Assembly: GCA_900314565.1 (NCBI GenBank)
Contig: OMVU01000014.1
Coordinates: 1 to 46,573, forward strand
Source of the DNA: an uncultured Eubacteriales bacterium
Lineage (GTDB): Bacteria > Bacillota > Clostridia > Lachnospirales > Lachnospiraceae
DNA: 46,573 nucleotides
Direction of reading: 5' to 3'
Shown here one piece after another: positions 1-46,573 of this stretch (positions are counted from its first letter, which is position 1; each line of letters starts with the position of its first letter). Made by a program: the position numbers and the translations under genes. A model generated the notes under the pieces. It searched no databases. It had not been told where the DNA came from and saw only the letters and a list, made by a program, of their open reading frames with translations.

Positions 1-335
1 TGTCCGAAGGTTTTGGGAAAATCTGCAGTTTTGCAGTCAATGTCTGCTGCATGGGATACGTCCTTTTTTTGATTATATTATAGCACATATGTTCGGGAAA
101 TGACGAACAAATTATACATCAGCAGAACAAAAAGGCGCATTCCTCTCATGACTCAAGTCACGAGCATCCTGCGCTAGTTGGTGAAAAAAGATGGCAAATG
201 TGGATATCACAGTCTGCGGCGAACAGCCTGTGTGGATATCGGTTCACGGGCAGACAGCGAAGCAGATCGCAGGTGTCTGCATTGATGAGTAAACCATAGA
301 TGAACTGAGGAAATATACCGGAAAGGAGGGCTTGC
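1..335. other. Gene-free left edge upstream of the ABC gene
   Basis: No convincing coding frame lies here. The stretch has an AT-rich core around 68-83, a leftward promoter-like box (listed separately) and a short imperfect palindrome TGACT-CA-AGTCA near 150, which could be an operator for a regulator lying off the left edge. The ribosome site AAGGAGG of the next gene sits at about 324-330. I could not pick a clear rightward promoter. Confidence 0.5.
77..82 (-). promoter_or_regulatory. Candidate leftward extended -10 promoter
   Basis: Read on the minus strand the sequence is TGC-TATAAT, an extended -10 box with a perfect hexamer. No good -35 hexamer is visible 17 bases upstream, as is common for extended -10 promoters. 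It would drive a divergent gene beyond the left edge of the window. Confidence 0.35.
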
Positions 336-2150
336 ATGAACGAAAACGAAAAACAGAAAAGACTTCCCTTTTTCGGCATCCCGAAGCTGTTTCCTTATCT
401 CTATCCATATCGTTTCCGGATCATCAGCATGATCCTGCTCGGCGGGGTATCGAGCGCGATCGACGCCGCTTATCCGCTGTTCAACCGGTACGCGCTGGAT
501 CATTTTGTCGGTGAAAGGACCCTGCGCGGAATACACTGGTTCGTCGCTCTTTATCTCATCCTTCTCTTTGGGCAGGGAGTTATCAACTATGTAAGCTCGG
601 TCTCCTGCGGAAAAGTGGAGATGATGCTGGACCGGGATCTGAGGAATGACGCGTTCAGCCACCTGCAAACGCTGTCCTTCGCCTACTACAATGCCAATTC
701 TGTCGGCTATATCCATGCCCGGGTCATGTCGGATTCCGGACTCATAGGGGAGGCGGTCTCCTGGAGAATGATGAATCTCGTGTGGAACGGTTTTTACGTG
801 GCAGGGGTCTTCGTGGTCATGCTCATCATCAATCTCCGGCTTGCCTTGATCATCCTTCTGCTTGTCCCGGTGGCGGTCCTTCTCATGACCTGGTTTCAGA
901 GGAAGCTCTTATATTACAATCGTAAAATCAGGGAAATTAACTCAAAGATCACCGGAAATTATAACGAGGGGATCACGGGGGCCAGAACGATCAAAGTGCT
1001 CGGCGTCGAGGAGAAAATGATCGGTGACTTCACAAAAGAGACGCAGAACATGCGGAGGACATCCATCAGGGAGGCGCATTTTTCGGCGCTTTTCATTTCC
1101 ACGGTCGCAATGATGTCGGCGCTCACGCTGTCCCTTGTCCTGTGGCAGGGAGGCCGTCTGACCATGGAAGGGCTCATGATGATCGGGACGCTTTCCGTCT
1201 TTATGTCCTATGCGCTGGAGCTTCTGGAGCCGATCCAGAGTATTATTGAGACGCTGTCGGCATTTATCGCGATCGAGGCGAACATCGAGCGTGTGACGAG
1301 ACTTCTCGCGGAAGAGTCGGATGTCACGGATACGCCGGAAGTGATCGAAAAATACGGGGATGCCTTCCGGCCGAAGCGTGAAAACTGGGAAGAACTGGAA
1401 GGCGAGATCGAGTTCAGGGATGTTTCTTTCCGCTATCCGGACGGAGACGAATATGTTCTGACAGATTTCAATCTGAAGGTACCCGCAGGGACTAACGTCG
1501 CGATTGTCGGTGAGACCGGGGCAGGGAAATCCACGCTGGTCAATCTGGTGTGCAGATTTTATGAACCGACAAAAGGACAGGTCCTGATCGACGGGAGGGA
1601 TGCCAGAGCGAGATCCCTTCTGTGGCTGCACAGTAATATTGGCTATGTTCTTCAGTCGCCGCACCTCTTCTCCGGTACGGTCCGGGAGAACCTTCGATAC
1701 GGGAAGCCGGACGCTACGGATGAGGAGATCATGGAAGCCCTCCGGATCGTCTCTGCGGAATCCGTTCTCGCAAAGATGGAGAAGGGGCTCGATACGGACG
1801 TCGGGGAGGGAGGAGGAATGCTCTCGACGGGCGAGAAGCAGCTGCTCTCCTTCGCACGGGCGATCCTTGCGGATCCGCGGATCCTGGTGCTTGACGAGGC
1901 GACCTCCTCGATCGATACCGTGACGGAAAAAGCGATCCAGAACGCGATTGCTGCGGTGATCAAGGGCCGGACATCCTTCGTCATCGCACACCGGCTTTCG
2001 ACGATTGTGGATGCGGATGTCATCCTCGTCGTGAAGGGTGGAAAGATCATAGGGCGCGGGACGCATGAAGAGCTCATGAGACAGAAGGGGTATTACTATG
2101 AGCTGTATACGCGGCAGTATGAGGAGCTGCTGTGGGGCGAGGTCAGCTGA
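336..2150 (+). CDS. ABC exporter half-transporter (fused membrane and ATPase domains)
   Basis: A 604-residue type IV ABC exporter subunit: an N-terminal six-helix membrane domain (about residues 20-320) followed by a nucleotide-binding domain. The Walker A motif GETGAGKST starts near residue 391, the signature reads LSTGE instead of LSGGQ, the Walker B and catalytic glutamate read LVLDEATSSID, and the switch histidine lies in AHRLSTI. The start is fixed by AAGGAGG nine bases upstream. Such proteins pump drugs, lipids or peptides out of the cell and usually work as heterodimers. No partner follows on the same strand, so it may be encoded off the left edge, or the protein may be a homodimer. 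The substrate cannot be read from the sequence. Downstream genes are 200 bases away and unrelated. Confidence 0.93.
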   Translation: MNENEKQKRLPFFGIPKLFPYLYPYRFRIISMILLGGVSSAIDAAYPLFNRYALDHFVGERTLRGIHWFVALYLILLFGQGVINYVSSVSCGKVEMMLDRDLRNDAFSHLQTLSFAYYNANSVGYIHARVMSDSGLIGEAVSWRMMNLVWNGFYVAGVFVVMLIINLRLALIILLLVPVAVLLMTWFQRKLLYYNRKIREINSKITGNYNEGITGARTIKVLGVEEKMIGDFTKETQNMRRTSIREAHFSALFISTVAMMSALTLSLVLWQGGRLTMEGLMMIGTLSVFMSYALELLEPIQSIIETLSAFIAIEANIERVTRLLAEESDVTDTPEVIEKYGDAFRPKRENWEELEGEIEFRDVSFRYPDGDEYVLTDFNLKVPAGTNVAIVGETGAGKSTLVNLVCRFYEPTKGQVLIDGRDARARSLLWLHSNIGYVLQSPHLFSGTVRENLRYGKPDATDEEIMEALRIVSAESVLAKMEKGLDTDVGEGGGMLSTGEKQLLSFARAILADPRILVLDEATSSIDTVTEKAIQNAIAAVIKGRTSFVIAHRLSTIVDADVILVVKGGKIIGRGTHEELMRQKGYYYELYTRQYEELLWGEVS

Positions 2151-2364
2151 ATCTGATGATGAGTTTATATGCTGTGTTTTATGCTGAAATTTTAAAAACA
2201 CATAAAGAGTTATCTCCTACTACAAAAGGACTGCGAAACTCTCCGAGATGGCAAGGATATTCAACATATCTTTGTATGGACGGCAAAGGAATTTCTATTA
2301 ACTATTTGAGAAATCTGTGGAAAGCTCCGATATGTCGAGAAGAACCTTCTGGGAGGTAAGGCTG

Positions 2365-2637
2365 ATGAGCGGTTATACCTGTAATCCCAGATACAATACG
2401 CCGTCGCCGGATGTTCTGCGGAAGCTGGAGCTTTCCAGGCTGGAAGCTGAAAACATAGAGACGCGCGAAATGCGCTGTCCGATCTGCGGCTTCCTCGTGC
2501 GGATCATACCGGTGACACAGACGGATATTGTTTTTGTAAAATGCCGAAAATGTAAGTTCGACGGAGCTTTAAGCCCTGCTTATTTCAGGAGAATACGGAA
2601 CTGTCGGGGGAACAGGATGCAGTGGGAGGAATTATGA
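2365..2637 (+). CDS. Small zinc-ribbon protein (cysteine-rich KTR-like)
   Basis: A 90-residue protein with two CxxC knuckles (CPIC and CRKC) about 20 residues apart, forming a likely zinc ribbon. The spacing and the basic residue between the knuckles resemble the cysteine-rich KTR proteins found in conjugative elements and prophages. I chose the ATG at 2365 rather than the upstream in-frame start at 2317 because GGGAGGTAAG lies just before it. Its stop overlaps the ATG of the next small ORF (ATGA), so the two were translated as a coupled pair. The function is unknown; nucleic-acid binding is a guess based only on the zinc ribbon. The neighbourhood suggests a remnant of a mobile element. Confidence 0.6.
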   Translation: MSGYTCNPRYNTPSPDVLRKLELSRLEAENIETREMRCPICGFLVRIIPVTQTDIVFVKCRKCKFDGALSPAYFRRIRNCRGNRMQWEEL

Positions 2638-2912
2638 AGTTGAGAAATGTGCTGGTCTACGGAAACCGGCGTTATGATCCAAACAAGAATATTCCGGAAG
2701 GTGCGGAGCGCCTCTTCCGGTACTACAGGCTCATACAGGAATGCATGGCAGCCTGAATCAGTAAGGATCATACAGAAAGAGGTGAGCCGGAGCCCGAAAA
2801 GGAGGCTGCAAAACCGGACGGGGATCTGGGGCCGGAGGATCTGTTGAGAATTCTTCAGAATCCGGAAATGGCAGCTTTGCTGAAGACACTGGCGAAGGCG
2901 ATGGAAAAATAG
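2634..2912 (+). pseudogene. Small ORF interrupted by an in-frame TGA
   Basis: The frame starts at an ATG overlapping the previous stop, preceded by GTGGGAGGA. It runs 40 codons to a TGA at 2754-2756, then stays open in the same frame for 51 more codons to a TAG at 2910-2912. The second half looks coding: it begins rich in Glu, Pro and Lys and ends in a helix-like Leu/Ala/Lys stretch. The simplest reading is a nonsense mutation in a gene of about 92 codons. Alternatively the first 40 codons are a complete small protein. I do not recognise the family. Confidence 0.5.
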
Positions 2913-2942
2913 TTACTACAATAGAAATGGTGCATAGAATTG

Positions 2943-2971
2943 GAAGGGGTGCGGTTGCAGCCCTTCTTTTT
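2943..2971 (+). terminator. Rho-independent terminator
   Basis: GAAGGGGTGC pairs with GCAGCCCTTC (one internal mismatch) across a four-base loop and is followed by five T. It lies just after the small zinc-ribbon pair and before the DarTG-like operon, separating the two transcription units. Confidence 0.7.
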
Positions 2972-3035
2972 GGTCACACAAGAAGTCCATACGCGAATCT
3001 GTCTTAGTAATCCGGATAAAAATTAAACGAATATG

Positions 3036-3064
3036 TTGAATGATTAAATGATATGGTTTATATT
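3036..3064 (+). promoter_or_regulatory. Promoter of the DarTG-like operon
   Basis: TTGAAT and TATATT are separated by exactly 17 bases and lie 24 bases before the HTH start codon, with the ribosome site AAGGAG between. The HTH protein encoded first probably autoregulates here, as is usual for toxin-antitoxin operons (inference). Confidence 0.6.
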
Positions 3065-3087
3065 AAAGGTGCAAGGAGATATCAATA

Positions 3088-3315
3088 ATGCGAATCGATG
3101 ATGAGTTAAAAATTCTTGCCGTGAAAACGGATATGACAATAACAGAAATGGGCCGCAGGATGGATAAGTCGCCGCAGGCCTTTAGTCAGAAAATAAAAAG
3201 AGGCACCTTTACCCTGGATGATCTGCAGGAGATTGCCATGGCGACAGGAAGCACGTTTGAATGTGCCTTTGTGCTCCCGAATGGTGACCGCATTGAGATT
3301 GGAGGTAGAAAATGA
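3088..3315 (+). CDS. XRE-type HTH regulator of the DarTG-like operon
   Basis: A 75-residue protein that is almost entirely one helix-turn-helix domain of the Cro/C1 (XRE) type: about residues 5-60 contain the typical 'ITEMGRRMDKSPQAFSQKI' recognition pattern followed by 'LDDLQEIAMATG'. Its stop overlaps the ATG of the macro-domain gene (ATGA at 3312-3315), so the two are translationally coupled. By position it is the operon's transcriptional repressor rather than a third toxin component. Known DarTG systems often lack such a regulator, or carry one elsewhere. The start at 3088 is supported by AAGGAG. Confidence 0.85.
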   Translation: MRIDDELKILAVKTDMTITEMGRRMDKSPQAFSQKIKRGTFTLDDLQEIAMATGSTFECAFVLPNGDRIEIGGRK

Positions 3316-4199
3316 TCCGATATATAGAAGGGGATATATTCAAAAGTCCTGCGCAGGTAATTGTGAATACCGTAAATACCGTCGGTGTTATGGGGAAAGG
3401 GATCGCTCTTGAATTTAAAAAACGTTATCCGGATATGTTTCAGGCATACAGAGACATCTGTGATAGAAGAAAGCTGAAAACAGGAACTTTGATGCTTTAT
3501 TATGAGCCGGACCATTGGGTTCTGCTATTCCCCACTAAGGAGAATTGGAGAAATCCTTCCAGGATGGAATATATAGAAGCAGGACTGGCTAAATTTTGCA
3601 GGACATATGCAGAAAAAGGGATTACATCAGTCGCATTTCCCAAACTGGGATGTGGAAACGGTGAATTAAATTGGTCAGATGTGCAGCCTGTGATGGAAAA
3701 ATACCTTAAGGATCTCCCTATTGATGTTTATATATATCTTGGTACCGGTCCGGATCCTATTCCCGAGCATAAGATCCAGGAGAAGACCGTAGACTGGCTT
3801 CGGCAGAATGCAAAAGACATGTCTTTTCAGGGCCTTGAAGATGATATTCGGTACAATTGCTCTATTATCCCGTTTTCTTTTTCATCTGGCGGGATGGATT
3901 GGAATGTCATCTGGCAGGAAGGACTTCTTTTTGAAAACCAGGGTTCAGATGCAGTATCAGTCACAGTAAACGAGGAAGATTTTTTTGAAATATGGTCGGA
4001 TCTTCGCAACAGCGGGATTGCTTTAAAGGGTGACGCAGGTTCGCCGGGGCGACTTGTTCTTGATCTTTTATTATCGTTAGGATATGTCTCTGAAATAAGG
4101 ATAACTGACAATAAGAATGGTGAAAAGACAGATGGATATCAGATCAATTCAGGAGAAGGCCGGGTATATGCCCTGAAAGGACGTGCCGATGAGTTATAA
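3312..4199 (+). CDS. darG: DarG-like macro-domain antitoxin (ADP-ribosyl-DNA hydrolase)
   Basis: A 295-residue protein. Residues 1 to about 150 form a macro domain of the DarG/ALC1 class: GDIF near the N-terminus, NTVNTVGVMGKGIAL as the ADP-ribose loop with the conserved lysine, and PKLGCGNGELNW. In this family the macro domain removes ADP-ribose from DNA thymidine, undoing the toxin's modification. Residues of about 160-295 form a second domain without motifs I recognise; in known DarG proteins the C-terminal part binds and inhibits the toxin, and the same role is plausible here. The gene overlaps the HTH gene upstream by four bases and the toxin gene downstream by eleven. The antitoxin comes before the toxin, opposite to the usual darT-darG order. 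Confidence 0.8.
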   Translation: MIRYIEGDIFKSPAQVIVNTVNTVGVMGKGIALEFKKRYPDMFQAYRDICDRRKLKTGTLMLYYEPDHWVLLFPTKENWRNPSRMEYIEAGLAKFCRTYAEKGITSVAFPKLGCGNGELNWSDVQPVMEKYLKDLPIDVYIYLGTGPDPIPEHKIQEKTVDWLRQNAKDMSFQGLEDDIRYNCSIIPFSFSSGGMDWNVIWQEGLLFENQGSDAVSVTVNEEDFFEIWSDLRNSGIALKGDAGSPGRLVLDLLLSLGYVSEIRITDNKNGEKTDGYQINSGEGRVYALKGRADEL

Positions 4200-5214
4200 A
4201 GATATCATTTTGAAGAATGAAGAGTATGCTCCGGCACGATGGTGGCCGCATTATGCGTATCATTACACGGATATAAGCAACGCTGTCAGCATTTTGGAAA
4301 GTGGGATGCTTTACAGCCGGTTACGTGCTGAGGAACTTCACGTTATGATGAATGACAATGCAAGCCGTCAGGTAATCGATATGACTGCTCAGAAAACAGC
4401 TTCGTATGTTCGCTTCTATTTCAGACCATTGACGCCAACACAATACCATAATGAGGGATTTAAACACAGAGAGCTTCGATATGACGGGGATCCGAATGCC
4501 AATGTACCAGTTCCCATATTCTTCTTCTTTTATCTGGACCAGCTCCTGTCAGATCGGAATACATGTTTTTCGGAAGGATCAGAGGCTGGCGTAGGAAATC
4601 CTGTGCTTAAGGGAGAGGATATGTTTGCCGATCTGGATTTTAAAATGGTTTACAGGAATGGTCCATACATATCCCAGGATCCGGATGGCAGGAAAAGAGA
4701 AGGTTCACTGAGACAATCTGAAATACTTTATCCTGACATGTATCAGATAAATGGGTCTTTGGCCGGGATCGTGTGCCGCAATGTTGAAGAGAGAACGACT
4801 CTCCTGAATCTTCTTAAGGATAAAAGCTATCGGCTGTTCACTTATTGGCAACCCCGCATAAGGGTAATTAACAGAGACCTTTATTATAATAACGGCTTGT
4901 TTATTGAAAGCTGCAGCCTTCACGGGACAGATTTCAGTATTGCTTTCTCTGATGCATATCCTAGAAAGAGATATGCAGACAAAAACAGCGTTGACTTGCA
5001 GCTTAAAGCAAGTGCCCGGTTTGAATGGACTCATAAAAATGAACTGCTGCAGCGAAAAGACTTTGAGTGGAACATGAATTATCTGAACGCAAAGCCAATT
5101 ACCTTTCGTGGTATGCCGGAGATAAAGAAAGCTACAGAGTTATCTATAAAGGTTTACCTGGAGAATCAATTAATGTGTTATCAAAAGCTCTCTCTTCTGA
5201 TAGGGGGATATTGA
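4189..5214 (+). CDS. darT: DarT-like DNA ADP-ribosyltransferase toxin
   Basis: A 341-residue protein from the ATG at 4189; an in-frame GTG lies two codons earlier but has a poorer ribosome site. Family landmarks in order are HYTDISNAVSILESGMLYSR (residues 25-44, NAD-binding entry), YVRFYFRPLTPTQY with a candidate NAD-binding arginine at 75, and LRQSEILYPD with a candidate catalytic glutamate at 178. DarT enzymes transfer ADP-ribose from NAD+ to thymidine in single-stranded DNA, blocking replication, and act as anti-phage toxins. The DarT fold is normally about 200-220 residues; here some 120-150 extra C-terminal residues follow with no motif I recognise. The 11-base overlap with the macro-domain gene indicates tight coupling to its antitoxin. 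Confidence 0.78.
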   Translation: MSYKDIILKNEEYAPARWWPHYAYHYTDISNAVSILESGMLYSRLRAEELHVMMNDNASRQVIDMTAQKTASYVRFYFRPLTPTQYHNEGFKHRELRYDGDPNANVPVPIFFFFYLDQLLSDRNTCFSEGSEAGVGNPVLKGEDMFADLDFKMVYRNGPYISQDPDGRKREGSLRQSEILYPDMYQINGSLAGIVCRNVEERTTLLNLLKDKSYRLFTYWQPRIRVINRDLYYNNGLFIESCSLHGTDFSIAFSDAYPRKRYADKNSVDLQLKASARFEWTHKNELLQRKDFEWNMNYLNAKPITFRGMPEIKKATELSIKVYLENQLMCYQKLSLLIGGY

Positions 5215-5318
5215 TCTGGCACAAATGACACCATGAAAGTGTGTGGTTGACAGGGGTCAAACGAAGGAAATCATTTCAGGTTTCGCGTTCGAATTCTTTC
5301 GCTAACAGAGAAAAGTGT

Positions 5319-5346
5319 CGCGTTAGAAGTGAGACACACTAACGCG
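5319..5346. repeat. Perfect inverted repeat (8-bp arms, 12-bp loop)
   Basis: CGCGTTAG at 5319-5326 and CTAACGCG at 5339-5346. It covers the stop codon of the TetR remnant, so it may be a weak terminator, a hairpin at a recombination junction, or an operator. Confidence 0.4.
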
Positions 5347-5529
5347 ATTCTGTTGATTCTCATGTTCAATTTCCCGGAGCATATCATCTTTGGTGTCGTA
5401 ATACCGGTAGAAGGTGCTGCGGTAGGTTTCCGCCTTCTCACAGATATCGCCGATCGTGACAGTCTGGTAGCCTTTTTTCGCACACAGGTCGATCAGGATC
5501 TCTTTCAGCCGGTTCTCTCTGTATCACAC
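5323..5529 (-). pseudogene. TetR-family regulator remnant (HTH part only)
   Basis: The minus-strand frame between an in-frame stop near 5527 and a TAA at 5323-5325 encodes the N-terminal DNA-binding domain typical of TetR proteins: LCAKKGYQTVTIGDICEKA, then STFYRYYDTKDDMLREI. There is no start codon in frame and the ligand-binding C-terminal two thirds are missing, so only about 65 of roughly 190 residues remain. It probably once regulated the DsbA-like/tautomerase genes that lie upstream on the same strand (inference from position). Confidence 0.75.
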
Positions 5530-5547
5530 CTCTGCCAGCCGCTATAT

Positions 5548-6201
5548 TTATTGCATCAGACTTTTGAGAGCATCAGAAAAATCCTGATACTCGAAGCTTT
5601 GCATTAAAATTGTTTTATCTTCGTACTGCATAAGATAGGCGGGCAATGAATGTATTCCTAAACGGCTGGCAAAAGTCAGATCTTCATTTAAGGCGGCTTC
5701 AGCATTGCCGTCCCGGTAGTGTTGGAGGAAAGCTTCTTCATCGATTCAGGTATCCCGAACAATTTTCATAATGATGTCAAAATGAGTGGTCGGAAGGCAG
5801 TCGATCACCGTAGCATGACGTAAAGCAATAAGAAATGTATCTGCTTTCTCCGGGTCAGCAAGCTGGACTGCCTTGTAAGCCAGATTCAGGGGCTTTGAGC
5901 TACGATGCTCTTTGTCAAACAGGCAGAAGCTATCCATATTGATCGGCAGTCCTCCGATGGATTCTTCGCTCTTATAGATCCGGGCAAGGCGTTTGCAGTA
6001 AAGGGAAATCCCTTCTTCCGGCTTCATTGCCTGCTCTTCCGGAGTCATAAAATCTGATACGTCCCTGACCAGAAGCCCCATTACATTCCGGAACTCAATT
6101 ATGTCTCCGTATTCCTTTTTCAGCCGATCCATGATAGGCTCACTTTCGTAACTCAGGCCCATCATCGGATCTGTAAAAGTTGTAAGGATTATTTTTTCCA
6201 T
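5548..6201 (-). pseudogene. DsbA/FrnE-like thioredoxin-fold protein with an in-frame TGA
   Basis: The frame starts at the ATG at 6201 (AGGTGA just upstream) and reads 151 codons to a TGA at 5746-5748. It continues in the same frame without another stop to a TAA at 5548-5550, giving about 217 residues, the usual length of the family. The N-terminus FTDPMMGLSYESEPI and the middle GLLVRDVSDFMTPEEQ, IYKSEESIGGLPINMDSF and LNLAYKAVQLADPEKAD match the DsbA-family (FrnE-like) oxidoreductases that lack a CxxC. The part after the TGA contains GIHSLPAYLMQYEDK, the conserved cis-Pro region. Both halves are therefore needed. From memory of the family the residue at the TGA is often Gly, so GGA to TGA is the likely change. 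It follows the tautomerase-like fragment by five bases. Confidence 0.75.
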
Positions 6202-6206
6202 ATTGG

Positions 6207-6439
6207 TCACCTGTACTGATTTCTGTCGATATACATACCCTGTACGCCCCAGGCAATGATATCTTCATATTTGACGTAGATATGATCCGGGCGGATGTTC
6301 AACACATTGTCAAAGAGGTTTGTTGTCTCAGCAGTGAAAGCGTCATATCCGTAATGCGCCTCATTTCCGAAGATAGCGGCTTCAATGTAAGCAATAGGTT
6401 CATCATTATTTTTATGCTGAATTTTTATGCCGGATCTGA
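6207..6439 (-). pseudogene. Tautomerase-like 3' fragment
   Basis: The frame is open on the minus strand from about 6439 to a TGA at 6207-6209, encoding about 75 residues, but no start codon or N-terminal proline segment is present. The C-terminal part (FDNVLNIRPDHIYVKYEDI, then WGVQGMYIDR) resembles the end of tautomerase/MIF-superfamily proteins. It sits five bases before the DsbA-like gene, so the two were one operon. The 5' part has been replaced by unrelated, repeat-like sequence at about 6440. Confidence 0.55.
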
Positions 6440-6876
6440 TAAGGAGGACGGGCTGATGTCTGCCCTCTTTTTTGTTGCACCAGCCCGGCAGAGCGAAGCG
6501 TTCTCGCGACGCGAAGCCAGTCCTTTAGGGCACGAGCAAGCTCCTGTCGGGTGCAAAAACACGAAGCATGAAGTGCGGGGGATTCGCGGTGCGAAAATCG
6601 GGCAGATGGATTCCACCTGCTCGCTTTCCCGGTAATAATTGGAAAGAAAGTATGTAAAATGGAAACAAAGATTATTCCATAATTTCCATTTAGAGATTGA
6701 AGCTATGGAAATTAAGTGGTATATTATCTTTAAATAACAAGAATGTTTGTTTGTTATTCCTGAGACGGGGATCTTTTGCCCGACGAATACTTTTTTGCAT
6801 GAGTGGCTGCAAAACAGTCATCTGAGGCTGTTAAGTCAAACATCAAAACTGCGTTTTGGAAGGAGGGGAAATCGGA
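6440..6876. other. Gene-free region with an inverted-repeat element
   Basis: From 6475 to 6556 the sequence is bounded by TTGCACC and GGTGCAA and is rich in short GAGC/GCGAAGC words, resembling a non-coding intergenic repeat rather than a gene. From about 6640 the DNA turns AT-rich and leads to the HTH-Uma2 gene. No open frame in it has recognisable protein features. Confidence 0.4.
6444..6473 (+). terminator. Terminator-like hairpin
   Basis: GAGG-A-CGGGC and GCCCTC pair around TGATGTCT and are followed by six T on the plus strand. It borders the point where the tautomerase homology ends and may belong to an inserted or repetitive sequence rather than to a local gene. Confidence 0.5.
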
Positions 6877-7656
6877 ATGACACTTGAAGAGATGCAGGAG
6901 AAGAAGAGGAAGCTTGGATACAGCAACGAGGATCTGGCGAAAAAATCGGGAATTCCACTGAGCACTGTACAGAAAGTCATGGCCGGTGTGACAAAGCATC
7001 CCAGAAGAGCGACGATGATTGCTTTGGAGGCTACGCTGAACCCGAATCCGAGGCACATGATCTATGAAATGTTCATGGACAGAGAGGTGCCTATGATCCA
7101 CGACCCGGAGGTCGCATATAAGATCAACCCGAGAGTGTGCACGATTGAGGACATTTATGCCCTGCCTGAGGGGATCCGGGCGGAGCTCATCGACGGAAAA
7201 CTGTACTTTATGGCCACTCCGACCCGTCTGCACCAGGAAATCAACGGGGAACTGTATCTCACTGTGGCCAACTATATCAGGGCGCATGGCGGAGAATGCA
7301 AAGTCTTTATTCCTCCCTTTGCCGTATTTCTGTACGAGGACAATTCCACTTATCTGGAACCGGATCTTACAGTTGTGTGTGACAAAAAGAAACTGAACGA
7401 CAAAGGCTGCGTGGGTGCTCCGGACTGGGTGATTGAGATCGTCTCTCCATCCTCAAGAAAGGTGGACTGTGTGCTGAAGGCCGCAAAGTTTCGGGACGCC
7501 GGTGTCCGGGAATACTGGGTCGTGTATCCGGAGAAGCGGATCATTCAGGTCTATCAGTTTGAGAAGGAAGATAACGTTGAACTCTACTCTTTTGAGGAGG
7601 AAGTACCGAGCGGTGTGATCGAGGGACTTACAATCAGGCTGGCGGATACATTCTGA
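6877..7656 (+). CDS. HTH-Uma2 fusion protein (predicted PD-(D/E)XK nuclease)
   Basis: A 259-residue two-domain protein from the ATG at 6877; AAGGAGGGG lies about eight bases upstream, and the in-frame ATG at 6856 precedes that site. Residues 1 to about 60 are an XRE-type helix-turn-helix (LGYSNEDLAKKSGIPLSTV). Residues of about 85-259 are a Uma2/DUF820 domain with the landmarks LPEGIRAELIDG, LEPDLTVVCD, DWVIEIVSPSS and YWVVYP, including the Asp/Glu and Glu-x-Val residues of the PD-(D/E)XK nuclease core. Uma2 proteins are very common in cyanobacteria and scattered in clostridia, and their role is unknown. The HTH suggests a sequence-specific DNA target or autoregulation. It ends 46 bases before the convergent ABC operon. 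Confidence 0.85.
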   Translation: MTLEEMQEKKRKLGYSNEDLAKKSGIPLSTVQKVMAGVTKHPRRATMIALEATLNPNPRHMIYEMFMDREVPMIHDPEVAYKINPRVCTIEDIYALPEGIRAELIDGKLYFMATPTRLHQEINGELYLTVANYIRAHGGECKVFIPPFAVFLYEDNSTYLEPDLTVVCDKKKLNDKGCVGAPDWVIEIVSPSSRKVDCVLKAAKFRDAGVREYWVVYPEKRIIQVYQFEKEDNVELYSFEEEVPSGVIEGLTIRLADTF

Positions 7657-7702
7657 GACGCTCTGATATCATTTCTCGGGATTCATGAATAAATCCGGTG
7701 CA

Positions 7703-9529
7703 TCAGGTCGCCTGGCCAGCGAACTGCGTCATGTAGAGCCGGTAATAATTTCCCTTAAGGTCAAGGAGCTCCTCATGCGTTCCCGTCTCGGTGATCCTGC
7801 CGTTATCCATGACCACGATCAGATCCGCATCGCGGATCGTCGAGAGCCGATGTGCGATGATCAGGCTCGTCCGATTCTCCATCAGGCGGAACATGGCGTC
7901 CTGGATATGCTTTTCCGTCCTTGTGTCTACGCTCGAGGTGGCCTCGTCGAGGATCAGGATCCTCGGAAATGAAAGAAATGCCCGCCCGATCGTAATCAGC
8001 TGCCGCTGTCCCTGGGAAAGGCTTGCGCCGGAGAGCGTCAGCACAGTGTCATACCCGTCGCTCAGGGCATTAACGACACTGTCGCAGTTCGAGAGTGCGC
8101 TGGCTTCGATCATTTTTTCATCAGAGATGGAAGGATCCGCGTACTTTAAATTGGCCCGCACCGTGTCGGTAAAGAGAACGGTGTCCTGCAGGACGATCCC
8201 GATACTGTCCCGAAGGGCGTCCGTTGAGACATCGCGGATGTCCGTGCCGTCGATCAGGATGGAACCGCTGTCCACGTCGTAAAACCGCATAAGAAGGTTG
8301 ACGATGGTCGTCTTGCCGGACCCGGTGGATCCGACCAGGGCAATCTTTTTTCCCGCCTCTACCTTCAGGCTGAAGTCGGAGATGACCTGCTTCCCGGGCA
8401 CATAGGAAAAATTCACGTTTTTGAATTCAATGACTCCTTCCCTGACCGGGTCGTTTTTGTCTCCGTCCTTGTTCTCACTCTCCTCGTCAAGTACAGCGAA
8501 GATGCGCTCCGCTCCCGCAAGTGCCGTCTGGATCTGTCCGTAGAGCTGGGCGAGCTCGTTGATCGGCCGTGAGAACTGCTTCGAGTAGACGACGAATGCG
8601 GAGATCACACCGATGGAAATGAAACCCCTGAGCGCGAACCATGCTCCAAAGGCCGCAACAATGACAAAAGATACGTTGTTCAGCATGTTATGGAGCGGGC
8701 CCATGGAGCCTGCGATGATTTCCGCAATGATTCCGGCCTTTGTCAGCTCATCGGAGGTCTTTGAGAAATCTTTGATCACGGCATCCTGCAGATTGTACGC
8801 GGTGACTGTCTTCGTATTTGTGATCTTTTCCTCTACGGTGCCGTTCAGCTGTCCCAAAAGTGTCTGCCGCATCACATAGTATTTGTGCATGAGTTCCGAG
8901 ATGATCTTCGTCAGCCAGATCGAGAGGATCACGGAGGAGCAGGTCAGGAGCGTCAGCGGAACATTGAAGCTCAGCATGACGATAATTGTCCCGATCAGCG
9001 TCAGGATCCCCGAAAAGAGCGATGACAGGGACTGGCTGATGACGGTGGAGACATTTTCCGCATCATTGGTCATACGGCTCATGATGTCTCCGTGGGAGCG
9101 GCTGTCCAGATAAGAGACCGGGAGATTCACGATCTTGTGAAAGAGATCCCCGCGTAGCCTGCCGATGATCCGCTGGGAAAGCCTTGCGGACAGGTATCCC
9201 TGCAGCAGGGTCGCAGCGCCGTGGAGGGCATATAAGAGGATCATCAGGGCAAGGACCCCGGATACCTCGGAGAAGGATCTTGACACGAGATGATCGATCG
9301 CCTGACTCTGAAAACGCGGCGCAAGGACACCTGCAATGACCGAGAAGGATACTGCCAGAGCAAGGATGATCACCAGGACCATTTCCTGACGGAAATACCC
9401 GAAAAGCCGCGCCAGGGCAGAGCGGGTGTTTTTCGGCTTCTCTACGGGAGCGCCCATCTGTCCGGAAGATTTGCGGCGGAAGCCTCTCTCGGCGATGCTG
9501 GATCTGACGGAGCTGTTCGTCTGACTCAT
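7703..9529 (-). CDS. ABC exporter subunit B of a heterodimeric pair
   Basis: A 608-residue fused membrane/ATPase exporter subunit. The membrane domain covers about residues 40-340; the ATPase domain has GSTGSGKTT (Walker A), LSQGQ in place of LSGGQ, ILILDEATSSVD with an intact catalytic glutamate, and AHRLSTI. Its start codon overlaps the stop of the upstream ABC gene (ATGA at 9526-9529), so both subunits are made together. It carries the competent Walker B glutamate, whereas its partner has aspartate there, the usual asymmetry of exporters such as TM287/288 and LmrCD. The substrate is unknown; multidrug or peptide export is typical. Confidence 0.94.
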   Translation of the reverse strand: MSQTNSSVRSSIAERGFRRKSSGQMGAPVEKPKNTRSALARLFGYFRQEMVLVIILALAVSFSVIAGVLAPRFQSQAIDHLVSRSFSEVSGVLALMILLYALHGAATLLQGYLSARLSQRIIGRLRGDLFHKIVNLPVSYLDSRSHGDIMSRMTNDAENVSTVISQSLSSLFSGILTLIGTIIVMLSFNVPLTLLTCSSVILSIWLTKIISELMHKYYVMRQTLLGQLNGTVEEKITNTKTVTAYNLQDAVIKDFSKTSDELTKAGIIAEIIAGSMGPLHNMLNNVSFVIVAAFGAWFALRGFISIGVISAFVVYSKQFSRPINELAQLYGQIQTALAGAERIFAVLDEESENKDGDKNDPVREGVIEFKNVNFSYVPGKQVISDFSLKVEAGKKIALVGSTGSGKTTIVNLLMRFYDVDSGSILIDGTDIRDVSTDALRDSIGIVLQDTVLFTDTVRANLKYADPSISDEKMIEASALSNCDSVVNALSDGYDTVLTLSGASLSQGQRQLITIGRAFLSFPRILILDEATSSVDTRTEKHIQDAMFRLMENRTSLIIAHRLSTIRDADLIVVMDNGRITETGTHEELLDLKGNYYRLYMTQFAGQAT

Positions 9530-11577
9530 ACGGCACCCCCTTTCCCGTCCCCTGCGTCGCTGTCTTTCAGCTGGGAGTCGTAAATATCCTGATAGATCCT
9601 GCTTGTCTTCATGAGATTTGCATGCGTGTCAAATGCGCTGACACGGCCGCTGTCCAGTACGAGAATTCTGTCTGCGTCTTTTACGGAGGCGATGCGCTGG
9701 GCGATCATGATTTTCGTGACATTTTTATAGCCTGTCCGGAGCGCGTCATAGAGCTTTGCCTCTGTCGCGAGGTCGAGTGCGCTCGTCGAATCGTCAAAAA
9801 TGATGATCCCGGCTTTCTTAAGCAAAGCCCTGCTGATCGCGATCCTCTGGCGCTGTCCTCCGGAGAGGCTCATTCCGCCCTCCGCGACAGCGGTGTCATA
9901 GCCGTCAGGCTGCTCCCGGATGAACGCGTCTGCCTGCGCAGCCGTTGCAGCGGCGATGATTTCCGCCTCGGAAGCATCCGGGTTTCCAAGGGAGATGTTC
10001 TCCCTGATGGTCGTCGAGAAGAGCTCGCTCTTCTGAAGGCAGATCGTTACGTTTTCCCGCAGAGCTTTCAGATCATATTCTTTTATGTCGATCCCGTCGA
10101 GCAGGATGCGGCCGTACACCGGATCATAAAAGCGCGGGATCAGGTTTACCAGAGTGCTCTTTCCGGAACCGGTCGCGCCGATGATAGCGACCGTCTCACC
10201 GGGAGCGATCTCGAAGCTGATATCAGAGAGAACGCCGACCCGGCTTCCTGGATAGGAAAAGTCCACGTGCTCGAAGCGGAGGCAGCCCGGGACGATGCCG
10301 GATCCGGCTGCTTCTGTATTTTTCGAATCGCCGGTATCTTCTGCATTTTTCGAGTCGTTGGTGCCTTCTGCATTTTTCGAGTCGTTGGTGCTTTCTGCAT
10401 TTTTCGAATCGTCGGTACCTTCTGCATTTTTCGAGTCGTTGATGCCTTCTGGATCTTTCGAAGCAGGCGAGTCTTCTGTATATTTCAAATTGATGTCCGG
10501 AGTCGATTTTCCGTTATAACTTCCGCCGGTGATGGCAGGATCCGTACTGAGAATCTCCGAAAGACGGGAAGCGGAAACGATCCCCCGCGACAGCGTCTGA
10601 AAGATCATGGCAAGCGTCATCATGCCGTTCAGGATCTGGGTGATATAGGTGACTGCGGCCATGACGGTGCCGGGTGCGACGGAGCCGTCCTGCACCCTTA
10701 GCGAGCCGACGTAGATTATTGCCACGATGGACAGATTGAGGACGATATTCATGACAGGCCGCATGAAAGAGAGGAGAAGCTCCACCCGGAACTGCGTGCC
10801 GACGAGCGCCTGGTTTGCATTTTCAAAGCGGGCTTCCTCGCGTTTCTCCTGGACAAAGGCTTTTACGACCCGGATGCCTGAGACGTTCTCCTGAATGATA
10901 TTGTTGAGATCGTCCAGCTTCTTCTGCAGGAGAGAAAAGAGCGGATTTGTCTTTATGAACACGAAGATGACGTCGAGGAAGATGAGCGGAAAGGCGATGA
11001 GAAGGACCTGACCGAAAGAGAGATCCAGGGTGAGAAGGGCGACCGTTCCACCCACGAAAAACATCATGCAGCGGACAAATCCACGGATTGCCTGCATGAA
11101 AAGCTGCTGGATCTGCGTCACATCGTTCGTAATGCGGGTGATGAGGGAACCGGTCGAGAAGGCGTCCGTCTGCTCGAAAGAAAAATGCATGATACGGGTA
11201 AAACAGGCTTTGCGAATGTTATTTCCGAAGCTCTGCCCGGCGACGTTTGCGCATACCCCGGAGAGAATGCCGAAGCATCCGCCCGCGATCACAAGGAGGA
11301 TCATGCGGATCCCGGTGCTGATGACAAGATGGATGTCCGAGAGACCTCCGTTTCCGATCCCGAGGATTCCCCTGTCGACGATCACTTCCATCATGCGGGG
11401 CTGGAAAAGGTCCACGCTGACTTCGAGCACCATGAAAAGAGGTCCGAGGAGGACCAGGGGCCAGTACTTTGCGGCGAATTTCAGAAGTTTTAAAGGCTCT
11501 GTGGAGCACGGTTTTTTGCCGGGATTCCGAGCGTTTCCGGGATTGGAATCCCCGGCGGTATGAACTGCAGTATTCAT
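9526..11577 (-). CDS. ABC exporter subunit A with degenerate catalytic site and repeat linker
   Basis: A 683-residue fused membrane/ATPase subunit, about 75 residues longer than its partner. The ATPase domain has GATGSGKST, a canonical LSGGQ and the Walker B IIIFDDSTSALD, where aspartate replaces the catalytic glutamate; the switch histidine of AHR is glutamine (AQRIASV). This marks the non-hydrolysing site of a heterodimer. The extra length lies between the two domains, where a 9-residue motif of the DSKNAEGTN type is repeated six times, encoded by exact 27-bp units. It is first in the operon; a minus-strand -10 box about 200 bases upstream is the likely promoter. The linker would be flexible and acidic on the cytoplasmic side. 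Confidence 0.94.
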   Translation of the reverse strand: MNTAVHTAGDSNPGNARNPGKKPCSTEPLKLLKFAAKYWPLVLLGPLFMVLEVSVDLFQPRMMEVIVDRGILGIGNGGLSDIHLVISTGIRMILLVIAGGCFGILSGVCANVAGQSFGNNIRKACFTRIMHFSFEQTDAFSTGSLITRITNDVTQIQQLFMQAIRGFVRCMMFFVGGTVALLTLDLSFGQVLLIAFPLIFLDVIFVFIKTNPLFSLLQKKLDDLNNIIQENVSGIRVVKAFVQEKREEARFENANQALVGTQFRVELLLSFMRPVMNIVLNLSIVAIIYVGSLRVQDGSVAPGTVMAAVTYITQILNGMMTLAMIFQTLSRGIVSASRLSEILSTDPAITGGSYNGKSTPDINLKYTEDSPASKDPEGINDSKNAEGTDDSKNAESTNDSKNAEGTNDSKNAEDTGDSKNTEAAGSGIVPGCLRFEHVDFSYPGSRVGVLSDISFEIAPGETVAIIGATGSGKSTLVNLIPRFYDPVYGRILLDGIDIKEYDLKALRENVTICLQKSELFSTTIRENISLGNPDASEAEIIAAATAAQADAFIREQPDGYDTAVAEGGMSLSGGQRQRIAISRALLKKAGIIIFDDSTSALDLATEAKLYDALRTGYKNVTKIMIAQRIASVKDADRILVLDSGRVSAFDTHANLMKTSRIYQDIYDSQLKDSDAGDGKGGAV
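10312..10473 (-). repeat. 27-bp tandem repeat (six copies) in the ABC linker
   Basis: The word TTCTG(C/T)AT opens units at 10312, 10339, 10366, 10393, 10420 and 10447, each exactly 27 bases apart, with the outer units more diverged. Being in frame, the units encode a 9-residue repeat (D-S-K-N-A-E-G/D-T/I-N/D type). Copy number can change without breaking the reading frame. Confidence 0.9.
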
Positions 11578-11774
11578 CTTGTGTGTCTTTCTAAAACGGG
11601 CTGCCGCCGCCGGTGCGTGCTGAGGCAGAGGATCAGGAATATCATAAAAGTAATCGGGATCGCTTTATGAAGGTTTGGAGTATATTTGATCTGTCAATCA
11701 GGCTTTTGCCGGCAGTTTCTGAAGAAACTTCTGACAGATTCCAGCGCATAACTAAAGACAGGCGCTTAAGCTGC

Positions 11775-11780
11775 ATTATA
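11775..11780 (-). promoter_or_regulatory. Extended -10 promoter of the ABC exporter operon
   Basis: On the minus strand the sequence reads TGG-TATAAT, an extended -10 element with a perfect hexamer, without a strong -35 box. It lies about 200 bases upstream of the first ABC gene, leaving a long leader that could carry regulation. Confidence 0.45.
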
Positions 11781-11916
11781 CCACATTCTGTGCAAAAGAT
11801 GCGCATACGCAAGGCACACATCCGTGACCTCTTGACAACTGCGCTTTTGATACGATACGCTAAAAAAACCGGTATATGCTGCTATGATGATCCGAAAAAT
11901 TCCGGAAGCACTGGAA

Positions 11917-11974
11917 TTTAATCTCTGAAGCAGAATTCCCGTGATTTTAATCTCTGAAGCAGAATTCCCGTGAT
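11917..11974. repeat. Perfect 29-bp tandem duplication
   Basis: The 29-base unit beginning TTTAATCTCTGAAGC occurs at 11917-11945 and again, identically, at 11946-11974. It lies about 60 bases before the apbE start, in the leader or promoter. Identical copies suggest a recent slippage event. Confidence 0.9.
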
Positions 11975-12033
11975 TTCAATCATGAGATGAATGCGCAAAG
12001 TGAAACTTTTTTCTGACAGGAGATGCAATTTCA

Positions 12034-13209
12034 ATGCAGCAATTACCTTGCCTGGGGGTTATTAAATACATGAACTGCAGAAAATCTCTCGCTGCACTCG
12101 TACTCGCTGCCGTACTTGCCGTCACCGGATGCGGAGCAGCAGAAGGTGCAGGAGGGGGAGCAAAAACGAATACGGAAGCTGAATCCGGAAGCGGCGCGAA
12201 GACGAATGTAAAAGCGCAGGAAAAAGATATTCATGAGCGCACGGTCTTTGCCATGACTACCATCATGAGCCTTCGGGTCTATCACCCCGATGGGGAGGCG
12301 ATCCTTGATCAGGCGGAGGAGGAGATCCGGCGGATCGAGGCTGTTTTCTCGACCGGGGATCCTGAGAGTGAGATATCAAAGCTCAACGCAGCCGGGGAAG
12401 GAAAGCTCGGCGAAGACGCGGCGCAGCTGCTTGAAAAATCGCTCTCAATTTATGAGATGACGGACGGCGCGTTTGACATTTCGATCTACCCGGTCATGAA
12501 GGTCTGGGGATTTACGGATCTCTATGACGATGAGGACCTTGTTGAAAAGGAGAATACGCCGGTCGATATTCCGGACGCTGATGTCCTTGCGGAAGCCGTC
12601 TCTCACGTAGATGCTTCCGGAATTGAATTTGACGCACAGACAGGCGAGATCCGGCTGCCGGAAGGATCTGAGATCGATCTCGGCGGGATTGCCAAGGGGT
12701 ACGCAGCCCAGCGGGTCATCGAACTGTTTGAGGAGAAGGGTGTTTCGAGCGCCATGCTCGATCTGGGCGGAAATGTCCAGGTGCTCGGGAAGAAACCGAA
12801 CGGCAGAGACTGGAAGGTCGGGCTCCGGGATCCGTCCGGTGAACATACCGTGATCGGTGTCATCTCCTGCTCGGACAGGGCGGTCGTGACATCCGGCGGG
12901 TATGAGAGATATATAACCGGGAAGGACGGAAAGACCTATCATCACATCATTGACCCGAAGACAGGCTATCCGGCAGAGAACGGTCTGGTCTCCGTAAGCA
13001 TCGTCTGTGACGACGGGACGCTTGCGGACGGGCTTTCGACAGCGCTCTATGTTCTGGGGACGGAAAAGGCGACAGAGTGCTGGAGGGAACAGCCTGATCT
13101 CTTTGACGCTGTCCTTCTGACAGAGGACGGAAAGATGTACATTACGGAGGGGCTTGAGGATTCCTTTACATCAGATGTTTATGATGTGGAGATCATCCGG
13201 AGAGCGTAA
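12034..13209 (+). CDS. apbE: ApbE-type FAD:protein FMN transferase lipoprotein
   Basis: A 391-residue lipoprotein; the lipobox LAVTGC follows a hydrophobic segment, so it is anchored on the outer face of the membrane. ApbE attaches FMN to a Thr or Ser of target flavoproteins such as Rnf/Nqr subunits or extracellular reductases. Visible family motifs are the N-terminal MTTIMSLRVYHPDG, DISIYPVMKVWGF, the substrate loop DLGGIAKGYAAQRV, LDLGGNVQVLG and the metal/FAD site HHIIDPKTGYPAENG followed by DGLSTALYVLG. Either ATG 12034 (AGGAG eleven bases upstream) or ATG 12070 could be the start; both give a usable signal peptide. No flavoprotein target is encoded in the window. Confidence 0.93.
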   Translation: MQQLPCLGVIKYMNCRKSLAALVLAAVLAVTGCGAAEGAGGGAKTNTEAESGSGAKTNVKAQEKDIHERTVFAMTTIMSLRVYHPDGEAILDQAEEEIRRIEAVFSTGDPESEISKLNAAGEGKLGEDAAQLLEKSLSIYEMTDGAFDISIYPVMKVWGFTDLYDDEDLVEKENTPVDIPDADVLAEAVSHVDASGIEFDAQTGEIRLPEGSEIDLGGIAKGYAAQRVIELFEEKGVSSAMLDLGGNVQVLGKKPNGRDWKVGLRDPSGEHTVIGVISCSDRAVVTSGGYERYITGKDGKTYHHIIDPKTGYPAENGLVSVSIVCDDGTLADGLSTALYVLGTEKATECWREQPDLFDAVLLTEDGKMYITEGLEDSFTSDVYDVEIIRRA

Positions 13210-13338
13210 CAGCAGACAGTAAATAATCGGGAGTCGGATACCGTCTGCGAATGTGAAGCATGCGTGGCTGCGGTATCGGCATTCGAATGGATTCAGTCAG
13301 ATAATAACTGTCGTTTTTAGAGGAGAATCTGGAAAAGG

Positions 13339-13728
13339 ATGACCGATGAGGAGAAAAAAAGGGCGAAGAGGCTTCTCAGGGAGATCGGGTGGATCCTGGT
13401 GATGGGGACTGCCTACGCAATCTGGTTCTCATTTACCGGAATCGGGATTCCATGCCCGATCCGGGCAGTGACCGGTTATCGGTGTCCGGGCTGCGGTATC
13501 ACGCACTGCGCGGTGAATCTGCTCCACGGCAGGGTGCGGGAGGCCTTTGAGGCGAATCAGTTCGTTTTTATACTTGCTCCTTTCGGTCTGATCTACGGCA
13601 TTTGGAGAGCAGTCCGCTATATCCGGGATGGAAGTGAAGAAATCTCCATTCCCGAGACCATCGTCTTTGCCATACTTTTCATTTTGGCAATTGCTTTTGC
13701 TTTTTATAGAAATATATATTTGATATAA
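13339..13728 (+). CDS. DUF2752 family membrane protein
   Basis: A 129-residue protein with about three hydrophobic segments and the DUF2752 signature CPGCGITH near residue 50, preceded by IPCPIRAVTGYR. The family is of unknown function and is common in Firmicutes and Bacteroidetes. AGAGGAGAA lies about 17 bases upstream, somewhat far from the ATG used. The next gene also starts with a short CxxC zinc ribbon, but nothing shows that the two work together. Confidence 0.85.
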   Translation: MTDEEKKRAKRLLREIGWILVMGTAYAIWFSFTGIGIPCPIRAVTGYRCPGCGITHCAVNLLHGRVREAFEANQFVFILAPFGLIYGIWRAVRYIRDGSEEISIPETIVFAILFILAIAFAFYRNIYLI

Positions 13729-13753
13729 TGGACGAAAATATAACTGCGCGGAA

Positions 13754-13787
13754 GAACGCAGAGGCGTTCTTGAAAGACAGCTTTCAA
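13754..13787. repeat. Two back-to-back hairpins
   Basis: GAACGC-AGAG-GCGTTC (13754-13769) is followed at once by TTGAAAG-ACAG-CTTTCAA (13770-13787), and then by AGTAACTGTTTTT. They could act as a terminator or attenuator between the DUF2752 gene and the zinc-ribbon gene. Confidence 0.55.
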
Positions 13788-13828
13788 AGTAACTGTTTTT
13801 AATGTACTTGATATAAAGGGGGAATCTT

Positions 13829-15910
13829 ATGTTTTGTACCAGCTGCGGAAAACAGATTGATGACAATGCTATGTTCTGTCCGTACTGCGGCGTAAAGGTT
13901 CTGGCTTCAAAGTCTGATTTCGAGACGGGGCTTTCAAACTCCTCCGATCATAACCCCGGCAGTAAAGGATATGACGGCGGATCCTGGGATGAGAGCCTTT
14001 CCTATGGAGGTGCCGGCAGCAAAGGCGGATCCGGGTACAGTGACGGGGGGTATTCCGGCGGAAGCGGCTCGGGTTACAGCAGTTCAGGCTACAGCAGCGG
14101 ATCCGGCGGAAACGGCTACAGCAGTTCGGGCTACAGCAGCGGATCCGGCGGAAACGGCTACAGCAGTTCAGGCTACGGCAGCGGATCCGGCGGAAACGGC
14201 TACAGCGGTTCGGGCTACAGCAGCGGATCCGGCGGAAACGGCTACAGCAGTTCAGGCTACGGCAGCGGATCCGGCGGCTCGGGCTACAGTGGTTCAGGCT
14301 ATGACAGTGGCTCAGGCTACGGCGGTTCGGGTTATGACAGCGGCTCGGGTTATAGCAATGGCTCGGGCTACGGCGGTTCAGGCTATAGCAGCGGCTCGGG
14401 TTATGGTGGTTCAGGCTACGACAGCGCGGGCTATAACAGCGGGAGCGGCGCTTCCGGAAATGGTTCGGGTTACAGTTCAGGCTTTGGCGGGTCCGGTGGC
14501 TCCGGCTTTGGAGGCGGACCGGATGGACCGGACTGGGGCAGTGACAGGTCATTTGAAAAAAGAACGGATCCCGCGAAGCTTCGGGGATCGGGAACGGCAG
14601 AGAGGATGATCCATCTTGGCACCGGTCTAGTCGGATTTATGCCGCTTCTCGGTGCAGTCTTTTCTCTGTTCCTTGGAATTTTATCGCGGTTAATGGGAGT
14701 GTTCTTATGGCGGTATTTCGGTTTATACCGTGGGTTTTTCGTCGTAAGACAGATCGTCTTTGTTGCATGTCTTGTCGTTGTCATAGGAGTGCTGATCGGA
14801 GCGCTCTATCTTGTGCTGTCCGGGAAGATCGGACAGGAGCAGGAGTTCATATTTGTTCTGCTCGCCTCTTTTGTTGCGATTGCTTATTTTGTTCTTCTGA
14901 TCCTGTATAAGCTGTTACCGGTCAGGCTCATTCTGATCATTGCCGGTCTGGTGCTCGGAATTGATCTTGTGGCGAAGCTCGTTACTTATGGAACAGGGCT
15001 GTGCGGCAATTTCAATCTGTCGGAATCGCTCAACATACTGCGGAGCAGGTCCGTCGAAAGGAAGGCACGGGCTGATAAAGGAAATGCCGGAAATGGCGGT
15101 CCCGGCAGTGCAGGTGGTTACGGAAGCGCCGCCGGTTACGGAAGTGCCGCCGGTTATGGCAGTGCCGCCGCAGGCGGAGCGGCCGTGTATGGTACACTGA
15201 CTGCTGCCGATGGCAGATCGTGCGGCTATGGACCCGGACCTCAGAGCGGAATGCCGTATCCCGGTGCGAACACGGGAGGGTCTTATTTTGACGGAACGGG
15301 TGCGGAGCTTCTCGGAAACCTGATCCTTACAGCGCTTGTGTCAGCCCTTACCTGCGGGATCGCAACTCCCTGGTTCCTCTGCAGGATCTACCGCTGGAGA
15401 AAAGAACACACGGTCATTGACGGAAAGCGTCTGACTTTCAATGGAACCGGCGGGGAACTTCTCGGAAAATGGATCATCTGGGAGCTGCTCACGATCATCA
15501 CCTGCGGTCTGTTTGCATTTTATGTGAATGTCGCGCTCAAAAAATGGGAACTCAGTCATACGGCTTACCTGGGCGCTCCGGAGCCTATGGGAGTGGTCTA
15601 TCAGGGATCGCTTTTTGACGGATCCTTCGCGTCCTATCTCGGAAATTCGCTTCTGTGCGGTTTCCTGACAATGATCACCTGCGGAATTGCATATCCGTGG
15701 GCGAGCGTTCCGCTCATCAAGTGGGAATACGGCGGCAGTGTCGTCTCGGGTGACCGCGCCGGATATTTCGGAAACGGTACGGATATGTTCGGTATTTACA
15801 TTATCAACGGGCTGCTCTCGTTCATCACCTGCGGCATCTATTATCCGTGGGCGATCTGCAGAATGAACCGATATATCTATTCAAACGTACATATTATCCG
15901 GAGAGGATAA
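13829..15910 (+). CDS. Zinc-ribbon / Gly-Ser-Tyr low-complexity / DUF898-like membrane protein
   Basis: A 693-residue protein with four parts. Residues 1-24 are a zinc ribbon (C3-C6, C17-C20). Residues of about 45-235 are almost only Gly, Ser, Tyr and Asn with repeated SGYSSGS and GYGGSGY blocks. Residues of about 265-375 hold several hydrophobic helices, followed by a short Gly-Ala-Tyr linker. Residues of about 480-690 carry four repeats of the pattern (F/Y)xGxGxxLLGxxI...ITCGIxxPW, which resembles DUF898 (YjgN) membrane proteins. The start has AAAGGGGGAATC upstream. The function is unknown. The cytoplasmic low-complexity arm resembles phase-separating sequences (inference only). A two-hairpin element precedes the gene. 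Confidence 0.8.
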   Translation: MFCTSCGKQIDDNAMFCPYCGVKVLASKSDFETGLSNSSDHNPGSKGYDGGSWDESLSYGGAGSKGGSGYSDGGYSGGSGSGYSSSGYSSGSGGNGYSSSGYSSGSGGNGYSSSGYGSGSGGNGYSGSGYSSGSGGNGYSSSGYGSGSGGSGYSGSGYDSGSGYGGSGYDSGSGYSNGSGYGGSGYSSGSGYGGSGYDSAGYNSGSGASGNGSGYSSGFGGSGGSGFGGGPDGPDWGSDRSFEKRTDPAKLRGSGTAERMIHLGTGLVGFMPLLGAVFSLFLGILSRLMGVFLWRYFGLYRGFFVVRQIVFVACLVVVIGVLIGALYLVLSGKIGQEQEFIFVLLASFVAIAYFVLLILYKLLPVRLILIIAGLVLGIDLVAKLVTYGTGLCGNFNLSESLNILRSRSVERKARADKGNAGNGGPGSAGGYGSAAGYGSAAGYGSAAAGGAAVYGTLTAADGRSCGYGPGPQSGMPYPGANTGGSYFDGTGAELLGNLILTALVSALTCGIATPWFLCRIYRWRKEHTVIDGKRLTFNGTGGELLGKWIIWELLTIITCGLFAFYVNVALKKWELSHTAYLGAPEPMGVVYQGSLFDGSFASYLGNSLLCGFLTMITCGIAYPWASVPLIKWEYGGSVVSGDRAGYFGNGTDMFGIYIINGLLSFITCGIYYPWAICRMNRYIYSNVHIIRRG
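14105..14272 (+). repeat. 42-bp tandem repeat (four copies) in the Gly-Ser-Tyr region
   Basis: Units beginning GGCGGAAACGGCTACAGC start at 14105, 14147, 14189 and 14231, exactly 42 bases apart, with a partial copy after. Each encodes 14 residues of the GGNGYSSSGYSSGS type. Shorter, diverged Gly-Ser-Tyr units continue to about 14500. Confidence 0.9.
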
Positions 15911-15936
15911 AGTACCTGCTGCTCTGAGCGGATAGG

Positions 15937-16036
15937 GACAGATGCGAACCGCGGACGACCAAAGTCTGTCAGTCTGAGCGTGAAACAGATGGTTTTCGCA
16001 TAGACAGACGTGCACCGCGGACGACCGAAGCCGATC
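15937..16036. repeat. Imperfect direct repeat of about 36 bp
   Basis: The core CCGCGGACGACC occurs at 15949-15960 and 16015-16026, each flanked by GACAGA...G upstream and (A/G)AAG...TCAG downstream. The copies are 66 bases apart in the gap between two convergent genes. The rest of the gap (15911-16215) holds only the long hairpin listed next. Confidence 0.65.
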
Positions 16037-16059
16037 AGGTGCATGAGAACTTCAAAGTA

Positions 16060-16165
16060 AAAAAGAGCTGCTGCATCAGAACAAAAGCGTACTGTATATG
16101 GTGGGACACATTAGAAAAGTGTCATCAATATACAGTGGCCTGTTCCGAATGCAGCAGCTCTTTTT
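16060..16165. other. Long nested hairpin between convergent genes
   Basis: Three nested perfect inverted repeats share one axis: 16060-16076 with 16149-16165 (17 bp, A5 outside on one side and T5 on the other), 16091-16099 with 16128-16136 (9 bp), and 16105-16109 with 16119-16123 (5 bp). The outer arm with A5/T5 suits a two-way terminator for the convergent genes, but the inner arms suggest a folded RNA or a small palindromic mobile element. Confidence 0.65.
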
Positions 16166-16215
16166 CTATCTTTGTGGGATCTCGGGGGACGCCGGGGCGT
16201 TCCCGGAATCGTCCG

Positions 16216-17316
16216 TTACATCTCGCCCATGATATCTGCCCAGCGGGCAGCGATTTTATTCTTGTCGAGTCCTTCGCCGATCACGATGAAGATCTCCTGA
16301 CCGCGCTCGATCGGTTTCACCTCGATGGCGCGATGCGTCGCGTTGAGTTCGATCCAGGAGCCGTCCTCGAGCGGCATGAATCCCTTGATTCGGAAGATGT
16401 TTCCGAGCGAACTGTCGGCAAAGAGGTCCCGGATCCGGCCGGTCAGATCCTCTTTGGTCGTCCTTGCCTTGAAAATGTAGACCGAGTCATAGTCATTTTC
16501 CCTGTCAAAGGGGAGCTTTACGTGGTCTTCGAGGATGTATCCGCAGGAGGCGATGGCGGCGAAGTCGTCGTCAGTGAGGTCGTCCCAGTTCTTCTTGAGA
16601 ACGTCGCTGCGGGGATCCGGGAGCGAGTCGCCTTTATCGGGAATTTCGGATGGATTCCGGGACAGGAGTTCCGTATCTGAAAGGCCGGAGAAGTCTGAGG
16701 ACAGGCCTGCTTCGTCTGCCTGACGTGCGGAATCTGGACCAAGTCCGAGTTCACTGCAGAAAAAGCGGCGTTTGCAGCCGAACATCTCCATCACTTCATT
16801 CAGGTGCCGGATCGTATGGCGCAGATCATCCCGGGTCGATTCCTGGGATCTGGAGATGATGACCTTTCCGGCGTTCGCGATCTGTGACGCGAGCATATAG
16901 TTCGACTGCTCGGACAGGTCATCCTCCAGCTTTGCATCGACAATAGCGATGACGCTGCCGATCTCGTACCAGCGGTCGAGAGGCTCTTCGCGAAGGACGT
17001 CGAAAAACTCATCGACGTCGAAAATCCCGGATGGCTCTACCAGCACGCGGCCGGCACCGCGCATTCCAAAGGAAATCAGCTTTGTCTTGAGACGGCGCAT
17101 GTGTGTCTCGAGATCACAGTCGCCGGTGACCATTTCGAGATCACAGTTCGTGCCGAGAAGCTCCTGCAGGAGGAGCATGTCGACGTTGACGGCTCCGTGA
17201 TCATTTTCAATAATGCCGATATTGCCCCCGCTTCGGATGAGGTAATCGGCGTAGCGTTTCAGAAAAGTTGTCTTGCCGGATCCGAGAAATCCGGTGATGA
17301 GGTCGACTTTACGCAT
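16216..17316 (-). CDS. CobW-like (G3E) GTPase without the usual CxCC motif
   Basis: About 366 residues from the ATG at 17316; a GTG at 17325 directly after the upstream stop is an alternative. The N-terminus MRKVDLITGFLGSGKTT holds the Walker A motif, IIENDHGAVNVD follows as the switch region, and VLVEPSGIF matches the Walker B/ExSG pattern of G3E GTPases. These act as metal chaperones or insertases. The family normally has a GCxCC metal site soon after the switch; here the place reads EMVTGDCDLETHM, so only one cysteine remains. A C-terminal CobW_C-like segment (about 270-366) ends the protein. It directly follows the TIGR00266 gene and shares its transcript. Confidence 0.85.
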   Translation of the reverse strand: MRKVDLITGFLGSGKTTFLKRYADYLIRSGGNIGIIENDHGAVNVDMLLLQELLGTNCDLEMVTGDCDLETHMRRLKTKLISFGMRGAGRVLVEPSGIFDVDEFFDVLREEPLDRWYEIGSVIAIVDAKLEDDLSEQSNYMLASQIANAGKVIISRSQESTRDDLRHTIRHLNEVMEMFGCKRRFFCSELGLGPDSARQADEAGLSSDFSGLSDTELLSRNPSEIPDKGDSLPDPRSDVLKKNWDDLTDDDFAAIASCGYILEDHVKLPFDRENDYDSVYIFKARTTKEDLTGRIRDLFADSSLGNIFRIKGFMPLEDGSWIELNATHRAIEVKPIERGQEIFIVIGEGLDKNKIAARWADIMGEM

Positions 17317-17325
17317 GGGATTCAC

Positions 17326-17997
17326 TTATGAATGCGGCATTAACGAAGACAGCGTCATCGCGAGCTGGTTCACCGGCAGCGTCTGTAACAGGATTGTGCC
17401 CGGGCCGGTAATGACCGTATTGAACAGACCTTCACCGCCGAGCAGGATGTTCTTCACACCCTTGATCGTGACGATATCGAGAGAGCAGGACGCATCCATC
17501 ATAGCCAGATAACCGGTGTCGATGATCTTCTTCTGGCCGGGTGCGAGCACGTACTCGATCGCGGAACCGTCGATCTCAAGGAAGACCATTCCGTTTCCGC
17601 TGATCTTTCTCATGAGGAAGCCTTCACCGCCGAAGAAACCGCCGGCGATCTTTTTCTGGAAATACACTTCGTTCTGGAGCTCGCCCATGCTTGCAAGGAA
17701 AGCACCCTTCTGGATGATGATCGGGGTGGACGGTGTGACGCGGACGGCGCGGATCGATCCGGGGAAGCTGGATGAGAACGCAATCTCACCCGCCTGATTT
17801 GCGACGTAGGTGTTCATGAACATGTTTTCATTGGTCATAAGACGGCCGAACATCTTGCCGAGTCCGTTTCCGTGTGTGCTCATCTCAATGCCGGGATCCA
17901 TCCAGGCCATAGCACCGGCTTCGCACTGGACTGATTCGCCTTTCGCGAGCTGACAGCAGACAACAGGAAGGTTTCCACCCTTGATTTCGTAATTCAT
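17326..17997 (-). CDS. TIGR00266 / AIM24-family protein
   Basis: A 223-residue all-beta protein of the AIM24/TIGR00266 family. Landmarks are the N-terminal MNYEIKGGNLPVV, the strongly conserved VQCEAGAMAWMDPGIEM, the central FPGSIRAV and GGFFGGEGFLMRKISG, and the C-terminal GGEGLFNTVITGPG. The bacterial role is unknown; the mitochondrial relative AIM24 affects inner-membrane organisation. GGAGGAT lies seven bases before the ATG. The CobW-like gene begins within the next few bases, so they are one operon and may share a task. Confidence 0.92.
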   Translation of the reverse strand: MNYEIKGGNLPVVCCQLAKGESVQCEAGAMAWMDPGIEMSTHGNGLGKMFGRLMTNENMFMNTYVANQAGEIAFSSSFPGSIRAVRVTPSTPIIIQKGAFLASMGELQNEVYFQKKIAGGFFGGEGFLMRKISGNGMVFLEIDGSAIEYVLAPGQKKIIDTGYLAMMDASCSLDIVTIKGVKNILLGGEGLFNTVITGPGTILLQTLPVNQLAMTLSSLMPHS

Positions 17998-18857
17998 ACT
18001 ATCCTCCGTTCTTCAATCTGTGATATTAAAGTGCAACAAATGCTTTGAAAATCGACAGTTGTAAATATTATATATTGAAATTTTGTAAATTGGAATACAA
18101 ATCAGAGCATTAGAATAAAGGAATAAAAAGGAATAAAAGAAATAAAAAGATTTGAAAAAGGCCTGTAAATGAAAAGCGCCCGGCTCGTGCCGGGACATGC
18201 TCCATTTTATTCTAAAGAAGCGGCGGTACGGGGCAATGTCATCTGCTTTGCGACGCGTTCTTACGGTCTTGCAGGCTTTGCCGGAAGGGGGAGGGGACCG
18301 CGCTTCGTTGTGTTTTTCAGAAATCGGCACTGCCTTGGTCAGGTTTTTCTGCGTAAGGCAGTGCCTTTATATAAGAGAGATATATAAGAGAGAAGGTTGC
18401 CTGTATCAACCATGTCTCTGAGTCTGTCAAAATTGGCAGCGCGTGAGTATTGGGATCCGGATCCTGCTCGGACCGCGAAGCCGCAAGCCGGATCGGTATC
18501 CGGCGGATTTGCCAGTTATTACCTCGTGTCTGTGTGACGAGTGCGCTGCGGGGAGTTCCGCTCTTATCTATACTCTGGAATAAAAATTTGTTTGTGTCGG
18601 GCCTGTGTCTCTTGCCCTGACATATATAGATACGAGAGGTTTCCCCGGAGGGCCAACGTTTTTTCTTTTTTCTTTGTTTTAAAATCGGATTGAAAGTGAT
18701 ATGATTGAAAGACATAGCCGGTTTCAGCGAACAGTGCCGGCAGGGGATCCCTGTCAGGCTGTGCCGGTGGAAAGCGATGCGAAGGTTAGTACTTCGCCTG
18801 CTTTTTACGACGCACGGGTTCGCCGGACCTGCTAAGATCAAATGGGAGAAGGAACAA
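17998..18857. other. 860-bp gene-free region with hairpins
   Basis: It separates the leftward TIGR00266 operon from sstT. The first 160 bases are AT-rich and probably hold the leftward promoter. CCCGGC-TCGT-GCCGGG lies near 18180; a strong hairpin lies at 18326-18365; ATAAGAGAGA is repeated at 18371 and 18384. A few 70-185 codon frames exist on both strands, but none shows a ribosome site, domain or sensible composition. A small RNA ending at the 18365 hairpin is possible. Confidence 0.4.
18326..18369 (+). terminator. Perfect 11-bp hairpin followed by TTTAT
   Basis: GGCACTGCCTT (18326-18336) pairs with AAGGCAGTGCC (18355-18365) across an 18-base loop that itself contains TTTTT, and is followed by TTTAT. 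No protein gene ends just upstream, so either it ends a non-coding RNA or the whole hairpin is an RNA element. Confidence 0.5.
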
Positions 18858-20087
18858 ATGAAATCAATCATCAAAGGTTACAACAGCACCAGTCTCATTC
18901 TGCGTATTGCGATTGGTCTCGTGATCGGTGCGGTCCTCGGACTTGTCGCACCGCGTCTTCCGGTCATCGGTCTTTTCGGTGACCTGTTCGTCGGCGCCCT
19001 GAAGGCGATCGCGCCGATCCTCGTATTTGTGCTCGTCATTTCCTCACTGGCTCAGTCACACGAAGGATTTGACTCCCGATTCGCGACGGTCATTTTCCTG
19101 TATATGATCAGTACACTTGCAGCGGCGATCGTTGCAGTTGTCGGGAGTTTTCTGTTCCCGCAGACCCTCGTTCTGACGGCGGATGCTGCGGAGCAGGCAG
19201 CGCCGTCCGGAATCGGAGAGGTGCTCAAGAATCTTCTTATTAATATGATCGCAAATCCGGTCGCGGCAATCTCGGAAGGAAAGTATATCGGTATCCTCTT
19301 CTGGGCCGTCGTTCTCGGACTTGCCACAAAAGCAGCTTCGCCGACGACCAAGCAGGCGTTAAATGACATCTCCGACGCAGTCTCAAAAGCTGTCCGGTGG
19401 ATCATCAATCTTGCGCCGTTCGGTATCTGCGGTATCGTATTCACGAATGTCTCCGAGAGCGGACTCGCCATTTTCACAACATATGGAAAGCTGCTCGGAC
19501 TGCTGGTCGGATGCATGCTGTTCACGGCACTGGTCGTCAGTCCGTCGATCGCATCGATCACGCTGAAGAGAAATGCCTGGCCGCTCGCCATCCGCTGCCT
19601 GAAGGACAGCGGGATCACTGCGTTCTTCACCAGAAGCTCTGCCGCCAATATCCCGGTCAACATGGAACTCTGCGAGGAGCTTCAGCTTGACAAGGAAATT
19701 TATTCCGTCTCGATCCCGCTTGGCGCGACGATCAACATGGACGGTGCAGCCATCACGATTTCCATCATGACACTTGCTGCTGCACATACGCTGGGCGTAG
19801 CGGTCGACGTTCCGTCGGCGATCGTCCTGTGCCTACTCTCGGCGCTGGCAGCCTGCGGTGCGTCCGGCGTTGCCGGCGGATCGCTGCTGCTCATTCCGAT
19901 GGCGTGCTCGATGTTCGGTATTTCCAATGACGTGGCGATGCAGGTCGTAGCGGTCGGCTTCATCATCGGTGTGGTACAGGATTCGCTGGAGACAGCGCTG
20001 AATTCGTCCGGCGACGTGCTCTTTGCGGCGACTGCGGAGTATCGGACCTGGCTGAAGGACGGACGGCAGCTTCCGAAGTTCCTGTAA
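18858..20087 (+). CDS. sstT: Serine/threonine:sodium symporter SstT
   Basis: A 409-residue member of the dicarboxylate/amino acid:cation symporter family (DAACS) with eight or so membrane helices and two re-entrant loops. The N-terminus SLILRIAIGLVIGAVLG, the loop FFTRSSAANIPVNMELC (first hairpin, serine-rich) and SIPLGATINMDGAAI (substrate site) match SstT closely, as does GASGVAGGSLLLIP. It imports serine and threonine with sodium. The ATG at 18858 has GGAGAAGGAAC upstream; an in-frame start 51 codons earlier would add a non-family tail and is rejected. A strong terminator follows, so it is transcribed alone. Confidence 0.95.
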   Translation: MKSIIKGYNSTSLILRIAIGLVIGAVLGLVAPRLPVIGLFGDLFVGALKAIAPILVFVLVISSLAQSHEGFDSRFATVIFLYMISTLAAAIVAVVGSFLFPQTLVLTADAAEQAAPSGIGEVLKNLLINMIANPVAAISEGKYIGILFWAVVLGLATKAASPTTKQALNDISDAVSKAVRWIINLAPFGICGIVFTNVSESGLAIFTTYGKLLGLLVGCMLFTALVVSPSIASITLKRNAWPLAIRCLKDSGITAFFTRSSAANIPVNMELCEELQLDKEIYSVSIPLGATINMDGAAITISIMTLAAAHTLGVAVDVPSAIVLCLLSALAACGASGVAGGSLLLIPMACSMFGISNDVAMQVVAVGFIIGVVQDSLETALNSSGDVLFAATAEYRTWLKDGRQLPKFL

Positions 20088-20090
20088 AGT

Positions 20091-20130
20091 GATTCATAAA
20101 GATTCATAGAGATGCATAAAGATGCCAAAA
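20091..20130 (+). repeat. 10-bp tandem repeat (four copies)
   Basis: GATTCATAAA, GATTCATAGA, GATGCATAAA and GATGCCAAAA follow each other without gaps directly after the sstT stop codon and run into the terminator. Confidence 0.8.
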
Positions 20131-20166
20131 GGGGCGGACATGAAAATCGTGTCCGCCCCTTTTTTT
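20127..20166 (+). terminator. Rho-independent terminator of sstT
   Basis: AAAAGGGGCGGACA and TGTCCGCCCCTTTT form a perfect GC-rich stem around a short loop, followed by a run of T. With A before and T after, it can also stop the convergent gene on the other strand. Confidence 0.93.
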
Positions 20167-20208
20167 AATTACAGTTCTTCCATGCCGGCAGGCTGTTTAC
20201 CCGGCAGT

Positions 20209-22152
20209 TCATTCGATATCAGAAGAATCGTCTGCCCGTTCTTGATCATCGGAAGGATCAGCTGTCTCATTGGGATCCTCCGATGCGCACATGGGAACGT
20301 CTTCTGCCTCTGCGCAGTCACGGAGTGCGCCCGCAAACTCCTCGATTGCCCGCAGGTAATCGTCCGCGCGCAGCATTTCCACCAGATGTCCGCCCTCGAT
20401 CTGATCGATCACTTTCGGATTTGTCATCATTTCAATCAGATTTTCATGCAGCTCCCTGATAAACGCATTATTATTCCTCGGAAGCAGGAGCATGACCCGG
20501 CCGTCCAGATACGCGAAGTCATCCCGAACATGCGGTTCTGCATATAAGAGATCTACGAGGAGGCCCCTCATATGAGCGTCACGTTCCTTTGTAAAATTGC
20601 TGACGACATGGCGGAATTCGCTCTTTATGTAGGCATATTCATCAATTGTCGCATGACCGACGTGCTTCAGATAGCTGCGGTACGTCAGCGGCTTCAGTGC
20701 ACCATAGGGAATGTGCTTCAGGGCCCACATGATCGGATCAGCCATTTTCTCGTATTTCATTTTCAGCGAGGAAATCGTGCTCTCAGACAGCGCGGCGGTC
20801 GACATGAGGATCAGCGCATCCGTCCGCTCCGGATATTTTTCCGCCAGGATCTGCGCGAGGCATCCTCCGTAGGAAGTTCCGACAAAGACAGCCTTCGGAA
20901 TGTCCAGTGCATCGAGGAGGCCGGCGATCCCATGGGCCAGTTCATCGTTGGTCCTGAGATCATCCGGATAGTCGAAGGTCAGGATGCGGTATTCATTTTC
21001 CAGGGCGGTGATGTACGGGAACCACAGCTCGGACATGCCGGTCCCGCCTGCCAGAAATACAAGGACTTTGCTTCCCTCACCGCACAGAAGGCAGCGGAAG
21101 CCTGTACCGTCGACATCGACTGTCTCGTAAATGTGCGTTTCCCGGAAGTCGGCAAGCTCCCCGTCGAAATTCCGCGAGCTTGTCCTGAAGGCATGATGGA
21201 GCGTTGGCCACGGCGGCATCGCGTCGCGCAGACTGTCCCAGGTCGGCATCGGAAAATCCGGATTCAACTGCCGAAGCTCCTCGAAGCTTCGGTCGAGGGT
21301 CTCCATCTCGGCAACGGCGTGCCGGCAGTGTCCGGCGATCGCCATGTCACCGATCGGTGTGCGGGATGCGAGCAGGTAAATGCCCGACATCGCATTGCGG
21401 TTAATGCTCTTATCGTAGAAATCAGCATCGTTCTCCGGGACGATCGGAATGTTGAGCGAGCGGATCAGACCATAGGCTTCCTTCGAGGCATTGATAGAGA
21501 GCGTACGCTGCTCGGCGGTCGTTTTGGAAAAATCCCCGTTCGCGCTGTAGGTGATATAGGCCAGCGGCAGAACGGATGCGACATGGCATACCTGATAGGT
21601 GTACATATTGTCATGCCAGGTCAGAGTATATCTGGTCCCGCGGAACATGTGGGCGAGGCGAAGCTTCAGCTTGTCGGACGCAGTGCGGTCCAGGAACCCG
21701 ATCTCCATGCCCGCAGCGCCCAGCCGGACGCATTCCATGTGATCATGCTCCTTGCTTCCGCCGGTCGCCTGGAATCCGAACAGGACGACTTTTTTGACCG
21801 GGGAATTGCGGCGGATGTAGGAAGACATTTCCTTTGACTGAAGGGTATTGCCGACCATCACGACGATGGGCGTGTTCGCACCTGCGATTGCATCCAGGAC
21901 GTTTACGACTTCGCTGCAGGGCATGGCGACGAAGATGGCGTTGTAGTATTCCTCCGGATCGGTCGACTCGATGATGCGGGGGTGGTCTATGGTCGTGCGC
22001 CCCTGGATGACGTGATGGATCCGAAGGCCGTTTTCCTCGAGGGTGTCCTTCCAGCTGCCGCGGGCGAGAAGGGTCACTTCATTTCCCGCAAGGCAGAGGA
22101 TGTGGGTGAGATAGCTGCCGATAATTCCGGCGCCGAAAACGAGAACTTTCAT
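20209..22152 (-). CDS. Fusion of a ketopantoate-reductase-like domain and an alpha/beta hydrolase
   Basis: A 647-residue fusion. Residues 1 to about 320 resemble ketopantoate reductase (PanE/ApbA): MKVLVFGAGIIGSYLTHIL is the NADP-binding GxGxxG loop. The catalytic Lys/Asn pattern of true PanE is not visible; the matching region reads DNMYTYQVCHVASVLPLAY. Residues of about 350-600 are an alpha/beta hydrolase: LAGGTGMSELWFPYI is the oxyanion region, GTSYGG holds the nucleophile Ser427, and GGHLVEML near residue 600 supplies the likely histidine. The last 35 residues are acidic and disordered. No SD lies directly before the ATG; AAAGGAGGAT lies some 45 bases upstream. The substrate is unknown; a two-step reductase/hydrolase on one acyl substrate is an inference. 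Confidence 0.85.
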   Translation of the reverse strand: MKVLVFGAGIIGSYLTHILCLAGNEVTLLARGSWKDTLEENGLRIHHVIQGRTTIDHPRIIESTDPEEYYNAIFVAMPCSEVVNVLDAIAGANTPIVVMVGNTLQSKEMSSYIRRNSPVKKVVLFGFQATGGSKEHDHMECVRLGAAGMEIGFLDRTASDKLKLRLAHMFRGTRYTLTWHDNMYTYQVCHVASVLPLAYITYSANGDFSKTTAEQRTLSINASKEAYGLIRSLNIPIVPENDADFYDKSINRNAMSGIYLLASRTPIGDMAIAGHCRHAVAEMETLDRSFEELRQLNPDFPMPTWDSLRDAMPPWPTLHHAFRTSSRNFDGELADFRETHIYETVDVDGTGFRCLLCGEGSKVLVFLAGGTGMSELWFPYITALENEYRILTFDYPDDLRTNDELAHGIAGLLDALDIPKAVFVGTSYGGCLAQILAEKYPERTDALILMSTAALSESTISSLKMKYEKMADPIMWALKHIPYGALKPLTYRSYLKHVGHATIDEYAYIKSEFRHVVSNFTKERDAHMRGLLVDLLYAEPHVRDDFAYLDGRVMLLLPRNNNAFIRELHENLIEMMTNPKVIDQIEGGHLVEMLRADDYLRAIEEFAGALRDCAEAEDVPMCASEDPNETADPSDDQERADDSSDIE

Positions 22153-22593
22153 ATTATATGTCTCTGTCCGCGCACCGGCTGCGCTTGCCGGCGGGAACAG
22201 ATCCTCCTTTCTTCGATGGAGTAAAAAATACGGAAGTACCTGGCATGCGTAAAGCAGGACAGGCTGAATTTAAGCACTTATCTATATTTTATTTTATGGC
22301 ATGTGAGATGCATGGGCAAGAGCGTTTTGGGAGGGAAACATACCTTCAAAGCGGGGCTTGGTTCGTGCGCAGGAAGCGAAGCGGATCCCGAGTGTCCGCT
22401 ATACCGCAGACTGCAGTGCAGGATGTGTAATCGTCTTGTTTCCCCTGTATTTTTCTGCTATTCTAAGTAAGCAGGAAATCAGTCCCGCCGGCGGCTCCGG
22501 AACATGCGCTCGGTCTTTACGCAGTGCCGGATCCTGGCCGGACCAGCCGGATGCACATTCTGTGCCCGGGAAGCGGATATGAGGGATTCATTC
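22153..22593. other. Divergent gene-free region
   Basis: It lies between the leftward fusion gene and the rightward deacetylase-like gene and must contain both promoters, but no clear -35/-10 pair stands out. A strong minus-strand ribosome site (AAAGGAGGAT, about 22199-22208) is not followed by a start codon at normal spacing. The in-frame rightward extension from 22504 lacks a ribosome site and hydrophobic signal and is not accepted. Confidence 0.45.
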
Positions 22594-23637
22594 ATGAAAA
22601 ATAAAAATATTGATTCGATTTTGATCATAGTATGTCTCTGTATCATTGCTGTACTGTCAGTCAATCTGATCGTATCCCGAGGGAAGGCAAAGCAGGACAC
22701 GTCCGTGCCGGCGCCTTCAGAATCTGCGGCGGGAAGTACACAGACACTCGAGGAGCAGGCAGCCCAGCAGGCGGCGGCCGAGTCTGCGGCGGCAGCGCAG
22801 GCGGAGGCGGATGCGGCAGCGTCCAGAGCGGAGGAAATTGCCAATGAGATCGCTGCTTCGGAAGAACCGGCCGGGGAGCAGGCAGCGGCATATCCCAACG
22901 GGAAGCCCGGATTTACCACAGAGAATATTAATTTTGATTATATCAATACACTGGACAATGGCATAATCGGAGCCGGATATTATAATGGGAACCGCGATGA
23001 ACTGAACCGGCCGAACGAGGTCGTCGCAAATCAGGATCGGTATGCGGATTATAATGCGGTCTTTGTGCGGGATCCTGACAACACGGTCATGCTGACCTTT
23101 ACCCTTGGATATGAGGCAGGGTATACGGCAATGGTCCTCGATACGCTGGCCGAGAGAGGAATCAAAGCGACGTTCTTTGTCAATCATATGTATGCGAGTG
23201 AGAACCCGGATCTTATCCGCCGTATGATCGATGAAGGACATGTTGTCGGAAGCCACTCGTGGTCGCACCCGGAGCCGGGAATTCCGGCGCTCGGGATCGA
23301 AGGCGCCTATCAGGACATGGTCTCGATGCAGGAATACATGAGGGAGAACTTTGATTATGAAGTTTACCTGTATTCCTTCCCGTCAGGCCGCTTCAGCATC
23401 GCAACGCTGGAGCTTGCCAGAGAACTCGGCTATCAGACTGTTTTCTGGAGCTTTGCCCACATGGACTATGATCAGACCAATCCGCCTTCGACCGAGCAGG
23501 CTTACTCGAGTTTTGTCAGTGAGCTGCATCCCGGAGCGATTTATCTGCTCCACCTGATGGTCCCGGCAAATCCGGAGGCACTGGGGCCGTTTATCGATTA
23601 TGCGATGTCGGAAGGGTATGAATTTGTGACTTATTGA
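22594..23637 (+). CDS. Polysaccharide-deacetylase (NodB) family protein, probably atypical
   Basis: A 347-residue membrane-anchored extracellular protein: a hydrophobic helix at residues 8-27, an Ala/Glu-rich probably helical spacer (40-98) and a NodB-like domain (about 160-347) closest to the PdaA group. The metal-binding pair H221/H225 is present in GSHSWSHPE, and KATFFVNHMY matches the family. The first motif, normally TFDxGYE with the catalytic and metal aspartate, reads TFTLGYE: T170 replaces the aspartate. Such enzymes remove acetyl groups from peptidoglycan sugars; this one may be inactive or altered. The ATG at 22594 was chosen because AGGGATT lies eight bases upstream and the signal anchor starts there. 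Confidence 0.85.
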   Translation: MKNKNIDSILIIVCLCIIAVLSVNLIVSRGKAKQDTSVPAPSESAAGSTQTLEEQAAQQAAAESAAAAQAEADAAASRAEEIANEIAASEEPAGEQAAAYPNGKPGFTTENINFDYINTLDNGIIGAGYYNGNRDELNRPNEVVANQDRYADYNAVFVRDPDNTVMLTFTLGYEAGYTAMVLDTLAERGIKATFFVNHMYASENPDLIRRMIDEGHVVGSHSWSHPEPGIPALGIEGAYQDMVSMQEYMRENFDYEVYLYSFPSGRFSIATLELARELGYQTVFWSFAHMDYDQTNPPSTEQAYSSFVSELHPGAIYLLHLMVPANPEALGPFIDYAMSEGYEFVTY

Positions 23638-23844
23638 TTCGTCTCTGCGGAAGGGTGAATGCTCAGGGGGACGAGGATTCTGCGTCAGAGATTGAGAGTG
23701 ACCTGCGCAGCAAGTGCTTTTACGGAAAGCCATATCATCAGGGGGATGGTGTGGCTTTCTTCTTATAATAAAGGAAAGGCAATTCCGTTTCGCACAGAGT
23801 TTCGCAAGAGCCTGAAATATATACAGTTGTAAGGAGACATGTCT

Positions 23845-24747
23845 ATGTACACACGTGGCCGCACCGCCGGGATCGTCCTGGGAACTTTTGTATGCTATAT
23901 CCTCGGATTCCTGCTGCTCCGCCGGTATTTTTTTGCCGTACTGTGGCGGATGTGCAAAATTCTGCATATTCCGTATTTCGGGGGCTACTTTTCATCTGCT
24001 CTCTTTGAGCTGGCCCTGCTCATATTTGTCCTCATCATGATGAAAGTCACGGGGCAGATCCGGGTCCTCAGAGCTCCGCGGGGAACATTCTTCAGAGGCC
24101 TTTTTACCGGGGGATTCATGATCGTGATGGCGGTCTTTGCGATTATCTCTGCGATCATTTCCCGGATGGACAGCCTCGCCTTCCGGGGGAAGGGGACGAT
24201 CCTCTTTTCGACAGTGCTCTTCATTTTCACCGGGATGGCGGAAGAATTCATGTTCCGCGGGATCACGGCAGACGTTGTGCTCCGCAGGGGATTCGGTACG
24301 GTCCGGGGAGAAACTGCCTCCGGACAAAGCACCGGTTCGAAAGAGAATGCATCCGGACAGAGGGGAATCACGCCCGGGCGCGTATGGGAAGCGGTCTTCA
24401 TTTCCGGACTTCTTTTCGGACTCATGCACGGACTGAATCTTCTCACTGCCCCGACGCTGGGCGTAATCGTACAGATGATCTCGGCAGTTCTTCTGGGCAT
24501 GGTGATCGCAGCCATCTACTGCCGCTCCGGGAACATCTGGGTGGTCGCGGCGATCCATGCGTTCAATGACATTGCGGCGGGCTTTCCGACTCTGGTCCTC
24601 AGAAGTGACGGAGGCGGGATCTCGGGTATTATCGGATCTTACGGCCTGACGCATCTTCTTTCGCTCATCCCGTATGCGGTCGTGCTGATCGTAATTTTAC
24701 GGCCCGGAAAAATGAAAGAGATCGCGGAAAAATTCGCTCCGCAATGA
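23845..24747 (+). CDS. CPBP family intramembrane metalloprotease (Abi/CAAX type)
   Basis: A 300-residue integral membrane protein with about seven or eight hydrophobic helices. The three CPBP motifs are present in order: EEFMFRG (EExxxR), FGLMH (FxxxH) and HAFND (HxxxN/D), the glutamate and histidines being the predicted zinc ligands of a membrane-embedded protease. A hydrophilic insert of about 30 residues (the TASGQSTGSKENAS region) follows the first motif. In bacteria such proteins process or protect against small peptides, including bacteriocins. The ATG at 23845 is preferred over the one at 23839 because AAGGAG then has eight bases of spacing. Confidence 0.9.
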   Translation: MYTRGRTAGIVLGTFVCYILGFLLLRRYFFAVLWRMCKILHIPYFGGYFSSALFELALLIFVLIMMKVTGQIRVLRAPRGTFFRGLFTGGFMIVMAVFAIISAIISRMDSLAFRGKGTILFSTVLFIFTGMAEEFMFRGITADVVLRRGFGTVRGETASGQSTGSKENASGQRGITPGRVWEAVFISGLLFGLMHGLNLLTAPTLGVIVQMISAVLLGMVIAAIYCRSGNIWVVAAIHAFNDIAAGFPTLVLRSDGGGISGIIGSYGLTHLLSLIPYAVVLIVILRPGKMKEIAEKFAPQ

Positions 24748-24986
24748 TTCCCTCCGGGGGCTTTTCAGGTCCTTCTGCGCGGTGGTCTTAGTAAATATTC
24801 CTTTCGGAAAGACAGAGAGCTCATCCGGGAAGGGTGTGCCGCCGGGAGGTTCGTCATTTTTCACAAAGTTGTCACATTTATAAAAAATCTTAATCATAAT
24901 CCGATACTTTAGGGAGAGTACTTCGTATATAGTAGTGTACGGATACTATCTTTAAAGAAAGGAGATCAGACAAAGGCAGGCAGAAA

Positions 24987-26054
24987 ATGGAAGGAAAAAC
25001 AAACGAAAAAGTTGAGAATCTCGTAAAAGTTCCGCTGTACAAGAAGACCTGGGTGAGGGTGCTCGCCATTCTTCTTGCAGTCGTGCTCGCAGTCTCCGGC
25101 GTTCTTGTGAACGGCTATATTTCAGACGTCAGGATCGCCGAAAGCGCTGATGAGATGACGAAGAAGCTCGCGGAGCGGGAAGAACTGCAGAACCAGTGGA
25201 CGCCCGTTGTCGGTGAGGATCTGATCCGCGCGCTGCGTGAACAGGGAAAAGCGGACACGAACTACAGCAAGGCCATGACCGCTGTAGACGAGGGCCGCTA
25301 TGAGGATGCCATCGAACCGCTCGAAAGCCTTACGGAACAGATCGCCGATGTACAGACGAAGGATGAACTCCTGCGTCTGCTTGCGGACATTTACTATTCC
25401 TATGGGCGCTTTGAAGAGCTCGTAACGACCTGTGACCGCCTGCTCGAGATCGACCTGGACGGTGACGGGACGCTGCACTTCATGAAGGGATTCGCGGAGG
25501 CACAGCTCGGTGAGCATTCGTCCGCAGTCGAAAATCTTCAGGAGGCACTCGACCGTAATTTCGGCGGAGCGCAGTATTGTGAGCTTCAGCTCCTTCTCTC
25601 CGCGACCAATGCGGGAATGCAGGATAAGGCGATCAGTACCGGCGAGAAGCTTCTCACTGAGGAACTTGCGGTCGAGGGAGAGATCGTCACCTGTTATCTG
25701 ACAGGTCTGAATTATCTCCAGAAGGGCGAGCCTAAAAAGGCACTTCCTTTGTTTGACCGACTTCTTAAGATCAGTTCGCTGACAGATGATCAGAAAGCAG
25801 AGTACACTTACATGAGAGGCGTGGCGAATCTCTCTGCTGAAAACTATAAGGAGGCGAAAGCTGATTTTGATAAGGCGATCGCTCTCGGACTGGACAGCAC
25901 GGAGCTCCACTACAACGCGGCGGTCGCCGCATTGGCTCTCGAAGACTACGAGGCAGCTAAAAAGGAGCTGGAGATCGCAGCGGGAAGAAAGGACAATGCG
26001 GAGCTTGCAAAGTCCGCAAAGGAAATGCTTGAGGCCATCAAGTCGGCACAGTAA
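24987..26054 (+). CDS. Membrane-anchored TPR protein
   Basis: A 355-residue protein with a short cytoplasmic N-terminus, one membrane helix (about residues 15-35, LAILLAVVLAVSGVLVNGYI) and an extracellular region of tetratricopeptide repeats. Repeat signatures are visible, for example DEGRYEDAIEPLESL, SYGRFEELVTTCDRLLEID, AENYKEAKADFDKAIALG and ALEDYEAAKKELEIAAG. TPR arrays bind partner proteins; at the cell surface they often help assembly or secretion. It is directly upstream of the giant surface-protein gene on the same strand, but 470 bases apart, so co-transcription is unsure. AAAGGAGATC lies about 17 bases before the ATG. Confidence 0.9.
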   Translation: MEGKTNEKVENLVKVPLYKKTWVRVLAILLAVVLAVSGVLVNGYISDVRIAESADEMTKKLAEREELQNQWTPVVGEDLIRALREQGKADTNYSKAMTAVDEGRYEDAIEPLESLTEQIADVQTKDELLRLLADIYYSYGRFEELVTTCDRLLEIDLDGDGTLHFMKGFAEAQLGEHSSAVENLQEALDRNFGGAQYCELQLLLSATNAGMQDKAISTGEKLLTEELAVEGEIVTCYLTGLNYLQKGEPKKALPLFDRLLKISSLTDDQKAEYTYMRGVANLSAENYKEAKADFDKAIALGLDSTELHYNAAVAALALEDYEAAKKELEIAAGRKDNAELAKSAKEMLEAIKSAQ

Positions 26055-26524
26055 AAAGAGCGGCAGCGGCATAAGAGGCCGGGAACGTGAAACCGCTTTT
26101 GGAATCTTAAAACGAGGCCGAAGGTTTAAGAAATCTTTATTTTATGTACATCGTTGAAGTAATTTCGAATGAAAAATTAAAAAAATCCTGTTGCTTAAGA
26201 TTTATTTAAACAGGTAGAAATTATATTCCGAATGTCATAAAATATAAGTATCTATACTATAAGGCGTACTATGCCCAAAAACGGTATAGACAACATGTAT
26301 CCGTATGGACGGCACAGCCCCGGAAACTGTACCGAAGATCCTGATCGTCAGCTCATTCAATCAGCCGGATGAAGGCAGTCAGGACAGTAACTTATAAACA
26401 CATAGGTCCTTTTGTTTCAGAACACAGGCGTGATACGCAGGCCGGGCGAACGGCAGCCGGGGAGTATCTGTGCAGGGATAAGGGGTTTGGAACAAGAGGA
26501 CGAAAGAAGCACAAGGAGAACCAT
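26055..26524. other. Leader region of the giant surface-protein gene
   Basis: The first 60 bases hold a weak hairpin (AAAAGAGCGG with CCGCTTTT) that may end the TPR transcript. An AT-rich stretch from 26150 to 26270 is the likely promoter region, with TATACT-like words near 26260 but no clear -35 box. The remaining 250 bases would be a long untranslated leader. The start at 26525 has AAGGAG and a signal peptide, so the open frame back to 26369 is not taken as coding. Confidence 0.5.
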
Positions 26525-29500
26525 ATGGCGAAAAAGAAGAACAAACGACTTAAGGTTTTGATGGCCGGATTGATCTTCTGCCTCGTATTGAACGGGGCGA
26601 TGGCTGCAGCCGTTTTCGCGTCGGAGCAGGATCCTGCTGTCGAGGAGACAGCAATCGAGGAAAGCCTGACCGGATCGACCGAGGAGGAGGGTTCCAATTC
26701 GGAAAACGGGAACAATGCAGGTGCCGAAAATGCACAGGGCTCCGAAAACGGTTCGCAGGATGACCAGTCGGGTTCTGGCGGTTCGACAGGCGATACGGAA
26801 ACGACGCCTTCGGGATCGGGAAGCTCGGATGGAAATTCTTCCGGGCAGAACTCCGGTGATTCCGGTTCAGGCTCCAGTGGGTCCGGCTCAGACTCCAGTG
26901 GATCCGGGCAGAATTCCGGTGATTCCGGCTCAGGCTCGAGCGAATCCGGTTCGGGATCGAATACGTCCGAAAGCAACGCCGGCAGTCCTGCAACGACGAC
27001 AGATGTCTCTGATCCGGAAAATGTGGCAGAAGGCTCTGCATCCTATGTGGAGAACATCTCCGGTGGATCGAACTCTGTATCGGAGGCGGTCAAGAAGACG
27101 AACAGCGCAACTCCCATCACGGCGGATGAAAGCGTTGTGACCAAGGCGTCTGAATCGGCAGAAGTAAAGAATGCCATTCAGCTCGCAGTCGACGAGGCGC
27201 TCAAGGCGGCGACATCCTCCACGGATCAACTTACAGTGACAGTCGAGGACGGAACGTATGACGGAGATATTACGATCAAGAAGGGTGATGGTCAGACACT
27301 GAAGGATGACCTTACACTGTACATTCTTGCGAGCGGGTCATACACAGCTGCGGAAGAAGGTAAGACGATTACCAAGGAGACGATTACGGCTGGTGCCGCA
27401 GGCGGCGCAAAAGTCGGCGGCAATATCAATATCGACGGGATCAATGTTGTCCTTGCGGGTCTCTACTACTCGCTGGATTCAAAGATCAATGTAAAGAACT
27501 CAAAGACGTCTGTCTATGGAACGGAAAAGGCTGATACGATCCATGTGACACTCGACGAAGGCGGTACGATTGACAATGTCCGGGCCGGAGACGGCGCGGA
27601 TGATATCGCACTCTCAGGAAAGACAAAGACGGGTGGAACAGTGGCGACACTCCGCGGTGATGCCGGAGATGACACCTACACAATCGATCTGATCGAAACG
27701 GTCAAGGAAGAGACGACCACTACAACCACTACATCTGAAAATGGTGAAGGCTCTTCCGGCAATAATGAGACCCAGACACCGGAGACGACGCCGGCAACGG
27801 CTACGGTCCAGATCTCGGATTCCGACAAGGTCGGAACTCTGGAACTGACCGGAAAGCTGAAGGACGAAAATTCTCTGACTGCAACGGAGTCCAATCCCCC
27901 GACCGGGAAGAGAGTTGAGACGACAGCTGTCGAATCAGAAGGGACTACGACAAAGATCATTGCAATCGGCATCTCCAATTTCACGGATTCTCTTGAGAAT
28001 AAGAAGACGGTCGAGATCTCCACTCTCGCATCGACCTACAATCAGGAGCTGCAGAACTGCACGAACTATGTTTTCAAGGGCAAGGTGGAGAATACTACGC
28101 TCACGAAGACGGACGGCGCAAACTACTACACGAACTTTATCGTCAAGGACGACGGGACGCTTACGATCGGCAACCTCGACGCAGGCAATGCAAACCTGAA
28201 GCTCGAGGCAGAGAAGGTCGTTGTGAACGGCAAGGTCAAGGCGAAGACAGTTAAGATCAAGGCTTCTGATACATCAGATGTACTTATTGACAAGGAACTC
28301 CCGATCGAGATCGCGGGTGTCAAGAAGATTGAAGCCGGGTCTGCATTTAACTTCAATACCGCTACGGTCGACGTCAAGAAGGGCGGATCGATCACAGCGG
28401 AAAAGGTCAGCATCGAAGCAGAGACGAAGGCGACGATCAAGCCGGAGAAGATGCTTGAGAAGTATAATCTCAATTTCCTGGCATTTAAGTCCCTTACATC
28501 CAAAATTTCGATTGCAGGTCTTATCGAGACAACACTCGGAAATATCACGGCGCTTGCAAAGGCAGCTCTGACCGCTGACGAGGTCGACAATGCGGATACG
28601 GCATTCAACGCCCGCATCGTCCTTCCGGATGCGATCGTCGAAGTGCTGGACGGCGGCGTGCTCAAGGCAGCTATGGACGTAAGTCTGAAGGCGGTCAGCA
28701 CGGTCGATCTGTTCACCAAGGCGGGAAGCACCGAGAAGCTTGCGGCAGCAGTGGCGATCGGCTTTGTCAACAATGATGCCCATGTTACAAACAAGGGTTC
28801 CATCAAGGCAGGCGGCGACGTTAATCTCGATGCAAAAGCATCCGTAAAGGCGACGACCAAGGCGGAGCGGGGTTCCAAGCAGTCGAAAGACACAACGCAC
28901 GGGGCTTACATCGCTGCGGGAATCATCATCCAGGATGCCAGCGCTTCGGTAGAAGGTAAGGGCGAGATCATAGCGGTCGGCAAAGTTAACCTGAATTCCG
29001 AATCGGTCGAGAACGTAAAGACACTGGCAACTTCTGAAGCAGCCAAGTCTGCGGAAGAGGGAAAAAATGAGAACAAGGACACTGACGCGGAAAATACAGA
29101 GAAGACTCTGAAGAATACCAAGGATGCGGCCAAGAAGGGTGCCCAGGAGAACGGTGCCGGCGACGACAAGCAGAAGAAGCTTGACGAACTCGGGAACAAG
29201 ATCTCTTCCGGTGAAGGCAAGAAGATCACCGCAAAGTCGACCGAGGGCGTTGCCATTACAGCGGATTCCACAGCCAAGGCAGGCACGACGGTCAATGTGA
29301 CAGTCAAAGCCAAAGAAGGCTACAAAGTTTCCGGCGCGACTTACTCTTACTATGAGCCGGGTTCGGCAACAAAGACGACAAAGAATCTGGATAAGGTCAA
29401 GGACGGTGTTTCCGGTTCTACCGGTTATACGTTCAAGATGCCTGATGCGGATGTAACGATTGAAGCGACCTATACGAAGAAGAACACCAACGATGCTCCT

Positions 29501-32500
29501 TATGAGGATGACATCTCGGATCTCTTCAACGATGACAAGGAAGATGGTCCTGAAAATCTCGGACCAGGCAGACTGGCCAACGAAGGCACAGAAGGCGCCG
29601 GAGAGACAGATACGACGGACGGGAACGGACAGTACACGATCACTTCCTTTACACAGAAGGACAACGACAAGGATGTAGGTTCCGTATTCTCTGAGAACGG
29701 AAAGGCAAACGAGAACGATACAGTCGTAATCAAAGTCAATCCGGCTTCAGAGTATGAACTGAAAGACGGAACACTGAAATACACCTACACAGCAGACGGA
29801 ACTGAGAAGACAGAGACTGTTGAGAAAACGAACGACACCTACTCCTTCAAGATGCCGGCAGCAGACGTCAAGCTCTCTGCTGAATTCCAGAAGAAGGATG
29901 GTTCCGGCAGCAGCTCAGAGACCAAGTCCTCCAATAATATGTACGGTGCGATCACCTTTACATTTGCAGGAAACTGGAATCTGGTCTATGTGGATACAAC
30001 AGGCGTTCTTTTTGCGAACAAAGGACTTTCTCTCGACGCAAAGGCAAATTCGAAGGTGCTCACGCTTGCGGATGCTTCCAAGGTAACCGAAGCAGCGACG
30101 GAAGCTTCGAAGTCTGACACAGAGAAGAAGGAAGAGAAGAAGAACGAGCAGAGCGGCAATACACCTGGCGGCAATGAAGGCGGCAATACCGAGGGCGGAA
30201 ATTCCGGAAGCAACGAGGAGAAGAAATCCGAAAAGCTCAATCTCGGCGCAGCGATCTCTCTCGGTGTCACCAAGGTTGTCAACAAGGCGTACATCAAGTC
30301 CGGACAGATCTATGCGACCGGACTGGAAATCAAGGCAACGACCGGTTCTGCCGGCACACCGATGACTTCCGTGGTCAAGGCATTTGCAGGAAACGCCAAG
30401 GCGGCGACCGCAATCGGCGGCAGCGTTGCAGTTCAGGTGGTGACAGATAAGACCAGCGCATTCATCGCTAAGGGAGCGACAGTCAATCTTCAGACAGATT
30501 CTCCGCTCTCCGTGAAGGCGGAAGGCTTTGACAAAGTCATTACAGTGGCAGACGGCGCAAGCGCAGGCAAGGGCGAGAAAGTAGGCATCGGCGCAGGACT
30601 TGCAGTAGCGGTCAACGGACAGGATGTCTACAGCGGAATTGAGGACGGAACAGAAATCAAGTCCTATAAGAAGCTTGTCGAAGCAGATGCTTCCAAGGGC
30701 GTCACGCTCGAAGACATTGAAAAAGCAATTTCAGAGAAAATCGAGCTTACGGCTCCGACTCTGTCTGCGGTCGATGTGACAGCGGACCATACAGGCGATG
30801 ACCGTCTCTATGCGACATCCGGTGCGGAAGGCAAGACCGGAATCGCCGGAACACTCGTAGTTCTCTACAGCGGTATTTCAACAAAGGCATACATTGGTGA
30901 AGCCAAAGCAGCGGGCGAGCTTCTCACCGCATCCGGCGATATCAATGTAAAGGCAAATAACAAGCAGACCAGAGAGATGGCAGCCGATGCAACGGCAGGC
31001 GCTTCCAGCACGGGTATTGGCGCGAACCTGCTCATCACGATCGAGAATGACAGCAGCCGTGCTTATACAAAGAGATCTCTCAAGGCGAAGAACATTAACG
31101 TAAAATCCAACTCACAGGTCAAGACAAAGTCACGCAGCCGTTCCAGCGCCAAGGGAGCCAAGGCAGATAAGACCAAGGGCTCTGCATCGGAAGGCGACGG
31201 CTCGGACGGGGCCTCGGATAAAAAAGCGGATCAGGCAGCGAACGGTGCAAGTAATCTGGCAGGCAACGGAACAAGCAACGTCAACAGCGGCGAAGGCAAG
31301 TCACTCACAGCCGGCAGACAGAAGGCAAAGACCTCTGAAGGCAGTGTACAGATTGCCGCAGCGCTTACCGTAAATGTTCAGAAGAACGTATCCGAAGCGA
31401 AGATCCTCGGCGGCGAGACAGTCACGACTATTGACGATCTGAACGTCATTGCTGAGGGCAAGATGGATATCGATGTCCTGGCAAGCGGTGCAGCGACCAA
31501 TTCTACTACAGGCATTGGCGTGGCAGCAGCTGCAGCAGCCGCTACGTATGAGAATGTAGCTTCTGTCGCAGGAAAGATAGTGTCAGCGAAGAATCTGACG
31601 GTAAAGGCCGGATTTAACAGCGCTGCGGAAGACGCGACAAAGACAGACCTGCTGAACACAATGAAGACAGAGGCGATCGCAGGTGCGGGCGCAAAGAATG
31701 TCGGTATTGCAGGTGCGGTGGCAATCGGTGTCGTCAACGGCACGGACAAAGCAATCGTAACGTCAGACAATGAGTCTATTACGGCGGCAGGAAAGCTGGT
31801 CGTAGAGGCAATCGGCGGCCACAAGGAAGAGACAACAGCATCTGCCAAGGCTACCAAGGAAGGCTCTGCCGATAAGAATAAGGAAACAACAGATTCAGCT
31901 GAAACAAAGAAGGAAAGCGGCAACATCGGTATAGGTGCAACTTTTGCACTGGATGTTGTGAACACCGATACGACAGCTGAAGTGAACAGTGCGACTGCAA
32001 AGGGCGTCAGCGTTCTGATCAATGCCGTAGACAGTGACTTCCGTGAGACGACATCTGCCTCCGGTACAGATCCTGTTACGGTCAAGAAGGAAGGCGAAGG
32101 CCAGAATATCAACGGAACAGCAGTTGACGCGACAGTGGCACTCGGCGTCATCGACAATGTGGTCGAAGCAAAAGTCGGAAATAATACAGCTGTATATGCG
32201 ACAGGCGAAGCCCAGGTCGATTCCGATAAGGCAGTGACAGACCGCAAGCTTGATGACAATGCAGAAATCGCCGATGCGGATATCTTCGTAAAGGCGACGA
32301 CGATCAGCAAGGCTGATACAAAGGCCAGCGGTTTTGCTACGGCGGACAACAGCGCGATCGGTGCGGCAGTGGCAATCAATATTGCTTCTTCCGAGGCGAA
32401 CGTGAAGATGAACGGAAGACTCTATGCGAACGGCAACGTGCTCGTCAAGGCATACTCCTATGATGAGGACGACAGCATGGCTCTTGCGACAGCGATCGGT

Positions 32501-35500
32501 GCAGATATGCAGCGCTTCCTGACCAAGTTCCAGAGCGGCGAGTCGGACAAGAAAGAGGAGAATTCCGGAAACAACAACTCCGGAAACAATAACTCCGGAA
32601 ACAACAACTCCGAAGACTCTCAGAAAACGAAGCCGAGCAATCAGAACAATGAGACGGCTACTAACATCAACAACGCACTGAACAAGAACAAGAAGGCAGA
32701 GGGCGAAAATGCTGAAAACGGCAAGTCCCTGTCCCAGAATGCTCTTGGAACACAGGACGCAAAGGCTGAGGGTACAGAGAACAGTACAGTTCAGAATTCG
32801 CAGACGAAAGCCAACGACGCAGCGAAGAATAATTCTTCCCAGGTGAATAATGAAGGCAAGAACAACGACGGCGCGAAGGGTGCAAAACTCCGTGTCGCGG
32901 CGGCGATCGCCCTCAACATCACGTCTCATAAGGCTAATACAGTTGTGACCGGATTGATTTCCGAGAGCAACAAGAACACGGTCGTCGAGGCAATTAATCA
33001 CAGCAACGGAACGACGAAGGGTTCGGCTGCTACAGCTACCATGGCTGACGGCGGCAAGGACAGCTACAATATTTCTCTTGCTGTAGGCCTCAGTGTGAAC
33101 CATAACAAGTCGCTCGTCACGGTCGGTGAGAACAAAGAGGCAGCTCACGTAGAGTCGTCAGGCAATATCATCGTCAAGGCGGAGCAGACACAGAACATGG
33201 ACGGAGCATACAAGGGACTCCTCACGGTCCAGTCAGTGGCCGGAACATCGGCAGGCGGATCCAATTTCGCAATGGCCGGTGCAGTCTCTATCCTGTATGC
33301 CGCAACAGATACGGAAGTAACTGTTGGTGACAACTCCTTCATTATTACCAAGACCGGCGGCAATGTCTCCATCTTCTCAACGGACAAGAGCAAGTATGCT
33401 GTCCGTGCGGCGGGTGTCGAGGCAGGCAGATCGACAAAGGCTGGAATCGGTGCAGCGTTTGACAATGTATATGCTGACGACGTTGTTCGCACAACGATCG
33501 GCAATAAGGTCACCATTTCCGGCAATGACGTATCCATCTATGCGGAGAAGGCAAAGGTAGACTGGTCTGATTACAAGAGCACTTTTGAATTCAGCCACTA
33601 CATCAAATTCACCAAGGACAAGGAAAAGGATGAAAGTGCCCTGATCCACATCAACTACAACAGCAAGTCTTCTGAGAAGAAAGACGAAAACAATTCCGGC
33701 AATAACAACAATAACAATTCCGACAATAACAAGCCGGAGAATAAGACAATCGAGGTCCACAAGAATCTTAAGGATACAGAGAATATCCTTGCGAAACTTG
33801 ATGACCTGAACTTCCTTTCCAGCACCAACTATTATCTGGAGGCTATCTCCGGTGCTATCGCGACAAGCGGTGATTCCGCTGTGTTCGCAGTGGCCGGCTC
33901 CATTGCGCTTCTCTTTGAGAACGTGAAGGTCGAGACGATCCTGGGTGAGGAAGTAACGATCAATGCAGCCAACAATGTACGTATCGAAGCATCTTCTGAT
34001 GTTACCGCAAGGGAGCTGGTCGGCGGCGTATCCTATGACAGCAGCGCAACAGCTACCATCGGCGCTACGGTCGGCGTTATCTCCACGAATAATGTGATCC
34101 GCACAGAAGTGGGTGACAGCGATAAGATCGAAGCGGGCGGTACATATAAGCAGACTTCTTCAGAGATGAATGACAGCCTGATGGTCACCTTCGCGGGAAC
34201 ACATGCTGATAAAGTCTCTGTAGCAGGCACGATTGCGATCGGCGACAATGACGATGACATTTATGCAGGCGTCAAGGACAATGCAAACATTACCTCGAAG
34301 GGTGAGACGGAGATCAAGGCACATCTTGAAAACAATGTGCTTGAGATCGTTGCCACACTTGCAGAGAGTGATAAAGTGGCTGTCGGCGGTGTCATCAATT
34401 ACATGGGCAGCACGAGCAAAACAGCAGTGGAAGCCGGAACTTCTGCTCATATCGAGAGTACGGAAGATGCTGTCAAGCTGACGGCTGAGACTGATGAAAA
34501 TCTGATCAGCATCATCGCAGCTGCTTCGGCGGCAATGGACACTGCACAGGTTGCAGCTGTTCTGAATGTTCTCACATCGGACAGCAAGACCTATGTAAAC
34601 ACAGGCGCATCTGAATTCAAGGCAGCCAAGGATGTTATCATCAAGGCTGACACAGACAGCGATATCGTGACAGTCGATATTACAGCAGGCTACGGCAAGA
34701 AGGTAGCAGTGGACGGTCTTCTTTCCGTCAACGTGCTGAATCGGAAGGTCGCAGCGCTGGTCGGAGAGAATACAACGATCGATGCAGGCGAAAACGCAAA
34801 GATCCTGTCCTCACTGAAAGAGAACGTAGTCATGGTTCTCGTCGCTGTTGCAGGATCGCAGATGATCGGTGTGAGCGGACTTATCCCGATCATCGTTACG
34901 AAGAACATTGTTCGTACAGTGATCGGAAATGCAGATGTGGATGATGCTCTGACAAATGACGGAGATATCAAGAACGCATCGAATGCAGCTACGGTCAAGG
35001 CAGAAGGTTCGATCTACGCGGATTCGACGATCGACTCCGATTCTGTCTTCGTCCAGGTCTCCTTTGCATTTGGAAAGACGGTCGGTGTTGGCGCTACGAT
35101 TTCCACTGTTGTACAGCAGAATATCGCAGATACCATCGTCAACAACTGGGCTGTCCTGAAGGCCATGGCGAAGCTTCCTGCTATCGCGGTCAATAAGCCC
35201 GGAACAGACTCTGAAGGCAAGGAGAGAAAAGACGATAAGACCGGTATTATTCTTTACGCGAATACAAGAGCTGATGTGACAATGGTATCCCTGAGCGGAG
35301 CCGGCGGAAAGACAGCAGCGATCGGCGGAACGATTAATACACTGATCGTGAACAACACGGTCCGTACGCATGTACGCGAAAACTCCACACTGGAATCCGG
35401 TGTTGAACTGGATGAGTGGGCCGATGAAGGCAGCTATGCGGTCGAGGAGCGCGGCAGCGGCAACATCGACGTGGAGGCAGACTCGTACTCAGACATAGTT

Positions 35501-38500
35501 GACGTGGTCGGAGGACTCACCGGAGCACAGACGGCGGCAATCGGTGCAACGGTTGCATACCTTGGTCTGAATACAAAGGTAGAGACGCTGACGAACGCCA
35601 AGTATATGCTTACGAACGGAAAGATCGATGTCAAGGCGCTGATCGAGGATCATCCTTTCCTGTTCAACGTGGCAGGCAGCGGTGCAGAAACAGCTGCTGT
35701 CGCAGGCGGTGCGGCAGTCATTAATGTAGATAACTTCACAAAGGCCGAAGTAAGACAGGTCCTTCGGGCTGACAAGGAAATCACAATCTTTGCCCAAGCG
35801 ACAGAGGATATCATCAATGTCGGTCTCTCAGCATCCGGTGCCGAAACAGCAGCGGTTGCAGCGACCGGTGTGGTGATCAATCTGTATGATGAGACCTTTG
35901 CGAGAATCTACGACGGAGCAGACATCAGAAGCGGCAAAGAAGTAAATCTGAATGCCATAACAAATGCAACACTTGATGGGTTTGCGATCGGTGCTGAAGG
36001 TGCCGGAACAGCAGCAGTCGGCGGTTCTCTCGAAGTAATCGTCTCCGGCGGTTCCACAAAGGCAGTCGTCGGCGCATTTGCAACCATCAGAGGTGTAAAT
36101 ACAACTGCAGAAGAAGATGACAGGACAGGTCCGGTCGTCATTTCGGCAATTGAAAACATCAAAGCACTTGCGGTCGTCGTTACAGTAGGCGGTGCAGGAA
36201 CAGCAGCTGTTGAGATTTCTGCCCTTGTGGCTGTCGTAAATTCGACTGTCAGTGCAGTTGTAGAGGATCATGTAAAGATCCTCAGCAATACAGACGTGAC
36301 TGTTCAGGCAGACGGCAGACGGAGTTTTGAGGGATTCGTATTCTCGATCGCCGGCTCCGGAACTGCATCGATCTCAGCAAATCTTGCGGTCGTAGTGGTT
36401 GGTGCCAAGCTGAATGACGATGCTTACAAAGCAATCTATCAGAAGAACGAAGACGGTTCTTCGGGTGTGGATCCGGTCAAGACATCGTCTTATATTGAAC
36501 GCAACGCAGAATTCAAGCCGATGTCCGGGAAACCGGCAGCTGCAAAGTCTACGACATCCAGACAGAAGGAACTTTCTGCTACCATGACGACTGACGGAGA
36601 ATCTGCAATGAAGATTACGGGTGCGGATAATCCGGAAGGAAATTACGGCAGCTATGGCCAGAATTCCACAAAGGCTTCTGATGGAAAATCTGTCAATGCG
36701 GAGCCCACTGATGAGCAGGCCGGCAAGGCTTCTGAAATCATCGGTAAGTCTACAACGCAGAATGCGGAGAATCTTAAGAACGTCGTGAGCGCAATCATCG
36801 GAGCAGCGGTCATCGACGCGACAGGCAATATCAACGTCAGAGCAGTTGAAGTTCAGTCCAGCCTCTTGATTTCGGGTGCGATCGCAGGTGGCGCCACTGC
36901 AGGAATCGGTGCGAGCATCTCTGTTGAGATCCTGAATTCCGACGTCCTTGCAGACGTTACAGAATATGCATCCCTTACAGCAGGCAAAGATGTCAATGTA
37001 GTGGCATATTCCGGAACGATCAATCCGGACGACAAAAAGAAGTTCACGTACCAGAACCTGAATTTCAACGATTCCTATACATCTGAAAACATCATGAACA
37101 AGGTCAAAGACAAGGATAATAGCGCGAGTGGTTACAAGAACGACGAACTCGGCATCTATGTAATCGGTGTCGTAGTTGGCGGCGGCGGAACAGTTGGCCT
37201 CAGCGCATCGATCTCGTATGTAGGAGTATCCACAGATGTGAGAGCGCTTCTGCAGGGTACGGTCAACAGCGCAGAGAACGTCAATGTTCACGCAAAGTAC
37301 AGCTATGATTCTCTTCACAATATTCTCATAGGAGCTGCCGGCGGTCTGGCTGGAGGAATATCGGCGACTGTCGCCCTTACATTCTTTGACGGAAACGCTG
37401 AAGCGGGAATTACGAAGACAGCTAAAGTTCATAATGTGACAAAAGAAGTATACGTCCATGCAGACGGCGTAGCAGGCATGAAGCCGATCGGAGTTGCTGT
37501 GTCAATTGGAAAAATAGCAGCTGCAATTTCCGTCGCAGTGTCCGTAAACCGTTCTACGGTACAGGCATATGTCGGCATGGGTGCACTGATCAATACGCCG
37601 GAGGCAAATCTCAAAGTCACATCGGATGTGATTTCCAATGCAAAGCCTGTGATCGCAGCAGCGACGGTCGGTCTTGCCAGTGCCAGCATCACTGTCATGG
37701 TTGGCCTCAATGAGGCAAAGAACCTTGCATACATTGGAAGAACACCGAAGGTCGATGGAGCAGAAATCACGGCTGTTGATGGCGCGAACGGCAGAGGCAT
37801 TAACACGATCACAGCGAAGAATGTGGAAGTGAAGGCAAATGCTGAAGCAACTTCTGATCTGCAGAGTTATACATTCGCAGTCACAGGTATCGGTCTGAAT
37901 GGTGCAGTTACAGTTGCGAACTCTAAAGTCGTCAATACGGCGTACGTAGCTGATACGAACATTACGACAGGAGATCTTACGATCACAACGTATCTGAACA
38001 ATAAACTGACTGTCTACTCCCTTGGAGCAGCCGTCTCGGGAGTTAATTTCGGTGTTCAGGTCGCAGTCGGACGGATCAAGAGTATTAACCTGGCTCATCT
38101 GGATACTACAGGTGTTAAGGTCAATGTGACGAACGTCAACGTAAAAGCCGGTGATGCGGATGATAAAAACCGTACGAATGCAAATGTCGATGTCAAGATT
38201 GAGGTCGCTGTTAATATCGGCGGACTTGAACTTGGTGTCAACGTGGCGTACGCAAAGAATGATCTTACAAATATTGCAGAGATCATCGGTGCGAAGACAA
38301 GGACGGCGGAGCCGGCACTTCTGGCAAGCAACGATATCAATGTATTCGCAGGTGCGAACTCCTTTGTCAAAGCTGTTACGGCAAAGGGTCTTGAGGTCAC
38401 TGCAGGCAGCATTTCAGTGAGTATTTCCTCCGCTTATCAGACGGCAACACAGAGAGCGCAGGTCTACTACGGAACGCTTAAGACAAAGAACCTCAATGTA

Positions 38501-41500
38501 AGAACGTTCTATAATTCTGAGACGAACAAGTTCAACAAAGCGGCAGAAGCTTCTTTAGGCACACCGGCAACAGATCGCGGAGCATTCGCGGAAGTCGTTC
38601 AGGGTGCATACGGAGACATAAAGCTTGCTGATATCAGAGTTTCTGTGGCAACAGCTGATTTCGATGCGACTTCCCTTGCATCTGTTTACGGATCCTTCGT
38701 CGATGTTGATGAGACGACGGATGTACATACTGCAGGTGAGTCTTACGCAGAAACAAAAATCAAGATGCCTCCGCTGAAAATCAGCCTTGGCCAGATCGGT
38801 GTAGCTATTTCCAACGCATACGCCAGCGGCAAGTTCCTTGCGGAAGTTGTCATGCAGCATGGTCAGAACCTGACGACGAAGGATCTCTTCACGGCAGTAT
38901 TCTACTCCGCGAAGTCCGACGCGCAGACAGTTCCGGCCGGCGGTGGACTCAACCTTTCGGTCAGCGGTCTTGATATCAGCTACAACCAGTCAAACGCTAA
39001 GACGGATGTAACCGGTGAGGCGGCTGTCAAGAGAGGCGTACATGTTACAAATGATGCAAAGGTATATGTCAATGGCAAGACGTCGTCTTACGCGGGTGTC
39101 GGTGCATATACTGTTAAGATTTCCGGCATTACTGTCAGCGGTACGAAAGTAAAATCCGAAAATTACGCGACGCAGAGAGCACATCTCGATACCGAAGGTG
39201 ATGTGACAAATGTTGACAATAATCTTACGATTAAGAGTGTTTACAATTATCTCGAAGACGATAATTCAAAAGGTGCGACAGCTAAGACCGGCTACAGCGA
39301 TGGTGGATTCAGTGTCAAACTCTCACTGGCTGAATTCACTGATACGGAAGCAACAGCGATCAGCAAAGTCAAAAATGACGCTTATATCTATGAGCGCGGT
39401 GCAGTAGTGGTCAAAAAGGATGCAACAATACTTGCAAATTCCAAGACCAAGGCTTACGGCGATGTCGTTGAAGGCTATAAAGCAGATTTGCTGTCTAACA
39501 CAGTAGTGAAAGTCACAGCTTATACACAGGATACTACGAAAGCATCTACCGGAGATTATCTCATGCTTCTTGTGACAGGAGCATTCAAGATGGAAGCTAA
39601 TTCCAATGCGGCAGGCAATGCATATTCGGTATCTGGAGGAGCCCTGGAGCTCGCCGGTAAGCTGAAAGGATTCGTATCAGCAGGCGTCGGTGATTACTAT
39701 CAGGAAACACCTGGTGTACATATCATGGATCGAGCTGTCTATGATGCGAAGGCTGACGAGGACAATCAGAAGGTAAGAGATCGATATGGTTATGAGCGGG
39801 CCGATACAGTAGTCGGAAAGCACAGCTATATCGAGGCATCCAAGGTCGATATCAACGTGACGAACAATGCAACGACAGATGCAAGTCTCAAGAAGGGATT
39901 TGAGATCAAGATCAAGGGCTCCAGCTATTGTGTCGTTCCGACATTAGTACATACATGGTCGGGAAATGATATCGAAGAAGGTGCAGTAATCGTTGTGACA
40001 ACGGAAAATGCTAACTTTACATCTATCGCTACCGCGAATGCGACGTCAAAGATTTCGAATTCGAGCTTAGGTGCTTCCTTCAAGGGTGACAGAAAGTATC
40101 CGTACAACTTTGTTGGACAGAAAGCATTTATTGAATTCAGCAAAGGATCCTTCGTAGTTGCAGAGAAAGATATCAATGCTACTGCAATGGCCAGCGCTAC
40201 GATCAACGCAGAATCTTCTACCACGATAAAAGATTTCTTTGGCGAAGGACATGCGTATGCTCTGAACATTATCGAGAGAAATATCGATATTGATCTGAGA
40301 GATCAGGCAAGACTCAGAACATATCTGGGTAATGTCAACCTCAAAGCAATAGCTGGTGAAGGCGATAATATTAAAGCCTACTCGATGGAACATAAGAATG
40401 AGCTGTCGTCTGGAGTAGGAACACGTGCTGATAACGTAATTATCAATCACGCGATCATTACGACAGGCAAGAATGCTGAGATTTATGCTCCGTTCGGACA
40501 GGCGAATCTGACGGCTGTGAATGGCGATCTGGATGGCGAAAACAATAAGGTGCTTGCACGTGCGTTCTCGAATATCGGATCCTTCTTATCAGGAGGAGAT
40601 ACATATTCGAATAACTATTACAAGACAGATATTCAGGTGATCATTGACCATACGAATATTATTGCAAGTGACGTGAATCTGAAGGCACTGGAAGGATATC
40701 TGGATCTTCATACAAAGACAGTTCCGGATTCACTGTCGGCATTCTGCTTCGGACTTGGAACATATGCTGACACGAGACTGGAGTTCACGAACAGGGTCTA
40801 TATCCTTAACGGCGCGAATATCAGGGCATACCAGAACTTCAGTGCAGTTGCAAGCGGCGAATCCGGCGATTACGGACACCAGAGCAGTATTCTTACAGAG
40901 ACTGACAACGAAGGTGGCTCCCTCGGCTGGACCAATGGTTATGCATCGCTTAAGGGCGGACAGCAAAACCAGTTCATCCTTGAGAACTCTATTATCTTCG
41001 CGAGAAAAGCAGCTATTAATACCAGCGACTTCGTGAAGGGCGATAAGTTCAAGCAGGGCAATGGCGGTAAGAGAAGAAAAGAGAATCAGTTCGATGAGAA
41101 TGCATCTACTGAAGGAAACGAGTGGGTGGAGAAGTCTCATGAGCTGCAGCTGCAAGAGTGCATTACTGATTCGAACCGTAAGCAGAAAGAGTATGATGCT
41201 GAGATGGCAAGGTATCGTAAAGAGCTGGAAGATGCGGAAAAGGCTACGCCCGGTACGTATACGAAGGAGAAAATCGACGAGCTTTGCGTCCAGCATGGTC
41301 TGAAGATCGCAGAGGACCTTCTTAAGCAGGAGAAAGCCGAAGAGATCCAGAAGAGTAAGGATGATCCTAAGTACAATGCTAATCAGTATTACTATACTGA
41401 GCAGGCAATTGTGCCGGGATCGGAGGCTCCTATCGAGAGTGGTAATAAGAGTGAGATTCTTTTGGTTGGCGAACCGCCCAAGACAGCTATCTACATCGGC

Positions 41501-42598
41501 TCGATTGCGGGTGTTGTGGTCATGACTTATAAGGATAAGGAAGGAAAGACACACGTCAAGAGCAATGGTCTTGAAAAGGATCTTACATTCACAGAGTCCG
41601 GTGATTATGTAACATCAGATTATCCGGTTTATGACGATACAAGTGGTACGTTATATGCGAGTGAGCGGAACCGTCTGGATAAGAACCTCAAGGATAAGAA
41701 TAACAGGCTGGCACAGGCGATCAACAATGTAACAAAATCGTTCAACACCATGTCTGACATTACTTTCCTTGACAGAACTGGAAAGGTGCTTCGTCTGCGT
41801 ACTCCAATATACTTCTTTGAAGTGTACGATTATGACATTCAGTATTCATCTTGGTCAGGTGATTCACCAAAATGGAAGAAGGATACTGATGTGAAGTATC
41901 TGAATAAGAATGAATTCTATGCAGTTCCAGTAGCGGGATTAATCTTTGAAATCAATGCACCTGGTGGCGGTGTATCGCCTTCAGTAACTGCTGTTGCTGA
42001 AAATCGAGCTTTGGTCAGTTATTCCGGTGAACATCTGGACGTATTCAGGGCATATATTGATTCCTCAAGCGGAGCGGATGCATGGAAGACGGAGGTTACG
42101 CGGTATCGCGATAACAAGTCTACAACACCGTCCAATCAGGCTCAGAATCTGGGCGTGGCCAGTGCAGGCTCTTATTACGCAGTCACGGGCAACAGAATGA
42201 ATGAGGACACGATTCGTGAAATCATAGAGAACGTTCGGGTGAATAACAACGACATGCCAAATGATTCGGGAAGACTGAATCAGACAACACCTAATAGCAA
42301 TCCGCCTGTCAGCAGCCAGTCCGGAAACAACGGTAGCAGTACGGCACCGTCGAACGGCTCGTCCGGAAATACTTCTGGCAGCGGCTCCGGAAACGGAACG
42401 AAACCGGGGCAGGATGGTATCAAGGGTAACGGCGATAGCAGTGGAGATGTAGACAAGGATGATGATGCCGGACAGACAGCAACGGCATCTGCGGCAGCTC
42501 CGAACTATCTGGTATTTGGCCTGATAGCAGCGGCGGTAGCAGCAGGATTCTTCTTCATTATCCTTCTTAAGAGACGTAAGGAAGAAGATGAACAGTAA
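26525..42598 (+). CDS. Giant secreted repeat adhesin (5357 residues)
   Basis: A Sec signal peptide (residues 1-32, basic start, cleavage after VFA) is followed by a Ser/Gly/Asp-rich linker (about 40-160), a beta-rich domain with RTX-like pieces (AGDGADDIAL, RGDAGDDTYTID, about 350-390), and two InlB-B/Flg_new-like repeats (about 900-990 and 1035-1125). Roughly 2900 residues of tandem beta-type units follow, each with an (A/V)(A/G)xGGxxxV core, such as SGAETAAVAGG and GAGTAAVGGS, resembling the LktA-type filamentous adhesins of Fusobacterium. A non-repetitive region, a charged coiled-coil-like stretch (about 4860-4950), a Ser/Gly/Asn linker and one C-terminal helix with the basic tail KRRKEEDEQ complete it. 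No LPxTG precedes the helix. Adhesion or biofilm is inferred, not shown. The reading frame is intact over 16 kb. Confidence 0.9.
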   Translation: MAKKKNKRLKVLMAGLIFCLVLNGAMAAAVFASEQDPAVEETAIEESLTGSTEEEGSNSENGNNAGAENAQGSENGSQDDQSGSGGSTGDTETTPSGSGSSDGNSSGQNSGDSGSGSSGSGSDSSGSGQNSGDSGSGSSESGSGSNTSESNAGSPATTTDVSDPENVAEGSASYVENISGGSNSVSEAVKKTNSATPITADESVVTKASESAEVKNAIQLAVDEALKAATSSTDQLTVTVEDGTYDGDITIKKGDGQTLKDDLTLYILASGSYTAAEEGKTITKETITAGAAGGAKVGGNINIDGINVVLAGLYYSLDSKINVKNSKTSVYGTEKADTIHVTLDEGGTIDNVRAGDGADDIALSGKTKTGGTVATLRGDAGDDTYTIDLIETVKEETTTTTTTSENGEGSSGNNETQTPETTPATATVQISDSDKVGTLELTGKLKDENSLTATESNPPTGKRVETTAVESEGTTTKIIAIGISNFTDSLENKKTVEISTLASTYNQELQNCTNYVFKGKVENTTLTKTDGANYYTNFIVKDDGTLTIGNLDAGNANLKLEAEKVVVNGKVKAKTVKIKASDTSDVLIDKELPIEIAGVKKIEAGSAFNFNTATVDVKKGGSITAEKVSIEAETKATIKPEKMLEKYNLNFLAFKSLTSKISIAGLIETTLGNITALAKAALTADEVDNADTAFNARIVLPDAIVEVLDGGVLKAAMDVSLKAVSTVDLFTKAGSTEKLAAAVAIGFVNNDAHVTNKGSIKAGGDVNLDAKASVKATTKAERGSKQSKDTTHGAYIAAGIIIQDASASVEGKGEIIAVGKVNLNSESVENVKTLATSEAAKSAEEGKNENKDTDAENTEKTLKNTKDAAKKGAQENGAGDDKQKKLDELGNKISSGEGKKITAKSTEGVAITADSTAKAGTTVNVTVKAKEGYKVSGATYSYYEPGSATKTTKNLDKVKDGVSGSTGYTFKMPDADVTIEATYTKKNTNDAPYEDDISDLFNDDKEDGPENLGPGRLANEGTEGAGETDTTDGNGQYTITSFTQKDNDKDVGSVFSENGKANENDTVVIKVNPASEYELKDGTLKYTYTADGTEKTETVEKTNDTYSFKMPAADVKLSAEFQKKDGSGSSSETKSSNNMYGAITFTFAGNWNLVYVDTTGVLFANKGLSLDAKANSKVLTLADASKVTEAATEASKSDTEKKEEKKNEQSGNTPGGNEGGNTEGGNSGSNEEKKSEKLNLGAAISLGVTKVVNKAYIKSGQIYATGLEIKATTGSAGTPMTSVVKAFAGNAKAATAIGGSVAVQVVTDKTSAFIAKGATVNLQTDSPLSVKAEGFDKVITVADGASAGKGEKVGIGAGLAVAVNGQDVYSGIEDGTEIKSYKKLVEADASKGVTLEDIEKAISEKIELTAPTLSAVDVTADHTGDDRLYATSGAEGKTGIAGTLVVLYSGISTKAYIGEAKAAGELLTASGDINVKANNKQTREMAADATAGASSTGIGANLLITIENDSSRAYTKRSLKAKNINVKSNSQVKTKSRSRSSAKGAKADKTKGSASEGDGSDGASDKKADQAANGASNLAGNGTSNVNSGEGKSLTAGRQKAKTSEGSVQIAAALTVNVQKNVSEAKILGGETVTTIDDLNVIAEGKMDIDVLASGAATNSTTGIGVAAAAAAATYENVASVAGKIVSAKNLTVKAGFNSAAEDATKTDLLNTMKTEAIAGAGAKNVGIAGAVAIGVVNGTDKAIVTSDNESITAAGKLVVEAIGGHKEETTASAKATKEGSADKNKETTDSAETKKESGNIGIGATFALDVVNTDTTAEVNSATAKGVSVLINAVDSDFRETTSASGTDPVTVKKEGEGQNINGTAVDATVALGVIDNVVEAKVGNNTAVYATGEAQVDSDKAVTDRKLDDNAEIADADIFVKATTISKADTKASGFATADNSAIGAAVAINIASSEANVKMNGRLYANGNVLVKAYSYDEDDSMALATAIGADMQRFLTKFQSGESDKKEENSGNNNSGNNNSGNNNSEDSQKTKPSNQNNETATNINNALNKNKKAEGENAENGKSLSQNALGTQDAKAEGTENSTVQNSQTKANDAAKNNSSQVNNEGKNNDGAKGAKLRVAAAIALNITSHKANTVVTGLISESNKNTVVEAINHSNGTTKGSAATATMADGGKDSYNISLAVGLSVNHNKSLVTVGENKEAAHVESSGNIIVKAEQTQNMDGAYKGLLTVQSVAGTSAGGSNFAMAGAVSILYAATDTEVTVGDNSFIITKTGGNVSIFSTDKSKYAVRAAGVEAGRSTKAGIGAAFDNVYADDVVRTTIGNKVTISGNDVSIYAEKAKVDWSDYKSTFEFSHYIKFTKDKEKDESALIHINYNSKSSEKKDENNSGNNNNNNSDNNKPENKTIEVHKNLKDTENILAKLDDLNFLSSTNYYLEAISGAIATSGDSAVFAVAGSIALLFENVKVETILGEEVTINAANNVRIEASSDVTARELVGGVSYDSSATATIGATVGVISTNNVIRTEVGDSDKIEAGGTYKQTSSEMNDSLMVTFAGTHADKVSVAGTIAIGDNDDDIYAGVKDNANITSKGETEIKAHLENNVLEIVATLAESDKVAVGGVINYMGSTSKTAVEAGTSAHIESTEDAVKLTAETDENLISIIAAASAAMDTAQVAAVLNVLTSDSKTYVNTGASEFKAAKDVIIKADTDSDIVTVDITAGYGKKVAVDGLLSVNVLNRKVAALVGENTTIDAGENAKILSSLKENVVMVLVAVAGSQMIGVSGLIPIIVTKNIVRTVIGNADVDDALTNDGDIKNASNAATVKAEGSIYADSTIDSDSVFVQVSFAFGKTVGVGATISTVVQQNIADTIVNNWAVLKAMAKLPAIAVNKPGTDSEGKERKDDKTGIILYANTRADVTMVSLSGAGGKTAAIGGTINTLIVNNTVRTHVRENSTLESGVELDEWADEGSYAVEERGSGNIDVEADSYSDIVDVVGGLTGAQTAAIGATVAYLGLNTKVETLTNAKYMLTNGKIDVKALIEDHPFLFNVAGSGAETAAVAGGAAVINVDNFTKAEVRQVLRADKEITIFAQATEDIINVGLSASGAETAAVAATGVVINLYDETFARIYDGADIRSGKEVNLNAITNATLDGFAIGAEGAGTAAVGGSLEVIVSGGSTKAVVGAFATIRGVNTTAEEDDRTGPVVISAIENIKALAVVVTVGGAGTAAVEISALVAVVNSTVSAVVEDHVKILSNTDVTVQADGRRSFEGFVFSIAGSGTASISANLAVVVVGAKLNDDAYKAIYQKNEDGSSGVDPVKTSSYIERNAEFKPMSGKPAAAKSTTSRQKELSATMTTDGESAMKITGADNPEGNYGSYGQNSTKASDGKSVNAEPTDEQAGKASEIIGKSTTQNAENLKNVVSAIIGAAVIDATGNINVRAVEVQSSLLISGAIAGGATAGIGASISVEILNSDVLADVTEYASLTAGKDVNVVAYSGTINPDDKKKFTYQNLNFNDSYTSENIMNKVKDKDNSASGYKNDELGIYVIGVVVGGGGTVGLSASISYVGVSTDVRALLQGTVNSAENVNVHAKYSYDSLHNILIGAAGGLAGGISATVALTFFDGNAEAGITKTAKVHNVTKEVYVHADGVAGMKPIGVAVSIGKIAAAISVAVSVNRSTVQAYVGMGALINTPEANLKVTSDVISNAKPVIAAATVGLASASITVMVGLNEAKNLAYIGRTPKVDGAEITAVDGANGRGINTITAKNVEVKANAEATSDLQSYTFAVTGIGLNGAVTVANSKVVNTAYVADTNITTGDLTITTYLNNKLTVYSLGAAVSGVNFGVQVAVGRIKSINLAHLDTTGVKVNVTNVNVKAGDADDKNRTNANVDVKIEVAVNIGGLELGVNVAYAKNDLTNIAEIIGAKTRTAEPALLASNDINVFAGANSFVKAVTAKGLEVTAGSISVSISSAYQTATQRAQVYYGTLKTKNLNVRTFYNSETNKFNKAAEASLGTPATDRGAFAEVVQGAYGDIKLADIRVSVATADFDATSLASVYGSFVDVDETTDVHTAGESYAETKIKMPPLKISLGQIGVAISNAYASGKFLAEVVMQHGQNLTTKDLFTAVFYSAKSDAQTVPAGGGLNLSVSGLDISYNQSNAKTDVTGEAAVKRGVHVTNDAKVYVNGKTSSYAGVGAYTVKISGITVSGTKVKSENYATQRAHLDTEGDVTNVDNNLTIKSVYNYLEDDNSKGATAKTGYSDGGFSVKLSLAEFTDTEATAISKVKNDAYIYERGAVVVKKDATILANSKTKAYGDVVEGYKADLLSNTVVKVTAYTQDTTKASTGDYLMLLVTGAFKMEANSNAAGNAYSVSGGALELAGKLKGFVSAGVGDYYQETPGVHIMDRAVYDAKADEDNQKVRDRYGYERADTVVGKHSYIEASKVDINVTNNATTDASLKKGFEIKIKGSSYCVVPTLVHTWSGNDIEEGAVIVVTTENANFTSIATANATSKISNSSLGASFKGDRKYPYNFVGQKAFIEFSKGSFVVAEKDINATAMASATINAESSTTIKDFFGEGHAYALNIIERNIDIDLRDQARLRTYLGNVNLKAIAGEGDNIKAYSMEHKNELSSGVGTRADNVIINHAIITTGKNAEIYAPFGQANLTAVNGDLDGENNKVLARAFSNIGSFLSGGDTYSNNYYKTDIQVIIDHTNIIASDVNLKALEGYLDLHTKTVPDSLSAFCFGLGTYADTRLEFTNRVYILNGANIRAYQNFSAVASGESGDYGHQSSILTETDNEGGSLGWTNGYASLKGGQQNQFILENSIIFARKAAINTSDFVKGDKFKQGNGGKRRKENQFDENASTEGNEWVEKSHELQLQECITDSNRKQKEYDAEMARYRKELEDAEKATPGTYTKEKIDELCVQHGLKIAEDLLKQEKAEEIQKSKDDPKYNANQYYYTEQAIVPGSEAPIESGNKSEILLVGEPPKTAIYIGSIAGVVVMTYKDKEGKTHVKSNGLEKDLTFTESGDYVTSDYPVYDDTSGTLYASERNRLDKNLKDKNNRLAQAINNVTKSFNTMSDITFLDRTGKVLRLRTPIYFFEVYDYDIQYSSWSGDSPKWKKDTDVKYLNKNEFYAVPVAGLIFEINAPGGGVSPSVTAVAENRALVSYSGEHLDVFRAYIDSSSGADAWKTEVTRYRDNKSTTPSNQAQNLGVASAGSYYAVTGNRMNEDTIREIIENVRVNNNDMPNDSGRLNQTTPNSNPPVSSQSGNNGSSTAPSNGSSGNTSGSGSGNGTKPGQDGIKGNGDSSGDVDKDDDAGQTATASAAAPNYLVFGLIAAAVAAGFFFIILLKRRKEEDEQ
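29220..29900 (+). repeat. Two InlB-B/Flg_new-like repeats within the giant protein
   Basis: Two copies of about 85-90 residues both contain a V(N/I)xTVxVK-type strand, a GYKVSGATYSYY / EYELKDGTLKYTY strand, and end with the hallmark YTFKMPDADVTIEATY / YSFKMPAADVKLSAEF. They are separated by an acidic spacer. The domain is a small beta-grasp-like fold common in cell-surface proteins of Gram-positive bacteria. Confidence 0.75.
32560..32880 (+). repeat. Asn/Ser/Lys-rich spacer with a codon-level NNSG repeat
   Basis: A stretch of about 105 residues interrupts the adhesin units. It starts with three to four repeats of the 5-residue unit NNSGN (15-bp units AATTCCGGAAACAAC-like at 32566-32612) and continues as a disordered Asn/Lys/Glu region. 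A second short Asn run lies near 33690-33740. They look like flexible hinges between folded blocks. Confidence 0.7.
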
Positions 42599-42608
42599 TT
42601 CTCAGACA

Positions 42609-42650
42609 AGAACGAGTGAGCAGTTTTCGGACTGCTCACCGTTCCGATTT
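42609..42650 (+). terminator. Hairpin after the giant gene
   Basis: GTGAGCAGT (42616-42624) pairs with ACTGCTCAC (42631-42639) and is extended by GAACG/CGTTC outside. It is followed by CGATTTT. It lies right after the stop codon of the giant gene. Confidence 0.6.
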
Positions 42651-42666
42651 TGAAATTAAGAAGAGG

Positions 42667-42696
42667 TTGGGGAGAGTCATCTTCCCCTTCCTTTTT
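42667..42696 (+). terminator. Second terminator after the giant gene
   Basis: GGGGA and TCCCC pair around GAGTCATCT and are followed by TTCCTTTTTC. With the hairpin just upstream it insulates the radical SAM gene from read-through of the giant gene. Confidence 0.6.
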
Positions 42697-42770
42697 CAAT
42701 TTATTAGAACAGGCGAATTTTTGTGTGAACTGGAATTAATTATAGCATTTATTGAAGGTGGAACAGAAGA

Positions 42771-44090
42771 TTGGAGCAATTGTTAAAACCGGACTCGATT
42801 GTGATGGGGATGCTCGGAAAGCAGAATGTCGGAGAAAAGGATTATCGCCCATTGACATATGTGTTGTCGGCAGAAGAGGCTAATAAAAAATTATATTACA
42901 ATTTGTTGACACACGAAATAATTTCGATAGATCTTTATGAACTGGAATCGTCAGAAATTAGAAAATATTTGATCGAAAACTGGTACTTGGTTCCAGAAGA
43001 ACAAGATGATCAGCAGTTGGTAGATGAGTGCAGAGCGGTTCTGACATTGATGGATAGCGGGCCCAAAAAGATCCATGTCTTCTATATTTTTACTACACTG
43101 GACTGCAATGCCAGATGCTTTTATTGTTTTGAAAAGCGAATGCCAGGTTCAAACATGACAATGGAGACTGCATCCCAAGTAATTGAGTATATAAAGGAGC
43201 AGGCGGATGGGGAACCTGTTAAGATTGTATGGTTTGGAGGTGAACCGCTTTTTAATTATCCCATTATTGATTTTATATCAGACGGAATACGAGAAAAAGG
43301 ATTGCAGTACGAAGCGATTTTAATTTCGAACGGGTTGCTCTTTGACAGTGATCTTATAGGGAAGGCTAAAAATCTTTGGAATGTAAAAACTGTTCAGATC
43401 ACGTTAGACGGTACAAGAAAAGTCTATAAAAGAGTCAAAGCATATGTGACGGATGTCGGGGATCCGTTTGAGAGGGTGATGCAAAATATAAAAAGCCTCC
43501 TTAAGGCGGAAATAAGAGTAAAAATCAGATTAAATATCGGATTGTATAATTGTAGCGATATGCGGGGGTTAGTAGACTATCTTTGTGAAGAGTTTAAAAA
43601 TCAGGAGAATCTTAATGTTTACGTAAATCCATTATTTGAGTTAATTGAATATACAGTAAATGAGAGAGAATATATGTATGACCTTCAGGATGAGATGGTC
43701 AGTAAGCTGAATCAGGTTTTTGGAAGAAACCAGAAAAAGGAGTTTCCTGATACAATTGCAAACGGCTCATGTATGGCTAGCGGGCGGGAAGCGGTGTCTA
43801 TTCTGCCAGATGGGAAAGTAGGTATTTGTCCGAATATTACCAATGATGGTTTGCTGGGAGATATTTATACGAAAAAGGTAGATGATAAAGTACAAGAGGA
43901 GTTTGGGCGGCGTTTTTACTGGGAAGATAAATGCAGAAATTGTCCTATCTATCCAGACTGTTATATAACTAACGGCTGCCCGAATAAGGATAGTGTAGAA
44001 GGATGTGATCCCATCAAAATACAAAGGCAGATTAAACAGATCCAGGAAAAAATGAAGATGAGATGTAGAAAGATCGTAATCGGGGATTAA
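42771..44090 (+). CDS. Radical SAM/SPASM peptide maturase
   Basis: A 439-residue radical SAM enzyme. C112, C116 and C119 (DCNARCFYC) bind the catalytic iron-sulfur cluster, FGGEPLF (155-161) binds S-adenosylmethionine, and the C-terminal SPASM domain (about 340-425) has the cysteines GSC, GIC, CRNC, DC, NGC and EGC for two further clusters. The first 100 residues resemble the leader-binding N-terminal part of RiPP maturases. Such enzymes make thioether, carbon-carbon or epimer changes in peptides. The start is a TTG with GAAGGTGG upstream. A PqqD-like protein and a small peptide gene follow, so the substrate is most likely that peptide. The DNA here is visibly more AT-rich than the giant gene. 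Confidence 0.88.
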   Translation: MEQLLKPDSIVMGMLGKQNVGEKDYRPLTYVLSAEEANKKLYYNLLTHEIISIDLYELESSEIRKYLIENWYLVPEEQDDQQLVDECRAVLTLMDSGPKKIHVFYIFTTLDCNARCFYCFEKRMPGSNMTMETASQVIEYIKEQADGEPVKIVWFGGEPLFNYPIIDFISDGIREKGLQYEAILISNGLLFDSDLIGKAKNLWNVKTVQITLDGTRKVYKRVKAYVTDVGDPFERVMQNIKSLLKAEIRVKIRLNIGLYNCSDMRGLVDYLCEEFKNQENLNVYVNPLFELIEYTVNEREYMYDLQDEMVSKLNQVFGRNQKKEFPDTIANGSCMASGREAVSILPDGKVGICPNITNDGLLGDIYTKKVDDKVQEEFGRRFYWEDKCRNCPIYPDCYITNGCPNKDSVEGCDPIKIQRQIKQIQEKMKMRCRKIVIGD

Positions 44091-44133
44091 ACAAGATAGT
44101 CTCATATAAGAAGAAAGGCTAAGGGACAGCCAG

Positions 44134-44442
44134 GTGAAATTGAGATACAAATTTGCGACGCAGAAGGTTGGGTCTGGTATTGTTGCAGTGGCAATAGAAG
44201 AGGATGCTCTAAAATACAGTGATATATTGAGAATGAATTCTGCAGGTGCATATATTCTGGAGCAGTTGCAGAATGACATTTCCTATAATGAACTGACAGT
44301 ACGTATGCTTCAAAAGTATGATGCGAAGAAAGAAACGGTTGAGAAAATTCTTATAGATTTTCTGGGCGTGCTATCGGAAAAAGAGCTTTTGTTGGATAAT
44401 AACGGGACCCTTGTTAAAGAGTGTGACATACGAAGGGCTTAA
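44134..44442 (+). CDS. PqqD-type RiPP recognition protein
   Basis: A 102-residue protein of the PqqD family, which folds as a winged helix and binds precursor leader peptides for the modifying enzymes. The pattern ILRMNSAGAYILEQL, then YNELTVRMLQKYDA and VEKILIDFLGVLSEKELL follows the family. The start is GTG with AAGGGAC six bases upstream. It lies 43 bases after the radical SAM gene and is likely on the same transcript. It could also serve the HPr-kinase-like enzyme encoded further down. Confidence 0.85.
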   Translation: MKLRYKFATQKVGSGIVAVAIEEDALKYSDILRMNSAGAYILEQLQNDISYNELTVRMLQKYDAKKETVEKILIDFLGVLSEKELLLDNNGTLVKECDIRRA

Positions 44443-44521
44443 CTTCTTACTTTGTTATAAAAAAGCTTGTATAATAAAGTGTGATTATTAAAGAATTAAG
44501 ATTTATTTTCCTGCTAAATAT

Positions 44522-44529
44522 GATATACT
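44522..44529 (+). promoter_or_regulatory. Promoter of the precursor peptide gene
   Basis: TGA-TATACT is an extended -10 element in an AT-rich gap between the PqqD-like gene and the precursor. Transcription would start about 32 bases before the ATG, and AAGGAG lies between. A separate promoter would allow much more precursor than enzyme, as is usual in RiPP loci. Confidence 0.45.
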
Positions 44530-44567
44530 GAAAAAAAGATAGTTATGTATTTATAAAGGAGTATAAA

Positions 44568-44735
44568 ATGGAAAATCTTGAAAAGTTGGAGATTCCAACA
44601 ATAGAGTTTACAAAGGTCACCCTTTTGAATGGGAATAGTTCTAATGGTTGTACTGGTGCGAATCAGACTCATACGACAACTGGTTCAAACGGTGTTTTAT
44701 GTGAAAACAATACTTGTACAACTCACTTTCAATAA
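44568..44735 (+). CDS. RiPP precursor peptide (55 residues)
   Basis: A short gene with AAGGAG seven bases before its ATG. The N-terminal half (MENLEKLEIPTIEFTKVTLL) is charged and helical, like a leader. The C-terminal half is composed almost only of Asn, Thr, Ser, Gly and Cys, with three cysteines (NGCTG, LCENN, NTCTT) and many threonines, and ends THFQ. There is no membrane helix or GG cleavage site visible; the cut could lie near LLNG. It sits between the PqqD-like gene and the kinase-like gene and is the natural substrate of the radical SAM enzyme. Thioether bridges from Cys and phosphorylation of Ser/Thr are inferences. A degenerate copy of its core follows directly. Confidence 0.75.
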   Translation: MENLEKLEIPTIEFTKVTLLNGNSSNGCTGANQTHTTTGSNGVLCENNTCTTHFQ

Positions 44736-44817
44736 TTCTGATGATTGTATTGGTGAGAATCAGACTCACACGCCAACAGGTACTAACAGTGTTTTATGAG
44801 AAAACGATTATGGTTAA
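44731..44817 (+). pseudogene. Degenerate second copy of the precursor core
   Basis: Directly after the precursor stop, and in the +1 frame, the DNA repeats the core: NNSDDCIGENQTHTPTGTNSVL against NSSNGCTGANQTHTTTGSNGVL. The next codon, Cys (TGT) in the first copy, is TGA here (44797-44799), and the frame ends five codons later. It has no start codon or ribosome site of its own in frame apart from an unconvincing GTG at 44701. It is best read as a decayed tandem duplication of the core. Confidence 0.65.
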
Positions 44818-44904
44818 GTCAGAGTAAATCATAAAGAAGTATGTCGAAATACAGTAGTTAATTATGCAAAACATTGTAAGGAATCGATGAGTTGACACAC
44901 ATTG

Positions 44905-44951
44905 AAGGTGTAAAGGCCTGTAGAGTATGCAGGTTCTTACACCTTCTCTTT
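44905..44951 (+). terminator. Terminator after the precursor region
   Basis: AAGGTGTAA (44905-44913) pairs with TTACACCTT (44937-44945), with an inner CCTG/CAGG stem, followed by CTCTTT. It separates the precursor from the kinase-like gene. Confidence 0.75.
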
Positions 44952-44959
44952 AGTAATAC

Positions 44960-44965
44960 TATAAT
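44960..44965 (+). promoter_or_regulatory. Candidate promoter of the kinase-like gene
   Basis: A perfect TATAAT lies 17 bases after TTACAC, which is part of the terminator arm. Only 12 bases separate it from the ATG at 44978, so transcripts from it would be nearly leaderless. Confidence 0.35.
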
Positions 44966-44977
44966 GGCGGGATTAAG

Positions 44978-45712
44978 ATGGAGGCAATACTTGCAGAACT
45001 CGCAGATTACAAATTCCTAATTCGGGGAAAAGAAACAGGTCTAAAGCGATTCTTCAAAGGGTATGAATCGGAAGGTGAACCGGATTTTTTTATCGCAGTT
45101 ACTGAAGAAGAAATCAGGAGAGAGGAAGTCGAAAACAGCAGTAAAGGCAGATGGAGGTTTACCATGAGTGCAATGGAGTTTTTCGCTATCCAGCGCCAAA
45201 TTGTAAGCCGATTCTCAGGTCATGGAGTTCTCCTCTTCCACGGCTCGGCCATCTGCGTCGACGGCCGAACTTACATTTTCACTGCCCCTAGCGGTACTGG
45301 CAAATCCACACACTCCCGTCTCTGGCGCGAAATGCTCACAGATCATGACGTCGTCATGCTCAACGATGATAAACCATTTCTGAAAGTGGAAGACGGTCGT
45401 GTTACGGCGTATGGTTCGCCGTGGAGGGGAAAGGAAAGCCTCGGTTGCAAAATGTCTGCGCCGGTAGAGGCGATTTGTAGCATTTCCCAGGGATTAAAAA
45501 ATGTCATCAGGGAAGCTACGCCTGAGGAGATGTATCCAATTTTTTATGAGCAGTCTCTTCGCCCATTGGATAAAGAGGGAACAGAGAATCATCTGCGCAC
45601 ACTGGACTTGCTAACGAGAAGCGTTCGACTTTATAAGTATGAATGTAATATGAGTCTGGAGGCCGCCCGTCTGTCGTACGAAACTATGGCTGGAAAGTTT
45701 TCCAAAGAGTAG
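44978..45712 (+). CDS. HPr-kinase-like protein of the RiPP locus
   Basis: A 244-residue protein of the HprK/PEP-carboxykinase kinase fold. The P-loop is FTAPSGTGKSTHSRLW (about residues 107-122), followed by DVVMLNDDKPFLK, the expected metal and catalytic aspartates, and YGSPWRGKE. It lacks the N-terminal domain of true HPr kinases and is the size of the stand-alone kinases found in peptide biosynthesis loci, such as those that phosphorylate lasso peptides. Its position 240 bases after the precursor suggests that it phosphorylates a Ser or Thr of that peptide. Alternatively it is the remnant of a separate PqqD/kinase peptide locus. The first 45 residues have no recognisable motif. Confidence 0.8.
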   Translation: MEAILAELADYKFLIRGKETGLKRFFKGYESEGEPDFFIAVTEEEIRREEVENSSKGRWRFTMSAMEFFAIQRQIVSRFSGHGVLLFHGSAICVDGRTYIFTAPSGTGKSTHSRLWREMLTDHDVVMLNDDKPFLKVEDGRVTAYGSPWRGKESLGCKMSAPVEAICSISQGLKNVIREATPEEMYPIFYEQSLRPLDKEGTENHLRTLDLLTRSVRLYKYECNMSLEAARLSYETMAGKFSKE

Positions 45713-46141
45713 CAATGAATATAAGATTAAAGATTTCGGCGGATCGTAGCCGTGCTGTGTGGAAGGTGTTATGTCCTTTCCCAGTGCGCTGTTAAGATTC
45801 GCCGAGTCATATTTTTTTGTGATATATATGGGGAATAACCACAAAAAAATCCTGAGAAAACACGCAATACACGTAAAAAAGTTAGGGTTACTTTTCAGGG
45901 TGAATTCCAGTTCTTCAGATTAAATTCCAGCACACCAGGGTAGCGCAGGGGAATGCACTTGGAAAATGCAGTAGTTTGTGAAAAAAGAAGTCGATTATTG
46001 CAAAATAATGAGCTAGAATCGGATTTAGCAGGGAAAAAAGGACGCAGTAAAGCGCAGGTGGGATCTATGTCTTTTTTTCGTCAGAGTAAATTCCACCCGT
46101 CTATGTCCGTTTATGGAGCTGCATCCCGGTCAGATTAATTA
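45713..46141. other. Gene-free region with IS-like terminal boxes
   Basis: No coding frame is supported. The word AATTCCA occurs at 45903, 45923 and 46089 inside similar surroundings (TGAATTCCAG, TAAATTCCAG, TAAATTCCAC), as in the multiple terminal repeats of IS21-like elements. No transposase remains. It probably marks an old insertion. Confidence 0.35.
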
Positions 46142-46452
46142 TTATTTAGCAGTAGTCCTCCCTCGGGATAAAACACTTGCCAATGTCATCCCAGAGAGGC
46201 TGTTGGCAGGGCCTTTCCAGTAGTCCCACGGACCGCTGGAGTATCCGTTCTTTAAACGGTAGGCCTGCAGGTAGTTGAGGGGCCATCCGTCGCGGTCCGT
46301 ATATCCCCATGGATTGGTCTCGACGTCGTATCCTTTCTGGCCCAGGAGCGGAGTGCGTTCCGCTCGACCCGGGTCATAGGAACATAAAGGCCCATATCTT
46401 CAAAAGCTTCTATATTTGCCTCGTAATTGGCAGATTTTCTATCAAATCTCAT
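46142..46452 (-). pseudogene. Small hypothetical gene with a one-base frameshift
   Basis: The minus-strand ATG at 46452 has GGGAGGCC just upstream and opens with MRFDRKSANYEANIEAFEDM. After about 39 codons, at RSWARK, the frame is lost; the neighbouring frame continues with KGYDVETNPWGYTDRDGWPL and LKNGYSSGPWDYWKG to a TAA at 46142-46144. One G missing from an AAAGG(G)A run explains the shift and restores a protein of about 103 residues. The Trp/Gly/Tyr-rich C-terminus is typical of a small unknown family seen in mobile elements of clostridia (from memory, unverified). No function is known. Confidence 0.6.
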
Positions 46453-46475
46453 TTTTGGCCTCCCTGCGAAAAATG

Positions 46476-46496
46476 GGTAGTGTCAAATCTACTACC
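46476..46496. repeat. Short inverted repeat upstream of the frameshifted gene
   Basis: GGTAGT and ACTACC flank the nine-base GTCAAATCT about 25-45 bases before the start of the minus-strand pseudogene. It may be an operator or part of an insertion-sequence end. Confidence 0.35.
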
Positions 46497-46573
46497 TGTT
46501 TTATATTTCAAAAACCTTGATTTTACGGGAGATTCAAATAAAAAGAGCATTGACCTCCCTTTTTTGGTATAAT

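Follow-up and report, generated by a model that had tools for sequence, protein, structure and literature searches.

Gene content and context of the locus

The locus lies within the window, the 46,573-base stretch of DNA analysed here, and consists of four open reading frames (ORFs) at positions 42771-45712 that encode, in this order, a radical SAM maturase, a PqqD-like protein, a short precursor peptide and an HprK-like kinase (Table 1). Their coordinates and their common (+) strand agree with the original prediction, which had been made from the sequence by a model. One close relative was found, locus L001, in a genome counted in the same genus. It carries the same four genes in the same order, with identities to the window of 69% for the maturase, 67% for the PqqD-like protein and 75% for the kinase.

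Table 1. Positions of the genes and other features in the window; L001 is the sole close relative found
Feature	Position	Strand	Remarks
Surface-protein ORF (context only)	26369..42598	+	5409 aa; membrane-like C-terminal segment
Radical SAM/SPASM-type peptide maturase	42771..44090	+	439 aa; TTG start, same in L001
PqqD-like protein (discrete RRE)	44134..44442	+	102 aa; GTG start, same in L001
Precursor peptide	44568..44735	+	55 aa
Precursor leader MENLEKLEIPTIEFTKVTLL	44568..44627	+	16/20 residues identical with L001
Precursor core and stop	44628..44735	+	Cys/Thr/Asn-rich, 3 Cys
Second core copy	44731..44808	+	83% of 44634-44711, other frame
Hairpin, precursor-kinase interval	44904..44946	+	inverted repeat
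HprK-like (lasso-kinase-type) kinase	44978..45712	+	244 aa; H88, P-loop K109, D130-D131

A large surface-protein ORF precedes the cassette, and a similar one stands upstream in L001 too. As a candidate substrate of the enzymes the giant protein was dropped, since a terminator-like hairpin follows its ORF and only position links it to the enzymes. On the other side the contig, which is the entire window, ends 861 bases past the kinase. The original prediction had stated that no lasso cyclase, transporter or protease is visible. The first part rests on reading by eye the ORFs listed for the window and the L001 stretch, among which neither a lasso cyclase nor a B2 protease was recognised, and a lasso peptide reading was dropped for want of a recognised cyclase there. 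The second part is likewise a by-eye reading: no transporter or protease was recognised by eye in the window, but the contig end at 46573 partly accounts for this absence, and because the window is the whole contig the statement cannot cover the region beyond that position.

A precursor with a conserved leader and a diverged core

The leader of the putative precursor has a counterpart at the equivalent place in L001 (phmmer E=4.3e-7), 11 of the 14 base differences between the two fall at third codon positions, and the ribosome-binding region is similar in both loci; for these reasons the precursor is, as judged from sequence, not a chance ORF. The core departs sharply from that of L001 (16% identity across 31 aligned codons, with no convincing alignment of the DNA), and homology between the loci is regained at the kinase. 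This succession of conserved leader, unconserved core and returning homology is the signature of a candidate RiPP precursor, and the features of a RiPP locus, namely a short precursor, a conserved leader, a variable core and adjoining modifying enzymes, were all found in the two loci compared. The leader/core asymmetry and the three core Cys first noted in the 55-residue peptide were thereby borne out. The idea that core Cys and Thr might be conserved did not hold by position: only S-S, one Cys and the following x-G align, near the leader. The original prediction had staked its reading on a precursor conserved among relatives and on a kinase linked to it; the leader is conserved in the single close relative, and kinase and precursor are linked in two of two close loci.

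The leader motif reads LEIP in the window and FEIP (aromatic-x-x-P) in L001, and neither core has a C-terminal Ser. When each core copy is translated in its own frame, the second carries a TGA where the first has a Cys codon; it was also recovered as a separate match of the precursor profile. A weak match of that profile in genome G743 (L202, E=0.0066) was taken as chance, the genus search having given no maturase match at E≤1e-20 there, and a match in the genome of L001 (G755:C104, E=0.47) was set aside. Another match, in G726 (E=0.06), sits inside a long open frame.

The maturase, the PqqD-like protein and the probable kind of bond

The maturase matches Pfam Radical_SAM (E=2.2e-14), its Cys112/116/119 form a CX3CX2C motif, and Cys334, 353, 388, 391, 397, 403 and 412 are kept in L001; the radical SAM and SPASM cysteines that had been pointed out are thus in place, with a SPASM score that is marginal (21.2 bits, just under the Pfam cut-off of 21.5). 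The assignment of the second gene likewise held: its product matches Pfam PqqD at E=7e-9 (36.3 bits, cut-off 23.4) and, weakly, NCBIfam lasso_PqqD_Bac (E=6.7e-5). A scan of viral contigs with the maturase alignment gave no relatives.

Radical SAM peptide enzymes are diverse in their chemistry, and the bond made here might be a carbon-carbon or ether cross-link, or the product an epimer, with the Cys residues serving another purpose. The best NCBIfam match of the maturase, TIGR04463, reaches 123.6 bits, well below its cut-off of 525, and many dissimilar radical SAM families score on the protein while none attains its own cut-off, as such a reading would allow. We nevertheless consider a bond other than a thioether unlikely, if worth keeping in view: maturases of Cys-rich peptides (Clo7bot, PapB ranthipeptides) are among the top-scoring families, the sole PDB match at E≤0.001 is 5wgg (E=7.7e-11), which we take to be the thioether-forming SCIFF maturase CteB, and the Cys content of related candidate precursors follows the presence of a radical SAM gene. 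At least two Cys occur in 21 of 24 candidates with an aromatic-x-x-P leader that are linked to a radical SAM gene and in 3 of 14 others (p=7.9e-5), a comparison that comprises all distinct pattern matches and L001, excludes the window precursor with its non-aromatic LEIP, and includes probable non-precursors (the 136-aa and 94-aa ORFs of L119 and ORFs of L106, L148, L151 and L168). Since the radical SAM-linked candidates are longer overall, those of at most 60 aa were also counted separately (5/6 against 1/12). Two of the three Cys-rich cases without a radical SAM gene, L120 and L161, are on stretches cut by ends, and the leader pattern as such is not enriched in loci without radical SAM genes (14/274, against 13/134 on the opposite strand). 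That two or more Cys are commoner where a radical SAM gene is present points to Cys as the probable target of the radical SAM enzyme.

The kinase

Alone, the kinase has no Pfam match, and its best named match in NCBIfam is ScmC (E=0.0055). A profile of its 25-member family, the window kinase included, matches the HPr kinase/phosphatase 1ko7 in the PDB (E=4.6e-5), and Pfam Hpr_kinase_C is reached at E≤0.01 by 5 of the 25 members, the window kinase not among them. All of H88, G106-x-G108-K109-S110 and D130-D131 are present, and H88, G106, G108, K109 and D131 are invariant across the 25-member alignment, in keeping with the initial description of an HprK-like kinase with an intact P-loop. HPr kinases occur in lasso clusters according to the available text of PMC4289311. 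The His, Lys and Asp-Asp of the window kinase agree with the His-Lys-Asp-Asp motif published for lasso kinases (PMC9266682, in part) and stand beside the catalytic H148, K169, D186 and D187 given for BsfK in the accessible part of PMC10368454; by position count, A103 stands where the BsfK motif has its first Gly. These same portions name Ser3 as the target of BsfK, report that the PqqD-like B1 protein of the Bsf system speeds up phosphorylation (PMC10368454), and give the C-terminal Ser as the known site of PadeK-type kinases (PMC9266682). Structure models built from two-row alignments (mean pLDDT 34.7 for the kinase, 46.2 for the maturase) were too poor for use.

The kinase gene starts 243 bp past the precursor, behind a hairpin. 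The 81-nt stretch that holds this hairpin folds at -26.2 kcal/mol (z=-3.6) and its L001 equivalent at -30.5 (z=-6.4); in L001 the corresponding interval contains a hairpin with a U-tract, and the window hairpin was not terminator-like by a consensus scan. A promoter-like match at 44936-44965, just upstream of the kinase, could drive the kinase alone.

Recurrence of the gene combination

A total of 67 kinase loci were surveyed, a subset drawn roughly by rank from the kinase hit list, some of which (e.g., L110, L111, L119) are also in the PqqD match list. Within 3 kb and on the same strand, a PqqD-like gene accompanies 44 of the 67 kinases, a radical SAM gene or fusion 26, and both 19; with one of the identical loci L142 and L143 removed as a duplicate, the counts become 43/66, 25/66 and 18/66. 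The lineage of L142/L143 has kinase and radical SAM enzyme fused in one ORF, and L142 offers a 78-aa candidate precursor. A search for conserved neighbourhoods, as first suggested, therefore yielded all four genes in L001 and a recurrent kinase-PqqD-radical SAM linkage, and the impression that the combination is singular was mistaken. Because 41 of the 67 have no radical SAM gene within 3 kb, the kinase does not need one. On a tree covering 73 of the 79 kinases, radical SAM linkage takes 7 label changes, 6 of them forced by starred branches, against a mean of 21.1 for shuffled labels. The window and L001 kinases belong to a group of 17 rows (98/94). Apart from L142/L143, its 13 other rows are without radical SAM genes; since the window kinase thus groups with kinases otherwise without them, its locus looks, from the tree, like a separate assembly of the kinase-PqqD-radical SAM combination.

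That grouping also suits an account in which maturase, PqqD-like protein and precursor form the RiPP unit and the kinase, though adjacent, acts on something else, such as a different peptide or an HPr-like protein. The gap, hairpin and promoter-like match ahead of the kinase fit it as well, as do the 19 stretches around distant maturase relatives (L017-L029, L121, L134-L138), none of which gave a kinase match, several being cut by contig ends, and a second kinase-PqqD locus in the window's own genome (L109, with an ABC-like gene and an NTP_transf_5 gene). We judge a bystander kinase to be rather improbable all the same, given that the gene order is retained in L001, that PqqD-like and radical SAM genes recur beside the surveyed kinases, and that kinases from different groups are linked to radical SAM genes, in one lineage by fusion.

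Proposed pathway

The sequences show the gene content and order, a conserved leader with a diverged core, intact catalytic motifs, a recurrent kinase-PqqD-radical SAM linkage and one fusion. The reading that we favour, and hold to be probable, is a RiPP cassette in which an RRE-bound precursor is modified by both the radical SAM maturase and the HprK-like kinase. The PqqD-like RRE protein would bind the 55-aa precursor through its 20-residue leader and hand it to the radical SAM/SPASM maturase and to the kinase. The maturase would probably link core Cys sulfur to carbon, giving a thioether, and the kinase would transfer phosphate to a Ser/Thr hydroxyl, so that a single peptide would be the substrate of both enzymes; leader removal and export would be encoded elsewhere or past the contig end.

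A phosphorylated Ser/Thr might instead be an intermediate that is then eliminated or decorated with sugar. NTP_transf_5 genes (Pfam) in the related loci L103, L109 and L121 recall PsmN, a nucleotidyltransferase homologue that, in the consulted part of PMC9266682, adds hexoses onto phosphorylated Ser, but reading by eye through the ORFs listed for the window and the L001 stretch revealed no lyase or nucleotidyltransferase gene, and we give this route little credence. Decay of the locus without a product, to which the out-of-frame second core copy with its internal TGA, a transposase-like gene within about 260 bp downstream of the L001 kinase, the two non-ATG starts and a raw majority of non-synonymous over synonymous codon changes between window and L001 in the maturase (137 vs 111) and PqqD gene (34 vs 26) might point, is very improbable given that neither genome has a break in any of the four main ORFs, that the catalytic residues are retained and that synonymous changes prevail in the kinase (83 vs 60) and leader (9 vs 4).

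Tentatively, and as a proposal we would not yet count on, dual modification may mark a whole class of RiPPs in which a radical SAM enzyme cross-links Cys, an HprK-like kinase adds phosphate and a single discrete RRE works with both; such gene sets would have come together on more than one independent occasion within the bacterial family of the window, with kinase and radical SAM enzyme fused in one lineage. Lasso peptides are documented to undergo tailoring by kinases, and other RiPPs cross-linking by radical SAM enzymes; literature searches, in the portions of text that they returned, gave no report of both on one peptide. If the proposal is true, the window locus represents this class in minimal form, with four genes; it would define a class of phosphorylated and cross-linked peptides in Clostridia and offer a small system for studying how two unrelated enzymes can share one leader-binding protein.

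Relation to known systems

We regard the locus as a real RiPP cassette that, from the comparisons made here, appears as a relative of already known kinase-PqqD-radical SAM combinations and a variant of its own. The SynChlorMet cassette (NCBIfam ScmC, ScmD, ScmE, ScmF) is the named precedent: its family names indicate radical SAM/SPASM proteins and a PqqD-related protein (SCM_PqqD_rel), like those of the window, and ScmC, presumably itself HprK-like, scores best among the named families for the window kinase and for several of its relatives. It differs in having two radical SAM genes where the window has one, and its cut-offs are not reached (ScmC 16.1 of 125, ScmE 48.4 of 400; no ScmD match in the window at E≤0.1); literature searches found no publication using the name.

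Paeninodin-type lasso systems (PadeK/ThcoK/BsfK with a PqqD-like B1) share with the window an HprK-like precursor kinase with His, Lys and Asp-Asp and a PqqD-like protein, there leader-binding. Lasso leaders with WITP, WNTP and YNKP, listed in the available text of PMC7533575, are comparable with FEIP in L001 and LEIP in the window. Unlike these systems, the window has a radical SAM maturase, Cys in the precursor and no C-terminal Ser, with cyclase and B2 protease unrecognised by eye. Ranthipeptide and sactipeptide systems (PapB, Clo7bot, SCIFF, TIGR04463) resemble it in pairing a radical SAM enzyme that has SPASM-like Cys with a precursor that contains Cys, whereas the discrete PqqD protein and the kinase set the window apart, as does its failure to reach any named family cut-off.

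Similar in composition are loci of the same bacterial family that combine a radical SAM protein (about 360-415 aa), PqqD and kinase; they differ from the window mostly in radical SAM subtype and kinase group, and often have longer cores. No convincing peptide with an aromatic-x-x-P leader was found in L163, L166, L167, L171 or L174. The three genes lie on one strand, as in the window, in L148, L159, L160, L164, L165, L173, L176, L178 and L180, and these loci also share a Cys-containing peptide with an aromatic-x-x-P leader.

Gene layout and the precursor

The window is the entire contig C128 of a 4.2-Mb assembly in 191 contigs, and it ends 861 bases beyond the kinase on the downstream side. 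The four ORFs of the original prediction are all present in the ORF listing.

Features of the window, with the cassette and its surroundings
Feature	Position	Strand	Remark
Macro-domain protein, then DarT-type ssDNA ADP-ribosyltransferase (Pfam)	3312-5214		DarTG-like toxin-antitoxin pair
Surface-protein ORF upstream of cassette	26369-42598		5409 aa; then terminator-like hairpin
Radical SAM protein (maturase)	42771-44090	+	439 aa
PqqD-like protein	44134-44442	+	102 aa
Small ORF (precursor)	44568-44735	+	55 aa; leader 44568-44627
First core copy	44634-44711		78 nt
Second core copy	44731-44808
Promoter-like match	44936-44965		ahead of kinase
P-loop protein (kinase)	44978-45712	+	244 aa

When the maturase was used to scan the genome collection, a search that reaches no further than close relatives, one was returned: L001 (contig CAMOXU010000002.1, uncultured Clostridia bacterium). 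Maturase matches occur in 5 of 42 genomes of the genus, own included; the match in genome G754, on a contig of equal length (84,319), is again the L001 locus, and the remaining ones are at most 35% identical. Across the order (392 genomes), G662 is the only other genome that matches at E<=1e-50. L001 has the order of the window—surface protein, maturase, PqqD protein, a 51-aa ORF and kinase—with identities of 69% (maturase), 67% (PqqD) and 75% (kinase). In both loci the protein directly 5′ of the cassette is a very large repetitive surface protein (29-7846 in L001). DNA homology spans the 3′ end of the surface-gene region, the maturase, the PqqD gene, and the ribosome-binding region and leader of the precursor, stops after the leader and picks up again at the kinase start. 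Within the leader 16 of 20 residues are identical and 11 of 14 base differences fall in third codon positions, against 16% identity across 31 aligned codons of the core. A kept leader with a diverged core shows that the small ORF is real; this is the appearance of a RiPP precursor, and the comparison backs the leader/core asymmetry originally proposed for the 55-residue ORF.

The core sequence is duplicated in tandem, the copies being 83% identical. The second is offset 97 nt from the first and so lies out of frame, with TGA replacing a Cys codon, and may represent a second core in decay. Precursor and kinase are separated by a hairpin in the window and L001 alike; the L001 hairpin precedes a U-tract and resembles a terminator, and the scan does not call the window's terminator-like. 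Promoter-like matches such as the one ahead of the kinase number 11, versus 9.7 in shuffles. Given the intervening hairpin and this match, the kinase may be transcribed at a lower level than the precursor, or separately from it.

Family placement of the enzymes

The maturase matches Pfam Radical_SAM at E=2.2e-14 and SPASM marginally (21.2 bits, cut-off 21.5). Its top NCBIfam models (TIGR04463, Clo7bot, FlmE/OhkG, CefB, geopeptide, PapB) all score far under cut-off, and its sole PDB sequence match at E<=0.001 is 5wgg (SCIFF maturase CteB). For the PqqD protein, the Pfam match is PqqD (E=7e-9). The kinase sequence alone has no Pfam match at E<=0.1 and only weak NCBIfam matches (ScmC E=0.0055, HprK_rel_A 0.023, HprK_rel_B 0.061), and a PDB search with it returned no kinase. 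With a 25-member family profile, HPr kinase/phosphatase structures rank first in PDB (1ko7, E=4.6e-5), His, P-loop and Asp-Asp being aligned; nine alignment columns are invariant, including H88, G106, G108, K109 and D131. Pfam Hpr_kinase_C is matched by five of the 25 members, the window's kinase not among them.

Linkage of kinase and radical SAM genes

Kinase relatives (E<=1e-6) are present in 87, and maturase relatives (E<=1e-20) in 13, of the 397 family genomes sampled, the window's own genome being one of them. Counting as linked any gene within 3 kb of the kinase on the same strand, a PqqD-like gene is linked in 44, a radical SAM gene or fusion in 26 and both in 19 of 67 kinases from the match list, a part of the kinase matches in which the identical L142 and L143 count twice and some of the other loci end at contig edges. 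When the set is widened to all 79 kinases, those of the window and L001 among them, the figures become 55, 28 and 21, with neither gene in 17. L142:695-2560 and L143:6211-8076, from two assemblies, encode an identical protein in which kinase and radical SAM enzyme are fused in one 621-aa ORF, with Pfam Radical_SAM at residues 290-430 and Hpr_kinase_C at 95-154 (19 bits, under cut-off). A 78-aa peptide with a YxxP leader and a PqqD gene lie nearby. The fusion is a strong hint that both activities share one substrate.

A midpoint-rooted tree of the 73 of 79 kinases passing score, length and motif limits shows radical SAM linkage to be clustered, with 7 changes (6 forced) versus a shuffled mean of 21.1, although several of the 7 may be one gain plus losses. 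One side (29 rows) carries 21 of 25 linked kinases; the other (44 rows) holds those of the window and L001 and the L142/L143 fusion, which sit in a 17-row group (support 98/94) whose remaining 13 rows are without radical SAM. Since the group otherwise lacks it, the simplest reading of these sequences is that the window cassette united kinase and radical SAM enzyme independently.

The radical SAM genes at surveyed kinase loci are mostly of another, shorter subtype than the window's maturase. PqqD-like genes lie close to relatives of the window subtype: in L121, L134 and L135; as a weak match (14 bits) in L136; on the opposite strand in L018; and by resemblance only in L017. No kinase match turned up in the 19 stretches that surround distant maturase relatives (L017-L029, L121, L134-L138). 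In L134 and L135 the PqqD and radical SAM relatives directly adjoin an ABC-2 permease (by resemblance and by Pfam, respectively) and, in L134, an ABC ATPase that has a sub-threshold Wzt_C match, an arrangement as in polysaccharide export. L136:4537-8827 combines its maturase relative and weak PqqD-like match with a 42-aa YxxP peptide, a glycosyltransferase and a second radical SAM gene.

Candidate precursors

An aromatic-x-x-P leader marks 25/148 same-strand versus 3/66 opposite-strand small ORFs at radical SAM-linked loci, and 14/274 versus 13/134 at loci without radical SAM, where, with no same-strand excess, the pattern alone proves nothing. At least two Cys are present in 21 of 24 distinct linked candidates versus 3 of 14 others (Fisher p=7.9e-5), and in 5/6 versus 1/12 of candidates up to 60 aa.

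Proposed pathway and known systems

By analogy, the window would follow lasso-kinase logic with a radical SAM enzyme replacing the lasso cyclase: the PqqD protein would present the precursor leader, the maturase would modify core Cys, probably to thioether, and the kinase would phosphorylate Ser/Thr of the precursor. Published work on lasso systems describes HprK-like kinases, PadeK and ThcoK, that phosphorylate lasso precursors at the C-terminal Ser (PMC9266682), BsfK, whose phosphorylation of Ser3 is sped up by a PqqD-like B1 protein (PMC10368454), leader binding by a lasso PqqD-like B1 protein at nanomolar affinity (PMC5067487), and lasso clusters of anaerobes with an HPr kinase, mentioned in an earlier mining paper (PMC4289311), and with HPr kinase, PqqD and nucleotidyltransferase genes in a rumen survey (PMC7533575). 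At the window locus no lasso cyclase was recognised by eye; its maturase falls under the cut-off of TIGR04463 and its proteins under those of the SynChlorMet families. The SynChlorMet model names already join ScmC, a PqqD-related protein and radical SAM proteins in a cassette, and the combination therefore does not amount to a categorically new one. A literature search that covered a minority of subscription journals found no report of one peptide with both modifications.

Kinase and PqqD loci without radical SAM, identified by test in L103 and by resemblance in L104, L109, L112 and others, carry genes of the ABC exporter, NTP_transf_5 and signal-peptidase-like kinds; a lasso cyclase was noticed in none of them. 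Several (L103, L104, L112, L144) have short Cys-poor YxxP peptides; L110 adjoins a Wzz gene, and L103 and L104 resemble polysaccharide regions by eye. L109 lies in the window's own genome (G000:C142), a second kinase-PqqD locus with NTP_transf_5 and, by resemblance, an ABC-like gene; the peptide of the window might use the exporter of this locus.
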